Below, in pieces: positions 1 to 52,222 of a DNA stretch of 52,222 bases. The notes under the pieces are model-generated. The model had not been told where the DNA came from and made no database searches. It was given only the letters and a program-made list of their open reading frames with translations. The number at the start of each line of letters is the position of its first letter. Position 1 is the first letter of the stretch. The translations under genes were made by a program, and so were the position numbers. This stretch comes from Rhizobacter sp. Root1221 (lineage in GTDB: Bacteria; Pseudomonadota; Gammaproteobacteria; Burkholderiales; Burkholderiaceae_C), in assembly GCF_001425785.1 (NCBI RefSeq), contig NZ_LMDI01000004.1, positions 74,842-127,063 on the forward strand, given 5' to 3'.

Positions 1-1340
<1,340 letters not shown>

Positions 1341-1410
1341 GGATCCCGGCGCGCTGCTGGCGCCAAGGGCGCCAGACACACCCACGCTAGGGGGGCGATC
1401 GGCGCATCGA

Positions 1411-1500
1411 TGGTGGAAGGCGTGGGATTCGAACCCACGGAGGGCTTACGCCCTCGGCAGTTTTCAAGACTGCTGCCTTAAACCGCTCGGCCAGCCTTCC
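1411..1500 (-). tRNA. tRNA-Ser(UGA)
   Basis: A class II tRNA of 90 nt reads on the minus strand from 1500. The acceptor stem GGAAGGC/GCCTTCC is perfect. The anticodon stem GCAGT/ACTGC closes the loop CTTGAAA with anticodon TGA. The long variable arm is a GAGGGC/GCCCTC hairpin with a GTAA loop, and the T arm is GTGGG-TTCGAAT-CCCAC. CCA is encoded. Position 73 reads A, whereas serine tRNAs normally carry G73. Confidence 0.95.
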
Positions 1501-1610
1501 TGTGATGTGGGCGATAGTGTAATCGCGCAGCGGAGCGCATCCCCGGCCCGCCGCGCGGCCAAGGTGCGCGGTGTGACGGCGGCTGCCAGAATCGCCCTAG
1601 GAGGTGCGCC

Positions 1611-2150
1611 GTGACCCTGATCCGCGTTGACCGTTCGACCCTGGTACTCGTCGACTACCAGGCCCGCCTGCTCCCGGCGATCCACCGGTCCGCCGAGGTG
1701 CTGGACGCCGCGATCCGCCTGGCGGACGTGGCCCGCGAACTCGGGGTGAGGGTGGTGGGCACCGAGCAGAACCCGGCGGGCCTCGGGCCCACGGCGCCCG
1801 CGCTGCAGGTGCGGTGCGACCAGGTGCTGGCCAAGACACACTTCGACGCGTGCGCGGACGGCCTGCTGGCCGGCCGGCCCGCCCACGAGGTGGTGATCGC
1901 CGGCTGCGAGTCGCACGTGTGCCTGCTGCAGACGGCGCTGGGCCTGGCCGGCGCCGGCCACACGGTGTGGGTGGTGGCAGACGCCTGCGGCTCGCGCCGC
2001 GTGGCCGACCACGACCTCGGCATGCAGCGCCTGCGCGATGCCGGCGTGCGCATCGTCAACGTGGAGATGGTGGCCTTCGAGTGGCTCCGGTCGTGCTCCC
2101 ACGACCGGTTCAAGGCGGTGCTGGCGCTCATCAAGTCGGCGCCGCTCTGA
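1611..2150 (+). CDS. Isochorismatase-family cysteine hydrolase
   Basis: A 179-residue protein of the isochorismatase-like fold (YcaC type). The three catalytic positions are visible: Asp15 in VDYQ, Lys75 in AKTHFD and Cys104 in GCESHVCLLQ. Members hydrolyse isochorismate, nicotinamide or other amide/ester substrates; the substrate cannot be read from sequence. GTG is chosen as start because a strong Shine-Dalgarno (AGGAGG, 1599-1604) sits seven bases upstream. It is cytoplasmic with no signal peptide, and is convergent with the alpha/beta hydrolase downstream. Confidence 0.88.
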   Translation: MTLIRVDRSTLVLVDYQARLLPAIHRSAEVLDAAIRLADVARELGVRVVGTEQNPAGLGPTAPALQVRCDQVLAKTHFDACADGLLAGRPAHEVVIAGCESHVCLLQTALGLAGAGHTVWVVADACGSRRVADHDLGMQRLRDAGVRIVNVEMVAFEWLRSCSHDRFKAVLALIKSAPL

Positions 2151-2176
2151 CTTCGGTGGGATCGGCCAACCGAAGT

Positions 2177-3091
2177 TCAGTCGGCGGCCCTCACAACGGT
2201 GGCACCCGGGGTGCCGGCTGGCAGGCGCCCCGTCTGCAACCAGGCGAGGGCCGTGGGCCACAGCGTGGCCTCGAACCGGCTGTGGAAGAACCCGAAGTGC
2301 CCGATGGTGTCCACGCCGATGTCGGCCGGTGCGATGCGCAGGTGCGTGCGCTGGCTGCCGCCGAAGTAGCCGAGCAGGCGCTCGGTGGCGGGGATGGTGC
2401 CGAACGGGTCGTCGGTGAGGCTGATGGCCAGCACGTGGGCCTTCATCGCGGCGAACGACGGCGGCGGGCCGGACTGCCAGGTTCGCCGGCCGCTGGGCCG
2501 GTGTTCGAGGCGCGGGGTGCACGCGGCCCAGTCGCGGGCCACGCCGCGCGGGGTGTCTTCCATCCAGCCGAGCCGCTTGGCCGGCACGTACCCCAGCACG
2601 GCGGCCAGCGCGGGCATGGCCACGTGCCACTTCGCCACCATGCGCCAGCGTTCGCGCGGCGCGTAGTCGCGCCAGTAGGCGTACTGCGCGCCCACGGTGA
2701 CCAGGCGCCGGATCACGGGCGCCGAGGGCGCGAGCCCCGCGGCGCAGCCCCCGAAGCTGTGGCCCACCACGTCGATGGGGCGCCCGGGGAAGGCCGCCGA
2801 GGCGTGCTGCAGCACCGCCTCGAAATCCAGGCCGCCCCAGTCGGCCCACGACGCGTCGAACCCGCGCAGCGAGGCCGGACGGGACTCGCCGATGCCACGG
2901 TAGTCGTACAGGATCACGTCGGCGCCGTGCGCGAACAGGTGGTCGGCGAACCGGGTGTAGTAGCGGCAGCGCACCGACGTGGCGGCGTTGACGATGACCA
3001 CCGGCCGGTCGGGCGCCGGCTCGCCATGGGCCCACACGAACCCGCGAAGGGGCGCCCCGTCGCGGGCGTGCAGCGTCAGCGGGCGCTGCAT
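2177..3091 (-). CDS. Alpha/beta hydrolase
   Basis: A 304-residue serine hydrolase. The nucleophile elbow is GHSFGG (Ser112), a likely acid follows in SLTDDPFGT, and the likely catalytic His is in DTIGHFGFF near residue 266. The N-terminal half has the strand/oxyanion pattern VVIVNAATS and DYRGIGES. No signal peptide is visible, so it should be cytoplasmic. It begins one base after the stop of apaH (TGACATG), so the two are probably co-transcribed. Substrate unknown. Confidence 0.8.
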   Translation of the reverse strand: MQRPLTLHARDGAPLRGFVWAHGEPAPDRPVVIVNAATSVRCRYYTRFADHLFAHGADVILYDYRGIGESRPASLRGFDASWADWGGLDFEAVLQHASAAFPGRPIDVVGHSFGGCAAGLAPSAPVIRRLVTVGAQYAYWRDYAPRERWRMVAKWHVAMPALAAVLGYVPAKRLGWMEDTPRGVARDWAACTPRLEHRPSGRRTWQSGPPPSFAAMKAHVLAISLTDDPFGTIPATERLLGYFGGSQRTHLRIAPADIGVDTIGHFGFFHSRFEATLWPTALAWLQTGRLPAGTPGATVVRAAD

Positions 3092-3092
3092 G

Positions 3093-3920
3093 TCAATGGA
3101 ACGGCGAGGCCTGGTCGCACGGTACCTGGAACAGCCCCTCGCGTTCGCCGCGCGGGCCCACGCGCATGGCGGTGAGCTGGCCGCCCCACACGCAGCCGGT
3201 GTCGAGCGACAACAGGTCGGGGCGGTCGATCAGCCCGAGGGTGGACCAGTGCCCGAACGCCACCGGCACGCCAGCCGTGAGCCGCCCGGGGGCGTCGAAC
3301 CAGCGGTACAGGCCCGGCGGCGCCTCGCCCTGGCCGTCCTTGCTGTGCAGGTCGATGGTGCCGTCTGCAGCGCAGAAGCGCAGGCGGGTGAGCACGTTGA
3401 TGGCAAAGCGCAGCCGGGCGTCGCCGGCCAGGGCGGGGTCCCAGCGGTCGGGGGTGTTGCCGTACATCACCGCCAGGAAGTCGGCCAGGTCGGGCGCCTG
3501 CAGCCGGGTCTCGATCTCGCCGGCCAGCGCGAGGGTGGTGTCCAGGTCCCACTGGGGCACGATGCCGGCATGCACCATCAGCCAGCCGTGTTCGAAGAGT
3601 GCCAGGCGCTGGTGGCGCAGCCAGTCGACGATGGCGGGGCGGTCCACCGCGTCGAGCACGTCGTCGAGCGTGTCGCCCTTCGACGGCTTGCGGGTGCCGT
3701 GGGCCACCGCGAGCAGGTGCAGGTCGTGGTTGCCCAGCAGGCAGGTGGCGGTGTCGCCCAGGCCCACCAGGCGGCGCAGCGTGGCGAGCGTGGCCGGGCC
3801 GCGGTTGGCCAGGTCGCCGAGCAGGTAGAGCCGGTCGCGCGACGGGGAGAAGTCGACACGTTCGAGCAGGCGTTCGAAAGCGTCGCAGCAGCCCTGCAGG
3901 TCGCCGATCAGGTAGTTCAT
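3093..3920 (-). CDS. apaH: Symmetrical bis(5'-nucleosyl)-tetraphosphatase
   Basis: ApaH splits diadenosine tetraphosphate into two ADP, limiting alarmone Ap4A. The metallophosphatase motifs are in order: GDLQG (6-10), GDLANRG (35-41), GNHD (63-66), and late His motifs in VHAGI and AFGHWSTLG. Length of 275 residues fits the family. The frame is open 13 codons further upstream (to 3959), but the ATG at 3920 places GDLQG at the usual distance from the N-terminus. It is followed immediately by the alpha/beta hydrolase gene and is divergent from the CBS-domain transporter. Confidence 0.93.
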   Translation of the reverse strand: MNYLIGDLQGCCDAFERLLERVDFSPSRDRLYLLGDLANRGPATLATLRRLVGLGDTATCLLGNHDLHLLAVAHGTRKPSKGDTLDDVLDAVDRPAIVDWLRHQRLALFEHGWLMVHAGIVPQWDLDTTLALAGEIETRLQAPDLADFLAVMYGNTPDRWDPALAGDARLRFAINVLTRLRFCAADGTIDLHSKDGQGEAPPGLYRWFDAPGRLTAGVPVAFGHWSTLGLIDRPDLLSLDTGCVWGGQLTAMRVGPRGEREGLFQVPCDQASPFH

Positions 3921-4027
3921 GGGTGCATTGTGCCGTGGGGGGTGGATACGGATTGTCACCGGGGTCTGCTACCCTAGACGCCTTCTTCGTATCGTGCGCG
4001 TCCGGACGTTCCCGGGGCGCGCCCCGC

Positions 4028-5329
4028 ATGGACATCGCTCTACTTGTTTTCCTGATCCTGCTCAATGGCCTGTTTGCCATGTCAGAGATGGCACTCACTG
4101 CCAGCCGCAAGGCGCGGCTCCAGGTGATGGTCGAAACCGGGGAGTCGGGCGCCCAGGCGGCGATGGACCTGCACGACAACCCCACGAAATTCCTGTCCAC
4201 GGTGCAGATCGGCATCACGTCGATCGGCGTGCTCAACGGCATCGTGGGCGAGGCCGCCTTCGCCGCACCGTTCGCGCACTGGCTTGCCCGCGGGTTCGAC
4301 ATTTCGGCGCATGCCGCCGGCATCACGGCCACCGGCCTGGTGGTCATGTGCATCACGTTCGTCACCATCATCTTCGGCGAGCTGGTGCCCAAGCGGCTGG
4401 GCCAGATGTACCCGGAATCGGTGGCCCGCCTCGTGGCGCCGCCCATGGAGCTGCTGTCGCTCGTCGCGCGCCCGTTCGTCAAGCTGCTGTCGTGGTGCAC
4501 TGAGGCCACGCTGCGGCTGCTGGGCATCCGCGGCGGCCCGTCGCGTTCGGTGACCGAAGAGGAAATCGCCGCCAGCCTCGAGGAAGGCCTCGACGCCGGG
4601 ATCATCGAGGCACAGGAGCACCAGATGGTGCGCAACGTGTTCCGCCTCGACGACCGTGAGGTGGGCTCGATGATGATCCCGCGCACGGACATCGTGTGGC
4701 TCGATGCCAATGCCGGCGCCGACCAGATCCGCGAGGCCATGTCGGCCCAGGAGCACTCGCGCTACCCGGTGTGCCGCGGCGGCCTGAACGACGTGCTGGG
4801 CATCATCAGCGCGCAGAGCCTGCTGCAGCAGCAGCTGCAGGGCCTGCCGCTGTCCCTCACGGAACACCTGCAGCCGCCGGTGTTCGTGCCTGAGACGCTG
4901 TCGGGCATGGAGTTGCTCGACCAGTTCCGCGCCACGAGCGCGCAGCTCGTGTTCGTCGTCGACGAATACGGCGAGGTGCAGGGCGTGATCACCGTGCGCG
5001 ACGTGCTGGAAGCCATCACCGGCGAGTTCTCCACGCCGGCCGACGGCGACGCATGGGCGGTGCAGCGCGACGATGGTTCGTGGCTGTTCGATGGCCTGAT
5101 CCCCGTGCCCGAGCTGAAGGACCGCCTCGACCTGAAGGACCTGCCCGACGAAGACCGCGGGCGCTACAACACGCTGGCCGGCATGGTGATGCTGCTGCTG
5201 GGCCGCCTGCCGCAGACCACCGACTCGGTCGAGTGGGAAGGCTGGCGCTTCGAGGTGGTGGACCTCGACGGCAAGCGCGTCGACAAGGTGCTCGCCACCG
5301 CCCTGGAAACCGGAGACCACGACCGATGA
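4028..5329 (+). CDS. CNNM/CorC-type CBS-domain membrane protein (hemolysin-like)
   Basis: A 433-residue protein of the HlyC/CorC (CNNM) family, linked to Mg2+/Co2+ export. The first ~190 residues form the DUF21 membrane domain (MDIALLVFLILLNGLFAMSE, then hydrophobic segments with FGELVPKRLG). Two CBS domains follow (MMIPRTDIVWL and VFVVDEYGEVQGVITV), then a C-terminal CorC_HlyC transporter-associated domain ending near residue 430. ATG 4028 is chosen because it starts the first membrane helix; the frame is open upstream into antisense sequence of apaH. Its stop overlaps the next start (ATGA, 5326-5329), so translation is coupled to the SapC-like gene. Confidence 0.9.
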   Translation: MDIALLVFLILLNGLFAMSEMALTASRKARLQVMVETGESGAQAAMDLHDNPTKFLSTVQIGITSIGVLNGIVGEAAFAAPFAHWLARGFDISAHAAGITATGLVVMCITFVTIIFGELVPKRLGQMYPESVARLVAPPMELLSLVARPFVKLLSWCTEATLRLLGIRGGPSRSVTEEEIAASLEEGLDAGIIEAQEHQMVRNVFRLDDREVGSMMIPRTDIVWLDANAGADQIREAMSAQEHSRYPVCRGGLNDVLGIISAQSLLQQQLQGLPLSLTEHLQPPVFVPETLSGMELLDQFRATSAQLVFVVDEYGEVQGVITVRDVLEAITGEFSTPADGDAWAVQRDDGSWLFDGLIPVPELKDRLDLKDLPDEDRGRYNTLAGMVMLLLGRLPQTTDSVEWEGWRFEVVDLDGKRVDKVLATALETGDHDR

Positions 5330-6084
5330 GCGCTGCCGCGCTGTACACGCAGCTGGTGCTGCTCGACCGCCAGAAACACCGCACCACCCGCGTGCGCGGC
5401 TGGACCGACCGCCGCGCCGCGGCGGGCCTGAACGCCGTTTTCTGCGCGGCCGCCGAATTCGCCGAGGCCTGCAAGGCCTTCCCGCTGCTGTTCATCCGCA
5501 GCGGCGAACAGGATGCACGGGGCCAGCCGGTGATCACGCCCGTGTGCCTGCTGGGACTGGAGGCCGGCGAGAACCTCTTCGTCGACGACGGCACCTGGAC
5601 GGCCGCCTACGAGCCCGCCTTCCTGCGCCGCTACCCGTTCGCGCTGGTGGACGCCCGCCAGGACGGCGGCGACGCGTCGGCCCAGGCCGTGGCGGTGGAT
5701 GCCGGCTTCGGCGGCCTCGCCGAGCACGGCGACGGCGAGCGCCTCTTCGGCGACGACGGCGAACCCACGCCATACCTGCAGCAGGTGCTGCAGTTCCTGA
5801 ACGACTACGAAGCGGCGGTGCAGATCACCCGCCCCATCGGCGCCCACCTGCAGTCGCTCGGGCTGCTGAAGGACATGCGCGCGGCCGGCAAGCTCACCAA
5901 CGGCGAGCCGTTCGCGGTAGACGGTTTCCTCGTGGTGGACGAGGAGAAGCTGCGCGCGCTGCCCGACGACGTGGTGCTGTCCATGCACCGCGGCGGCCTG
6001 CTGGCGCTGGTGCACGCGCACCTGGTGTCGCTCAGCAACCTGTCGCGGCTGGTGGACCGGAAGTCGGCCCGGCGGCGGGCCTGA
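5326..6084 (+). CDS. SapC-like family protein
   Basis: A 252-residue protein matching the SapC family named after a Campylobacter S-layer-linked gene, unrelated to the peptide ABC permease SapC. Family-like features are the N-terminal LLDRQKHRTTRVR, an EFAEACKAFPLLFIR segment, LFGDDGEPTPYLQQVLQFLNDYE in the middle (read in parts), and a C-terminal FLVVDEEKLRALPDD block. No signal peptide or membrane helix is evident. It overlaps the CBS-domain gene by 4 nt. Biochemical function is unknown. Confidence 0.8.
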   Translation: MSAAALYTQLVLLDRQKHRTTRVRGWTDRRAAAGLNAVFCAAAEFAEACKAFPLLFIRSGEQDARGQPVITPVCLLGLEAGENLFVDDGTWTAAYEPAFLRRYPFALVDARQDGGDASAQAVAVDAGFGGLAEHGDGERLFGDDGEPTPYLQQVLQFLNDYEAAVQITRPIGAHLQSLGLLKDMRAAGKLTNGEPFAVDGFLVVDEEKLRALPDDVVLSMHRGGLLALVHAHLVSLSNLSRLVDRKSARRRA

Positions 6085-6126
6085 CACGTCGCTGTCCACA
6101 GCACAGCGCCAGCTGGCAACCTGGCC

Positions 6127-6170
6127 TTGACTCCCGGCGGCCGCAGGGGATACTGTATGGATGAACAGTA
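6127..6170 (+). promoter_or_regulatory. LexA box on the dnaE2 start codon, with overlapping sigma-70-like promoter
   Basis: The 20-mer at 6151-6170 has outer arms TACTGT/ACAGTA and contains the SOS consensus CTGT-N8-ACAG at 6153-6168. It covers the dnaE2 ATG (6161-6163). A promoter-like pair overlaps it: TTGACT (6127-6132), 18-bp spacer, TACTGT (6151-6156). If used, transcription would start at about 6161-6165, giving a leaderless or near-leaderless mRNA. An SD-like AGGGGA (6145-6150) would serve only transcripts starting further upstream. Confidence 0.8.
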
Positions 6171-9100
6171 TCCCCCAGGGCGCAGCGGCACCGCGCCTTG
6201 CGCTGCCCGCCTACGCGGAGTTGCATTGCCGCAGTAATTTCACTTTCCTGACGGGCGCTTCCCACCCCGAGGAACTGGTCGAGCGGGCCATCGCCCTCGG
6301 CTACTCGGCGCTGGCCATCACCGATGAATGTTCGCTTGCGGGCGTGGTGCGCGCCCACGTCGCCGCGCGCGAGCGGCCGCTGCACCTGATCGTCGGGGCA
6401 GAGATGCGGCTCACGCCGGTGGCCGAGCCGTCGGCGGGCGGGCCGCGGCTGCCGCTGCGGCTCGTGCTGCTGGCGCAGTCGCGCCGGGGGTACGGCAACC
6501 TGTCGCAGTGGATCACCGTGGCGCGCCGGCGGGCGGTCAAGGGCAGCTACCTGGCGCACGCGTCCGACCTGGAGGGCCGGGTGCCCCACGCACCCATGCT
6601 CGCGGGGCTGCCTGATTGCCTCGGGCTGCTGGTGGTGCAGGCCGGGCAACCGTTCGAGGAGGTGTTCGCCCAGGCCATGTGGCTCAAGACCTGGTTCCAG
6701 GACCGGGCGGCGCTCGCGCTCGAGCTGCTGCACCGCCCGGGCGACGACGACCTCGTCACCCACGTGCTGCGGGTGGCCGAACTCACCGGGCTGCCGGTGG
6801 TGGCGTCGGGCGACGTGCTGATGCACGTGCGCTCGCGCAAGGCCCTCCAGGACACGCTGGCCGCCACCCGCCTCAACCGCCCCGTGGCCGACTGCGGCTG
6901 GCAGCTCGAACCCAATGCCGAACAGCACCTGCGCTCGCGGGCCCGGCTGGCGGCGTTGTACGACCCCGCCTGGCTCGCGCAGACGGTGGCGCTGGCGGCG
7001 CGCTGCACGTTCTCGCTGGGGGAACTGAAGTACGAGTACCCGCAGGAACTGGTGCCGCCCGGCGAAACGCCCACCAGCCACCTGCGCGCGCTCACGTGGG
7101 CGGGTGTCCCGCGGCGGTTCCCTGGCGGGCTGGAACCCGAACTCGCCGCCCAGATCGACAAGGAACTCGCGCTCATCGCGCAGCTCGGCTACGAGGCCTA
7201 TTTCCTCACGGTGGCCGACATCGTGGCCTGGGCTCGCGCGCAGGGCATCCTGTGCCAGGGGCGGGGCAGTGCGGCCAACTCGCTCGTGTGCTACTGCCTG
7301 CACGTCACCGAGGTGGACCCGCGCCGCGCCACGATGCTGTTCGAGCGGTTCATCAGCGCCGAGCGCAACGAGCCGCCCGACATCGACATCGACTTCGAAC
7401 ACCAGCGGCGCGAGGAGGTCATCCAGTACCTCTACCGCAAGTACGGCCGCCACCGCGCGGCGCTCACGGCGGTGGTGATCAGCTACCGGCCGCGGTCGGC
7501 GCTGCGCGACGTGGGCCGGGCCCTCGGCATCGACCAGGCCGCCATCGACCTGCTGGCCAAGAGCCAGCAGTGGTTCGACGGCGACACCGTCAACGCCGAC
7601 CGGCTGCGCGAGAACGGCTTCGACCCGGACGCCCCCGTCACGCGCCGATGGGTCGAACTCACCGCGCAACTCATCGGGTTCCCGCGCCACCTGAGCCAGC
7701 ACCCGGGCGGGTTCGTGATCGCGAAGGACCGCATCGAGCAGCTGGTGCCAGTGGAAAACGCCGCGATGGACGGCCGCAGCATCGTGCAGTGGGACAAGGA
7801 CGACCTCGACGCGCTGGGGCTCATCAAGGTGGACATCCTCGCGCTGGGCATGCTGAGCGCGCTGCGCCGGTCGCTCGAGTACGTGGGCCACAAGCTCGGC
7901 CGCCCGTTCACGATGCAGGACGTGCCCGACGGCGACACCCCCACGTACGACATGATCTGCCGCGCCGACACGGTGGGGGTGTTCCAGATCGAAAGCCGCG
8001 CGCAGATGAGCATGCTGCCGCGGCTGCAGCCGCGCACCTACTACGACCTGGTGGTGGAGGTGGCCATCGTGCGGCCCGGGCCCATCCAGGGGGGCATGGT
8101 GCACCCGTACCTGCGCAACCGCGGCCTGCCGCCCGACCAGATCGAGTACCCCCGCGACGAGATCAAGCCCGCGCTCCAGCGCACGCTCGGGGTGCCCATC
8201 TTCCAGGAGCAGGTGATGCAGATCGCCATGCTGGCGGCCGACTTCACCGGCGGCGAAGCCGATGCGCTGCGCCGTGCCATGGCCGCCTGGAAGCGCAAGG
8301 GCGGCCTCGGGCCGTTCGAGCGCAAGCTCGTGGGCCGCATGGTGGAGAAGGGTTACGAGCAGGACTACGCCGAACGCATCTTCAAGCAGATCGAGGGCTT
8401 CGGCGAATACGGCTTCCCCGAAAGCCACGCGGCCGGGTTCGCGCTGCTCGCGTACGTGAGCAGCTGGCTCAAGTGCCACCACCCGGATGCCTTCCTCACC
8501 GGCTTGCTCAACAGCCAGCCGATGGGGTTCTATGCGCCGGCCCAGCTGGTGCGCGATGCGCGGGCGCATGGCGTCACGGTGCAGCCGGTGGACGTGAACG
8601 CGAGCGGCTGGGACAGCCACCTCGAGGGGGATGCCGAGCCGTGGCGTGCCGTGCGGCTCGGGCTGCGGCAGGTCAAGGGGTTCACCGAAGCGGCCGCGTG
8701 CCGGCTGGCGGCCGCGCGCGCGGAGGCCGCGTTCGCCAGCCCCGAGGACCTGGCACGCCGCGCCGCGCTGAGCGGCCAGGAACTCGAGTGGCTGGCCCAG
8801 GCCGACGCGTTGCGGCACGTGCCCGGCGTGACCACGGGCCCGGCGGGCGGGCACCGCCACCAGGCGGCCTGGGCGGTGGCCGGCATCGACACCCGCCCCA
8901 CCGAACTGCTGCGGGCCACCCGTGTGGTGGAGGCGCCCGCGCAACTCGCCGCGCCCGCGGCCATCGAGGACACCCTGGCCGACTACCGCGCGCTCGGCCT
9001 CACGCTTGGCGCCCATCCGCTGGCCCTGCTGCGCGCGCAACTCGATGCCTTCAAGGTGCTGCCGGCCAGCGCGTTGCGCGAGCTGCCGAACGGCCGCCTG

Positions 9101-9388
9101 GCGCGGGCGAGTGGCCTCGTCACGCACCGCCAGCGCCCGCCCACCGCGAAGGGCACCATGTTCGTCACGCTGGAGGACGACACCGGGGGCATCAACGTGA
9201 TCGTGTGGCCGAAGGTGGTGGAGGCCCAGCGCAAGCCGCTGCTGGGGGCGGCGCTGCTGACCGTGTTCGGGCAGTGGCAGCGCCAGGGGGAGGGCGACCG
9301 GGCGGTGATGCACCTCGTGGCCACGAAGGTGATCGACCACACCCCGCTGCTGCAGGGGCTGGCCACGCGCAGCCGGGATTTCCGGTAA
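6161..9388 (+). CDS. dnaE2: Error-prone DNA polymerase DnaE2 (SOS mutagenesis)
   Basis: A C-family DNA polymerase alpha-like subunit of 1075 residues, the usual DnaE2 size. The PHP domain starts with YAELHCRSNFTFLTGASHP (residues 18-36). The palm shows GRGSAANS and the catalytic acidic block PPDIDIDFEH (Asp407, Asp409). The C-terminal OB-fold includes FVTLEDDTGGINVIVW, and the protein ends SRDFR as is typical of DnaE2. With ImuA and ImuB it performs translesion synthesis in the SOS response. Here it stands alone, with no imuA or imuB beside it. The LexA box at its start predicts direct SOS control. Start codon is set by family alignment and the box. Confidence 0.95.
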   Translation: MNSIPQGAAAPRLALPAYAELHCRSNFTFLTGASHPEELVERAIALGYSALAITDECSLAGVVRAHVAARERPLHLIVGAEMRLTPVAEPSAGGPRLPLRLVLLAQSRRGYGNLSQWITVARRRAVKGSYLAHASDLEGRVPHAPMLAGLPDCLGLLVVQAGQPFEEVFAQAMWLKTWFQDRAALALELLHRPGDDDLVTHVLRVAELTGLPVVASGDVLMHVRSRKALQDTLAATRLNRPVADCGWQLEPNAEQHLRSRARLAALYDPAWLAQTVALAARCTFSLGELKYEYPQELVPPGETPTSHLRALTWAGVPRRFPGGLEPELAAQIDKELALIAQLGYEAYFLTVADIVAWARAQGILCQGRGSAANSLVCYCLHVTEVDPRRATMLFERFISAERNEPPDIDIDFEHQRREEVIQYLYRKYGRHRAALTAVVISYRPRSALRDVGRALGIDQAAIDLLAKSQQWFDGDTVNADRLRENGFDPDAPVTRRWVELTAQLIGFPRHLSQHPGGFVIAKDRIEQLVPVENAAMDGRSIVQWDKDDLDALGLIKVDILALGMLSALRRSLEYVGHKLGRPFTMQDVPDGDTPTYDMICRADTVGVFQIESRAQMSMLPRLQPRTYYDLVVEVAIVRPGPIQGGMVHPYLRNRGLPPDQIEYPRDEIKPALQRTLGVPIFQEQVMQIAMLAADFTGGEADALRRAMAAWKRKGGLGPFERKLVGRMVEKGYEQDYAERIFKQIEGFGEYGFPESHAAGFALLAYVSSWLKCHHPDAFLTGLLNSQPMGFYAPAQLVRDARAHGVTVQPVDVNASGWDSHLEGDAEPWRAVRLGLRQVKGFTEAAACRLAAARAEAAFASPEDLARRAALSGQELEWLAQADALRHVPGVTTGPAGGHRHQAAWAVAGIDTRPTELLRATRVVEAPAQLAAPAAIEDTLADYRALGLTLGAHPLALLRAQLDAFKVLPASALRELPNGRLARASGLVTHRQRPPTAKGTMFVTLEDDTGGINVIVWPKVVEAQRKPLLGAALLTVFGQWQRQGEGDRAVMHLVATKVIDHTPLLQGLATRSRDFR

Positions 9389-9425
9389 CCGCCCCGGGCG
9401 AGAAGATCGAGTTCGCCGCGAACGG

Positions 9426-10061
9426 TCAGGCCGCTTGCGGCTCGGTGTCGCGCGGCGAGGTGGCGTTGGCCGTCACGCGGCGGGCGCTCTGCAGCGCCAG
9501 CTTGAGGTCGCGCGGTGACCCGGTGACCACCACGAGGTTGGTGTCGGGGTGGCGGAACGTGCCCGATTCGGCGGCCTTCGGCAGCCACAGCACCGGTGCG
9601 GCACCGGCGGCCAGGGCGCCCTTGGCGAGCGCGGCCACCGGGTCGGGCCACAGCGGCTTGTCCTTGGCGTTCACGAGCCGTGGCCCCGTGCTGCCCTTGC
9701 CCGGCGTGGACGACCATGTGGCGGTCTTGAACGCATGGATGTCCACCACGAAGCGCATGCCATCGTCGCGGATCACCGCGAGCGGAGCCACCCAGCCGCC
9801 CGGCAGGCGCTTGTCGAGCTTGACCGACCACTGGGTGGGCAACGAGAGTGCGGTGCGTGACTTCTCCACGAGGCGGCGGCGCCGCTCGATCCATTCGGCC
9901 CGTGCGGCGATGGCCAGCCCGGCCACCCCCACCACGGCAGCGCCGGCGGCCACCTCCCACCACCCGCGGCCGAAGATCAGGCTCACCTGGAGGCTGATGG
10001 CTGCCAGGCCGAGGCCGAGCAGGAGTTGAGCGAGCCAGTTGATGAGGGGATTGTGACGCAT
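9426..10061 (-). CDS. Small membrane protein with a possible nuclease-related (NERD-like) domain
   Basis: A 211-residue protein counted from the ATG at 10061; the frame is open 19 codons upstream with unlikely Cys/Arg-rich sequence. Two membrane helices lie at about 6-30 and 33-51 (INWLAQLLLGLGLAAISLQ and WWEVAAGAAVVGVAGLAIA), followed by a soluble domain. MRFVVDIHAFKTATW and the following GPRLVNAKDKPLWPDPV pattern faintly resemble a NERD fold, but the match is weak. It is convergent with dnaE2 and divergent from yaaA. Treat as hypothetical inner-membrane protein. Confidence 0.65.
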   Translation of the reverse strand: MRHNPLINWLAQLLLGLGLAAISLQVSLIFGRGWWEVAAGAAVVGVAGLAIAARAEWIERRRRLVEKSRTALSLPTQWSVKLDKRLPGGWVAPLAVIRDDGMRFVVDIHAFKTATWSSTPGKGSTGPRLVNAKDKPLWPDPVAALAKGALAAGAAPVLWLPKAAESGTFRHPDTNLVVVTGSPRDLKLALQSARRVTANATSPRDTEPQAA

Positions 10062-10200
10062 GGATCCGGGCGAAAAAGGGCACGGGCAACGCAGACGCGC
10101 CCATCCGGATTCTGGCAAAGGCGGTGCCCGGCGAGGTGGTACGAATTAACGTTTCGGGGCTCGGCGGCGGCGGCCGCTCCGCCTGAACGAAAATCGGCGG

Positions 10201-10983
10201 ATGCACTTTCTTCTTTCGCCCGCCAAGTCCCTGGATTTCGAGACCCCCGCCCACGTCGAGAGCACCGCGTCGCCGCAGTTCCTGCCGCAGTCGGCCGAAC
10301 TGATCGGGTTGCTCCGGCCGAAGAGCCCGCAGGAGATCGCCACGCTGATGGACCTCTCCGACAACCTCGCCGCGCTCAACGTCGCCCGGTACGGTGCCTG
10401 GTCACGCCGTTTCACTGCACGCAACAGCAAGCCGGCCGTGCTGGCCTTCAACGGCGACGTGTACGACGGCCTGCAGGCCGCCACGCTCGGCGCGGACGAC
10501 CTCGCGTGGGCGAACGACCACGTCAGCATCCTGAGCGGCCTGTACGGCGTGCTGCGGCCGCTCGACCGCATGCAGCCGTACCGCCTCGAGATGGGCACCG
10601 CGCTCGAGAACCCGCACGGCCGCAACCTGTACGCGTTCTGGGGCGACACGCTCGCCCTCTACCTCAACCGCCGCGTGGCGGCCGACCCGGCGCCAGTCAT
10701 CGTGAACCTGGCGTCGAACGAGTACTTCAAGGCCGCACACCGCAAGGTGCTCAAACCCCGGGTCATCGACTGTGTGTTCGAGGATTGGAAAGGTGGAAAA
10801 TACAAGGTCATCAGCTTCTTCGCGAAACGCGCGCGGGGCCTGATGGCACGCCATGCCATCACGCATCGCCTCGTCTCGCCGAGCGACCTGCAATCCTTCG
10901 CGTCCGACGGTTATGCATTCGACCGCGCCGGCTCGGAACCCGATCGCCTCGTGTTCCGCCGCCGTGTCGCTGGCGTGGCTTGA
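10201..10983 (+). CDS. yaaA: Peroxide stress protein YaaA (DUF328/UPF0246)
   Basis: A 260-residue protein with the YaaA/UPF0246 hallmarks: the start MHFLLSPAKSLDFETP, then LAFNGDVYDGL, LSGLYGVLRPLD, YRLEMGT, LYAFWGD and LASNEYFKA in order, and a C-terminal VISFFAKRARGLMARH segment. In E. coli YaaA lowers free intracellular iron and limits DNA damage under hydrogen peroxide. Length is normal. It lies 30 nt upstream of the dioxygenase gene on the same strand, so co-transcription is plausible, joining two iron/oxygen-related functions. Confidence 0.93.
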   Translation: MHFLLSPAKSLDFETPAHVESTASPQFLPQSAELIGLLRPKSPQEIATLMDLSDNLAALNVARYGAWSRRFTARNSKPAVLAFNGDVYDGLQAATLGADDLAWANDHVSILSGLYGVLRPLDRMQPYRLEMGTALENPHGRNLYAFWGDTLALYLNRRVAADPAPVIVNLASNEYFKAAHRKVLKPRVIDCVFEDWKGGKYKVISFFAKRARGLMARHAITHRLVSPSDLQSFASDGYAFDRAGSEPDRLVFRRRVAGVA

Positions 10984-11013
10984 TCCCGGCGCGCACCACG
11001 GCACAATGACAGC

Positions 11014-11865
11014 ATGACCGAACAGCAAGTCACCCCTGAACTTCGGCAGTGGATCGTCGACCAGGCCAAGGCAGGCCGCGACCCCGATGCCGTGCTCAAG
11101 TCCATGATCGAAAGCGGCTGGAACGAAGACGTCGCGCTGGTCGCGCTCGAGCACACCCTGTCCGGGTTCCTGAAGGAACACGCCGAGGCCAACGGCCTGC
11201 CGGTGCCGGTGCGCGTGCCCGAACCCGACCTCTTCGATTCACCATCCACCATCGTGGTCGACGGCCACGAAATCAGCATCGTCATGACGCTGCGCAGCCC
11301 CCGCGTGGTGGTGTTCGGCAACATGCTGTCCGACGCCGAATGCGATGAGCTGGTCGCCTTGTCGAAGCAGCGGCTCGCGCGCTCCGAGACGGTGGTCACC
11401 AGCACCGGGTCGAGCGAGGTCAACGTCGCCCGCACCAGTGACGGCATGTTCTTCAGCCGTGGCGAGAACCCCGTGTGCGCGCGGTTCGAAGCGCGCATCG
11501 CCGCGTTGCTGAACTGGCCCGTCGAAAACGGCGAAGGCCTGCAGATCCTGCGCTACCGGCCGGGTGCCGAGTACAAGCCGCACTACGACTACTTCGACCC
11601 GGCGCACACGGGCACGCCCAACATCCTCAAGCGCGGCGGGCAGCGCGTGGGCACGCTCGTGACCTACCTCAACACGCCCACGCTCGGCGGTGCCACCACG
11701 TTCCCCGACGTGCACCTCGAGGTGGCGCCGGTCAAGGGCAATGCGGTGTTCTTCAGCTACGACCGGCCGCACCCGATGACCCGCACGCTGCACGGCGGCG
11801 CGCCGGTGGTGGACGGAGAGAAATGGGTGGCCACCAAGTGGTTGCGCGAAGGCCGTTTCGAGTGA
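11014..11865 (+). CDS. 2-oxoglutarate/Fe(II) dioxygenase, prolyl 4-hydroxylase type
   Basis: A 283-residue protein. The N-terminal ~75 residues (TPELRQWIVDQAKAGRDPDA...) look like a small helical domain. The rest is a prolyl-4-hydroxylase fold with iron ligands His190 and Asp192 (HYDYFD), His260 (TLHGGAPV), and Lys270 (GEKW) to bind 2-oxoglutarate. QILRYRPGAEYKPH and GGATTFPDV are typical P4Hc stretches. Bacterial members hydroxylate proline in proteins such as EF-Tu; the target here is unknown. No signal peptide, so cytoplasmic. Confidence 0.88.
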   Translation: MTEQQVTPELRQWIVDQAKAGRDPDAVLKSMIESGWNEDVALVALEHTLSGFLKEHAEANGLPVPVRVPEPDLFDSPSTIVVDGHEISIVMTLRSPRVVVFGNMLSDAECDELVALSKQRLARSETVVTSTGSSEVNVARTSDGMFFSRGENPVCARFEARIAALLNWPVENGEGLQILRYRPGAEYKPHYDYFDPAHTGTPNILKRGGQRVGTLVTYLNTPTLGGATTFPDVHLEVAPVKGNAVFFSYDRPHPMTRTLHGGAPVVDGEKWVATKWLREGRFE

Positions 11866-11882
11866 CCACGGCGCGCCGGTAA

Positions 11883-11961
11883 TCTTTCATCGATGGTGTC
11901 AACGGGGGCTGCAAGGTCCTCGTTGTGCATGGGAGCGACATGCTCTTCAACCGATGAAAGA
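11883..11961 (+). promoter_or_regulatory. Predicted three-way-junction RNA leader of the small Ala/Lys-rich gene
   Basis: Three nested stems can be drawn by eye. P1: TCTTTCATCG (11883-11892) with CGATGAAAGA (11952-11961), 10 perfect pairs. P2: CAACGGGG (11900-11907) with CCTCGTTG (11918-11925), 8 pairs with one G-U. P3: GCATG (11927-11931) with CATGC (11939-11943). The 3' strand of P1 ends six bases before the ATG at 11968 and holds the only SD-like bases (GAAAGA), so P1 could block translation. No known riboswitch class was recognised. Confidence 0.5.
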
Positions 11962-11967
11962 CCTGAC

Positions 11968-12174
11968 ATGAACAAGTTGTTTGCCGCCCTGATCGCTGCT
12001 TCGTTCTCGCTGGGTGCGTTCGCCGCGGCGCCGGCTGCCGCTCCGGCTGCTGACGCAGCGTCCGTCCCTGCAGCCAAGGCTGCACCGGCCAAGAAGGCCA
12101 CGCACGTCAAGAAGGCTGCGCCGGCGAAGAAGGCCGCGGCACCTGCCGCTGCAGCGTCGGCCACCAAGAGCTGA
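11968..12174 (+). CDS. Small exported Ala/Lys-rich protein
   Basis: A 68-residue protein. The first ~19 residues form a signal peptide (MNKLFAALIAASFSLGAFA) with a likely cut after AFA. The mature part is low complexity, built from Ala, Pro and Lys (AAPAKKATHVKKAAPAKKAA). Composition recalls acid-shock (Asr-type) and histone-like tails, but no family was recognised. It has its own structured leader and is followed 20 nt later by a strong intrinsic terminator, so it is probably a short independent, well-expressed transcript. Confidence 0.72.
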   Translation: MNKLFAALIAASFSLGAFAAAPAAAPAADAASVPAAKAAPAKKATHVKKAAPAKKAAAPAAAASATKS

Positions 12175-12194
12175 GCGTCGCCCCGCGTTGAAAA

Positions 12195-12219
12195 GGCCCG
12201 GCAACCGCCGGGCTTTTTT
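12195..12219 (+). terminator. Intrinsic terminator after the small exported protein
   Basis: Stem GCCCGGC/GCCGGGC with a short AACC-containing loop, followed by TTTTTT (12214-12219). It is a strong rho-independent terminator 20 nt after the stop codon. Confidence 0.9.
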
Positions 12220-12264
12220 CGTGGATGCGTCCGCGGGCTCGGAGGCTGGGGGTCCTTCAGCCTC

Positions 12265-12774
12265 TCAGGCGCGCTTGCGGTGCGCGGCCCCGTCGAGCGC
12301 CGCCGGTTGCGTGGTGCTGCCGAACGGCCGGCTGCGCTCGATGCGCAGCCACTTGCGCTGTTCCCACGTCTGAGGGCCGGTCATGGGCCAGCGTTCGAGC
12401 ACCGCGGCGAGTTCAGCGCGCGGCAGCCGGCGGTAGGCCGGCGTGCCCGGGCGTAGCAGCCACAGGCCACGGCGCAGGCGCGACGGCAGCGGGGCCTGCG
12501 ATTCGGCCACCCAGAACACGCATTGCTTGTTTTCCCAGAAGGCCGTGCGCTCGAAGTGCACGCGGCCCGCGAAACCCGTATCGGCCGGGAAGATGAGGTG
12601 TTCGTCCGCCAGTTCGACCACCGCGAACGACAGGTCGCCAGGGGTTTCGCCAGTGCCACGATGGACGAAGATCACGCGCTCGACCTGGTCGGCCGTGAAG
12701 CGGTCGACTTCAGTGTCGTCGCGGAACACCACGACGTCTGATCCTTGCCAAGCGGTATGCCATGGTGTCTTCAT
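12265..12774 (-). CDS. Hypothetical protein
   Basis: A 169-residue protein that I do not recognise. It starts MKTPWHTAWQGSDVVVFRDD and has regularly spaced hydrophobic strands (VERVIFVHRGTG, LSFAVVELADEHLIFPA), suggesting a small beta-rich soluble domain. A basic, Trp-rich segment (RRGLWLLRPGTPAYRRLP) and a Lys/Arg tail follow. No signal peptide, membrane helix or cysteine motif. The 112 nt upstream separate it from the NAD(P)-binding protein gene on the same strand. Confidence 0.65.
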   Translation of the reverse strand: MKTPWHTAWQGSDVVVFRDDTEVDRFTADQVERVIFVHRGTGETPGDLSFAVVELADEHLIFPADTGFAGRVHFERTAFWENKQCVFWVAESQAPLPSRLRRGLWLLRPGTPAYRRLPRAELAAVLERWPMTGPQTWEQRKWLRIERSRPFGSTTQPAALDGAAHRKRA

Positions 12775-12886
12775 GTGAGGTACTCCACAATTTTGACCAC
12801 GTTAACGCGGGGGAAGGCGGAGGATGTGTCCACCCGCGTCAATTGGCAAGCGGCTTTGCCGCCATTGGGGTTATTGAAACACTTGC

Positions 12887-13597
12887 TCACATCCGGGGTG
12901 GACTGGGCGGGGGTTGCATCGCGGCGGACTCGAGGCGGCGCACGCCCGGAGCGCCGCTGAGCATCGCGTGGAGCATCGCGGCGGCCACGGCTTCGGCCTC
13001 GATGGGCCGCACGCGGCGCGGCACGAAACGCATCACCGGGCGCAGCAGGCGTTCGCCCCACTGTTCCACCGGGCGCACCGTTTGCCCGAGGGCCGCACGG
13101 TCGCCGATCAGCAGCGACGGGCGGGCGATCACCACGGTGGAAAAACCGAGCGACGTGACGGCGTCTTCCATCTCGCCCTTCACGCGGTTGTAGAACACCT
13201 TCGAGCGGGCATTGGCGCCCAGCGCCGACACCACGGCCAGCCGCATGGCGCCGGCCTCGCGTGCCGCGCGGGCCGTGGCCAGCACCGCATCGAAATCCAC
13301 CTGGCGGAACGCGGTTCGGGAGCCAGCCGTCTTGATGGTGGTGCCGAGCGCGATGTACACGTCGTCCACCGATGGCAGCACCGGCAGCGCGTTGAACGCC
13401 ACCGGGTGGTGGCGCAGCTTGTCATGGTGCACCGGGTGCGAGGGCAACCGGCGCACGAGCGCATGGACCATCCGGTAGGACGATTGCGCGAGCAGCATGG
13501 GCAGCAGCTGCGAGCCGATGAGGCCCGTGCTGCCCGCCACCCACGCCGTGCGGGCACGGCGCGGGTCGGGAACGGGGGCGGTGAAGGTGACCATCAC
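12887..13597 (-). CDS. NAD(P)-binding Rossmann-fold protein (atypical SDR / HTATIP2-like)
   Basis: A 236-residue protein. The dinucleotide-binding motif GSTGLIGS lies near residues 22-29. DVYIALGTTIKTAGS and the segment VVSALGANARSKVFYNRVKGEME, with Tyr and Lys in YNRVK, match the extended/atypical SDR group related to HTATIP2 (read as two parts). The FSTVVIARPSLLIG strand follows. It is probably a redox or sugar-nucleotide-related enzyme whose substrate cannot be told. ATG at 13597 or 13594 both fit. It lies downstream of the GH6 gene by 37 nt on the same strand and may be read through from it. Confidence 0.8.
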   Translation of the reverse strand: MMVTFTAPVPDPRRARTAWVAGSTGLIGSQLLPMLLAQSSYRMVHALVRRLPSHPVHHDKLRHHPVAFNALPVLPSVDDVYIALGTTIKTAGSRTAFRQVDFDAVLATARAAREAGAMRLAVVSALGANARSKVFYNRVKGEMEDAVTSLGFSTVVIARPSLLIGDRAALGQTVRPVEQWGERLLRPVMRFVPRRVRPIEAEAVAAAMLHAMLSGAPGVRRLESAAMQPPPSPPRM

Positions 13598-13634
13598 CGG
13601 TCACTGTACTGCGGGCCGCCCCCGGCCACCCCGA

Positions 13635-15398
13635 TCACTTCAGCGCGGGGTAGGCATTGCGCAGCAGCATCATGAACTGGTCATGGAACCACTGCCCGGC
13701 GTGCGGTGCGCCGGTGAGGGCGTCGCCGGTCTTGGTGCCGCACATCTCGTCGTAACGCTTGCCTTCGGCGTTCGGCGTGTTGGCCGACGTGTCGCTCGTG
13801 CCGTCGGAGTCGCCCGGCGGTTTCACGAACACGAACGCGTCGAGGTGCGGGCGCGAGTTGTCCGGGTTGGCGCGCGGACGCTCGCCGATGCCGGTGTCCT
13901 TCACGTTGCACCAGTTGCCACGGTGTGCGCGGCGGTCGATGCGCATGTCGTCCACGTCGGCCGCGGCGGCCGTGGGGCGCTTCGCGCCGCCCCAGCCGTT
14001 GCGCGAGGTGTCGACGATGAACGACAGGCTCTGCGGGAAGCCGGCGGCAACGAACTCCTTGCGCAGCGTGTCGACGTAGCTGAGTTCATCGACGACGCGG
14101 TTCCACTGGTAGAACTGCGTGGTGCGCCCGGAGTCGACGATGGTGTCGTCGAAGCTGTTGAAGAAAGGTTCGTCGAGCGGCGTGTAGTTCGCGGTGTTGC
14201 TGGCGAACCCGCGCACGATGTCGAGGCGGCCGCTGGTGGTCGCGCCCTGGATCAGCGTCTTGAACCCGGCGATGGCCTTGGCCCGGTTGTCGTTCCAGCC
14301 GAGCCAGCCCGAGTGGGCGATGTCGAGGTACATCGCGACGTTCTTGACACCGGACAGCTTGTTCAGCGTGTACTGGATGCCTTCCACGTAGACCTTCTTC
14401 GCATCGACGGCATCGCAGGCGGGCTTGCCGTTGCCCACGTTCGTCAGCATGTTCGGGTACGAGTCGGGCTCGATCACTGCCACGACGCGCAGGCCTGCGT
14501 ACGCCGGCCGCGCGACGATCTCGGCGATGCGGTCGATGTACTGCGTCTTGTAGAGCGACATGCCGTTCTGGGCCGAACTCAGTTCCCCGTTCGACGCGAA
14601 CGCCGCGCAATCGCGGTCAGGCAGGTCGTACACCACGAGCGTGATGGCGAGCGGCTTGAGCGCGCCCGTGCCGCTGATCGCGCGTTGCTGCACCAGGGCG
14701 GCATCGAGGTGGTCCACGAGGCCCATCGCGCCGCCGGTCGCGCGCGCGCCGTCGATCGCGGCGATGCGGTCGAGCCACACGGCCGTCGGGAACTTACCGG
14801 CCGCCTGCAGCAGTGCGGCGTCGGTCGAACCGGCGGTCACACGCGCCTGCGACACCTTGATCTTCGCCGCGTAGTCCGGATCCAGGTACATCGTGGCGTC
14901 GGCGTACGGGTTGCCCGTCGAGATCAGCGGGACGCTGGGTGAGGGGCTCGGGGACGGCGAGGGCGTCGGGGACGGGGTGGGTGCAGGCGTCGGAGCTGGA
15001 GCCGGCGTGGGAGCAGGAGCCGGCGTGGGAGCAGGTGACGGTGTCGGCGTTGGGGCCGGTGTCGGAGCTGGCGCAGGCGCAGGCGCAGGCGAAGGCGAAG
15101 GCGAAGGCGAAGGCGAAGGCGAAGGCGAAGGCGAACCCGTCGACGGGGCGGGGGCCGGGGTCGGTGTCGGAGAGGGCGCCGGGCTGCCGGTCGACGGTGC
15201 CGGCGCGGGCGACGGGGTGCCTCCGGTCGAGGGTGCCGGAGCCGGCGTGGGCGTCGGCGCCGGCGTGTTCGCGCTGGGCGACGGGGCTGGCGAGCTGGCG
15301 TTGGCGACGTTGTCGTCACCACCGCCGCAGGCGGACAGCACGAGCGAGAACAGCAGGCTGACGGCCAGCGGGGCGCGGGGTGAGGTCTTGTTTTTCAT
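13635..15398 (-). CDS. Lipoprotein glycoside hydrolase family 6 cellulase
   Basis: A 587-residue protein. Its lipoprotein signal ends LFSLVLSAC, with Gly at +2 predicting an outer-membrane or surface lipoprotein. A Pro/Ser/Ala/Thr linker of about 130 residues follows (about 33-160). The GH6 domain then carries [12 protein letters not shown] with the proton-donor-type Asp263, and [10 protein letters not shown] with Asp312, the two signature Asp sites; WGG and [11 protein letters not shown] occur near the end. GH6 enzymes are inverting endo- or exo-beta-1,4-glucanases. No carbohydrate-binding module is seen. A Shine-Dalgarno AGGGAG precedes ATG. It is the last of nine tightly spaced genes, 22 nt after the GH5 gene. 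Confidence 0.9.
15088..15135. repeat. Hexanucleotide microsatellite (ggcgaa)x8 in the GH6 linker
   Basis: Eight perfect ggcgaa units, preceded by three ggcgca units (15070-15087). On the minus strand they encode alternating Pro-Ser and Pro-Ala in the linker between the lipoprotein anchor and the GH6 domain. Slippage would change linker length in frame. Confidence 0.95.
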
Positions 15399-15420
15399 GG
15401 AACTCCCTGGGTTGACGTGT

Positions 15421-17523
15421 TTACTTGAGGTGCGTGGACAGCACGCTCATCTGCGGCTTGTCGGCGCCATTGGCGGGTTCGATCGAGTACATGTAGGAGC
15501 CCCACCACGGGCCGGCGGCCCACCAGGTCCAGCCGGCCCACACATCAGAGTTCGCCTCGACGTGGGCCAGCATCTGGTCGATGGCCTGGTTGCAGTTGGT
15601 GTTGGACGCAGCGCCGAATTCGCCGAGCAGCGCGCGGTAGCCGTTCGTGCGCAGCCAGCCGGTGAAGGCCACCAGGCGTTGTGCCGCCGCGGCCGGCGCG
15701 ACGCAATCGGCGCTCGTGCCGGAGGAGTTGCTATCCGCGTACTGGTGCACCTCGAACACCATGTTCTTGCCCGGGTCGACGATGTTCTTCATCACGGTGC
15801 CGTTCGCCGTGCCGTACCCGTTTTCGAGCCAGCTGTGCGCGCCGGTCCACGCGTTGCCGGGCACGGTGACCACGTTGGTGGCGCCGCTGTTGCGGATCGC
15901 GGCGATGCCGGCGTTGGCCGCGGAGAGCCACTGTTCGGTGGGCATGTCGTGCGGTTCGTTCATGAGACCGAACACCACGAGCGGGTTGCCCTTGAACTGG
16001 GTGGCCAGGCGCGTCCAGAAGTCCGCGAACGCCGAGTTCGGCACGGCGGCGGAACCAATCAGCTGGTCCCGGTAGCGGGCGTAGTTGTGCGGGTCGATCA
16101 CCACGGTCACGCCGGTGGCGGTCACCTGCTGAACGAAATCGCGCAGGCGGCCGAGCTCGGCGGCATCGAAGGGCTGGTTCAGCGCCGGTTGCAGCCGCTC
16201 CCAGAGGAACGGCAGGCGCACGGTGTTCATGCCCTTGCCCTTGAAGTACGCCACGCTGCCCGCGGACGGGTACACGTAGTTGGTGTTGTGCACACCGGGC
16301 AGCGTCTGGGGCGCGAACTCGGCACCGGCCAGGCTCACCCCCCGCCACTTCAGGCCGGTGACTGGCTGCTGGGTCACGCCCTCACCGCAGCCGATGCGTG
16401 TGGCACCGAGCGCGAGGTCGTCGAGCCACAGCTCGGCCTTGGGTCCGCCGCCCTGGTACAGCTGCCAGCCCATCTTGATGCGGTTGAACGCAGGGAAGAC
16501 GAAGTCGACCGCGTTGCCGCCGTGCACCTTGGTCGACACGCTCAACTCGGGCTTCGCGACCCCGTCGATCCACACGTCGACGCTGTTGTCGGCGGCCTTC
16601 ATCTGCCATTCCATGCAGGTCCAACGGCCGCCGGCCGTGGGGGTGGTCTCCTGCCACGAAGTCCAGTCGCCGGTGGGGCCGCCGTCCGCGCCCACGCCCC
16701 AGAGCGGGGTGCCGTTGGCCTTGCCGGGGATGTACTGTCCGCCGATCGGGCGCACCGCCGTGCCGTTGCCAGTGCCCGTGGCCTCGACGAGCGTGAAGTG
16801 GGCGTAGTCGGGCTTGGTGGGGAACGCATCGACCCACACCCACATGCGGCCGAAGAAACTGTTGCCGACGGGCGCAAACGTGTTGGGGATGAGGAACCCG
16901 ACGCCGCCCGCTTCGACGGACAGGTGCAGCGCGTTCTTGCCGCGGGCATGCGTTGCGTCCACCGTCACGGTGGCCTGCCGGTTCTCGATCGTCCAGCGGG
17001 TGCTCGAGGCCGTGCCCTGGGCGGCGCTTTCGAAGTCCTCGCAGAACAGGTAGGTGCCAGCGCAGGCGCCGGCCGCCGGTGCGGGGGCAGGCGAAGGCGA
17101 AGGTGTGGGAGCCGGAGCCGGAGCCGGCGAAGGGGTGGGTGCCGGTGCCGGTGCAGGCGACGGGGTGGGCACGGGCGCAGGCGTCGGTGCCGGAGCAGGG
17201 GAGGGCGTGGGAGCCGGCGACGGGGTAGGTGCTGGCGCAGGGACCGGGGCCGGCGCAGGTGCGGGCCCGGGGGTCGGCGCAGGGGACGGTGCAGGAGACG
17301 GCGTGGGGGCCGGCGCCGGCGTCGGCGAGGGGGCGGGCGACGGCACGGGCGACGGCACCGGCACCGGTGCGGGCGAGCTGGCGTTGGGCGATGCCGTGGC
17401 GGCCACGGAATCGTCGCCGCCGCCGCAGGCGGCCAGCAGGACGGAGGTGCCGAGGGCGGCGCAGACGGCGCGCAGGCGGCGCCGATCGGAGCCGGACGTC
17501 GAGTGGGCAGACGGATGGTTCAT
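15421..17523 (-). CDS. Lipoprotein GH5 cellulase with N-terminal jelly-roll module
   Basis: About 700 residues. The signal ends [10 protein letters not shown], a lipobox followed by GGGDD, closely like that of the GH6 protein. A long Pro/Ala/Ser linker follows, then a beta-rich module of ~210 residues starting YLFCEDFES and including [21 protein letters not shown]. It resembles Cip1/polysaccharide-lyase-like jelly rolls, tentatively for carbohydrate binding. The GH5 barrel has the acid/base Glu523 (LMNEPHDM) and nucleophile Glu635 (LLGEFGA). The N-terminus is uncertain: ATG 17523 is chosen, but 17544 is in frame and neither has a clear Shine-Dalgarno. It starts 25 nt after dsbD. Confidence 0.88.
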
Positions 17524-17548
17524 GGTGGGGTCCAAGGTAGGCATAGAG

Positions 17549-19387
17549 TCAGAGTGCAGCCGCGTTCAGGCTGTCGAGGAACTGGCGGCTCGGTTGGTAG
17601 CCGATCACGCGGGCGGCCGCGTTCTCGCGGCCTTGGCCGTCGAAGAACACGATGCCGGGCGGGCCGAACAGGTCGAAGCGTTTCAGCAGGGCCTTGTCGT
17701 GCGCGGTGTTCGCGGTGACGTCGGCCTTGAGCAGCACGAAGTCCTGGAGCTTCTTGCGCACGTCGCCATCGGAGAACGTGAACTTCTCGTACTCCTTGCA
17801 CGACACGCACCAGTCCGCGTAGAAATCGAGCATCACGGGTTTCCCGGCCGCGGCGATGGCGGCGTCCAGCTCGGCCACCGACCGCACCGTGGTGAACGCC
17901 GGCTTGCCGGACTCCGCCGACGTGGCGGACCCGCCGCGCGCGGCCAGGTGGGCCAGCGGTTGCAGCGTGTCGCGTCCGCCCGAGAGGGCGCCCACGAACT
18001 GCGCCGCACCCACGAGCGCGAGCAGCACGCCCACACCCTTGAAGAAGCTGCGCCAGCCACCGCCGGCTTCCGGCAGGCGTTCGAACGCACCCAGGTACAC
18101 GGCGCTCATCAGCAGCAGGGCACCGGCCAGGGCCATCAGGCCCCACGTCGGCAGCACCGGCGACACGAGCCACAACGCCACTGCCAGCAGCAGCACGCCG
18201 AACGCGTGCTTGACCTTTTCCATCCAGGCACCTGCGCGCGGCAGCAGCGAGCCGGCAGACAGGCCCACCAGCAGCAGCGGGGCGCTCATGCCACACGCGA
18301 GCGAAAAGAGCGCCACACCGCCGATCAACACGTCGTGCGTGCGGCTGATGTACACGAGGGCGCCGGCGAGCGGTGCCGCGACACACGGCCCCACGATCAG
18401 TGCCGACATCCCGCCCATCACGAACACCCCGGCGAACGTGCCGCCCTTCAGGCGCCCGGAGGCCGCGCTGACCTTGCTCTGCACGGCACCCGGCATCTGC
18501 AGCTCGTAGAACCCGAACATCGACAGCGACAGCCCGGCGAGCAGCAGCGCGAACGCACCGAGCACCCACGGGTTCTGCAACGCGGCCGCGAGGCCTTCGC
18601 CCAGCAAGCCCGCCACCACGCCGAACGCGGTGTACACAAGCGCCATGCCGAGGCAGTAGCTGGCCGCGAGGCCCAGGCCTCGGGCGCGCGAGACCGGACC
18701 GGCCTGGCCCACGATGATCGACGAGAGGATGGGCACCATCGGCAGCACGCACGGCGTGAACGACAGCAGCAGGCCGGCCGCCGCGAACACGCCGGCGATC
18801 ACCAGCAGGCTGCCGGATTGCAAGGCGTTCTGGATGCGGCTCGACTCGCCCGATGCGGGCGCGGCGGCTGCGGCGGGGGCCGCTGCCTTGGCGGGGGCGG
18901 CCACGTCGACGGGCTCGGCCAGGCGGCGCACGCCGGCCACGGCGCCGTTGGCCACGTCCACCTGGAACGAGCGCACCTCGGGCGGGTAGCAGAGCCCCTG
19001 GTCGGCACAGCCCTGGCTCGTCACGTTCAGCACGAACGGGGCGGCGGCCTGGGTGACGCCCACGGGCACCGTGACGGTGTCGCGGTAGGTCTCGACGTCC
19101 TTCTGGAAGGTTTCGTCGAACTTGATCTTGCCGGCGGGCAGGTCGGCCTTGAGCACACCGGTGCCCACCGCGGCCTCGAACGCGAAGCGCTCGCGGTACA
19201 TCATGTAGCCCGGCGCGATGTCGAAACGCAGCGAGACGGTTTGGTCGTCTTGCCGCGAGGCGGTGACCGCGAAGGCTTTTTCAGGGTCGAGGAAGTCGTC
19301 GGCGGCGGTGGCGTGGCCCGCGAAGGCGAACCACGACAGGCATGCTGCGGCGAGCCCCCGTGCAAACGGGGAACAGAAACGAGTCAT
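17549..19387 (-). CDS. dsbD: Thiol:disulfide interchange protein DsbD
   Basis: A 612-residue protein with the full DsbD layout. It has a signal peptide (to about 28), a periplasmic N-terminal domain (nDsbD) with cysteines in [12 protein letters not shown], and a membrane domain of about eight helices with the cysteines of FTPCVLPM and VGPCVAAP. The C-terminal thioredoxin domain has WCVSCK. It moves electrons from cytoplasmic thioredoxin across the inner membrane to periplasmic partners such as TlpA/CcmG- or DsbC-like proteins. SD GGAG precedes the ATG. It lies 13 nt after the DUF3570 gene, with a TlpA partner three genes upstream in the same operon. Confidence 0.95.
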
Positions 19388-19400
19388 CGGAGGCTCCGGG

Positions 19401-20585
19401 TCAGAACTTGCGGCTCACGCCCACTTGGACGGAGTCCGCACTGAAGGTGTCGAGGTTGGGGGAACCCTTGCCGAAGCTGCGCCAGTCGCCGCGCTGCTCG
19501 TAGCGTTCGTACTTGATGTCGGTGGTCCAGTCCGCGTACCGCACCTCGGCCTTCAGGCCCGCGGTGATGGCCCCGAAGGCCGACATGCGCTGGTCGACCG
19601 TCATGTACGTCTGCGGCACGATGGGGCGCGGGTAGATCGCCGCGTCCATCACCGGGTCGTAGTAGAACGACGCAGAACTCTGCGTGTGGTAGCGCAGCGA
19701 AGGGGTGAGGGCGAGCCACCGGGTCACCGGCTGCACCCACGCACCTTCGAACGTGTGCGCGCTGATGTCGAACGAATCGCGGTAGTAGCGGTAGCTCGTG
19801 CGCAGCGTGGCGTCCCACCCGGCGAAGTGGTGGTTCCAGCGGGCGAGCGCGGCGCCCTGCTTGCGGCGTTCCGGGCGCTTGTCGTTGCGCTTGTACGGGT
19901 CGGTGAAATAACCCTCGCCGTCGGTGTACGTGATGTTGGCCTGCACGAGGTCGTTCGCGGTGAGCGCGTGGGTCACCCCGGCGATCACCTCGTTGGAGCG
20001 CTTGGCCTCGTTGACCACCACCTTGTTGACCGGGTTGATGACGTCTTCCGAGTGGCCCACACCAAGCGTGAACGTGGTGTTGTTGTCGGGCGTGGCGATA
20101 CGGCCCTCGATCGACGCCGCGGTGGAGCGGTAGTCGTGTTCGGACGAATGGCTCACGCCCACGCTGACACCACCGCGGGAGAAGTGCCGCGAAATCCGCA
20201 CGTCACCTGCCTTGCGGTTGTCGCTCATGCCGGGTGCCGACGTGGCGCCGGACACGTCGGTGTAGTACTTCGGCGTGGCGCCCGACACTTCGTCGAGCAC
20301 GGCCGAGGCCTCCACCGTCCAGTCGGTGCCGATCGGTGCCTGCACGAAGACCGATGGCGACTTCGCCGTGATGCGCTTGAACTTCGTCGGTTCGGTGCCG
20401 TCGTAGTTCGGGTACTTCACCTCGACCTTCTGCTGGTCCTGGTAACGCAGGTAGCGCAGCGCGATCACGCCGTGTTCCGGCGCGGTCTCGGCCTGCGCGG
20501 CCGGGGCCGCGAGCGAGCCGTGCAGCGCGAGGGCCGCCATCACCACCTTGCCGAACGGGCGTTGGGTCTTGTCAGTTGCAGCCAC
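19401..20585 (-). CDS. DUF3570 outer-membrane beta-barrel protein
   Basis: 394 residues counted from the GTG at 20585. A signal peptide (MAALALHGSLAAPAAQA) is followed by amphipathic strands rich in aromatic residues and ending in Phe (VQVGVSRKF), as in outer-membrane barrels. ALRYLRYQDQQ, YYTDVSGAT, SEHDY and WNHHF occur as in DUF3570 proteins. The frame runs back to 20675, but GTG 20585 is chosen for a GGAGG five bases upstream and because the signal peptide then starts normally. It overlaps the end of the DUF4266 gene, whose C-terminal codons contain this Shine-Dalgarno, so translation is coupled. Function unknown. Confidence 0.85.
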   Translation of the reverse strand: MAATDKTQRPFGKVVMAALALHGSLAAPAAQAETAPEHGVIALRYLRYQDQQKVEVKYPNYDGTEPTKFKRITAKSPSVFVQAPIGTDWTVEASAVLDEVSGATPKYYTDVSGATSAPGMSDNRKAGDVRISRHFSRGGVSVGVSHSSEHDYRSTAASIEGRIATPDNNTTFTLGVGHSEDVINPVNKVVVNEAKRSNEVIAGVTHALTANDLVQANITYTDGEGYFTDPYKRNDKRPERRKQGAALARWNHHFAGWDATLRTSYRYYRDSFDISAHTFEGAWVQPVTRWLALTPSLRYHTQSSASFYYDPVMDAAIYPRPIVPQTYMTVDQRMSAFGAITAGLKAEVRYADWTTDIKYERYEQRGDWRSFGKGSPNLDTFSADSVQVGVSRKF

Positions 20586-20811
20586 AGCCACCTCCGCCCA
20601 CGCCGTAACCGCCGCTTGCGGCTTCCTTGCTCGTGTAGATGTGCTGCTGGTAGCGCTGTTCCAGCGGGTCGCCACCCATCGTCATCTCAGGCTTGGCGAG
20701 GTTGCCTTTTTCCCAGGCCTGGGGAGGTGTCAGCACACCACAGCCGGACAATCCGGCGGCCACGAGGGCCAGGGGCAGGAGGTGTTTCAAGGGTCTGCTC
20801 CGAAAGGTCAC
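20572..20811 (-). CDS. DUF4266 small lipoprotein with Cys-containing tail
   Basis: A 79-residue protein. The lipoprotein signal ends AAGLSGC (Cys24). The mature ~56 residues include TPPQAWEKGNLAKPEM, typical of DUF4266, and end in a glycine tail with two cysteines (GYGVGGGGCGCN). The paired C-terminal Cys could bind metal or heme or form a disulfide; this is inference. Start is GTG at 20811, overlapping the TlpA stop (GTGA). DUF4266 and DUF3570 genes commonly occur side by side, as here. Function unknown. Confidence 0.85.
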   Translation of the reverse strand: MTFRSRPLKHLLPLALVAAGLSGCGVLTPPQAWEKGNLAKPEMTMGGDPLEQRYQQHIYTSKEAASGGYGVGGGGCGCN

Positions 20812-21311
20812 TTGATGCTGGCGAGGGCGGCGACGATGGCGTCTTCCTGCGCACGGCGCTCGTCCGGACGGAAGCCGGCGTGCACGCGGATCACCTGGCC
20901 GTCCGGGCCCACGAGCACCGAGCTCGGCATGCCCTTGATCTGGTAACGCTTCGGGCTGTCGCCCTTCGCGTCGAACGCCACCGTGAAGTTCGCCGGGATC
21001 TCGGTGAGGAAACGGTCAGCGTCCTCGCGTTTGGCGTCCACGTTGACCGCGACGATCTGCAGGCCCTTCGAGCCGTACTTGGCCTGCATCTCGTTCATCC
21101 ACGGGAACGACTGCTTGCACGGACCGCACCACGAGGCCCAAAAGTCGACGTAGACGACCTTGCCCTTCAGCGAGGCGAGGCTGACCGGTGCCTGGGTTCC
21201 GGCCAGGTCGATCGCGGGGGCGGGTTGCCCCGGTTCGAGGGCCATCGCGGCGCCACCGCCCAGCGTGGTGATGGCGGCGATGACGATGGTGCGGAGGAAT
21301 CGGGTGTTCAT
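20808..21311 (-). CDS. TlpA-family thioredoxin-like protein
   Basis: A 167-residue exported thioredoxin. The signal peptide ends near AAMA (residue 24). The thioredoxin fold has the redox motif WCGPCK (about 62-67) in VYVDFWASWCGPCKQSFPW and the cis-Pro site in KGMPSSVLVG. Proteins of this type reduce disulfides in the periplasm, for instance before heme attachment, and take electrons from DsbD, which is in the same operon. SD AGGAC precedes ATG. It is 17 nt after the cytochrome/ASH gene and overlaps the DUF4266 start by 4 nt. Confidence 0.92.
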   Translation of the reverse strand: MNTRFLRTIVIAAITTLGGGAAMALEPGQPAPAIDLAGTQAPVSLASLKGKVVYVDFWASWCGPCKQSFPWMNEMQAKYGSKGLQIVAVNVDAKREDADRFLTEIPANFTVAFDAKGDSPKRYQIKGMPSSVLVGPDGQVIRVHAGFRPDERRAQEDAIVAALASIK

Positions 21312-21328
21312 GGAAAAGGTCCTGGAAG

Positions 21329-24300
21329 TCAGAAGGAGTTGGGGGCGCGGCGGGCGCGGTAGCCCGCGAGCAGCAGCAGCGCGAGGCCGGCGAGGGCGAG
21401 CAAGTCGATGGCACCACCGCCCGAGTCGTCGCCGCCGGCGTTGTTGGCGCCCGCATTGGCCACCATGGCACGGCCGGCCAGCGGCACGCTGCGGGTTTCG
21501 CCGCCTGCGCCGGTGACGGTCAGCACGCCGGTGCTGTCGCCGGTGGGCGTCGTAGCGACGAACGCGATCGAGACCGAGCACGAGGCATTCGGCGCCAGCG
21601 CCTGCGGGACGGTGCATGCGCCGGACGCGCTGTTGACCACCTGGAACGGGCCGCTCGTGTTGATGTCCGTGAGCATCAGCGTCGTGGTGCCGGTGTTCGT
21701 GAACTGCGCCGTGGCGGGCGCGGAGGCATGACCCATCACCCCCGTGAAGCCGAGCGAGGCCATGTCGGAGATCAGGTTCGTGCTGCCGGTGGGTGTGTCC
21801 GTCGCGGTGCCCGTGCCGGACAGCGAGATGGCGGCCGGCGCCGAGGCGTTCGACGCGATCTTCAGCGTGGCGGCGTGCGTGCCGGCGGCGGCGGGAGCGA
21901 ACCCGATGCTGACGACACAGCTCGCGCCCTGGGCCAGCGAGGCCGAGGTGCGGCAGCTGGTCTCGGACGTGGTCGTGAAGGCCGCCTTGCCGGTGCCATC
22001 GGTGCCGATGCTGGTGAACGTCACGGCGCCAGGCCCCTGGTTCGTCAGCACGAAGGACTTGCCGGCCGACGTGCGGCCCACGGCCGTGTTGTCGAACTGC
22101 GCCGTGGTGGGCGTGCCGGCCTGCCACGCGAGCACCGGACCGCTGGACACCGACAACCCGCTCAGCCCGATGGCGACCATCTGGCCCGAGCCCGTGGTCA
22201 GCATCAGCGTGCCGCTGGCGCTGCCGCCGCTGGTCGGGACGAACGTCACCGAGATCGTGCAGTTGGCGTTCACCGCGAGCGTGGCTGCGCAGGTGTTGGC
22301 CGAGACCTTGAAGGGCCCCGTCACCTCGGTTTTCGTCAGCGTCACGGCCGCCACGTTGCCGTTGGCGATCGAGACCTGCATCGGCGCGGACGTCTGGCCC
22401 GGGGCCACGGCCGTGCCGGTGAAGTCGAGCTGTGCCTTGTCGGCGGTCAGCAGGCCCGTTCCGGCGGAGGCCGCGATGCCGGAACCCGACAGCGCGACGT
22501 CACCTGGCGACGTGCCGTTCGACTCGACGCGCAGCGTGGCGGACTTGGCGCCGCTTGACGTCGGCGAGAAGGCCAGCGCCACCGTGCAGGATGCACCCGC
22601 CGCGATGGTCGTGCCGGCCTTGCAGGTCGACGTGCCCGACACCACGAACGCCGCGGCGTCCGTGCCGGCCGTCGTCACCGCGCTCAGCGTGACACTGCCC
22701 GGACCCTGGTTGGTCAGCGTGCGCGACTGCACGGCGCTGGTGGCCCCGACGGTGGTCGACGAGAACGGCCACGAGGTGGCGTTCGACGGCCAGGCGAGCT
22801 TCGGCGTGGCGGCCGTTGCCTGGCCCTTCAACGCGACGTCGACCGTCTGGGTGCCGACCGTGATGGTCAGCGTGCCAGTCGATGCGCCCGCCGCGGTGGG
22901 CGAGTAGACGACGGACAGCGTGCACGATGCGCCGGCGGCGAGCGTGGACGCCCCGGTGGCGCAAGCGCCGCTCACGCCGGACTGCAGCGCGAAGGGACCC
23001 GTCAGCTTGATGGACGAGATGGCTGCCGAGGCGGCGCTGCCGTTGCTCACCACCAGGTTCAACGGGGCCGACGTGCTGCCGGTGACCGCGCCGATCGAGC
23101 TGAAGTCGAGCGTCGACGTGCTGACCGTCACCGTGCCGGTGCCCGCGCTGGGGCTCGCGCCCGTGCCGGACAACACCACGTCACCCGGCGGCGTGCCGGT
23201 GGAGCCCACTTGCAGGTTGGCCACCTTCGAGCCGGTGCTGCCGGGCACGAAGTTGATGGACACCGTGCAGGTGGCGTTCACGGCAAGCGCGAGGCCCACC
23301 TTGCAGGTCGAACCCGAGGCGATCGCGAACGACGAGGCGGCCGCGCCAGCGGTGCCCAGCGACGTCAGCGTCACCGCACCCGGACCCTTGTTCACGAGCG
23401 TGAGGCCTTGCGACGCGCTGCTCACACCCACCACGGTGGATGCGAACGTCAGCGACGTGGTGGCCGGCTGCCAGGCGAGCACCGGCAGCGACGTGGAGGT
23501 GCCCTGGCCGGTGACCACGATGGAGTTGGGCGAGCTGATCGCGTTGGTCGTCAGCACGACCGATTCCGCCGAGTTGTCGGTGGTGGGCTTGTAGACGATC
23601 GTGATCGTGCACGACGCCGCCACTGCGAGGCTGGCCGGGCAATCATGGCTCGATACGTACTCGGCCGACGTGCTCACGATGCTGCCCACCGTCATCGGTG
23701 CCGTGCCGCTGTTCGTCAGACGAACCACGCGACCCATCGATTGGGTGTTGAACGTGACACTGCCAAACCCGACGGCGGCTTGCGACAGGGTCACTTCCGG
23801 TGCCGGCGTGTTGACGCTGGTGGCGCGCAGCGCGACGGTGGCCTCGCCGGTCTTGGCGTTCGATGCGATGGCCAGCGTGGCCGTCTTCACACCCAGCGTG
23901 ACCGGCTTGATCTCCACCGTCACGGTGCAGGTGCCCTGGGCGGGGACCGACAGCCCGTTGGTGCAGGTGCCGCCGAGCACGAACGAGCCTGCATCGGCGC
24001 CGCTCGTGCCGATGCTGCCGAGGACCAGCGCCGAACCGCCGCTGTTGGTCAGCGTCAGCGTCTTCTTGCTGCTGCTGAGCACGGCCACCACCTGGGCGCC
24101 GAGGTCGATCGACGTGGCGTCGAGCGCGATGCCGGGCTCGGGCGTGGCAGTGCCGGTGCCGGAGAAGCTCACCGTGCTCGGGCTGCCGGTCGCGTTGTGG
24201 GCGATCGTCAACGTGCCGCTGCGGGTGCCCATGGCGCCGGGGGTGAACACCACGTCGGCCACGCAGCTGCTGCCGCCGGCAACCGTGCCGCCGGCCTGGC

Positions 24301-25153
24301 AGGTGGAGCTCGCGATGAGCCGGTAGTCGCTCGATTGGCTGCCACCCAGCGTGAGGGCCGACAGCACCAGCGGGCCCGTGCCCGTGTTGCTGATGGTGAC
24401 CCGCTTCGCGGTTGAGTCGGTGGCGACCACGCTCGAGAAAGTCAGCGCGGTGGGAGACACCGTGATGGCCGGGGACGTGTTCACGGCTGCGCCGCTCAAC
24501 GACACCGTGGACTTGCCGCCCGTGCCGTTGTGCGCGATGGTCAGCGTGCTGCTGCGGTCACCGACCGCCGTGGGCTTGAAGACCACGTTGACGGTGCAGC
24601 TCGCGCCCGCGGCGACGCTGCCGCCGGCGCTGCACGAGCCGCCGGTCACGGCGAAGTCGCTGCCGGCAGTCACGCCGATCGACGAAATGGCCAGCGCACC
24701 GGTGGCACCGGCGGCGTTACCCACCGTGACGGTCTGCGCGGCGCTCGTCGTGGCCAGGTTCTGGCTCGCGAACGTCAGCGACGTCGCGGACACCGTGGCC
24801 GACGGGGTGGCGACCACCGCAATGTACGTCGGGGTAGCCTGGTACTCGTCGGCGATGTACTTCGCCAGGTGGTTGAACTCGGTGTCGGTGATGAACCCGT
24901 GCAACGGGGCCATCTTGGGAATCGACTGCGCGGCACCCTTGATGGCGTTCGCGTTGGCGCCACGCAGGATCACGGGGTCTTCCCGTGGCGTGAGGTGGCA
25001 CGACAGGCAGGTCCGGACGCCGGTGACGAAGGTCTTCTGGTAGAGCGCCTTGCCTTCGGTGGCACTTTGCGCCAGCGCAACGCCGGACGCGAACGTGGCA
25101 CCGATGGCCAGCGCCGCGAGGCGGGCGAGTGAGCGTGGAATGATATTCGTCAT
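21329..25153 (-). CDS. Giant exported cytochrome c with ten ASH-type repeats and a GlyGly-CTERM-like tail
   Basis: 1274 residues. A signal peptide (to about 28) precedes a c-type cytochrome with one heme site CLSCH (about residues 48-52) and a candidate Met ligand in SIPKMAPLHG. From about residue 115 come ten immunoglobulin-like repeats of ~100 residues, each with a late motif like ASCTVNVVFKP then STLTIAHN. These are the choice-of-anchor D / ASPM-SPD2-Hydin type. The tail GGDDSGGGAIDLLALAGL...RARR is a Gly cluster, membrane helix and basic end, like substrates of rhombosortase. ATG 25153 overlaps the DUF1552 stop (ATGA). It is probably a surface-displayed rod carrying one heme. Confidence 0.85.
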   Translation of the reverse strand: MTNIIPRSLARLAALAIGATFASGVALAQSATEGKALYQKTFVTGVRTCLSCHLTPREDPVILRGANANAIKGAAQSIPKMAPLHGFITDTEFNHLAKYIADEYQATPTYIAVVATPSATVSATSLTFASQNLATTSAAQTVTVGNAAGATGALAISSIGVTAGSDFAVTGGSCSAGGSVAAGASCTVNVVFKPTAVGDRSSTLTIAHNGTGGKSTVSLSGAAVNTSPAITVSPTALTFSSVVATDSTAKRVTISNTGTGPLVLSALTLGGSQSSDYRLIASSTCQAGGTVAGGSSCVADVVFTPGAMGTRSGTLTIAHNATGSPSTVSFSGTGTATPEPGIALDATSIDLGAQVVAVLSSSKKTLTLTNSGGSALVLGSIGTSGADAGSFVLGGTCTNGLSVPAQGTCTVTVEIKPVTLGVKTATLAIASNAKTGEATVALRATSVNTPAPEVTLSQAAVGFGSVTFNTQSMGRVVRLTNSGTAPMTVGSIVSTSAEYVSSHDCPASLAVAASCTITIVYKPTTDNSAESVVLTTNAISSPNSIVVTGQGTSTSLPVLAWQPATTSLTFASTVVGVSSASQGLTLVNKGPGAVTLTSLGTAGAAASSFAIASGSTCKVGLALAVNATCTVSINFVPGSTGSKVANLQVGSTGTPPGDVVLSGTGASPSAGTGTVTVSTSTLDFSSIGAVTGSTSAPLNLVVSNGSAASAAISSIKLTGPFALQSGVSGACATGASTLAAGASCTLSVVYSPTAAGASTGTLTITVGTQTVDVALKGQATAATPKLAWPSNATSWPFSSTTVGATSAVQSRTLTNQGPGSVTLSAVTTAGTDAAAFVVSGTSTCKAGTTIAAGASCTVALAFSPTSSGAKSATLRVESNGTSPGDVALSGSGIAASAGTGLLTADKAQLDFTGTAVAPGQTSAPMQVSIANGNVAAVTLTKTEVTGPFKVSANTCAATLAVNANCTISVTFVPTSGGSASGTLMLTTGSGQMVAIGLSGLSVSSGPVLAWQAGTPTTAQFDNTAVGRTSAGKSFVLTNQGPGAVTFTSIGTDGTGKAAFTTTSETSCRTSASLAQGASCVVSIGFAPAAAGTHAATLKIASNASAPAAISLSGTGTATDTPTGSTNLISDMASLGFTGVMGHASAPATAQFTNTGTTTLMLTDINTSGPFQVVNSASGACTVPQALAPNASCSVSIAFVATTPTGDSTGVLTVTGAGGETRSVPLAGRAMVANAGANNAGGDDSGGGAIDLLALAGLALLLLAGYRARRAPNSF

Positions 25154-26637
25154 GCTTTGAGCCACGGCAGGTTCTGGTTGGCGGCAGCCCACATCGCGTC
25201 GGTGTGGTCGTTGTTGCCGCGCACGCTCGGATAGCCGAACGCACCGTTGTTGGTGGAGTAGTCGCTGGGCTGGAGTCCCATCGAACGCAGCACCATGCCC
25301 ATGAACTGGTTGTAGATCAGGCCGCCTCGCCAGGGAATGGGTTCGTTCTTCGACCACGAGAACGCGTTCATGTCGCGGTAGTCGAGCGACTGGCCGGTCT
25401 TGAAGAACCCGCCGGCGTTGCCGAACGTGACGATCGGGATGCAGCGGTTGTGGTGGTGGCCCGGGCTGCCGCCGGAGCCGAGTTCATGGCCACTGGCCAC
25501 GAAGCCCTTGTCGAGCAGCGTGTTGCCGTCGGCGGTCTTCACGGCGTCCATCTTGCGGGCGAGGTCGAGCTGCGCACCTTCGAACTGGCGCTGCACGGCG
25601 GCGCTGTAGCCCGCGCGCTTGCTGGGGTCGGCTTCGATGTTGTGGGCGTAGTTGTTGTGCCACGCGTGTTCAGGTTCCGGTCCGAACGTGTAGCTCGTGG
25701 GGCCGCAGACGTACACGCGGCTGATGCCAGCGGCGAAGGCCGCGACGACGATGTCGTTCCAGAGCTTCTCGCACTGCACCTGGTTGTCCGGCAACCCGTA
25801 GAAGCCGGCTGCGGCCTCGACGGCCGACGTGTCGGTGGTGGGGCGGGGGAAGCTGCTGTTGACCGTCTGCTGCACCTTGCCCTGCACCTCCGACAGCATC
25901 GTGAGGTACTCGTCGAGGCGCGTGCGGCAATCGGCGGAGCAGCGCGGGTCGGCCTTCACGAGCGCGGCGTGTTCCTTCACGCTGTCGACCAGCACGGTCT
26001 GTGCCGGCGCGTTGGGCGTGGTCGGGGTGGTCGAGGTCTTGAACAGGCGATCGAAGAGCTTGACGTTGCTTTCGGCGGTCTCCTGCGCCTGCACGACGCC
26101 CGAGGACGTCTGTGACAGCGACACGGGGTTGCGCACGATCACCGGCTGCAGCGGGCTGCTCGGGTAGAACGTCTTGGAGGCGCCCAGCACCTGGTCGATG
26201 GTCGGGTTGGCCGCGTCACCGCCGAGCGGGCCGCCACGGTTGTGGCCCACGCCGGTCGCGAAGTCGAGACCGTTGATGACGTTCATCAGGCTCAGCATGC
26301 GGGGCGTCAGGTTGGAACTCTGCGCCTGCAGGATCTCGCTGAGCACAACCTTGCCGCCCGTCACCGCGGTGGGCAGCGGGGTGTTGCGCACGTCGATGCC
26401 GGCGAAGTTCTGGGTCTGGCCCGGCGTCAGGCCGAGCAGCGAGCCGTAGAACTGGTCCTGCATCACGCCGTGCCACGTGGTCATGTGCGCGAAGTAGCGC
26501 TCGGACGAGGCCGCGGCCAGCGTCTGGGCTTCCGCGTTGCGCGGCAGCAGCGACGGGAGCAGCGGGAGGGCCAGCGCGGCGCCACCGGCGCCCACGAGGA
26601 ATTGGCGGCGCGAGACGGGATCGAATTTGGGTTTCAT
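25150..26637 (-). CDS. DUF1552 protein, Tat-exported
   Basis: 495 residues. The start MKPKFDPVSRRQFLVGAGG followed by a hydrophobic stretch is a twin-arginine signal, predicting export of a folded, possibly cofactor-bearing protein. Typical DUF1552 features are HMTTWHGVMQ, MLSLMNVINGLDF, HNRGGPLGGD (His-Asn) and GSGGSPGHHHNRCIPIV with a His cluster near residue 400. The family is distantly like DUF1501/sulfatase-type proteins and has no known activity. It usually pairs with DUF1592 proteins, as here. It overlaps that gene by 4 nt (ATGA) and the cytochrome/ASH gene by 4 nt. Confidence 0.9.
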   Translation of the reverse strand: MKPKFDPVSRRQFLVGAGGAALALPLLPSLLPRNAEAQTLAAASSERYFAHMTTWHGVMQDQFYGSLLGLTPGQTQNFAGIDVRNTPLPTAVTGGKVVLSEILQAQSSNLTPRMLSLMNVINGLDFATGVGHNRGGPLGGDAANPTIDQVLGASKTFYPSSPLQPVIVRNPVSLSQTSSGVVQAQETAESNVKLFDRLFKTSTTPTTPNAPAQTVLVDSVKEHAALVKADPRCSADCRTRLDEYLTMLSEVQGKVQQTVNSSFPRPTTDTSAVEAAAGFYGLPDNQVQCEKLWNDIVVAAFAAGISRVYVCGPTSYTFGPEPEHAWHNNYAHNIEADPSKRAGYSAAVQRQFEGAQLDLARKMDAVKTADGNTLLDKGFVASGHELGSGGSPGHHHNRCIPIVTFGNAGGFFKTGQSLDYRDMNAFSWSKNEPIPWRGGLIYNQFMGMVLRSMGLQPSDYSTNNGAFGYPSVRGNNDHTDAMWAAANQNLPWLKA

Positions 26638-28445
26638 TGCGGCCTCTGGATCGACTTGAACTCGTCGCGGGTGACGATGGATGCAAACAGGCTCCGCAGG
26701 TTGGCGCCGTTGGCGGCCTGCAGGCGCACGGTGTCGATCACCGACGCATCGTTGGCGGTGTCGGCGCGGCCGAATGCGTAGCGGAAGTAATTGCGGGCGA
26801 AGCAGCCTTCGAAGGCGCCGCTGTCGAGCACGTACTGCTGCGCCTGCGCTGCGGTCGAGATCGAGCGTTCGGTCATGCCGTCGAGCAGGGCCACGACGGC
26901 GGTGTCGATCGGCTTCTCGCCGCGCGATGCGCCGGCGTCGTCACGCACGACTTCGCTGGCGCGCACGCGGCCGAGCGAGTCGAAGCGTTCGAACACGAAG
27001 CCCCACGGGTTCAGCGAGGTCTTGTGGCAGGCCACGCAGGCGGTGTTCGGCATCTCGGTGATGCGCTCGGTGCGTTCGCGCGTGGTGAGCACGGGCGTCA
27101 GGTCGGCCGCGGCGTTCGTCTGGTTCATCGCGGGCGGGGGCAGCGACTGGCAGGTCAACGCGCTCAGCACCTTGGCGCCGCGCTGGATCGGCAGTGTCGT
27201 GTCGGATGAACCGTTGGCGAGCACCCCGACGCGGGTCAGCAGGCCCACGCGATCGGCTTCGGTGAAGGTGGGCGGCGTGCCGGTTCCGTTCCAGACGGTG
27301 GTCTTGTACAACGTGGCGATGTCGGCCGTCTTCGCGAACGAGTGGCGGTCGGTCAGCACCTGTTGCAGCGAGCCGTTCCGGGAGGCGACGTACGACACCA
27401 TGTCGAGCACCTCGTCGATGGCCGCATCGCGGGTGGTGGCGAGCGGCTTGTACGAGCCGGCGAAGGCGTCGAATTTCGCGTTTCCGACCTTGCCGTTCAT
27501 GGGAACGAGGTCATCGAGTCGCAACCATTGGCGGAAGAAGCTGCGCAGCGCGGCGTCGGCGCGGGCGTCGCCCATCAGGCGGGTGACCTGCTGCTGGTAC
27601 ACCGAGGGCTGCAGCAGCGTGCCGTTGTCGGCGGCGGCGGCCAGCGTGGCGTCAGGCAGGGTGTCCCACAGGTGAAGCGACAGGCGGGTGGCCAGTTCGT
27701 GGGCCGACAGCGGCACGCAGGCGCTGCTGGTGTCGGTGGTGGTGGCGCCGCGCTCGAGCACGAAGTACGACTGCGGCGACGCGATCATGGTGGCCAGCAC
27801 CTTGGTGACCGCGGCGCGGTCGGTGGCCCCGTTGGCGACCTTCTTGTAGACCGCCACTTCGGCGTCGGTCAGCGGCTGGCGGAACAGCGTGCGGCCGGCA
27901 CGGCGGATGAAGTTGGTGAGGCAGGCGTCGCCGGTGCAGTTGCCGACGATCGTCGCGGCGCGCTGGTCGGTGCTGGCCAGGTCGGCGGCGAGCGCTTGGG
28001 CCACGCTGTGGATGCCGGTCACCTGGCGGGTCGTGACGGTGGGGTCGAGTCGGTAGTAACCCTGGTGCCGGGCGGTCTCGGGGTTGATCGACGCGTCCAG
28101 CGGGAACTGGGCGGTGTCGAGCACGAGGGTGCGGATGCGGGCGGGCAGGGCGCTGTCGGTGATCAGCGAGGCGGACCAGTCGGTCAGCACGTTGAGGTAC
28201 TGGGTCCGTGTCAGCCGGCGCGGCAGCACGGCGCTGAAGCAGCCCGGTGCCGACGTCGTGGCAGCAGCCGTGGCGCGTACCGGGGCCGATTGGGCGTGCG
28301 GGTCGGTCGGGATGCCGACGGTCGGCGCGGCGTCGGGCGCGCGCGTGTTGGGGGTGGAAGTGCTTTCCTGGCTGTCGTTGCCATTGCACGCGTGCAAGGC
28401 AGCGGCCAGCATCAGCCATCCACAGAGCTTGAGCGGGTGTCGCAT
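26634..28445 (-). CDS. DUF1592/DUF1588-type lipoprotein with CxxCH motif
   Basis: 603 residues; signal ends MLAAALHAC, a lipobox. Blocks in order recall the Planctomycetes-type set: RRLTRTQYLNVLTDW (DUF1587-like), AGRTLFRQPLTDAEVAVY (DUF1595-like), LSAHELATRLSLHLWDTLPD (DUF1592), then CVACHKTSLNPWGFVFERFD (DUF1588, with CVACH at about residue 475), and FARNYFRYAFGR (DUF1585). The CxxCH can bind heme c. This set is best known from Planctomycetes and myxobacteria and is usually next to DUF1552. First gene of the nine-gene cluster. Confidence 0.9.
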   Translation of the reverse strand: MRHPLKLCGWLMLAAALHACNGNDSQESTSTPNTRAPDAAPTVGIPTDPHAQSAPVRATAAATTSAPGCFSAVLPRRLTRTQYLNVLTDWSASLITDSALPARIRTLVLDTAQFPLDASINPETARHQGYYRLDPTVTTRQVTGIHSVAQALAADLASTDQRAATIVGNCTGDACLTNFIRRAGRTLFRQPLTDAEVAVYKKVANGATDRAAVTKVLATMIASPQSYFVLERGATTTDTSSACVPLSAHELATRLSLHLWDTLPDATLAAAADNGTLLQPSVYQQQVTRLMGDARADAALRSFFRQWLRLDDLVPMNGKVGNAKFDAFAGSYKPLATTRDAAIDEVLDMVSYVASRNGSLQQVLTDRHSFAKTADIATLYKTTVWNGTGTPPTFTEADRVGLLTRVGVLANGSSDTTLPIQRGAKVLSALTCQSLPPPAMNQTNAAADLTPVLTTRERTERITEMPNTACVACHKTSLNPWGFVFERFDSLGRVRASEVVRDDAGASRGEKPIDTAVVALLDGMTERSISTAAQAQQYVLDSGAFEGCFARNYFRYAFGRADTANDASVIDTVRLQAANGANLRSLFASIVTRDEFKSIQRPQ

Positions 28446-29125
28446 CGTCGATCTTCCGGGCCGTTGAGTTGGGGCGGATGCTCGGTGACACGCACCTTCG
28501 TGCTGTAACGGAACGCGTCGACCCGGACGCGTGGGGGCATGGGTGAGAAAACGCGGAAAACCCTGCCCTGCAGAGGGAATGCCGTGACAACGTTTTCAAG
28601 AATCAATCGGGAAACAATGTGTCGACGCGATACAAACCCTGACACTTGTACGGAATTCCATTCGAATGGCGAGGGTTGGATAGTTCAACCCCCCTGGAAC
28701 AGGGGGGTGGATGTGAATTGTTAGCGTTTTCTTGCCAGCCTGAAACATCGTTCAGAAATCCGGTGGTATGCACTAATTCTGTTGAAATGAGGTACTTTTA
28801 TGCCGTTCTGAACACGCAATCCAAAGTGCTTCGCTGCATTTTGGAAGCGGTTTCACAAGCGGTGTGTTCACGTGTGCCGCTGGCGGACAGGCCCGTGTTC
28901 ATGCGGGTTCTGAAGCCATCACGCGATTGGTTGTATGACAACTTCGGTGTGCTGGAATTGGCGCAACCAAGTGGTTTTCAGAGGGCGACCGGAGCGCACT
29001 GACCTCAAGCGTCGGGGTGGTGACAGGTCGGTTGTCGGATGACTCGATGACGCCGAAGTTGGGTTCGGGTGCCGCCGAATGTGACGCCTGCAAGTTGGCG
29101 CGGGCACCCTGGCCGGCGGCCGGCC
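28446..29125. other. Gene-poor, AT-richer stretch with palindromes upstream of the DUF1592 operon
   Basis: 680 bp without a supported gene, visibly poorer in G+C than its surroundings, mainly at 28620-28960. Toward the operon: inverted repeat ACGCGTC/GACGCGT (28513-28532); perfect palindrome CCATTCGAATGG (28658-28669); GGGTTG/CAACCC (28673-28691); and ACCCCCCTG/CAGGGGGGT (28688-28708). The last two share bases and exclude each other. A weak minus-strand promoter-like pair TTGAAC-N17-TCGAAT overlaps them. A plus-strand frame of 72 codons (28787-29002) has no Shine-Dalgarno and I do not call it. Confidence 0.6.
28658..28708 (-). promoter_or_regulatory. Cluster of palindrome and two competing hairpins
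   Basis: Three symmetric elements lie in 51 bp, about 215-265 bp upstream of the DUF1592 start: a 12-bp perfect palindrome (28658-28669), a 6-bp stem with 7-nt loop (28673-28691) and a 9-bp stem with GAA loop (28688-28708). Sharing of bases 28688-28691 makes the two stems alternatives, as in attenuators, but no T-run follows. The palindrome may be an operator. Confidence 0.4.
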
Positions 29126-29153
29126 AAAAAAAAAAGACGGCACCGCGGCCGTC
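29126..29153 (-). terminator. Intrinsic terminator of rhlE
   Basis: On the minus strand the GACGGC/GCCGTC stem (29136-29153) with a GC-rich loop is followed by ten T residues (29126-29135). It ends the rhlE transcript about 36 nt after the stop codon. Confidence 0.9.
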
Positions 29154-29189
29154 TCTTTTCAGGAAAGGCAGCCTCCCGGCTGCCTGGGT

Positions 29190-30614
29190 TCAACGCTTCG
29201 GCGAGTTGGCCGGGCGGGGGCCCGACGGCCGGCCACCATCGCGCCGGGGCTCCGCCGGACGCCCGCCACCACCGCCAGCCGACCGGCCGCCAGGCTGACC
29301 CTGGCGCGCTGCGGCGGGCCGGCCGGTGTTGCCACCGCGCCCACCGCCGTTGTTGTGTCCACCACCACCACCGCCGCCGCCGCCCGGGCGGCCACCGCGG
29401 CTGCCGCCACGGCCGGCGCCTTCGCCGATCACCATGCGGCCCAGCACGATGGGCTCGGGCTTTTCGTTGGGGGACGGAGCGAAGCCGGGGATGATTTCCT
29501 TCGGGATCTCGCGCTTGATGAGCTTTTCGATGTCGCGGAGGAAGCCGTTTTCATCGACGCACACCAGTGACACCGCCTCACCCTGCGCGCCGGCCCGGCC
29601 CGTGCGGCCGATGCGGTGCACGTAGTCTTCCGGCACGTTGGGCAGTTCGTAGTTCACGACGTGGGGCAACTGGTCGATGTCGATGCCGCGGGCGGCGATG
29701 TCGGTGGCCACCAGCACCTGCAACTCACCGGTCTTGAACTCGGCCAGGGCCTTCGTGCGGGCGCTCTGGCTCTTGTTGCCGTGGATCGCCATGGCGCTGA
29801 TGCCCTGCTTCTCCAGGTGCTCGACCAGGCGGTTGGCGCCGTGTTTCATGCGGGTGAACACCAGCACCTGATGCCAGTCGTTTTCCTTGATGAGGTGGCA
29901 CAACAGGTCCTTCTTCATCTCGCGGCCCACCGGGTGGATCTTCTGCGCGATGGTTTCGGCCGTGGTGTTGCGGCGGGCGACCTCGATCAGCTCGGGCTTG
30001 TTCAACAGGCGATCGGCGAGGGCCTTGATCTCGTCGCTGAAGGTGGCCGAGAACAGCAGGCTCTGCTTCTTGGCCGGCAGCACTGCGAGCACCTTCTTGA
30101 TGTCGTGGATGAAGCCCATGTCGAGCATGCGGTCGGCTTCGTCGAGGATGAAGATCTCGACGTGGCTCAGGTCGAGCGTGCCTTGCTGGTGGTGGTCGAG
30201 CAGGCGGCCGGGGGTGGCCACGAGGATGTCGACACCCTTGCGGAGCTTGTCGATCTGCGGCTGCATGCCAACACCGCCGAACATCACCATGGAGGTGAGC
30301 TTGGCGTACTTGCCGTAGGTGCGCACGCTTTCCTCGACCTGCGCCGCGAGTTCGCGGGTGGGCGTGAGGATCAGGGCCCGGATGGGCAGGCGCCCGCGCG
30401 TGTCGCGCACGGCCGGCTTCTGCATCAGGCGGTGCAGCGTGGGCAGCGTGAAGCCGGCGGTCTTGCCGGTGCCCGTCTGGGCGCCGCCCAGCAGGTCGGC
30501 ACCGGACATCACGACCGGGATGGCCTGGGTTTGGATGGGGGTGGGGGTGGTGTAACCGTACTCTTCAACGGCGCGCAACAGGGGCTCGGCCAAGCCGAGA
30601 GAAGCAAAAGACAT
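29190..30614 (-). CDS. rhlE: DEAD-box RNA helicase RhlE
   Basis: 474 residues. The helicase core has the Q motif region ([14 protein letters not shown]), AQTGTGKT (motif I, about 44-51), [19 protein letters not shown] in ILDEADRM (motif II), SAT (motif III), then [20 protein letters not shown] and [10 protein letters not shown] (motif VI). The C-terminal ~90 residues are a Gly/Arg-rich RGG-type tail, basic and disordered, which should bind RNA. RhlE-type enzymes remodel ribosomal and mRNA structures and aid growth in the cold. It is monocistronic with a strong terminator. Confidence 0.94.
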
Positions 30615-30989
30615 GGGGGTCCATCAAGAAATCCGCCTGCCGCATGCGTGAGGACCCGGGGGGTCTGTCGACAGGCAGAAGCTGGATTGAGCGGTGCTCG
30701 GGCCAAAAGGTTGCAAACGTCCCGGAAGGCATTAGGGTTTGCGCTGATGAACATTCTACAGGGCAGCGCTACAAGCCCACCCCTACGAATACGTGGTGTA
30801 TGCGCGTCTGTTCGATGCTTGTGCGGCGGAAGTGCAACCCCTCTGAGGGCCTTGGCGGCGGGCGGGTTCCATTTGTCCGGGATAATCCTGCGTTTCCGGT
30901 TCCCGATCCCGACCCCCACGCGCGGCGCTTGCGGCCCGGCGTCCCGGCGGGGCGACCCCCCGGTTCCATCACTTTTCTCACGGTAAACC
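30615..30989. other. Divergent control region between rhlE and ettA
   Basis: 375 bp between divergent starts. It holds small inverted repeats near rhlE (GCCTG/CAGGC around 30630-30675 enclosing GACCC/GGGTC) that may structure the rhlE leader. A minus-strand TAGAAT and a plus-strand GATAAT (30881-30886) look like -10 boxes, but no good -35 was found at proper spacing. No gene is supported. Confidence 0.4.
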
Positions 30990-32654
<1,665 letters not shown>

Positions 32655-32682
32655 GACCGCCCGGCGGGGGTTGACGGCGGGC

Positions 32683-32709
32683 AAGCGCGCATCGACGATC
32701 CGCGCTTTT
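32683..32709 (+). terminator. Weak intrinsic terminator after ettA
   Basis: Stem AAGCGCG/CGCGCTT (32683-32689 and 32701-32707) with an 11-nt loop, followed by only a few T residues. Moderately likely to end the ettA transcript. Confidence 0.5.
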
Positions 32710-32724
32710 CGCCATCACGCCCCC

Positions 32725-34653
32725 ATGGCCGCAGCCAAGCCTCGCCGCTCGAAACCGCCCGTCCTCCCGTCGGCCGACCCACCCGCCGATGGGCGCTTCC
32801 TGCGCATGGCGCGGCCCGATGCGCTCGATCGCCGCGACCGGTCGTTCCAGCCGAGCGTGGGCCGGGCTCCCGCGCCCACGCTGTTCCCGGCCGCCGGCTT
32901 GCCGGTCAAGCACCAGGGGGACAGCAATGCCTGCACCGGGTTTGCGCTGTCGCTTGTGGTCGAGCACCTGCTGCGGGTGTCCGGCCGCGACGCGCGCGCC
33001 ACCATCTCGCCGTTCATGCTGTACTCGATGGCCCGGCGCTACGACGAGTTCCCCGGGTCCACCGAGGACGGCGGCTCGAGCACGCGCGGGGCGCTGAGGG
33101 GCTGGTTCAAGCACGGCGCCTGCGGCGAGGTGCTGTTCCCGGGGCTCGACATGCCGGCCGCGAGCAACTCGCTGGCCGACGACTGGTGGGCCGACGCGGT
33201 GCGCCGGCCGCTGGGTGCGTACTACCGCATCGACCCGCACGCCATCACCGACATGCACGCCGCGCTCAACGAGGTGGGCATCCTGTTCGTCAGCGCCGGT
33301 TGCCACGAAGGCTGGGACGAAGGCGTGGAGGTGCCGGTGCGCAAGCGCCGCCCCACGTCGTTCAAGGGCGTGTGGCAGATCCCGGTGCGCGGTGGCCAGG
33401 CAGCCCATTCGGGGCACGCCTTCGCGATCGTGGGCTACAACGAGGCGGGGTTCCTGATCCAGAACTCGTGGGGCACCGAGTGGGGCTCGTATGGCTACGC
33501 GGTGCTCACCTACGACGACTGGCTGCGCAACGCGATGGACTGCTGGGTGGCGCAGCTCGGTGTCGTGACCCACGAGCACACCGCGATCTCGCGATCGATC
33601 ACGTTGCGAACCGACGCGGCGGGCCGGGTGGCCTTGGCAGCGAGCACCGTGTTGCGTGACCGCGAGATCTCGCCCTTCATCGTGAACATGGGGCACGACG
33701 GCTCGCTCAGCAACAGCGGGGTGTTCCGCACGAAACCGGACGATGTGCGCGCCATCGTCGACGTGCACCTGGCCGAGGCGCGCAAGCGCTGGAACCTCGT
33801 GGACGACACGGTGGACGTGTGCATCTTCGCGCACGGGGGCCTCGTGGGCGAAGCGCAGGCCGCCGACATCGCGGCGCATTGGATCCCGCTGCTCTACGAC
33901 CGCCAGATATTCCCGGTCTTCCTGATGTGGGAGACCGATTTCCTGTCGACGGCCCTGGCGTGCATCCACGACGCGGTGGGTCCCATGCCGCGGCAGGCCG
34001 ACGGCGCCGCGCCACCGGGGCGGTGGTGGAACGAACGCCTGGAGCGGCTTCTCGCGCGGCCCGGCACGCTGATCTGGAACGAGATGAAGCAGAACGCCGA
34101 GGCGCTGAGCGCGTACAAGCCTGGCGCGCCCGACGACGCACAGGCCGGTGCGGTGCTGCTGTACCGCCACTTCAAGCACGGCGTGGCGAACAAGAAGATC
34201 CGCATGCACGTGGTGGCCCATTCGGCCGGGTGCCTCGTGGCCACCGGCATGATCCACCAGCTGGCCGAGGACGGCATGCGGTTCGAGTCCGTCTCCTTCA
34301 TGGCCCCGGCGGTGCGGGTCGACACGTTCGATGCCCGCGTGCGCCCGCACCTCCACTCGGGGGCCGTGCAGCGCTACCAGCAGTTCCACCTGACCGACCG
34401 CGCCGAGGAAGACGACACCACGTGCGGTCCGTACCGGCGCTCGTTGCTGTATCTCGTGAGCCAGTCGTTCGAAGGGGGCAGCCCGACGCCGGTGCTGGGC
34501 ATGCAGAAGTACTTCGACGCCTGCGCGCCCGCGTTGCCACGCACCACCGCTTGGGTGGCGCCCGGCCCGGTCAGTGCCAGCGCCAGCCACGGCGGGTTCG
34601 ACAACGACCCGGGCACCATCGCGCAGATCGTCGACTTCATCGCCGACCGCTGA
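32725..34653 (+). CDS. Papain-like (C1) peptidase fused to an alpha/beta-hydrolase domain
   Basis: 642 residues from ATG 32725. The N-terminal half is a C1-type peptidase: Cys70 in KHQGDSNACTGFALS, His231 in SGHAFAIVGYN, Asn247 in IQNSWGTEWGSYGY, giving the full Cys-His-Asn triad. The second half (from ~355) has alpha/beta-hydrolase features: CIFAHGGLVGE, the nucleophile elbow AHSAG (Ser500) and late SHGG (His622). No signal peptide or prodomain is visible; the first 45 residues are basic and Pro-rich. It is therefore probably a cytoplasmic, two-active-site enzyme. Not clearly in an operon. No function recognised for this combination. Confidence 0.78.
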   Translation: MAAAKPRRSKPPVLPSADPPADGRFLRMARPDALDRRDRSFQPSVGRAPAPTLFPAAGLPVKHQGDSNACTGFALSLVVEHLLRVSGRDARATISPFMLYSMARRYDEFPGSTEDGGSSTRGALRGWFKHGACGEVLFPGLDMPAASNSLADDWWADAVRRPLGAYYRIDPHAITDMHAALNEVGILFVSAGCHEGWDEGVEVPVRKRRPTSFKGVWQIPVRGGQAAHSGHAFAIVGYNEAGFLIQNSWGTEWGSYGYAVLTYDDWLRNAMDCWVAQLGVVTHEHTAISRSITLRTDAAGRVALAASTVLRDREISPFIVNMGHDGSLSNSGVFRTKPDDVRAIVDVHLAEARKRWNLVDDTVDVCIFAHGGLVGEAQAADIAAHWIPLLYDRQIFPVFLMWETDFLSTALACIHDAVGPMPRQADGAAPPGRWWNERLERLLARPGTLIWNEMKQNAEALSAYKPGAPDDAQAGAVLLYRHFKHGVANKKIRMHVVAHSAGCLVATGMIHQLAEDGMRFESVSFMAPAVRVDTFDARVRPHLHSGAVQRYQQFHLTDRAEEDDTTCGPYRRSLLYLVSQSFEGGSPTPVLGMQKYFDACAPALPRTTAWVAPGPVSASASHGGFDNDPGTIAQIVDFIADR

Positions 34654-34659
34654 GCGTAT

Positions 34660-35118
34660 TCAGCCCGGGGGGAAGTGCGGCCCCGGTCCCTGCTCGGACA
34701 ACTCGTCCAGCGGGTTGCGCAACGGGCAGGCGGTCACGGACAGGCACCCGCAGCCGATGCAACCATCGAGCTGGTCGCGCAGCCGGGTGAGCTGCCCGAT
34801 GCGGTCGGTGAGGTCCGCGTGCCAGCGCGCGGACAGGCGCGACCAGTCCGCCACCGTGGGCGTGCGTTTCTCGGGCAGGGCCTGCAGCGCCTCGTGAATG
34901 GCGCCGAGCGGCACGCCCACGCGTTGGGCCACCTTGATGATCGCCACACGCCGCAGCACGTCACGCGTGTAGCGGCGCTGGTTGCCGCTGTTGCGGTGGC
35001 TGTGGATCAGCCCCTTCGATTCGTAGAAGTGCAGCGCCGACACTGCCACGCCGCTGCGGGCCGCGACCTCGCCCACGGTGAGCACCTTGCCGATGTCCGC
35101 CGGATCGATTCGCGGCAT
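34660..35118 (-). CDS. soxR: Redox-sensitive MerR-family activator SoxR
   Basis: 152 residues. A MerR-type winged helix at the N-terminus ([21 protein letters not shown], read in parts), a dimerisation helix, and the [2Fe-2S] cluster cysteines Cys120, Cys123, Cys125 and Cys131 in [12 protein letters not shown], the SoxR signature. In non-enteric bacteria SoxR senses redox-active compounds and acts directly on transporter, monooxygenase and other genes. Start ATG 35118 gives the family N-terminus; the open frame extends upstream without support. A sox-box-like site lies 15 bp upstream. Confidence 0.94.
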
Positions 35119-35132
35119 GAAGAACTCCTTGA

Positions 35133-35150
35133 CCTTGACATAGGTTGAGG
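35133..35150. promoter_or_regulatory. SoxR-box-like operator
   Basis: On the minus strand CCTCAACCTATGTCAAGG, an 18-bp imperfect palindrome with the same ends as the E. coli soxS site (CCTCAA...TTGAGG). It sits between soxR and the divergent small gene. Plus-strand hexamers TTGACC (35129-35134) and TTTAAG (35152-35157) flank it, so it could control the small gene and soxR itself. Confidence 0.55.
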
Positions 35151-35195
35151 TTTTAAGCTGCGACGCATCCGTTGGCAAGCAGGGAGGCACGAACC

Positions 35196-35522
35196 ATGAA
35201 CAAGCGGGAAGTGGCGGTGGTGGAGGAGGTGGTGGCCGAGGTGCGTGCCACCATGCCGGGGATCGTGGCGGGGTGGCAGCGGGTGTGGGTGCAGTTCCAG
35301 TCGTCGGCCGGTTACCTGAGCACCCGGGTGATGTGCGATGCCGCACCGGTGGACGCGGTGCGCCACCGCGCGCTGTTCGTGCGGTTCGAGGCTTGCGCCC
35401 GCCGCCTGCGCGGGGCCGCGGCCCACGACACCCCGGCATTCGTGTCATGTGACATCGAGGTGGTGGCCGGCGGTGCGCACACCGCGCGGGTCGCCCGTGA
35501 CCCGTCGGTGTGGTTCGCGTGA
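35196..35522 (+). CDS. Hypothetical protein, possible SoxR target
   Basis: A 108-residue protein that I do not recognise. It starts [20 protein letters not shown] and appears as one alpha/beta soluble domain with two cysteines ([14 protein letters not shown]). A good Shine-Dalgarno (AGGGAGG, 35181-35187) precedes the ATG. There is no signal or membrane helix. Its divergent position across the sox-box-like site makes it a candidate SoxR target. It is convergent with the TPR lipoprotein gene. Confidence 0.65.
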
Positions 35523-35526
35523 CCCG

Positions 35527-36183
35527 TCAGGGTGCGCTGGCTGCGGCGAAGGTGCGGCCGGCCGCCGGGGAGACCTTCATGGCTTCCTGCACGTCGGCGT
35601 TGCCCTCGGCGTCGCCGGTGCGTTGGCGCGCGATGCCGCGGCCATAGCGCGCCGTGAGGTGCGAGGGTTCTGCCTTCAGTGCCGCATCGAAGGCCTGCAG
35701 CGCCTCGCGCGGGCGGCCGAGCAGCAGCAGCGCTTGCCCGAACGCGGTCTGGGCTTCGGCGACGGGGCCCGGCATCAGCATCGCGTGATAGCAGTTCTTG
35801 AGGCCGGCATCATTGCGCTCGGCGGCCACCTGGATCACGCAGCGGGCGTTGCGCACCCGGGTGTTCTGCGGGTCGAGCAGCACCGCGCGGTTGATGTCGG
35901 CCATCGCGGCGGCGGATTGGCCGGCCGCATGGTGCACGATGGCGCGGTCGTACGTGGCCTGGGCGTGTCGAGGGTCGAGCAGGAGTGCGGTGTCGAGGTC
36001 GCGCAGCGCGGCCTGTGGTTGCCCTGCTTCGGCCAGCGCGAGACCGCGGCGGGCGAAATCATCGGCACTGACGGCCGCAGCCGCCGGAGATGCTGAATCG
36101 GTGTGCCCATGCCGCGGGCTGGCACAGCCCGCCAGGATGGCGACCCACAACACGACGAATGAACTTGCACCGGTCTTCTTCAT
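35527..36183 (-). CDS. TPR-repeat lipoprotein
   Basis: 218 residues. The signal ends VAILAGC, a lipobox. Then come tetratricopeptide repeats: FARRGLALAEAGQPQAALRDLDTALLLDP-like units at about 43-75, 76-110 and 140-172, with the usual Ala/Gly/Pro spacing. The middle has two cysteines (ARCVIQ, KNCYHAM). TPR lipoproteins of this kind hold partners in outer-membrane assembly or pilus systems, but nothing here specifies a partner. Confidence 0.82.
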   Translation of the reverse strand: MKKTGASSFVVLWVAILAGCASPRHGHTDSASPAAAAVSADDFARRGLALAEAGQPQAALRDLDTALLLDPRHAQATYDRAIVHHAAGQSAAAMADINRAVLLDPQNTRVRNARCVIQVAAERNDAGLKNCYHAMLMPGPVAEAQTAFGQALLLLGRPREALQAFDAALKAEPSHLTARYGRGIARQRTGDAEGNADVQEAMKVSPAAGRTFAAASAP

Positions 36184-36293
36184 GAGACGGTCCTCCCTGC
36201 GCGGCGTCGTGGCCGCTCACGGACCAAGTCTCGCTGAACTTGGTGAAAATTTGCATCCCGCAGGAAAAAATACAGGGTCTATCCGGGTTGCGG

Positions 36294-36872
36294 TCAGGGC
36301 AAGGTGGCTTCGTGTTCCGGCACGGGGGACGGGATGCCGGCGGCCTGGTCCACCGGGAGCTTCGGGATGTCACGCGGCGGTGTGGCCGCCGCCGCGGCGG
36401 CCATGGGCGGCGTGGCCAGGGCCTGCGGGGCCTCTGACGCCGGGGTGGACGCCGGTTCGGGCGCGACGTGGACATCAGGGATCGGCATGGCCACGGGCTT
36501 CGCCTCGGCCACCTTGGCCTTGCGCACCGGTGGGGTCGGCGGCAGGGCCAGTCCGCCCCAGGAATCCCAAGCCGAGTGGCGTGCCTCGGGCGGGGCCACG
36601 GGCAGATCCTCGACCACGTCGCCGTGCGAGTTCGTGATCAGCACCTTGTGGGAGGAGGTGTTGGCGGCCACGGCGCGGCCGAAGCGGCGCAGCATCTCGA
36701 GATCGTTGTGCCAGACGTGGCCTTGCCGGTGCAGGCGGCCCTCGGCGTCGCGGGTGATCTCGACGATGCGGTAGATGGGCTGGCGGTCCCAGCCGGTGTC
36801 GTCGGCGAGCGGGCGGAACCCGGTCGTGACAGTGCCGGCCGCCGGGCGCTGGGGCTTGAATCGATCTGACAC
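36294..36872 (-). CDS. Hypothetical protein with Pro/Ala-rich C-terminus
   Basis: 192 residues from a GTG at 36872, chosen because AGGGAG lies five bases upstream; a good ATG is lacking. The first ~100 residues are a compact domain (WDRQPIYRIVEITRDAEGRLH, read in parts, and HVWHNDLEMLRRFGRAV) that looks conserved. The rest is low complexity with many Pro and Ala. No signal peptide or membrane segment. I do not recognise the family. Confidence 0.6.
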   Translation of the reverse strand: MSDRFKPQRPAAGTVTTGFRPLADDTGWDRQPIYRIVEITRDAEGRLHRQGHVWHNDLEMLRRFGRAVAANTSSHKVLITNSHGDVVEDLPVAPPEARHSAWDSWGGLALPPTPPVRKAKVAEAKPVAMPIPDVHVAPEPASTPASEAPQALATPPMAAAAAATPPRDIPKLPVDQAAGIPSPVPEHEATLP

Positions 36873-36978
36873 ACGAACTCCCTGCTCGCATTGCTTCAGT
36901 GTGCTATCGGCAGGCCACCGGCCAAACTGAACTGACGGCCAGCACTTGCGTGATAAACCGCCGCCGCTGCCGCGATAA

Positions 36979-36991
36979 TGGACGCTGTCCA
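36979..36991. promoter_or_regulatory. Palindrome upstream of the TetR-type gene (candidate operator)
   Basis: TGGAC-GCT-GTCCA, a perfect 5-bp inverted repeat, 12 bp before the regulator's ATG. Its first base is the last base of a -10-like GATAAT (36974-36979). A repressor bound here would cover the transcription start, fitting autoregulation. Confidence 0.4.
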
Positions 36992-37003
36992 CATGGAGCG
37001 GCC

Positions 37004-37648
37004 ATGACAGCGAAGGCAAGCGAAACCCCCGCGCGGGGCACCTACCGGCACGGCGACCTGCGCAACGCATTGCTGCAGGCGGGCATCGCGCTCGCCCGCG
37101 AGGGTGGCCCCGAGGCCATCGTGTTGCGCGAGGCCACGCGCCGCGCGGGCGTGGTGCCCAACGCTGCGTACCGGCATTTCGCCAGCCGCGGGGACCTGGT
37201 CGACGCGGTGCGCTCGGCGGCGCTGTCCGAGCTTGCGTGCGAGATGGAGGCCGGTGTGGCCCGTGCCACTGCGGGGCTCGACGGCGCCGACGCGGCGCGT
37301 GCGGCGTTGCGGGCCGTGGGGCTCGGGTACCTGAAGTTCGCCCGCGAGCAGCAGGGGCTCTTCCTCACGACGTTCCCGTTTCCGAACGACGTGCGGGTCG
37401 ACACCGACCCGGCCCGGGCCGGCGCGAGCGGGCTGAACCCGTTCCAGCTGCTGGGAGCGGCACTGGACCGCATGGTGGACACCGGCCTGATGGCCGCCTC
37501 ACGGCGCCCTGGCGCGGAGTTCCTGGCGTGGTCCGCGGTGCACGGGCTGGCGTTGCTGATCATCGACGGGCCGCTGCGGCATGTGCCAACGCCGTTCACC
37601 GGACAACTCGCCCAGCGGCTGCTGGACATGGTGGAACAGGGGCTCTGA
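37004..37648 (+). CDS. TetR-family transcriptional regulator
   Basis: 214 residues. The N-terminal helix-turn-helix reads LRNALLQAGIALAREGGPEAI then VLREATRRAGVVPNAAYRHF, a standard TetR DNA-binding domain with the recognition helix NAAYRHFASRGDLV. The C-terminal ligand/dimer domain (about 80-210) resembles the group with a TetR_C WHG-type region. It lies 59 nt upstream of ggt on the same strand, and a palindrome precedes it, suggesting control of itself and possibly ggt. Confidence 0.88.
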   Translation: MTAKASETPARGTYRHGDLRNALLQAGIALAREGGPEAIVLREATRRAGVVPNAAYRHFASRGDLVDAVRSAALSELACEMEAGVARATAGLDGADAARAALRAVGLGYLKFAREQQGLFLTTFPFPNDVRVDTDPARAGASGLNPFQLLGAALDRMVDTGLMAASRRPGAEFLAWSAVHGLALLIIDGPLRHVPTPFTGQLAQRLLDMVEQGL

Positions 37649-37707
37649 ACCGGATCTTCCGGGAGCGACCTAAGATGCCCGGACCCCGAACTCCCAGGAG
37701 ACTCCCG

Positions 37708-39432
37708 ATGCGTGGCCCCGCCCTTTGTCGTTGGTTCCTCGTCTCCGCGGTGTCGGTGCACCTGACGCTGGCTTCGGCCGCGTCAGTGGCGCCGGCGGTG
37801 TCCGACCGCGGCATGGTGGTCACGGCCCAGCAACTGGCCACGCAGGTGGGGGCCGACGTGCTGGCCCAGGGTGGCAACGCCGTGGATGCCGCGGTGGCCG
37901 TGGGCTACGCGCTGGCCGTCGTGTACCCGGCGGCGGGCAACCTGGGCGGCGGCGGGTTCATGACGCTGCACCTGGCCGATGGCCGTGAAAGCTTCATCGA
38001 TTTCCGCGAAAAGGCCCCGCTCGGCGCCACGGCGGACATGTACCTCGGGCCCGACGGCAACGTGGTCAAGGGCCGCAGCACGGTGGGGCACCTGGCCGTG
38101 GGGGTGCCGGGCACGGTGGCCGGGCTCGAGATGGCGCTGGCCCGCTTCGGCACGAAACCCCGCGCGGCGCTGATGGCGCCTGCCATCCGCTTCGCGGACC
38201 GCGGCTTCGTGCTCGACGAGGGCGACGCGAAGATGTTCCAGGTGGTGGGCGATGCGCTGAAGGCCGACCCGGCCACCGCGGCCATCTTCGCCAAAGGCGG
38301 GGCGGTGCCCAAGGCGGGGGACCGCCTGGTGCAGAAGGACCTGGCCGCCACGCTGCGGCGCATCGCCGCGCGCGGGTCCGACGGCTTCTACCGCGGCCCG
38401 GTGGCCGAGGCCATCGTGGCGTCGAGCACGTCCGGCGGCGGCCTGATCCGCCACGCGGACCTGCGCGGCTACACGGCCCAGGAGCGCAAGCCGGTCGAGT
38501 GCGACTACCGGGGGTACCGCATCGTGTCGGCGCCGCCGCCCAGTTCCGGCGGCGTGGTGGTGTGCGAGATCCTCAACGTGCTCGAGGGCTATCCGCTGAA
38601 GGACCTGGGCTACCGGTCCGCGCAGTCGGTGCACTACCAGATCGAGGCCATGCGGCATGCGTACGTGGACCGCAACAGCTACCTCGGTGACCCCGACTTC
38701 GTCACGAACCCGCTCGAACGCCTGCTCGACAAGGGCTACGCGTCCAAGGTGCGCGACGCCATCGACCCCGCCAAGGCCGGCGTCTCGAAGGACATCCGCC
38801 CCGGGGTGCCGCCACACGAGGGCACCAACACCACGCACTACTCCATCGCCGACCGGTTCGGCAATGCGGTGGCGGTCACGTACACGCTCAACGAGTGGTT
38901 CGGTGCGAAGGTCACCGCGGCGGGCACCGGCGTGCTGCTGAACAACGAGATGGACGACTTCACCGCCAAGCGCGGCGTGCCCAATGCCTACGGCCTCGTG
39001 CAGGGCGACGCCAACGCCATCGCCCCGGGCAAGCGCCCGCTGAGCTCGATGAGCCCCACCATCGTCACCCGCGGCGGCAAGCCGGTGATGGTGCTCGGCA
39101 CACCGGGCGGCAGCCGCATCATCACGACCGTGGTGCACACGATCCTCAACGTCGTGGACTACGGCATGGACATCCAGGAGGCGGTGGACGCCCCGCGGTT
39201 CCACCAGCAGTGGCTGCCCGACGTGACCAACGTCGAGCCGTTCGCCCTCAGCCCCGATACCCAACGCCTGCTCACCGAGATGGGCCACAACCTCGGCAAG
39301 CCGCACGAAGCCAATCACGTGGCAGCCATCCTGATCGGCACGCCGAAGCTCGATGCCGCGGCATCGGGGCCGGTGCGCTTCTACGGTGCGAACGACCCGC
39401 GGCGCCGCTCGGGGCTTGCGAAGGGGCCCTGA
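37708..39432 (+). CDS. ggt: Gamma-glutamyltransferase (periplasmic)
   Basis: 574 residues. A signal peptide (to about 25) directs it to the periplasm. The proenzyme is cut before the nucleophile Thr375 in GTNTTHYSIAD, giving large and small subunits. Family blocks are GGNAVDAAVAVGYAL, NLGGGGFMTLH, APPPSSGGVVV and LSSMSPTIV. It hydrolyses or transfers gamma-glutamyl groups from glutathione and other gamma-glutamyl peptides. SD CAGGAG precedes ATG. It ends 22 nt from the end of the convergent ABC ATPase, so it may supply peptides or amino acids to that importer. Confidence 0.95.
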   Translation: MRGPALCRWFLVSAVSVHLTLASAASVAPAVSDRGMVVTAQQLATQVGADVLAQGGNAVDAAVAVGYALAVVYPAAGNLGGGGFMTLHLADGRESFIDFREKAPLGATADMYLGPDGNVVKGRSTVGHLAVGVPGTVAGLEMALARFGTKPRAALMAPAIRFADRGFVLDEGDAKMFQVVGDALKADPATAAIFAKGGAVPKAGDRLVQKDLAATLRRIAARGSDGFYRGPVAEAIVASSTSGGGLIRHADLRGYTAQERKPVECDYRGYRIVSAPPPSSGGVVVCEILNVLEGYPLKDLGYRSAQSVHYQIEAMRHAYVDRNSYLGDPDFVTNPLERLLDKGYASKVRDAIDPAKAGVSKDIRPGVPPHEGTNTTHYSIADRFGNAVAVTYTLNEWFGAKVTAAGTGVLLNNEMDDFTAKRGVPNAYGLVQGDANAIAPGKRPLSSMSPTIVTRGGKPVMVLGTPGGSRIITTVVHTILNVVDYGMDIQEAVDAPRFHQQWLPDVTNVEPFALSPDTQRLLTEMGHNLGKPHEANHVAAILIGTPKLDAAASGPVRFYGANDPRRRSGLAKGP

Positions 39433-39454
39433 TCCGGCCTCTTCGCCCGGGCGT

Positions 39455-40234
39455 TCAGGCGGCCGCCTCGGCCAGCGGCCGGGAGGCGCCGTCGGCGCGG
39501 CTCGAGGCCACGAGCAGGCGCGTGTAGGGGTGTTGCGCCTGGTCGTCGCACAGCGCGTCCACGGTGAGGCATTCGAGGATGCGCCCTTGCTGCATCACGG
39601 CCACCCGGTCACACAGGTGGGCCACCACCCCGAGGTCGTGGCTGACCATCAGGTAGGTGAGGCCGTCGCGCTCGCGGAGCCCGTCGAGCAGGTTCAGGAT
39701 CTCGGCCTGCACCGACACGTCGAGCGCCGACGTGGGCTCGTCGAGCAGCAGGATGCGGGGCTGCAGCACCAGCGCACGTGCGATGGCCACGCGCTGGCGC
39801 TGGCCACCGGACAGCTGGTGCGGGTAGCGGAAGCGGAAGTCGCCGTTCAGGCCCACCTTGTCGAGGATGGCATCGATGCGCTCGGCCTCGTGGTCGAGCC
39901 CGTGGATGCGCAGCGGTTCGGCGAGCGCCGTGTACACCGTGTGGCGCGGGTGCAGCGAACCGTAGGGGTCCTGGAACACCATCTGGACCTGGCGGCAGCG
40001 GTCGCGGTCCAGCCGGCCCGCGAGCGTCTTGCCGGCGATGCGCAGTTCGCCGCGCCAGTGCGAATACTGCCCGGCCAGGCAGCGCAGCACCGTGGTCTTG
40101 CCCGACCCGGATTCGCCCACGAGGCCGAACGACTCGCCGGCGTTCACCTCCAGCGTCACGCGGTCGAGCACCTGGTTCGCGGCCGCACCGTGGCCGAAGG
40201 CCAGCGAGAGGGAGTTCACTTCGATGAGGGGCAT
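39455..40234 (-). CDS. Peptide-type ABC transporter ATP-binding protein (second ATPase)
   Basis: 259 residues of the DppF/OppF type. Walker A GESGSGKTT (about 40-48), Q-loop VFQDPYGSLHPRH, signature LSGGQRQR, Walker B ILLLDEPTSALD, H-loop VSHDLGVV. The C-terminus has the oligopeptide-ATPase extension HPYTRLLVAS. It is shorter than usual DppF, lacking the Cys-rich tail seen in some. Last gene of the six-gene operon, 10 nt after the partner ATPase. Confidence 0.92.
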   Translation of the reverse strand: MPLIEVNSLSLAFGHGAAANQVLDRVTLEVNAGESFGLVGESGSGKTTVLRCLAGQYSHWRGELRIAGKTLAGRLDRDRCRQVQMVFQDPYGSLHPRHTVYTALAEPLRIHGLDHEAERIDAILDKVGLNGDFRFRYPHQLSGGQRQRVAIARALVLQPRILLLDEPTSALDVSVQAEILNLLDGLRERDGLTYLMVSHDLGVVAHLCDRVAVMQQGRILECLTVDALCDDQAQHPYTRLLVASSRADGASRPLAEAAA

Positions 40235-40244
40235 GACGTGTCTT

Positions 40245-41117
40245 TCAGGCAGTGAGCCAGGCGGCGTCGCGTTGCAGCACCGGCAGCGTGTCGCGGCGGC
40301 GGTCGAGGCTGGGCAACGCGTCCAGCAGGCCGCGGGTGTAGGGGTGTTCTGCGTGCTGCAGGTCGGCCGCCGCGATGGATTCGACGATCCGCCCCGCGTA
40401 CATCACGAGCACCCGGTCGCAGAAGTGGCGCACGAGGTTCAGGTCGTGGCTGATGAACAGCAGGCCGAGGCCCCGCGCGCCCACCAGTTCGTCGAGCACG
40501 GACAGCACCTGCTGGCGCACCGACACGTCCAGCGCCGACGTGGGTTCGTCGGCAATGACGATCTCGGGCTCCTGGATCAGCATCATCGCGATCATGATGC
40601 GCTGCCCCATGCCGCCGGAAACCTCGTGCGGGTACTGCGCGTACACCCGCTGGGGTTCGCGGATGCGCACCGACTCGAGCATCGCGAGGGCCCGGTCGCG
40701 GGCTTCGTGCTTCGACGCCTTGTGGTGGGCCAGGTACGCCTCGGCGATCTGGTCCCCGACGCGCATCACGGGGTTCAGCGAGTACTTCGGGTCCTGCATG
40801 ATCATGGACATGCGGCGGCCGCGGATGCCCCGCATCGTGCGTTCGTCGGCCGCGAGCAGGTCGATGCCGCCGAACGACAGCGTGTCCGCGCGGATGTGTG
40901 CGCTGCGCGGGTGCAGCTTCAGCAGCGAGCGGCCGACGGTCGACTTGCCCGAGCCGGACTCACCGACGATGGCCACCTTCTCGCGGGACAGCTGGAACGA
41001 CACCCCGCGCACGGCCGGGATGAGGGTGTGGCCCGACTGGAACCCGACGTCCAGGTTGCGCACGTCGAGCTTCGGGGGAGAGGATGGGGAGGGAGAGGTC
41101 ATGGGCATCACCTTCAT
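40245..41117 (-). CDS. Peptide-type ABC transporter ATP-binding protein (first ATPase)
   Basis: 290 residues of the DppD/OppD type. Walker A GESGSGKST, Q-loop IMQDPKYSLNPVM, a signature of VSGGMGQR rather than LSGGQRQR, Walker B IVIADEPTSALD, H-loop ISHDLNLV, and C-terminal HPYTRGLLDALP. Ala in place of Leu in Walker B and the Met in the signature are normal for DppD. ATG 41117 overlaps the permease stop (ATGA). It forms the ATPase pair with the next gene. Confidence 0.93.
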   Translation of the reverse strand: MKVMPMTSPSPSSPPKLDVRNLDVGFQSGHTLIPAVRGVSFQLSREKVAIVGESGSGKSTVGRSLLKLHPRSAHIRADTLSFGGIDLLAADERTMRGIRGRRMSMIMQDPKYSLNPVMRVGDQIAEAYLAHHKASKHEARDRALAMLESVRIREPQRVYAQYPHEVSGGMGQRIMIAMMLIQEPEIVIADEPTSALDVSVRQQVLSVLDELVGARGLGLLFISHDLNLVRHFCDRVLVMYAGRIVESIAAADLQHAEHPYTRGLLDALPSLDRRRDTLPVLQRDAAWLTA

Positions 41118-42025
41118 TCGCCGCGAGGGTCGAGGACGTCGTAGAGGCCGTCGCCGAGCAGGTTGAACGCGAGGCTCACGAGCAGGATCGCCGCCCCGGG
41201 GATCGCCACCATCCACCAGCTGTCCATCATGTAGCGGCGGCCTTCGGAGATCATCGCGCCCCACTCGGGCAGCGGGGCCTGCGCGCCCAGCCCGAGGAAG
41301 CCGAGGCCGGCGGCCGTGAGGATGATGGCGGCCATGTTCATGGTCAGGCGAACGACCACCGACGAGAGGCACAGCGGCACGATGTGGCGCACGAGGATGC
41401 GCAGCGGCGAGGCACCTTGCAGTTGCGCGACCACGATGAAATCGGCCTTGCGCAGCGACAGGGTCTCGGCGCGCGCGAGCCGCGCGATGGGCGGCCATGC
41501 GGTGAGCGCGATGGCGATCACCGCATGGTCGAGCCCCGGGCCGAGCGCGGCCACGAACGCGAGCGCCAGCACCAGGCTCGGGAACGAGATGAAGATGTCG
41601 GTCACGCGCATGAACACGGTGTCGATCCAGCCCCCGAAGTAGCCCGAGGTCACGCCCACGGCCAGGCCGATCGGCCCCACCACCACCGTCACGAGCGACA
41701 CGATGTAGAGCGTGATGCGCGAGCCGTGCACGAGGCGGCTGAAGAGGTCGCGGCCGAACTCGTCGGTGCCGAACCAGTGCGCCGCGCCAGGCGGCTGCAG
41801 GGCGTGCGCGAGGTTGTGCGCGAGCGGGTCGTGGGTGGCGATCCATGGTGCGAACAGCGCCACGATCACCACCAGCGCGATCACGGCGGCGCCCGCCAGC
41901 GTGAGGGGGTTGGACAGCAGCCGGGCCAGGCCGTTCGAGAGGTCGCGCAGCAAGGCCTGGGCGCCCGAACGGGGCACGGTCGTCCGCCGGGCCGAGGAGG
42001 GCAGGGTAGGGGCGATCGTGGTCAT
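41114..42025 (-). CDS. Peptide-type ABC transporter permease (DppC-like)
   Basis: 303 residues. An N-terminal helix (LTLAGAAVIALVVIVALFAPWIA) precedes the HWFGTDEFGRDLFSRLVHGSR motif of OppC/DppC permeases, then five more helices. The EAA-type loop is around RILVRHIVPLCLSS. C-terminus LLGDGLYDVLDPR is characteristic. ATG 42025 overlaps the DppB-like stop (ATGA). Inner-membrane heterodimer partner of the preceding permease. Confidence 0.94.
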   Translation of the reverse strand: MTTIAPTLPSSARRTTVPRSGAQALLRDLSNGLARLLSNPLTLAGAAVIALVVIVALFAPWIATHDPLAHNLAHALQPPGAAHWFGTDEFGRDLFSRLVHGSRITLYIVSLVTVVVGPIGLAVGVTSGYFGGWIDTVFMRVTDIFISFPSLVLALAFVAALGPGLDHAVIAIALTAWPPIARLARAETLSLRKADFIVVAQLQGASPLRILVRHIVPLCLSSVVVRLTMNMAAIILTAAGLGFLGLGAQAPLPEWGAMISEGRRYMMDSWWMVAIPGAAILLVSLAFNLLGDGLYDVLDPRGE

Positions 42026-43089
42026 GGGCGGGTCCGGGGGTCGAAGACTTGGTACAGCGCGTCCGAGAGGAGGTTGAGCGCGACGAACACGACGCCCACC
42101 ACGAGCACCGAACCCATCACCGCGTTCATGTCGCCGAGCAGCAGGCTGCTGGTGAGGTACTGGCCGAAGCCGGGCCAGCCGAACACGGTCTCGATCAGCA
42201 CCGCGCCTTCGAGCAGCCCGCCGTAGGACAGCGCGACGATGGTCAGCAGCTGCACGAGGATGTTGCGGAACGCGTGCCGCCAGACCACCGCCGTCTCGGA
42301 CAGGCCCTTGACCCTGGCGGTCAGCACGTACTCCTGCGACAGCTGCGCGAGCATGAAGCTGCGGGTCATGCGGCTGATGTAGGCCACCGCGTGCAATCCG
42401 AGGATGCCCGCCGGCAGCGCGATGAACCGGAGCGCGCTCGCGAACACCTCCCACTCGCCGGCCATGGCCGAGTCCACGAGCAGCAGGCCGGTCACCGGTG
42501 AGACGAGCCCGTCGAAGGCGAGGTCCACCCGCCCCGTGCCGCCGGCCCAGCCGAGCCAGGCGTAGAACACCAGCAGGCCCATCATGCCGAACCAGAAGAT
42601 GGGCGTGGAGTGCCCGAACAGGCTGACCAGCCGCACCACGTGGTCACCGAGCCGGCCGCGCCGCGTGGCGGCGTACACCCCGAGCGGCACCCCCACCAGC
42701 GTGCCGATCACGATCGCGAGGGTGGCGAGTTCGACCGTGGCGGGCAGCACCCGCGCGAGGTCGTCGCGCACCGGGTGGCCGGTCAACAGCGCCTTGCCGA
42801 GGTCACCGTGCGAGAGGTCGCGGAGGTAGTAGCCGAACTGCACGACGAGTGGGCGGTCGAGGCCAAGCTGCTGGCGCACCTGGTTGTAGGTGGACCGGTC
42901 GGCATCGGGCCCGACGATCGACAGCACCGGATCAAGCGGCATGACGCGGCCGATCACGAAGGTCAGGAACAGCAGGCCGAGCAGGGTGAGCAGCACGCTG
43001 GCCAGCCGGTGGCTGGCCAGACGCAGGCGCCGCGTGGTGTTGCTGGCGATCCGGGGGGCCGGAAGCGGGGGAGCGGAAACGGTGGACAC
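42022..43089 (-). CDS. Peptide-type ABC transporter permease (DppB-like)
   Basis: 355 residues, with six predicted helices. The start region LASVLLTLLGLLFLTFVIGR is followed by PLDPVLSIVGPDA and RQQLGLDRPLVVQFGYYL, standard OppB/DppB features. The EAA loop is VVWRHAFRNILVQLLTIVALSYG, and it ends LLSDALYQVFDPR. A slightly long N-terminus of about 25 polar residues precedes helix 1. It begins 24 nt after the binding protein gene. Confidence 0.94.
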   Translation of the reverse strand: MSTVSAPPLPAPRIASNTTRRLRLASHRLASVLLTLLGLLFLTFVIGRVMPLDPVLSIVGPDADRSTYNQVRQQLGLDRPLVVQFGYYLRDLSHGDLGKALLTGHPVRDDLARVLPATVELATLAIVIGTLVGVPLGVYAATRRGRLGDHVVRLVSLFGHSTPIFWFGMMGLLVFYAWLGWAGGTGRVDLAFDGLVSPVTGLLLVDSAMAGEWEVFASALRFIALPAGILGLHAVAYISRMTRSFMLAQLSQEYVLTARVKGLSETAVVWRHAFRNILVQLLTIVALSYGGLLEGAVLIETVFGWPGFGQYLTSSLLLGDMNAVMGSVLVVGVVFVALNLLSDALYQVFDPRTRP

Positions 43090-43113
43090 GGGGGACTCCT
43101 GGGATGCGGCCGG

Positions 43114-44727
43114 TCAGCGCTGCTTGTGGACGTCGCGCAGCCGCGTCGTGACCGAGGGGTGGCCCACGTAGCCGCGCACGTCCTTGCGCATCACCACCGT
43201 GTCCACCATCTGCGAGATGGGCTGGATGGCCGGCATCTCGCTGTCGAAGCGGCGCTGCACCGCCTGGTAGGCGGCCGCCTGCCTGGCGGGATCGGTGACC
43301 AGCAGCGCGCCTTCGATCAGCTGGTTCAGCTTCGGGTCGATGAAGGCCGTGCGCCAGCCCTGGAAGTTCGTGAGGCGGGCCTGGTCGCTGTTGTCGGGGT
43401 TGTAGACCAGTGCGCGCAGGCTCGAATGGGGATGGGGTTCTGCACCGCCGCCGCCGCGGCCGACGATGATCTCGAAGTTGCGTTCCCGCATGGCGCCATA
43501 CACCTGGTTGCCGGTGCCCGGCAGGATGCTCGCCTCGATGCCGGCCTGCGCCAGCGAGGCCTGCAGGCTGGTGGCGATGTTCGTGAACGGCGACTCTGCC
43601 ACCACGCGGATGGTGGTCTTGAAGCCGCCGGGATGGCCCGCGGCGGTGAGCAGCTTCTTGGCGCCCGCCACATCGAGCTTGTAGCCGGGCTCGGGCAGCG
43701 TGGCCGGCAGGCCGAGCGGCACGGGGCGCTGGTGGTACACGCCGTAGTAGGGCATCACCGTCTTGTTGATGCCGTCGTAGTCCACGAGGTGGCGCAGGAT
43801 CGCCTCGCGCACGCGCTTGTCGGCGAACTTCGGGTCCTTCGCGCTCACGGCCACGTAGTACAGGGTGCCCCGGTTCACCGAATGCACCTCGGTGTCGGGC
43901 GCGGCCTTCATGGCCTCGATGTCGGGGACCGACATGCCGGTAGCGATGTCGATGTCGCCCCGCCCGAGCATCAGCCGCAGCGACTGCGATTCGGTCATGT
44001 GCCGCATCACCACCCGCCGCAGCTTGGCCGGCCCGCGCCAGTGGCCGTCGAAGCGGCTCATGAACAGCACTTCCTTGGCCCGCCATTCGTCGAGCGTGAA
44101 CGGGCCGGAGCCGGCGGCGTGGGTGGTGAGCCAGCCGGCGCCGAGGTCGCCGTTCTTCTCGTTGGCCAGCACCGTCTTGCGGTCGAGCACCACGGCGCCG
44201 ACCGACGTGCCGAGGGTGTAGAGCACCATCTTCGGGTCGGTGGGGGCCGGGAGGTCGATCACGAGCGTGGTGGCGTCGGTGGCCCGCACGTGCTCGGCCA
44301 CGTTCTGCGCGGTGAACCCGTAGCTCTTCCACGGCGAGGCGAGGGCCAGGTTCAGCTTGAGCACCCGCTGCAGCGACCAGGCCGCGTCCTCGGCGGTGAC
44401 CGGGTTGCCCGAATGGAACTTCGCACCCTGGCGCAACGTGAAGGTGATGCGCCGGCCGTCGGGTGCGATCTTCCAGCTGTCGGCCAGGCCCGGCCGCACC
44501 GTGGTGGTCTGGAGCGGGTCGAGTTCGACGAGGTAGTCGTACACGTTGCAGGCGATCTCGACCACGTCGTTGCCGGTGGCGCCGGCGGGGTCGAGGGAGA
44601 GCAGGTTGTTCATGCTGACCCCGATCACGAGCTGGTCGTTCGGGGTGCGGGCCATCGCGCCTTGCCAGGCGCCGGCGATCAGCGAGACGGCAAGGGCGCA
44701 GGCGCGCATCGTGCGGGAGGTGTTCAT
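43114..44727 (-). CDS. ABC transporter substrate-binding protein (SBP family 5, DppA-like)
   Basis: 537 residues. The signal peptide (MNTSRTMRACALAVSLIAG...) is cut near AMA at about residue 26. Family 5 features follow: LADSWKIAPDGRRITFTLR, AKFHSGNPVTAEDAAWSL, GSGPFTLDEW, and a C-terminal lobe with ARLTNFQGW. Such proteins capture di- to oligopeptides but also other substrates such as nickel, heme or sugars, so the substrate is open. It starts 14 nt after the enolase-superfamily gene and should bind a related compound. Confidence 0.93.
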   Translation of the reverse strand: MNTSRTMRACALAVSLIAGAWQGAMARTPNDQLVIGVSMNNLLSLDPAGATGNDVVEIACNVYDYLVELDPLQTTTVRPGLADSWKIAPDGRRITFTLRQGAKFHSGNPVTAEDAAWSLQRVLKLNLALASPWKSYGFTAQNVAEHVRATDATTLVIDLPAPTDPKMVLYTLGTSVGAVVLDRKTVLANEKNGDLGAGWLTTHAAGSGPFTLDEWRAKEVLFMSRFDGHWRGPAKLRRVVMRHMTESQSLRLMLGRGDIDIATGMSVPDIEAMKAAPDTEVHSVNRGTLYYVAVSAKDPKFADKRVREAILRHLVDYDGINKTVMPYYGVYHQRPVPLGLPATLPEPGYKLDVAGAKKLLTAAGHPGGFKTTIRVVAESPFTNIATSLQASLAQAGIEASILPGTGNQVYGAMRERNFEIIVGRGGGGAEPHPHSSLRALVYNPDNSDQARLTNFQGWRTAFIDPKLNQLIEGALLVTDPARQAAAYQAVQRRFDSEMPAIQPISQMVDTVVMRKDVRGYVGHPSVTTRLRDVHKQR

Positions 44728-44741
44728 GGGGGGGCGTCCGG

Positions 44742-45896
44742 TCAGTACGTCGAAACCGTGTGGGCGGCGATGTAGTCGAAATCGATGTCCTCGCCGAGCC
44801 CGGGCTGCCGGGACAGGTGCACGTACCCCTCGTTGTCCATGGGGTCGGCGAGGCGGCGCAGGTAGGCGGGCACCTCGTCGTAGTCCAGGAACGGGTGCAG
44901 CAGGCCGCGCTCGTACCAGCGGCAGTTCTTGATGGCGGCACACACGGCGAGGTTGGCCGCGCCGTTGCCGTGCACCTCGCAGTTCATGCCAAAGGCCTCC
45001 GCGAGGTGGGCCACCTTGAGCGTCGGGCCGATACCGCCCGTGCCGGCCACGCCCGCACGCAGGATGTCGCAGGCACCGGCCTGCACCCAGTCGGCCCGGC
45101 TGTGGTGTTTGCCGGACAGGCTCTCGGGCCCGATGACGGGGATGTCCAGCTGGCCGGACAGCCAGGCGTACGACGCCATGCTCTGTTCGTTCATCATTTC
45201 CTCGAACCACGAGAACCCGAGCTTCTCCAGCGCCCGGCCGATGCGCAGTGCGTCGGTGCGGCTGTAGTTGTGGTAACCGTCGAGCATCAGTTCGATGCCC
45301 GGGCCCACGGCTTCGCGGACGGCCGCACAGGCCTTGATGTCCATCGCCGGATCGGGGGCGAACGACACCGGCGGCATCCACGTGTGGAGTTTGATCGCCT
45401 TGTAGCCGCGGTCCACGAGTTTGCGGGCAAACGCCGCGTAGTCGTCCGGCGTGGCGAGGCCGCCGGCCAGTTCGTCGCCGCACATCGTGCTGCCGTAGGC
45501 GGGCACCTTGTCGCGGTAACCGCCGATCAGCTTGTACACCGGGGTCTTCAGCGCACGCCCGGCCAGGTCCCACAGGGCCTGGTCGAAGACGGCGAGCGCG
45601 CGGTCGGTCAGCTGGCCGGCGCTGCCGCGCTGCCAGTGTTCGAGCGAATGCCACAGCTGTTCGCGCTGGAGCGGATCCTGCCCGACCAGCACCTTGCGTG
45701 CGAACGCGTCGAGCACGTGGCGTCGCACCACCTCGGGTGCCCCGAACGCGTGGCCCTGGTGGCCATCGTCCGTGGTGAGCGTGACCAGCACCTGGCGGGC
45801 GAGTGTTTCGGGGCCGGGGTGGGAATGCCCGGCGGCATCGACCGAGCGGCGAGTGGGGAAGGTGAATTCAGTGGCGCTGACGCGTTCGATTTTCAT
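44742..45896 (-). CDS. Enolase-superfamily enzyme, mandelate racemase/muconate lactonizing type
   Basis: 384 residues from the ATG at 45896; an in-frame start at 45920 adds eight residues, and neither has a clear Shine-Dalgarno. Metal ligands appear as Asp206 (LMLDGYHNY), Glu232 (WFEEMM) and Glu258 (IGPESL). The His/Asp pair is His309 (EVHGNG) with Asp277 (CDILRAG), as in the mandelate racemase group. The Lys-x-Lys site is Lys169-Leu-His171 (IKLHTW), so the second Lys is His. It probably dehydrates or racemises a hydroxy- or amino acid. First gene of the ABC operon, divergent from gntR. Confidence 0.88.
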   Translation of the reverse strand: MKIERVSATEFTFPTRRSVDAAGHSHPGPETLARQVLVTLTTDDGHQGHAFGAPEVVRRHVLDAFARKVLVGQDPLQREQLWHSLEHWQRGSAGQLTDRALAVFDQALWDLAGRALKTPVYKLIGGYRDKVPAYGSTMCGDELAGGLATPDDYAAFARKLVDRGYKAIKLHTWMPPVSFAPDPAMDIKACAAVREAVGPGIELMLDGYHNYSRTDALRIGRALEKLGFSWFEEMMNEQSMASYAWLSGQLDIPVIGPESLSGKHHSRADWVQAGACDILRAGVAGTGGIGPTLKVAHLAEAFGMNCEVHGNGAANLAVCAAIKNCRWYERGLLHPFLDYDEVPAYLRRLADPMDNEGYVHLSRQPGLGEDIDFDYIAAHTVSTY

Positions 45897-45908
45897 GGCG
45901 GATCTGTT

Positions 45909-45925
45909 GTCAGTCATCATATGAG
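45909..45925. promoter_or_regulatory. Candidate GntR operator, copy 1
   Basis: GTCAGTCATCATATGAG matches 15 of 17 bases of the element before the porin gene (46892-46908, reverse strand). It overlaps the alternative start of the enolase-superfamily gene, and a related CATGTGATG lies at 45946-45954. The regulator gene lies on the other side of this gap. Confidence 0.5.
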
Positions 45926-46069
45926 ATGCTGAATCGTAGGGCGCACATGTGATGATGTACTGAGTATTTACCCTTGTTTTATTGAGATTCTTGATGCCGG
46001 GTCGAGCGACAATGAGTGGTCGTCATATCAGTACAATCGTTCTTGAACGCCTCGAAAAGACAGCTTCTC

Positions 46070-46822
46070 ATGCAACCCGTTCCCGCGGACGACCAGCCCA
46101 TCCGGCCCATCCGGGCCAAAAGCCTGACCCACCGCCTGGTGGACGAACTGTCTGCCCGCATCCGGCAGGGGGTACTGCGGCCGGGTGACCGGGTGCCGAC
46201 CGAGCCCGAGCTGGTGCGTGAATTCAGCGTGAGCCGGACGGTGGTGCGCGAGGCCATGCAGCGCTTGCAGGCCGCTGGCCTCGTCGAGACGCAGCACGGC
46301 GTGGGCACCTTTGTGCTGGCGCCGGCCCCGGCGGTGACGCTGTTGGCGCTGGGTGGCAACGAGGTGAGTTTCCCCGAGCTGCTGGCGATGCTCGAGCTGC
46401 GGATCACCGTCGAGTCCGAGGGGGCCGCGCTCGCGGCCGCTCGGCGCACCGACGACCACCTGGGCCGCATGCAGCGGGCGGTCGACGACTTCGAGTTGCA
46501 CTGGAAGGCGGGTGCCAGCACCGTGGAGGATGACTACCGGTTCCACCTCCAGATCGCCGAGGCGTCGGGCAACCGCTACTTCGAGGAGGTGTTGCGCAGC
46601 CTGGGCAAGGTCACCATCGCCCGTCATCGCGGAGACGCCGCCGGCGAGCAGCCGCCCGCCAGCGCCGGCCGCCGCAAGGAGTTGGCGCACCAGGAGCACC
46701 TGGCCATCCTCGACGGCATCCGCCGCGGCGACCCGGCGGCAGCCCGGGCTGCCATGTTCATGCACCTCAACAACAGCCGCGAACGGCTGCGTCGCCTGGT
46801 GAGCGCGCCCGCGGGCTCCTGA
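46070..46822 (+). CDS. GntR-family regulator, FadR subfamily
   Basis: 250 residues from ATG 46070; a GTG at 46016 would add 18. The winged helix is LTHRLVDELSARIRQGVLRPGD, PTEPELVREFSVSRTVVREAM and GLVETQHGVGTFVL, standard GntR. The FCD-type all-helical effector domain (about 90-240) has metal-site-like Asp/His residues (DDYRFHLQIAEAS, HQEHLAILDGI, MFMHLNNS), typical of FadR-type sensors of carboxylic acids. Divergent from the ABC operon and upstream of the porin, with a shared element in both control regions. Confidence 0.9.
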   Translation: MQPVPADDQPIRPIRAKSLTHRLVDELSARIRQGVLRPGDRVPTEPELVREFSVSRTVVREAMQRLQAAGLVETQHGVGTFVLAPAPAVTLLALGGNEVSFPELLAMLELRITVESEGAALAAARRTDDHLGRMQRAVDDFELHWKAGASTVEDDYRFHLQIAEASGNRYFEEVLRSLGKVTIARHRGDAAGEQPPASAGRRKELAHQEHLAILDGIRRGDPAAARAAMFMHLNNSRERLRRLVSAPAGS

Positions 46823-46834
46823 GCAGGGGGCCAG

Positions 46835-46852
46835 GGCGCCGCTTTTGGCGCC
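46835..46852 (+). terminator. Hairpin after the gntR-type gene
   Basis: GGCGCC-GCTTTT-GGCGCC, a perfect 6-bp stem 12 nt after the stop codon. It lacks a directly following T-run, so it is a weak terminator candidate. Confidence 0.35.
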
Positions 46853-46891
46853 AATCGAGGGTTTTCACTGTTCCGCGATCCGCGGTGGCTA

Positions 46892-46919
46892 CACATATGA
46901 TGTCTGACGACATATGATG
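46892..46919. promoter_or_regulatory. Candidate GntR operator, copy 2
   Basis: CACATATGATGTCTGAC (46892-46908) is the reverse complement of a 15/17 match to copy 1. CATATGATG occurs twice here (46894-46902 and 46911-46919), 17 bp apart, and ATGTC-TGAC-GACAT is an inverted repeat. It lies 61-88 bp before the porin ATG. Confidence 0.5.
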
Positions 46920-46979
46920 GCTCGCTGCAGAGGGGCATCGGATGTCTCCCACATCCCCACTTCGCATTCGCAGCATCCG

Positions 46980-48005
46980 ATGAAACCCTCCTGCATCCCG
47001 ATCGCCCTGGTGTCCCTGCTGGCCGTGTCCACGGCCGCGTCCGCGCAATCCCGCCTGTCCGTGTACGGCCGGATGGACCTCGGGGTCCGCTACGCCCCCG
47101 ACAACCTGGCCGTGTCTCCGGCACGCGACTGGACCGTGTCCAGCGGGTCCACCGCGCGCATCGGTTTTCGTGGCGAGGAGGTGCTGACCCCCGACCTCAG
47201 CGCCAACTTCCGCTTCGAGCACCGCTTCAAGGCGGACACGGGCGAGGTCGATGGTTCTCCGTTCTGGAAGCAGGTGGCAACCGTCGGGCTCACGAGCAAG
47301 GCCTACGGCACGGTGTTCGTCGGGCGGATGATGTCGCCGCAGGACTACCTCGGTGTCAGCGGCCGCTTCGAGGCGTTCGACGGCGACACCTATGCGGCCA
47401 GCGTGACCCGCGGCGCGAAGGCTGCGGCCAAGTGGGACAACAGCGTCTTCTACATCTCGCCGAAGATCGGTGGTTTCACGGTGCACCTGGCCGCTGCCGC
47501 GGGAGAGGGCATCCGCCGCCGCGCCGAAGGGTTCATGCTCGAGTACGCCCGCGGCCCCCTCACGGTGGCGATGACCCACGCAGTCGAGCAGGACCCGGTG
47601 GCCGGTGCCGGCGCCGGCAACGCGGTGGCCACCACCACCCTCGCGGGCCACTACGCCTTCGGGGCGGTCATCCCGATGTTCACGTACGGGCAAAGCGAAG
47701 ACACCGGCGCGAGCGACGAAGGCCGCGAGCGGGTGCTGACCGTGGGCGCGCGGATCCCGGCCGGTCCTGGCGAGATCCGCCTGTCGGTGCGGCGTTTGCG
47801 CGACGACCGGCTCAACGGGGTGGACCATGCGCTGGACACGGCGTCGGACCGCGTGGGCCTCGGGTACCAGTACCGGCTCAGCAAACTCACGTCGCTGAAC
47901 CTCTCGCTGGTGAACGACCGTCTGGAGACCTTCAATGCCGACGGGTCCAGCAAGTCCGACCGCACCGGGCGCGGCTTCGAACTGACCCTTCGTCAGATTT
48001 TCTGA
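46980..48005 (+). CDS. Burkholderiales-type general porin
   Basis: 341 residues. The signal peptide is cut after ASA (residue 22). The mature start QSRLSVYGRMDLGVRYAP and the segments ARIGFRGEEVL, GTVFVGRMMSP and FELTLRQIF are typical of 16-stranded trimeric porins of the OmpC/Gram-negative porin_4 family, with the C-terminal Phe needed for barrel assembly. It probably admits the substrate of the ABC importer through the outer membrane. Candidate GntR element upstream. Confidence 0.92.
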   Translation: MKPSCIPIALVSLLAVSTAASAQSRLSVYGRMDLGVRYAPDNLAVSPARDWTVSSGSTARIGFRGEEVLTPDLSANFRFEHRFKADTGEVDGSPFWKQVATVGLTSKAYGTVFVGRMMSPQDYLGVSGRFEAFDGDTYAASVTRGAKAAAKWDNSVFYISPKIGGFTVHLAAAAGEGIRRRAEGFMLEYARGPLTVAMTHAVEQDPVAGAGAGNAVATTTLAGHYAFGAVIPMFTYGQSEDTGASDEGRERVLTVGARIPAGPGEIRLSVRRLRDDRLNGVDHALDTASDRVGLGYQYRLSKLTSLNLSLVNDRLETFNADGSSKSDRTGRGFELTLRQIF

Positions 48006-48154
48006 GGCCCCCCAGAGGCGGGCTGCGCCCCCCCCCCCGTGGGGGTCAAGGAAAGTTGGGAGGTGGCGTTGCACCTGCTGGCGCAACACGAGGTCCGACG
48101 CTTGAAGGCGCGTGTTGAACGGGTGTTCATGCCTGGGTTGCCAACGCGATGTGT

Positions 48155-48228
48155 AACCACGGGGCGCATGGGGCTCCAGTATCGGCTCGCCGTGCCGATA
48201 CAGCACAGGGACCCTCCGGTCCGTGGTT
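48155..48228 (+). promoter_or_regulatory. Predicted structured RNA leader of the MCP gene
   Basis: AACCACGG (48155-48162) can pair with CCGTGGTT (48221-48228), enclosing GTATCGGC (48179-48186) paired with GCCGATAC (48194-48201). GGACC/GGTCC (48209-48222) overlaps the outer stem by two bases and competes with it. It ends 47 nt before the ATG at 48276. No known riboswitch class was recognised. The rest of the 270-nt gap has an 11-C run at 48028-48038 that folds with GGGGG. Confidence 0.45.
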
Positions 48229-48275
48229 CTTGCATGTCACCACGGCGCCGGAGATCCGCCATCAAAGGATTATTC

Positions 48276-50057
48276 ATGCGTGTGTTCTCGTTTGCCAGCC
48301 GATCGATCGGCCAGCGCCTGGCCGGAGTGCTGGGTCTGGTGCTGTTGATCTCATTCACCGGTTCCAGCCTCGGCTACTGGGCGCTCGCCCAGGCGGCGCG
48401 TGAGACCCGGGCCATGTACACGGACAGCCTTGCCACCGAACGCCTGGCGTCTGACTGGTACCGCAACATCAGCGCGGGCGTGTTCCGCACCACCGCCATC
48501 GCCGCGAGCAGCGATTCGAGCCTGGCCGACTTCTTCGCGGCCTCGGCCGCCGAGGCGTCGAAGCAGTCGAGCGAACTCCAGAAGGCGCTCGACGAACGGA
48601 TGCAGAGCCCGGCCGAACGCGCGGCGTTCGACAAGCTGACCGAGGTGCGCAAGGACTACATCGCTGCCCGTGACGCCATCAGTGCGGCGCGCAAGGCCGG
48701 GGACGCCGACCAGGCCAAGCAGATCCTCGAGACGCGGTTCAAGCCGCTGGCCGTGAGCTACCAGGACAACATCAAGAACATCGTGCAGGCCCAGCGTGAT
48801 GAACTGGACGCCGCAGCGCAGCGCGTCGAGGCGGCCAACAGTGCCGCGCGCACCGGCCTGATCGTCTTTGCGCTGTGCGCGCTGGGTGTGGGCGGGGTGC
48901 TGTCCGCATGGCTGTCGCGCTCGATCACCCGCCCGCTGCGCGAGGCCGGCGAGGTGGCCGATGCCATCGCCCGCTTCGACCTCACCCGCCCGATCACCGT
49001 GCGCGGCCAGGACGAGACCAGCCGCCTCATGCAATCGCTGCAGACCATGCAGGCCGCATTGCTCAAGCTGATCGGTGAAGTGCGCGGCTCGACGGAAAGC
49101 ATCAGCACCGCCAGCACCGAGATTGCCGTGGGCAACCAGGACTTGTCTTCCCGCACCGAACAGACCGCGGCCAACCTGCAGCAGGCGGCCGCTTCCATGA
49201 CGCAGCTGACCGGCACGGTGCGCCAGACCGCTGCCGCGGCGAGCACCGCCAACCAGCTGGCCAGCTCGGCCACGGAAGTGGCACAGCGCGGTGGGCGCGT
49301 CGTCTCCGAGGTGGTGGCAACGATGGAGGAGATCAGCCACAGCTCGAAGAAGATCAACGACATCATCGGCGTGATCGACGGCATCGCCTTCCAGACCAAC
49401 ATCCTCGCGCTGAATGCCGCGGTGGAAGCCGCGCGGGCCGGCGAGCAGGGCCGAGGCTTTGCCGTGGTGGCCAGCGAAGTGCGTTCGCTCGCGCAGCGTT
49501 CGGCTGGTGCCGCCAAGGAGATCAAGGCCCTGATCGGGGCCAGCGTGGAGCGCGTGGAATCGGGCACGCAGCTCGTGCAGAACGCGGGCGCCACGATGAC
49601 CGAGATCGTGACCAGCGTGCAGCGCGTGACCGACATCATTGCCGAGATCAGCGCCGCGTCGCACGAACAAAGCGATGGCATCGGCCAGATCAACGTGGCG
49701 GTGACCCAGCTCGACGACATGACGCAGCAGAATGCGGCGCTTGTGGAAGAGTCGGCCGCCGCCGCGGAGAGCCTGCGGGGTCAGTCCGGCCGCCTGCAGG
49801 AGGCCATCGCCGTGTTCCGGCTGCACGACGGGGCGAAAGCACCTGCACCCGCGGCATGGGTGCCGGCGCCCGCCGTGAAACCCCGCGGGGTCTCGCCGGC
49901 CGCGGCGGTGAAGCCCGCCTTGAAATCACCGCTGAAGGCCGGGGTGAAAGCCGCTGCGAAACCTGCGGTCAAGGTGGCTGCAGCGCCTGTGGGCAAACCG
50001 GTGCCCTCGCCGTCACCCGCGGCATCCGGCAGCACGGACGACTGGGAAAGCTTCTGA
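48276..50057 (+). CDS. Methyl-accepting chemotaxis protein with CheR/CheB-type tail
   Basis: 593 residues from ATG 48276. Helix 1 (about 12-35), a periplasmic four-helix-type domain (36-190), helix 2 (about 195-213), HAMP ([20 protein letters not shown]), then a signalling hairpin with the conserved tip [21 protein letters not shown] (given in parts: [13 protein letters not shown]) near residue 385. An Ala/Pro/Lys-rich linker of about 60 residues ends in DDWESF, a match to the xWxxF pentapeptide that tethers CheR and CheB. Ligand unknown. Frame open upstream, but this start gives the normal N-terminus. Confidence 0.93.
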
Positions 50058-50080
50058 GCCCAGGGCAGGCTTGGCGCCGC

Positions 50081-50971
50081 TCAGGCCCAGGAGGCCAGCG
50101 CCCCGGCCACGCGGTCGGGGCATTCTTCCGGAATGAAATGCCCTGCCGGCACGCCTTCGCCGGTGACATGGCCCGCACACTGCGCGGTCCACAGCGCCAT
50201 CGGGTCGAACAGCCGGTGCACTACCCCGCGCGCACCCCACTGCAGATGCAGGTCGCAAACGATCTTGTCACCCGCCGCGCGTGATGCGCGGTCGTGTTCG
50301 AGGTCGATGCTGGCACTGGCCCGGTAGTCCTCGCACATGGCGTGGATGGCCTCGGGGGTGAAACACCGCTCGTACTCGGCCAGGGCCTCGGGCTCGATGC
50401 CCGTGAGTCCCTGTCCGCCCCAGCCGCCGAGCTTGTGGTGCAGGTAGGCGATGGGGTCGCCGCCGATCATGCGCTCGGGCAGCGGCGCCGGCTGGATCAG
50501 GTGGAACCAGTGGTAGTAGGCCCGCGCGAACGCCATGTCGGTAGCCGCGTACATGTCGAGCGTGGGTGCGATGTCTACCAGGCACAGCCGCTCGACGGCG
50601 GCAGGGTGGTCGAGCGCGAGCCGGTGCGCCACGCGGCCGCCGCGGTCGTGTCCGCACAGCGCGAACCGCGGGTGGCCGAGCGACTGCATCAGCGCCACCA
50701 TGTCGCGCGCCATCGCCCGCTTGCTGTACATCGCGTGATCGCCGCCACCCGTGGGCTTCGACGAGTCGCCGTATCCCCGCAGGTCGGGCATCACAAGGAA
50801 GAAGCGGTCTGCGAGTTGCCGGGCCACCCGGTGCCAGATGGCGTGGGTCTGCGGAAACCCGTGCAGGAGCAACAGCGGCGGGCCGCCGGCGAGGCCGCCG
50901 GTGCGCGCGAAGATGTGTTGCCCGTTGACCGCGTGCGTGCGCGCGTCGAAACCGTCGAACCAATTGCCCAT
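50081..50971 (-). CDS. Alpha/beta hydrolase of the haloacetate (fluoroacetate) dehalogenase type
   Basis: 296 residues. The catalytic triad matches fluoroacetate dehalogenases: Asp109 nucleophile in GHDRGGRV, Asp133 in LVDIAP, His278 in GHFIPEE. The carboxylate-binding Arg110 and Arg113 and the halide pocket His154, Trp155 (YYHWFHLIQPAP) and Tyr216 (MCEDYRA) are present. An Asp nucleophile in place of Ser separates it from esterases. The enzyme would release halide from haloacetates to give glycolate; epoxide hydrolysis is the alternative. No SD precedes ATG, which lies 7 nt after the stop of a 19-codon ORF. Confidence 0.85.
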   Translation of the reverse strand: MGNWFDGFDARTHAVNGQHIFARTGGLAGGPPLLLLHGFPQTHAIWHRVARQLADRFFLVMPDLRGYGDSSKPTGGGDHAMYSKRAMARDMVALMQSLGHPRFALCGHDRGGRVAHRLALDHPAAVERLCLVDIAPTLDMYAATDMAFARAYYHWFHLIQPAPLPERMIGGDPIAYLHHKLGGWGGQGLTGIEPEALAEYERCFTPEAIHAMCEDYRASASIDLEHDRASRAAGDKIVCDLHLQWGARGVVHRLFDPMALWTAQCAGHVTGEGVPAGHFIPEECPDRVAGALASWA

Positions 50972-50978
50972 GGTGGTG

Positions 50979-51038
50979 TCAGGCGGCGGCCACGACGGCC
51001 CGTCGCAGGCGGTCGGACAGGATGCGGGGCAGGGTCAT
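50979..51038 (-). CDS. 19-codon leader ORF, possible remnant of a nitronate monooxygenase gene
   Basis: It encodes MTLPRILSDRLRRAVVAAA with a GGAG Shine-Dalgarno 6 bases upstream. The first part resembles the N-terminus of nitronate monooxygenases (LPxxLxxRLRxPVIAAP) and stops where that family continues. Seven bases later is the ATG of the dehalogenase-like gene, which has no Shine-Dalgarno, so reinitiation after this ORF may drive it. The 156 nt upstream to 51194 hold nothing else I can support. Confidence 0.4.
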   Translation of the reverse strand: MTLPRILSDRLRRAVVAAA

Positions 51039-51194
51039 GCTTGTCTCCGTTTCGAAGGGTCCGGCGGTGCGAAAGGCGCAGGAATGCCCGCCGCCGCCGG
51101 CGGCTTTGACGTCGCCGAGGGCGAGGGACGGTGAGGGGGCGCTCAAGGGGGCTCGGGTCGCGGGGGCGGCGTCTCGATGATGGCGCCCGCGCGA

Positions 51195-52222
<1,028 letters not shown>

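Follow-up and report, generated by a model that had tools for sequence, protein, structure and literature searches.

Nine minus-strand genes at 13635-28445 of a 52,222-nucleotide stretch of DNA from Rhizobacter sp. Root1221 (GCF_001425785.1, contig NZ_LMDI01000004.1, positions 74,842 to 127,063, forward strand; hereafter the window) appear to form a composite operon, in which a conserved flavin/thiol core is joined by clade-specific additions: a DUF1592-DUF1552 pair, and Cip1-like, GH5 and GH6 functions. Our main reading, to which we assign a probability of about 0.5, is that this operon delivers electrons outward to surface cytochromes beside tethered cellulases. Its composition, and the identity of the module as the core of a DsbD-type DUF3570 flavinylation cluster, we hold with high confidence.

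All nine genes lie where the initial annotation had placed them, and its gene overlaps, protein families, two CxxCH heme proteins and two cellulases were borne out by coordinates, spacings, motif search and Pfam. Matches over the curated cut-off comprised PSD5/PSD4/PSCyt3/PSD2 (DUF1595/1592/1588/1585), DUF1552, ASH repeats, Redoxin/AhpC-TSA (TlpA), DUF4266, DUF3570, DsbD, GH5 and GH6. In operon order the intergenic spacings are -4, -4, +17, -4, -14, +13, +25 and +22 nt; the -14 spacing takes DUF3570 to start at a GTG (20585), and the +25 spacing takes GH5 to start at the downstream ATG (17523), becoming +4 with the ATG at 17544. Export signals were judged by eye in the translations, with lipobox and Tat motifs located by motif search. 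Consensus scans of 13000-29300, little informative at this high G+C, returned no sigma-70-like promoter where 0.6 would be expected, and three terminator-like sites where 9.5 would be; of the three, one is on the operon strand, within the DUF1592 gene. Comparison of 28446-29189, the region upstream of the operon, with that of six relatives gave a 40-nt stretch in common with one (G120) and nothing longer with the others. The nine genes are likely a single operon.

The core of the operon, all on the minus strand like the features that follow, comprises five genes. The cyt/ASH protein (21329..25153; 1274 aa) combines choice-of-anchor-D/ASH repeats with one heme site, CLSCH (24995-25009), and a C-terminal GG-hydrophobic-RR tail; the Cytochrome_CBB3 profile stayed under its cut-off on this protein. 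The TlpA-like thioredoxin (20808..21311) has a WCGPC motif; its Pfam matches are to Redoxin, AhpC-TSA and further models of the thioredoxin group, not to PF13899, which is instead matched by a domain of DsbD. The small lipoprotein DUF4266 (20572..20811) ends in CGCN, a CxC motif present in 80/80 related loci (the best 80 of 284 relatives). DsbD (17549..19387; PF02683), with N-terminal, transmembrane and thioredoxin domains, is the next gene after DUF3570, across a gap of 13 nt.

DUF3570 itself (19401..20585) is a predicted 16-strand outer-membrane beta-barrel, as judged by Pfam, AF2 and Foldseek. Its AF2 model had a mean pLDDT of 81.8, and all 50 listed of the 860 Foldseek matches were outer-membrane barrels; sequence search gave no significant PDB relative. 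Two SGAT flavinylation motifs, at residues 101-104 (20274..20285) and 112-115 (20241..20252), lie in the model where the strand 3-4 loop begins and inside it, on the long-loop side of the barrel, which is predicted to be the outer side; residues 105-111 in this flavin loop had pLDDT <50. Two SGA[T/S] motifs are present in 6/6 aligned operon copies of DUF3570, and a motif pair at most 25 aa apart occurs in 66/80 of the best loci from the 284 relatives.

The core recurs in Burkholderiales. Around DUF3570 in loci that lack DUF1592, TlpA and DUF4266 are each found in 52/52 and ApbE and DsbD in 46/52; the cyt/ASH gene is likewise present in 46 of the 52 evaluable loci without DUF1592/1552, and cyt/ASH and TlpA share a single reading frame in 13 of the 65 loci that have both. 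The giant cytochrome/ASH protein is part of the flavin/thiol module. Within the clade described below, TlpA was not found in two Piscinibacter loci, nor DsbD in three of nine evaluable loci. The operon of the window contains no ApbE: the ApbE genes of this genome are on contigs C20 and C37 rather than on the operon contig, C4, and ApbE there adjoins the remnant of a second cluster. ApbE is inside the locus in four of nine evaluable clade loci (Methylibium, both Piscinibacter loci and AAP51).

Two further exported proteins form the DUF1592-DUF1552 pair. The DUF1592-type lipoprotein (26634..28445; PSD5-PSD4-PSCyt3-PSD2, lipobox assigned by eye) has one heme site, CVACH (27024-27038), and its gene is the sole PSCyt3 gene found in the genome. 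DUF1552 (HXXSHH; 25150..26637; Pfam, NCBIfam TAT) has a Tat-type signal, SRRQFL; its residues C233, C237 and HHNR 395-398 are invariant in both alignments, and an AF2 model from nine sequences was unusable (mean pLDDT 43.9). Sequence searches gave no significant PDB relative of DUF1592, DUF1552 or the cytochrome domain.

Both cellulases are lipoproteins with Pro-rich linkers. The GH5 protein (15421..17523, alternative start 17544) contains NEP and GEFG, which we take to be its catalytic motifs, and a Cip1-like domain (16381..17070) that phmmer aligned to CIP1 (3zyp) with E 2.8e-9 over residues 11-229 of 230. PF21340 was not reported on this domain and scored 223 bits on the Methylibium protein. 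The GH6 cellobiohydrolase-like protein (13635..15398) exceeds the curated Pfam cut-off; of 11 genus genomes, the same five carry both GH6 and DUF1552, and a search of 120 family genomes found three GH6 genes, all within this type of operon.

We compared the locus across relatives, using crude, scripted gene calls and scoring up to three candidates per genome; 80 loci, the best of 284 relatives, were retained, of which 54 made up set A4 once near-copies and L125, a broken match, were dropped. DUF1592-DUF1552 was accompanied by at least one of Cip1-like, GH5 or GH6 in 9/9 evaluable loci against 0/52 of those lacking DUF1592/1552, a tabulation that leaves out 21 of 82 loci as too short and takes cellulases as absent where tblastn queries from the window found none, so that unrelated CAZymes could be missed. 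The loci with both parts belong to a clade of Sphaerotilaceae (Rhizobacter, Methylibium, Piscinibacter and AAP51), the AAP51 locus carrying a Cip1-like gene without GH5 or GH6. Across ten genomes DUF1592, DUF1552, cyt/ASH, DUF4266, DUF3570 and cellulase-related genes have been kept together and contiguous, although their internal order takes about five forms; this conservation of the gene set through rearrangements exceeds chance. The cellulase-linked part of the operon, as judged from these distributions, appears to be the DUF1592-DUF1552 pair and not the module.

In a tree built by a quick method with SH-aLRT only (79 of the 80 loci, L125 dropped, plus the window, L047, L056 and L061), the DUF1592/cellulase label needs three changes over all rows and two when L077, L087, L088, L134, L144 and L150 are omitted. 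In our reading of this unrooted tree, the association would correspond to about one evolutionary gain, meaning that the 9/9 are not nine independent cases.

In the route that we propose, cytosolic thioredoxin would supply electrons to DsbD, DsbD would reduce TlpA, and TlpA would pass the electrons to the CxC of lipoprotein DUF4266, which in turn would reduce an FMN that ApbE would attach to an outer loop of the DUF3570 barrel; from this FMN the electrons would reach the heme on the cyt/ASH protein at the cell surface. In the Sphaerotilaceae clade, the cyt/ASH protein would hand them to the DUF1592 cytochrome, at which the Tat-exported DUF1552 may act on plant-wall material in a redox-dependent step, next to the tethered cellulases. 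We lean towards outward electron flow, and put forward the use of these electrons on polysaccharide or its partners more tentatively. The shared operon suggests that redox chemistry may be linked to plant-fibre breakdown. An earlier proposal of a surface redox system assisting polysaccharide attack stands in part: the conserved neighbourhood, with exported redox proteins next to lipoprotein cellulases, supports it, while its tie to cellulose is weakened for the module, which is general and flavin/thiol based, only DUF1592/1552 tracking the cellulases.

That generality underlies the strongest alternative, a general envelope redox module (for iron reduction, oxidised-protein repair or oxidant defence) whose cellulases share its promoter, both being used on plant surfaces. 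DUF3570, DUF4266 and TlpA are found without detectable Cip1, GH5 or GH6 in 52/52 evaluable DUF1592-minus loci, so the module is not specific for cellulose; since DUF3570 is also present in 10/11 genus genomes, the acceptor may be a general one, such as iron or oxidants, and Meheust et al. propose, in passages of PMC8238504, a possible iron role from 25 clusters with VIT1. The gene set nevertheless stays contiguous despite rearrangement in ten genomes, and DUF1592, one of the additions, is a cytochrome in its own right; we consider this alternative rather unlikely. Electrons might also flow inward, with DUF1592/DUF1552 oxidising cellodextrins or further products of the wall and releasing the electrons to the flavin and heme carriers, in keeping with the suggestion in parts of PMC5615132 that PSCyt genes of freshwater Verrucomicrobia act on carbohydrates. 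However, DsbD generally moves electrons outward to thioredoxin-like proteins, as passages of PMC8238504 describe, and Pfam reported no dehydrogenase family on the nine proteins, making inward flow improbable.

Still less probable is that the cytochromes feed AA10 lytic polysaccharide monooxygenases (LPMOs), as proposed for Cbp2D of Cellvibrio, which has an annotated DUF1587 besides its cytochrome domains, and whose CjX183 domain activates LPMOs (passages of PMC8981238): an AA10 gene does occur in one operon genome, Methylibium rhizosphaerae (G066), but on a different contig from the operon. The AA10 search (PF03067) covered G066 and five Rhizobacter operon genomes, leaving out L074, L076, L078 and L126; an LPMO partner for Rhizobacter was rejected, AA10 being absent from the genome of the window and the other four of that genus.

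In the heme-thiol supply raised by the initial annotation, TlpA and DsbD would hold the cysteines of both CxxCH sites in the reduced state for heme attachment. Proteins of the TlpA and DsbD types do serve cytochrome c maturation elsewhere, and the operon encodes two CxxCH proteins, but we reject this supply role as the least probable, because the genes around DUF3570 in DUF1592-minus loci are the published flavin/thiol set, both [S/T]GA[S/T] motifs are present, and heme attachment would presumably not require DUF3570, DUF4266 or ApbE.

The closest known systems to our preferred composite operon are the clusters of Meheust et al. 2021 (PMC8238504), whose text describes ApbE flavinylating a DUF3570 and the existence of DsbD/DUF3570/DUF4266 clusters. 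Like them, the operon has DsbD, a thioredoxin-like protein, DUF4266 with its C-terminal CxC and DUF3570 with two [S/T]GA[S/T] motifs; unlike them, it lacks the ApbE that they typically include, although their definition in the passages does not demand it, has a Redoxin/AhpC-TSA-type TlpA in place of the typical PF13899 thioredoxin, and adds cyt/ASH, DUF1592, DUF1552 and cellulases. The main text of that paper does not contain 'polysaccharide', 'barrel' or 'JDVT', and its 'cellul' passages, as shown, are not on cellulose; the open-access literature searched contained nothing else on DUF3570/DUF4266. The operon sets this published flavinylation system beside cellulose as a likely substrate in Rhizobacter strains, which makes growth on cellulose a direct test for DUF3570, DUF4266, DUF1592 and DUF1552.

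A second comparison concerns MrtJ and JDVT-CTERM, described in part of PMC11980579 as a sorting pair. Outside the clade, the cyt/ASH protein carries JDVT-CTERM (NF033191) in 4/4 tested relatives (40.9 to 52.9 bits, cut-off 27), and tblastn found a MrtJ-like gene in 41 of 52 loci; the MrtJ model, run on two of these genes, passed one (101.6 bits) and placed the other just under its cut-off of 75 (72.8 bits). In contrast, JDVT-CTERM was not reported on the cyt/ASH tail of the window and scored 7.9 bits, against 27, on the clade protein of L049, and tblastn found MrtJ in 0/9 evaluable clade loci, the window's operon included. The window's tail is GlyGly-CTERM-like, yet under that model's cut-off (10.1 versus 15.5 bits). 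Rhombosortase exceeded its cut-off in 11/11 genus genomes and in 0/14 control genomes, 14/14 of which had weaker matches; its independence of operon presence within the genus means that it does not explain the lost JDVT signal. With these observations, the known range of the JDVT-CTERM/MrtJ pair extends to a redox locus of several genes.

For the added genes, passages of PMC5615132 describe PSCyt3 (DUF1588) genes of freshwater Verrucomicrobia that adjoin an unknown gene family, which we infer to be DUF1552. The operon likewise has DUF1588/1592/1585 domains, CxxCH and an adjoining DUF1552, resembling the PSD/PSCyt domains, CxxCH and second gene alongside there, but it is betaproteobacterial and includes a flavin/thiol module and cellulases. 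A neighbourhood-based role can be offered for the DUF1592/DUF1552 pair. The Cip1-like domain resembles Cip1 of Trichoderma reesei (3zyp; part of PMC8287770), with which the N-terminal region of the GH5 protein aligns over 219 residues, but here lies within a bacterial lipoprotein cellulase. Cbp2D/Cbp2E of Cellvibrio japonicus are, like the proteins here, secreted redox proteins linked to cellulose use, cbp2D/E knock-outs growing poorly on filter paper (passages of PMC8981238), and a study of a lignocellulose community (PMC6004670, in part) lists a CBM2 protein of Cellvibrio that has DUF1592. Unlike Cbp2D/Cbp2E, the nine proteins here matched no CBM, YceI-like or DUF1587 family (Pfam, E 0.001), and the genome has no AA10 LPMO. 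Most speculatively, and as a long shot, DUF1552 could be a new LPMO-independent redox enzyme acting on crystalline cellulose or on its lignin/oxidised-sugar partners, fed by DUF1592 as a surface cytochrome that draws cytosolic electrons via thiol, flavin and heme carriers; if true, the DUF1552 system would be a bacterial counterpart of cellobiose dehydrogenase, wired to the cell's own metabolism.

The initial annotation had read nine minus-strand genes at 13635-28445 of the window as one operon, and a gene and Pfam check found all nine at those positions with the families it had named (DUF1592, DUF1552, cyt/ASH, TlpA, DUF4266, DUF3570, DsbD, GH5 and GH6), spaced in that order by -4, -4, +17, -4, -14, +13, +25 and +22 nt; the genome is 6.87 Mb, the window being part of contig C4. 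An NAD(P)-binding-domain gene (12887-13597, minus strand) starts 37 nt past the GH6 stop and may be the tenth gene of the transcript. The GH5 protein carries a previously unreported Cip1-like domain (match to 3zyp, E 2.8e-9); the Pfam Cip1 model did not report it in the window protein, and gave 223 bits on a Methylibium protein; the first Cip1-like domain there shares 67% identity with the one in the window.

Among six stretches compared, four had all nine genes; the window's order recurs in one of these, G120. The other three place DsbD after the cellulases and add a Cip1-like gene and an extra gene, a pectate lyase in the one examined by Pfam; in the fifth, from Methylibium, ApbE lies within the stretch and no GH5 catalytic domain is present. 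Two further arrangements occur in two Piscinibacter loci and in strain AAP51. Of the 11 genus genomes, five have a window-like DUF1552, and GH6 is confined to those five. Across 120 family genomes DUF1552 was found in four, three of which have GH6, always inside the operon stretch; the fourth, G005, which supplied the sixth stretch compared, has DUF1592 and two DUF1552 genes, with none of the nine operon genes beyond these families in 20 kb. This DUF1592-DUF1552-DUF1552 cluster (locus L052, 5233-10889), away from the other seven genes, is followed by genes that we take to resemble flagellin. At order level (399 genomes, one search scoring at most three candidates per genome), DUF1552 and GH6 were each found in Root1221 alone.

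A DUF3570-alignment search gave 80 named loci, the best 80 of 284 relatives, and 61 loci were evaluable: the window, L047 and 59 of those 80. The 52 of these 61 that are missing DUF1592/1552 hold TlpA (52), DUF4266 (52), cyt/ASH (46), ApbE (46), DsbD (46) and an MrtJ-like gene (41). JDVT-CTERM scored above cut-off in all four non-clade cyt/ASH proteins tested (L081, L096, L115, L141), and L049's clade protein scored far below that threshold; the MrtJ model scored one of two small membrane proteins above cut-off and the other slightly short. The 46 of 52 loci and four of four proteins place the giant cytochrome in the core module and identify it, in relatives, as a JDVT-CTERM protein. Burkholderiales loci headed by MrtJ-like and JDVT-CTERM cyt/ASH genes, with TlpA, DUF4266, DUF3570, ApbE and DsbD, include L081 (7443-14009) and L092 (6784-13835); PMC11980579 describes JDVT-CTERM/MrtJ as a two-gene neighbourhood. 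A tie between cyt/ASH and TlpA is supported because one open frame joins them in 13 of the 65 loci having both, within the set based on the best 80 of 284 (L094, L105, L106, L107, L110, L112, L118, L119, L131, L140, L142, L145, L146); both examples inspected, L094 and L140, have a JDVT-CTERM-like segment mid-protein. The N-terminal heme motif of cyt/ASH varies across relatives between CX2CH (42 of 69 proteins) and CX4CH (21), with none found in six, five of them truncated by a contig edge. DUF3570 alone is no special mark of the operon: at least one occurs in 10 of 11 genus genomes, some being distant relatives adjoining a TlpA-like gene.

Among the best 80 of 284, DUF4266 ends in CGCN in all 80 loci, and DUF3570 has two SGA[S/T] motifs at most 25 residues apart in 66, one in 13 and none in one, a broken match. 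The DUF3570 model has 16 strands (mean pLDDT 81.8; residues 105-111 below 50), and the 50 listed of 860 Foldseek matches are outer-membrane barrels (query TM-scores 0.30 to 0.48). The long-loop side of such barrels usually faces outward; because the motif-side loops total 111 residues and the opposite turns 25, the flavinylation motifs are predicted to face outward. PMC8238504 describes flavinylation of a DUF3570 by ApbE, on both motifs, and gives ApbE, DUF4266, DUF3570 and a thioredoxin-like protein as the typical content of DsbD clusters. The Root1221 genome has one DUF3570, the window's, and two ApbE genes, both off C4. One, on contig C37, overlaps by 4 nt a preceding DUF4266 without the CxC end (the two genes at L054, 7228-8387). 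Against a second TlpA-DUF4266-DUF3570-ApbE cluster in G120, its ApbE stretch matches at 83% over 899 nt and a portion of DUF4266 at 79% over 92 nt, and the ApbE proteins are 85% identical. We infer that the C37 pair is a remnant of a second flavinylation cluster, complete in G120, whose ApbE would serve the window DUF3570.

Of 82 loci (a set built on the best 80 of 284), ten carry DUF1592 and DUF1552, and every one of the ten also has one or more of Cip1-like, GH5 and GH6; Cip1-like stands alone in AAP51 and in L074, a locus cut off. The remaining 72 gave no match to any of the three. When the count is restricted to evaluable loci, 9 of 9 with the pair have at least one such gene, against 0 of 52 lacking it (Fisher p 6e-11). 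This p value overstates independence, since the ten rows fall in one supported set of 12 on the tree, suggesting about one gain; the set's other members are L077, on a contig too short for scoring, and the second G120 copy. MrtJ was found in none of the nine evaluable DUF1592/1552-bearing loci, and the window cyt/ASH tail is GlyGly-CTERM-like, under the model cut-off.

The presence, motifs, predicted fold and conservation of the operon's parts are established. In the proposed mechanism, electrons would flow outward from DsbD to the cell surface and be put to use there beside tethered cellulases. A strong rival is that the module has a general redox role and shares only its regulation with the cellulases. 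It is improbable that an AA10 LPMO serves as partner, because no AA10 gene was found in the five Rhizobacter operon genomes searched and the single one among 13 genomes, a 758-aa open frame (L152) in Methylibium rhizosphaerae, lies on a different contig from the operon. Compared with Cellvibrio Cbp2D, as presented in PMC8981238, the window system is without a CBM and without an LPMO, and Cbp2D is its closest functional precedent.
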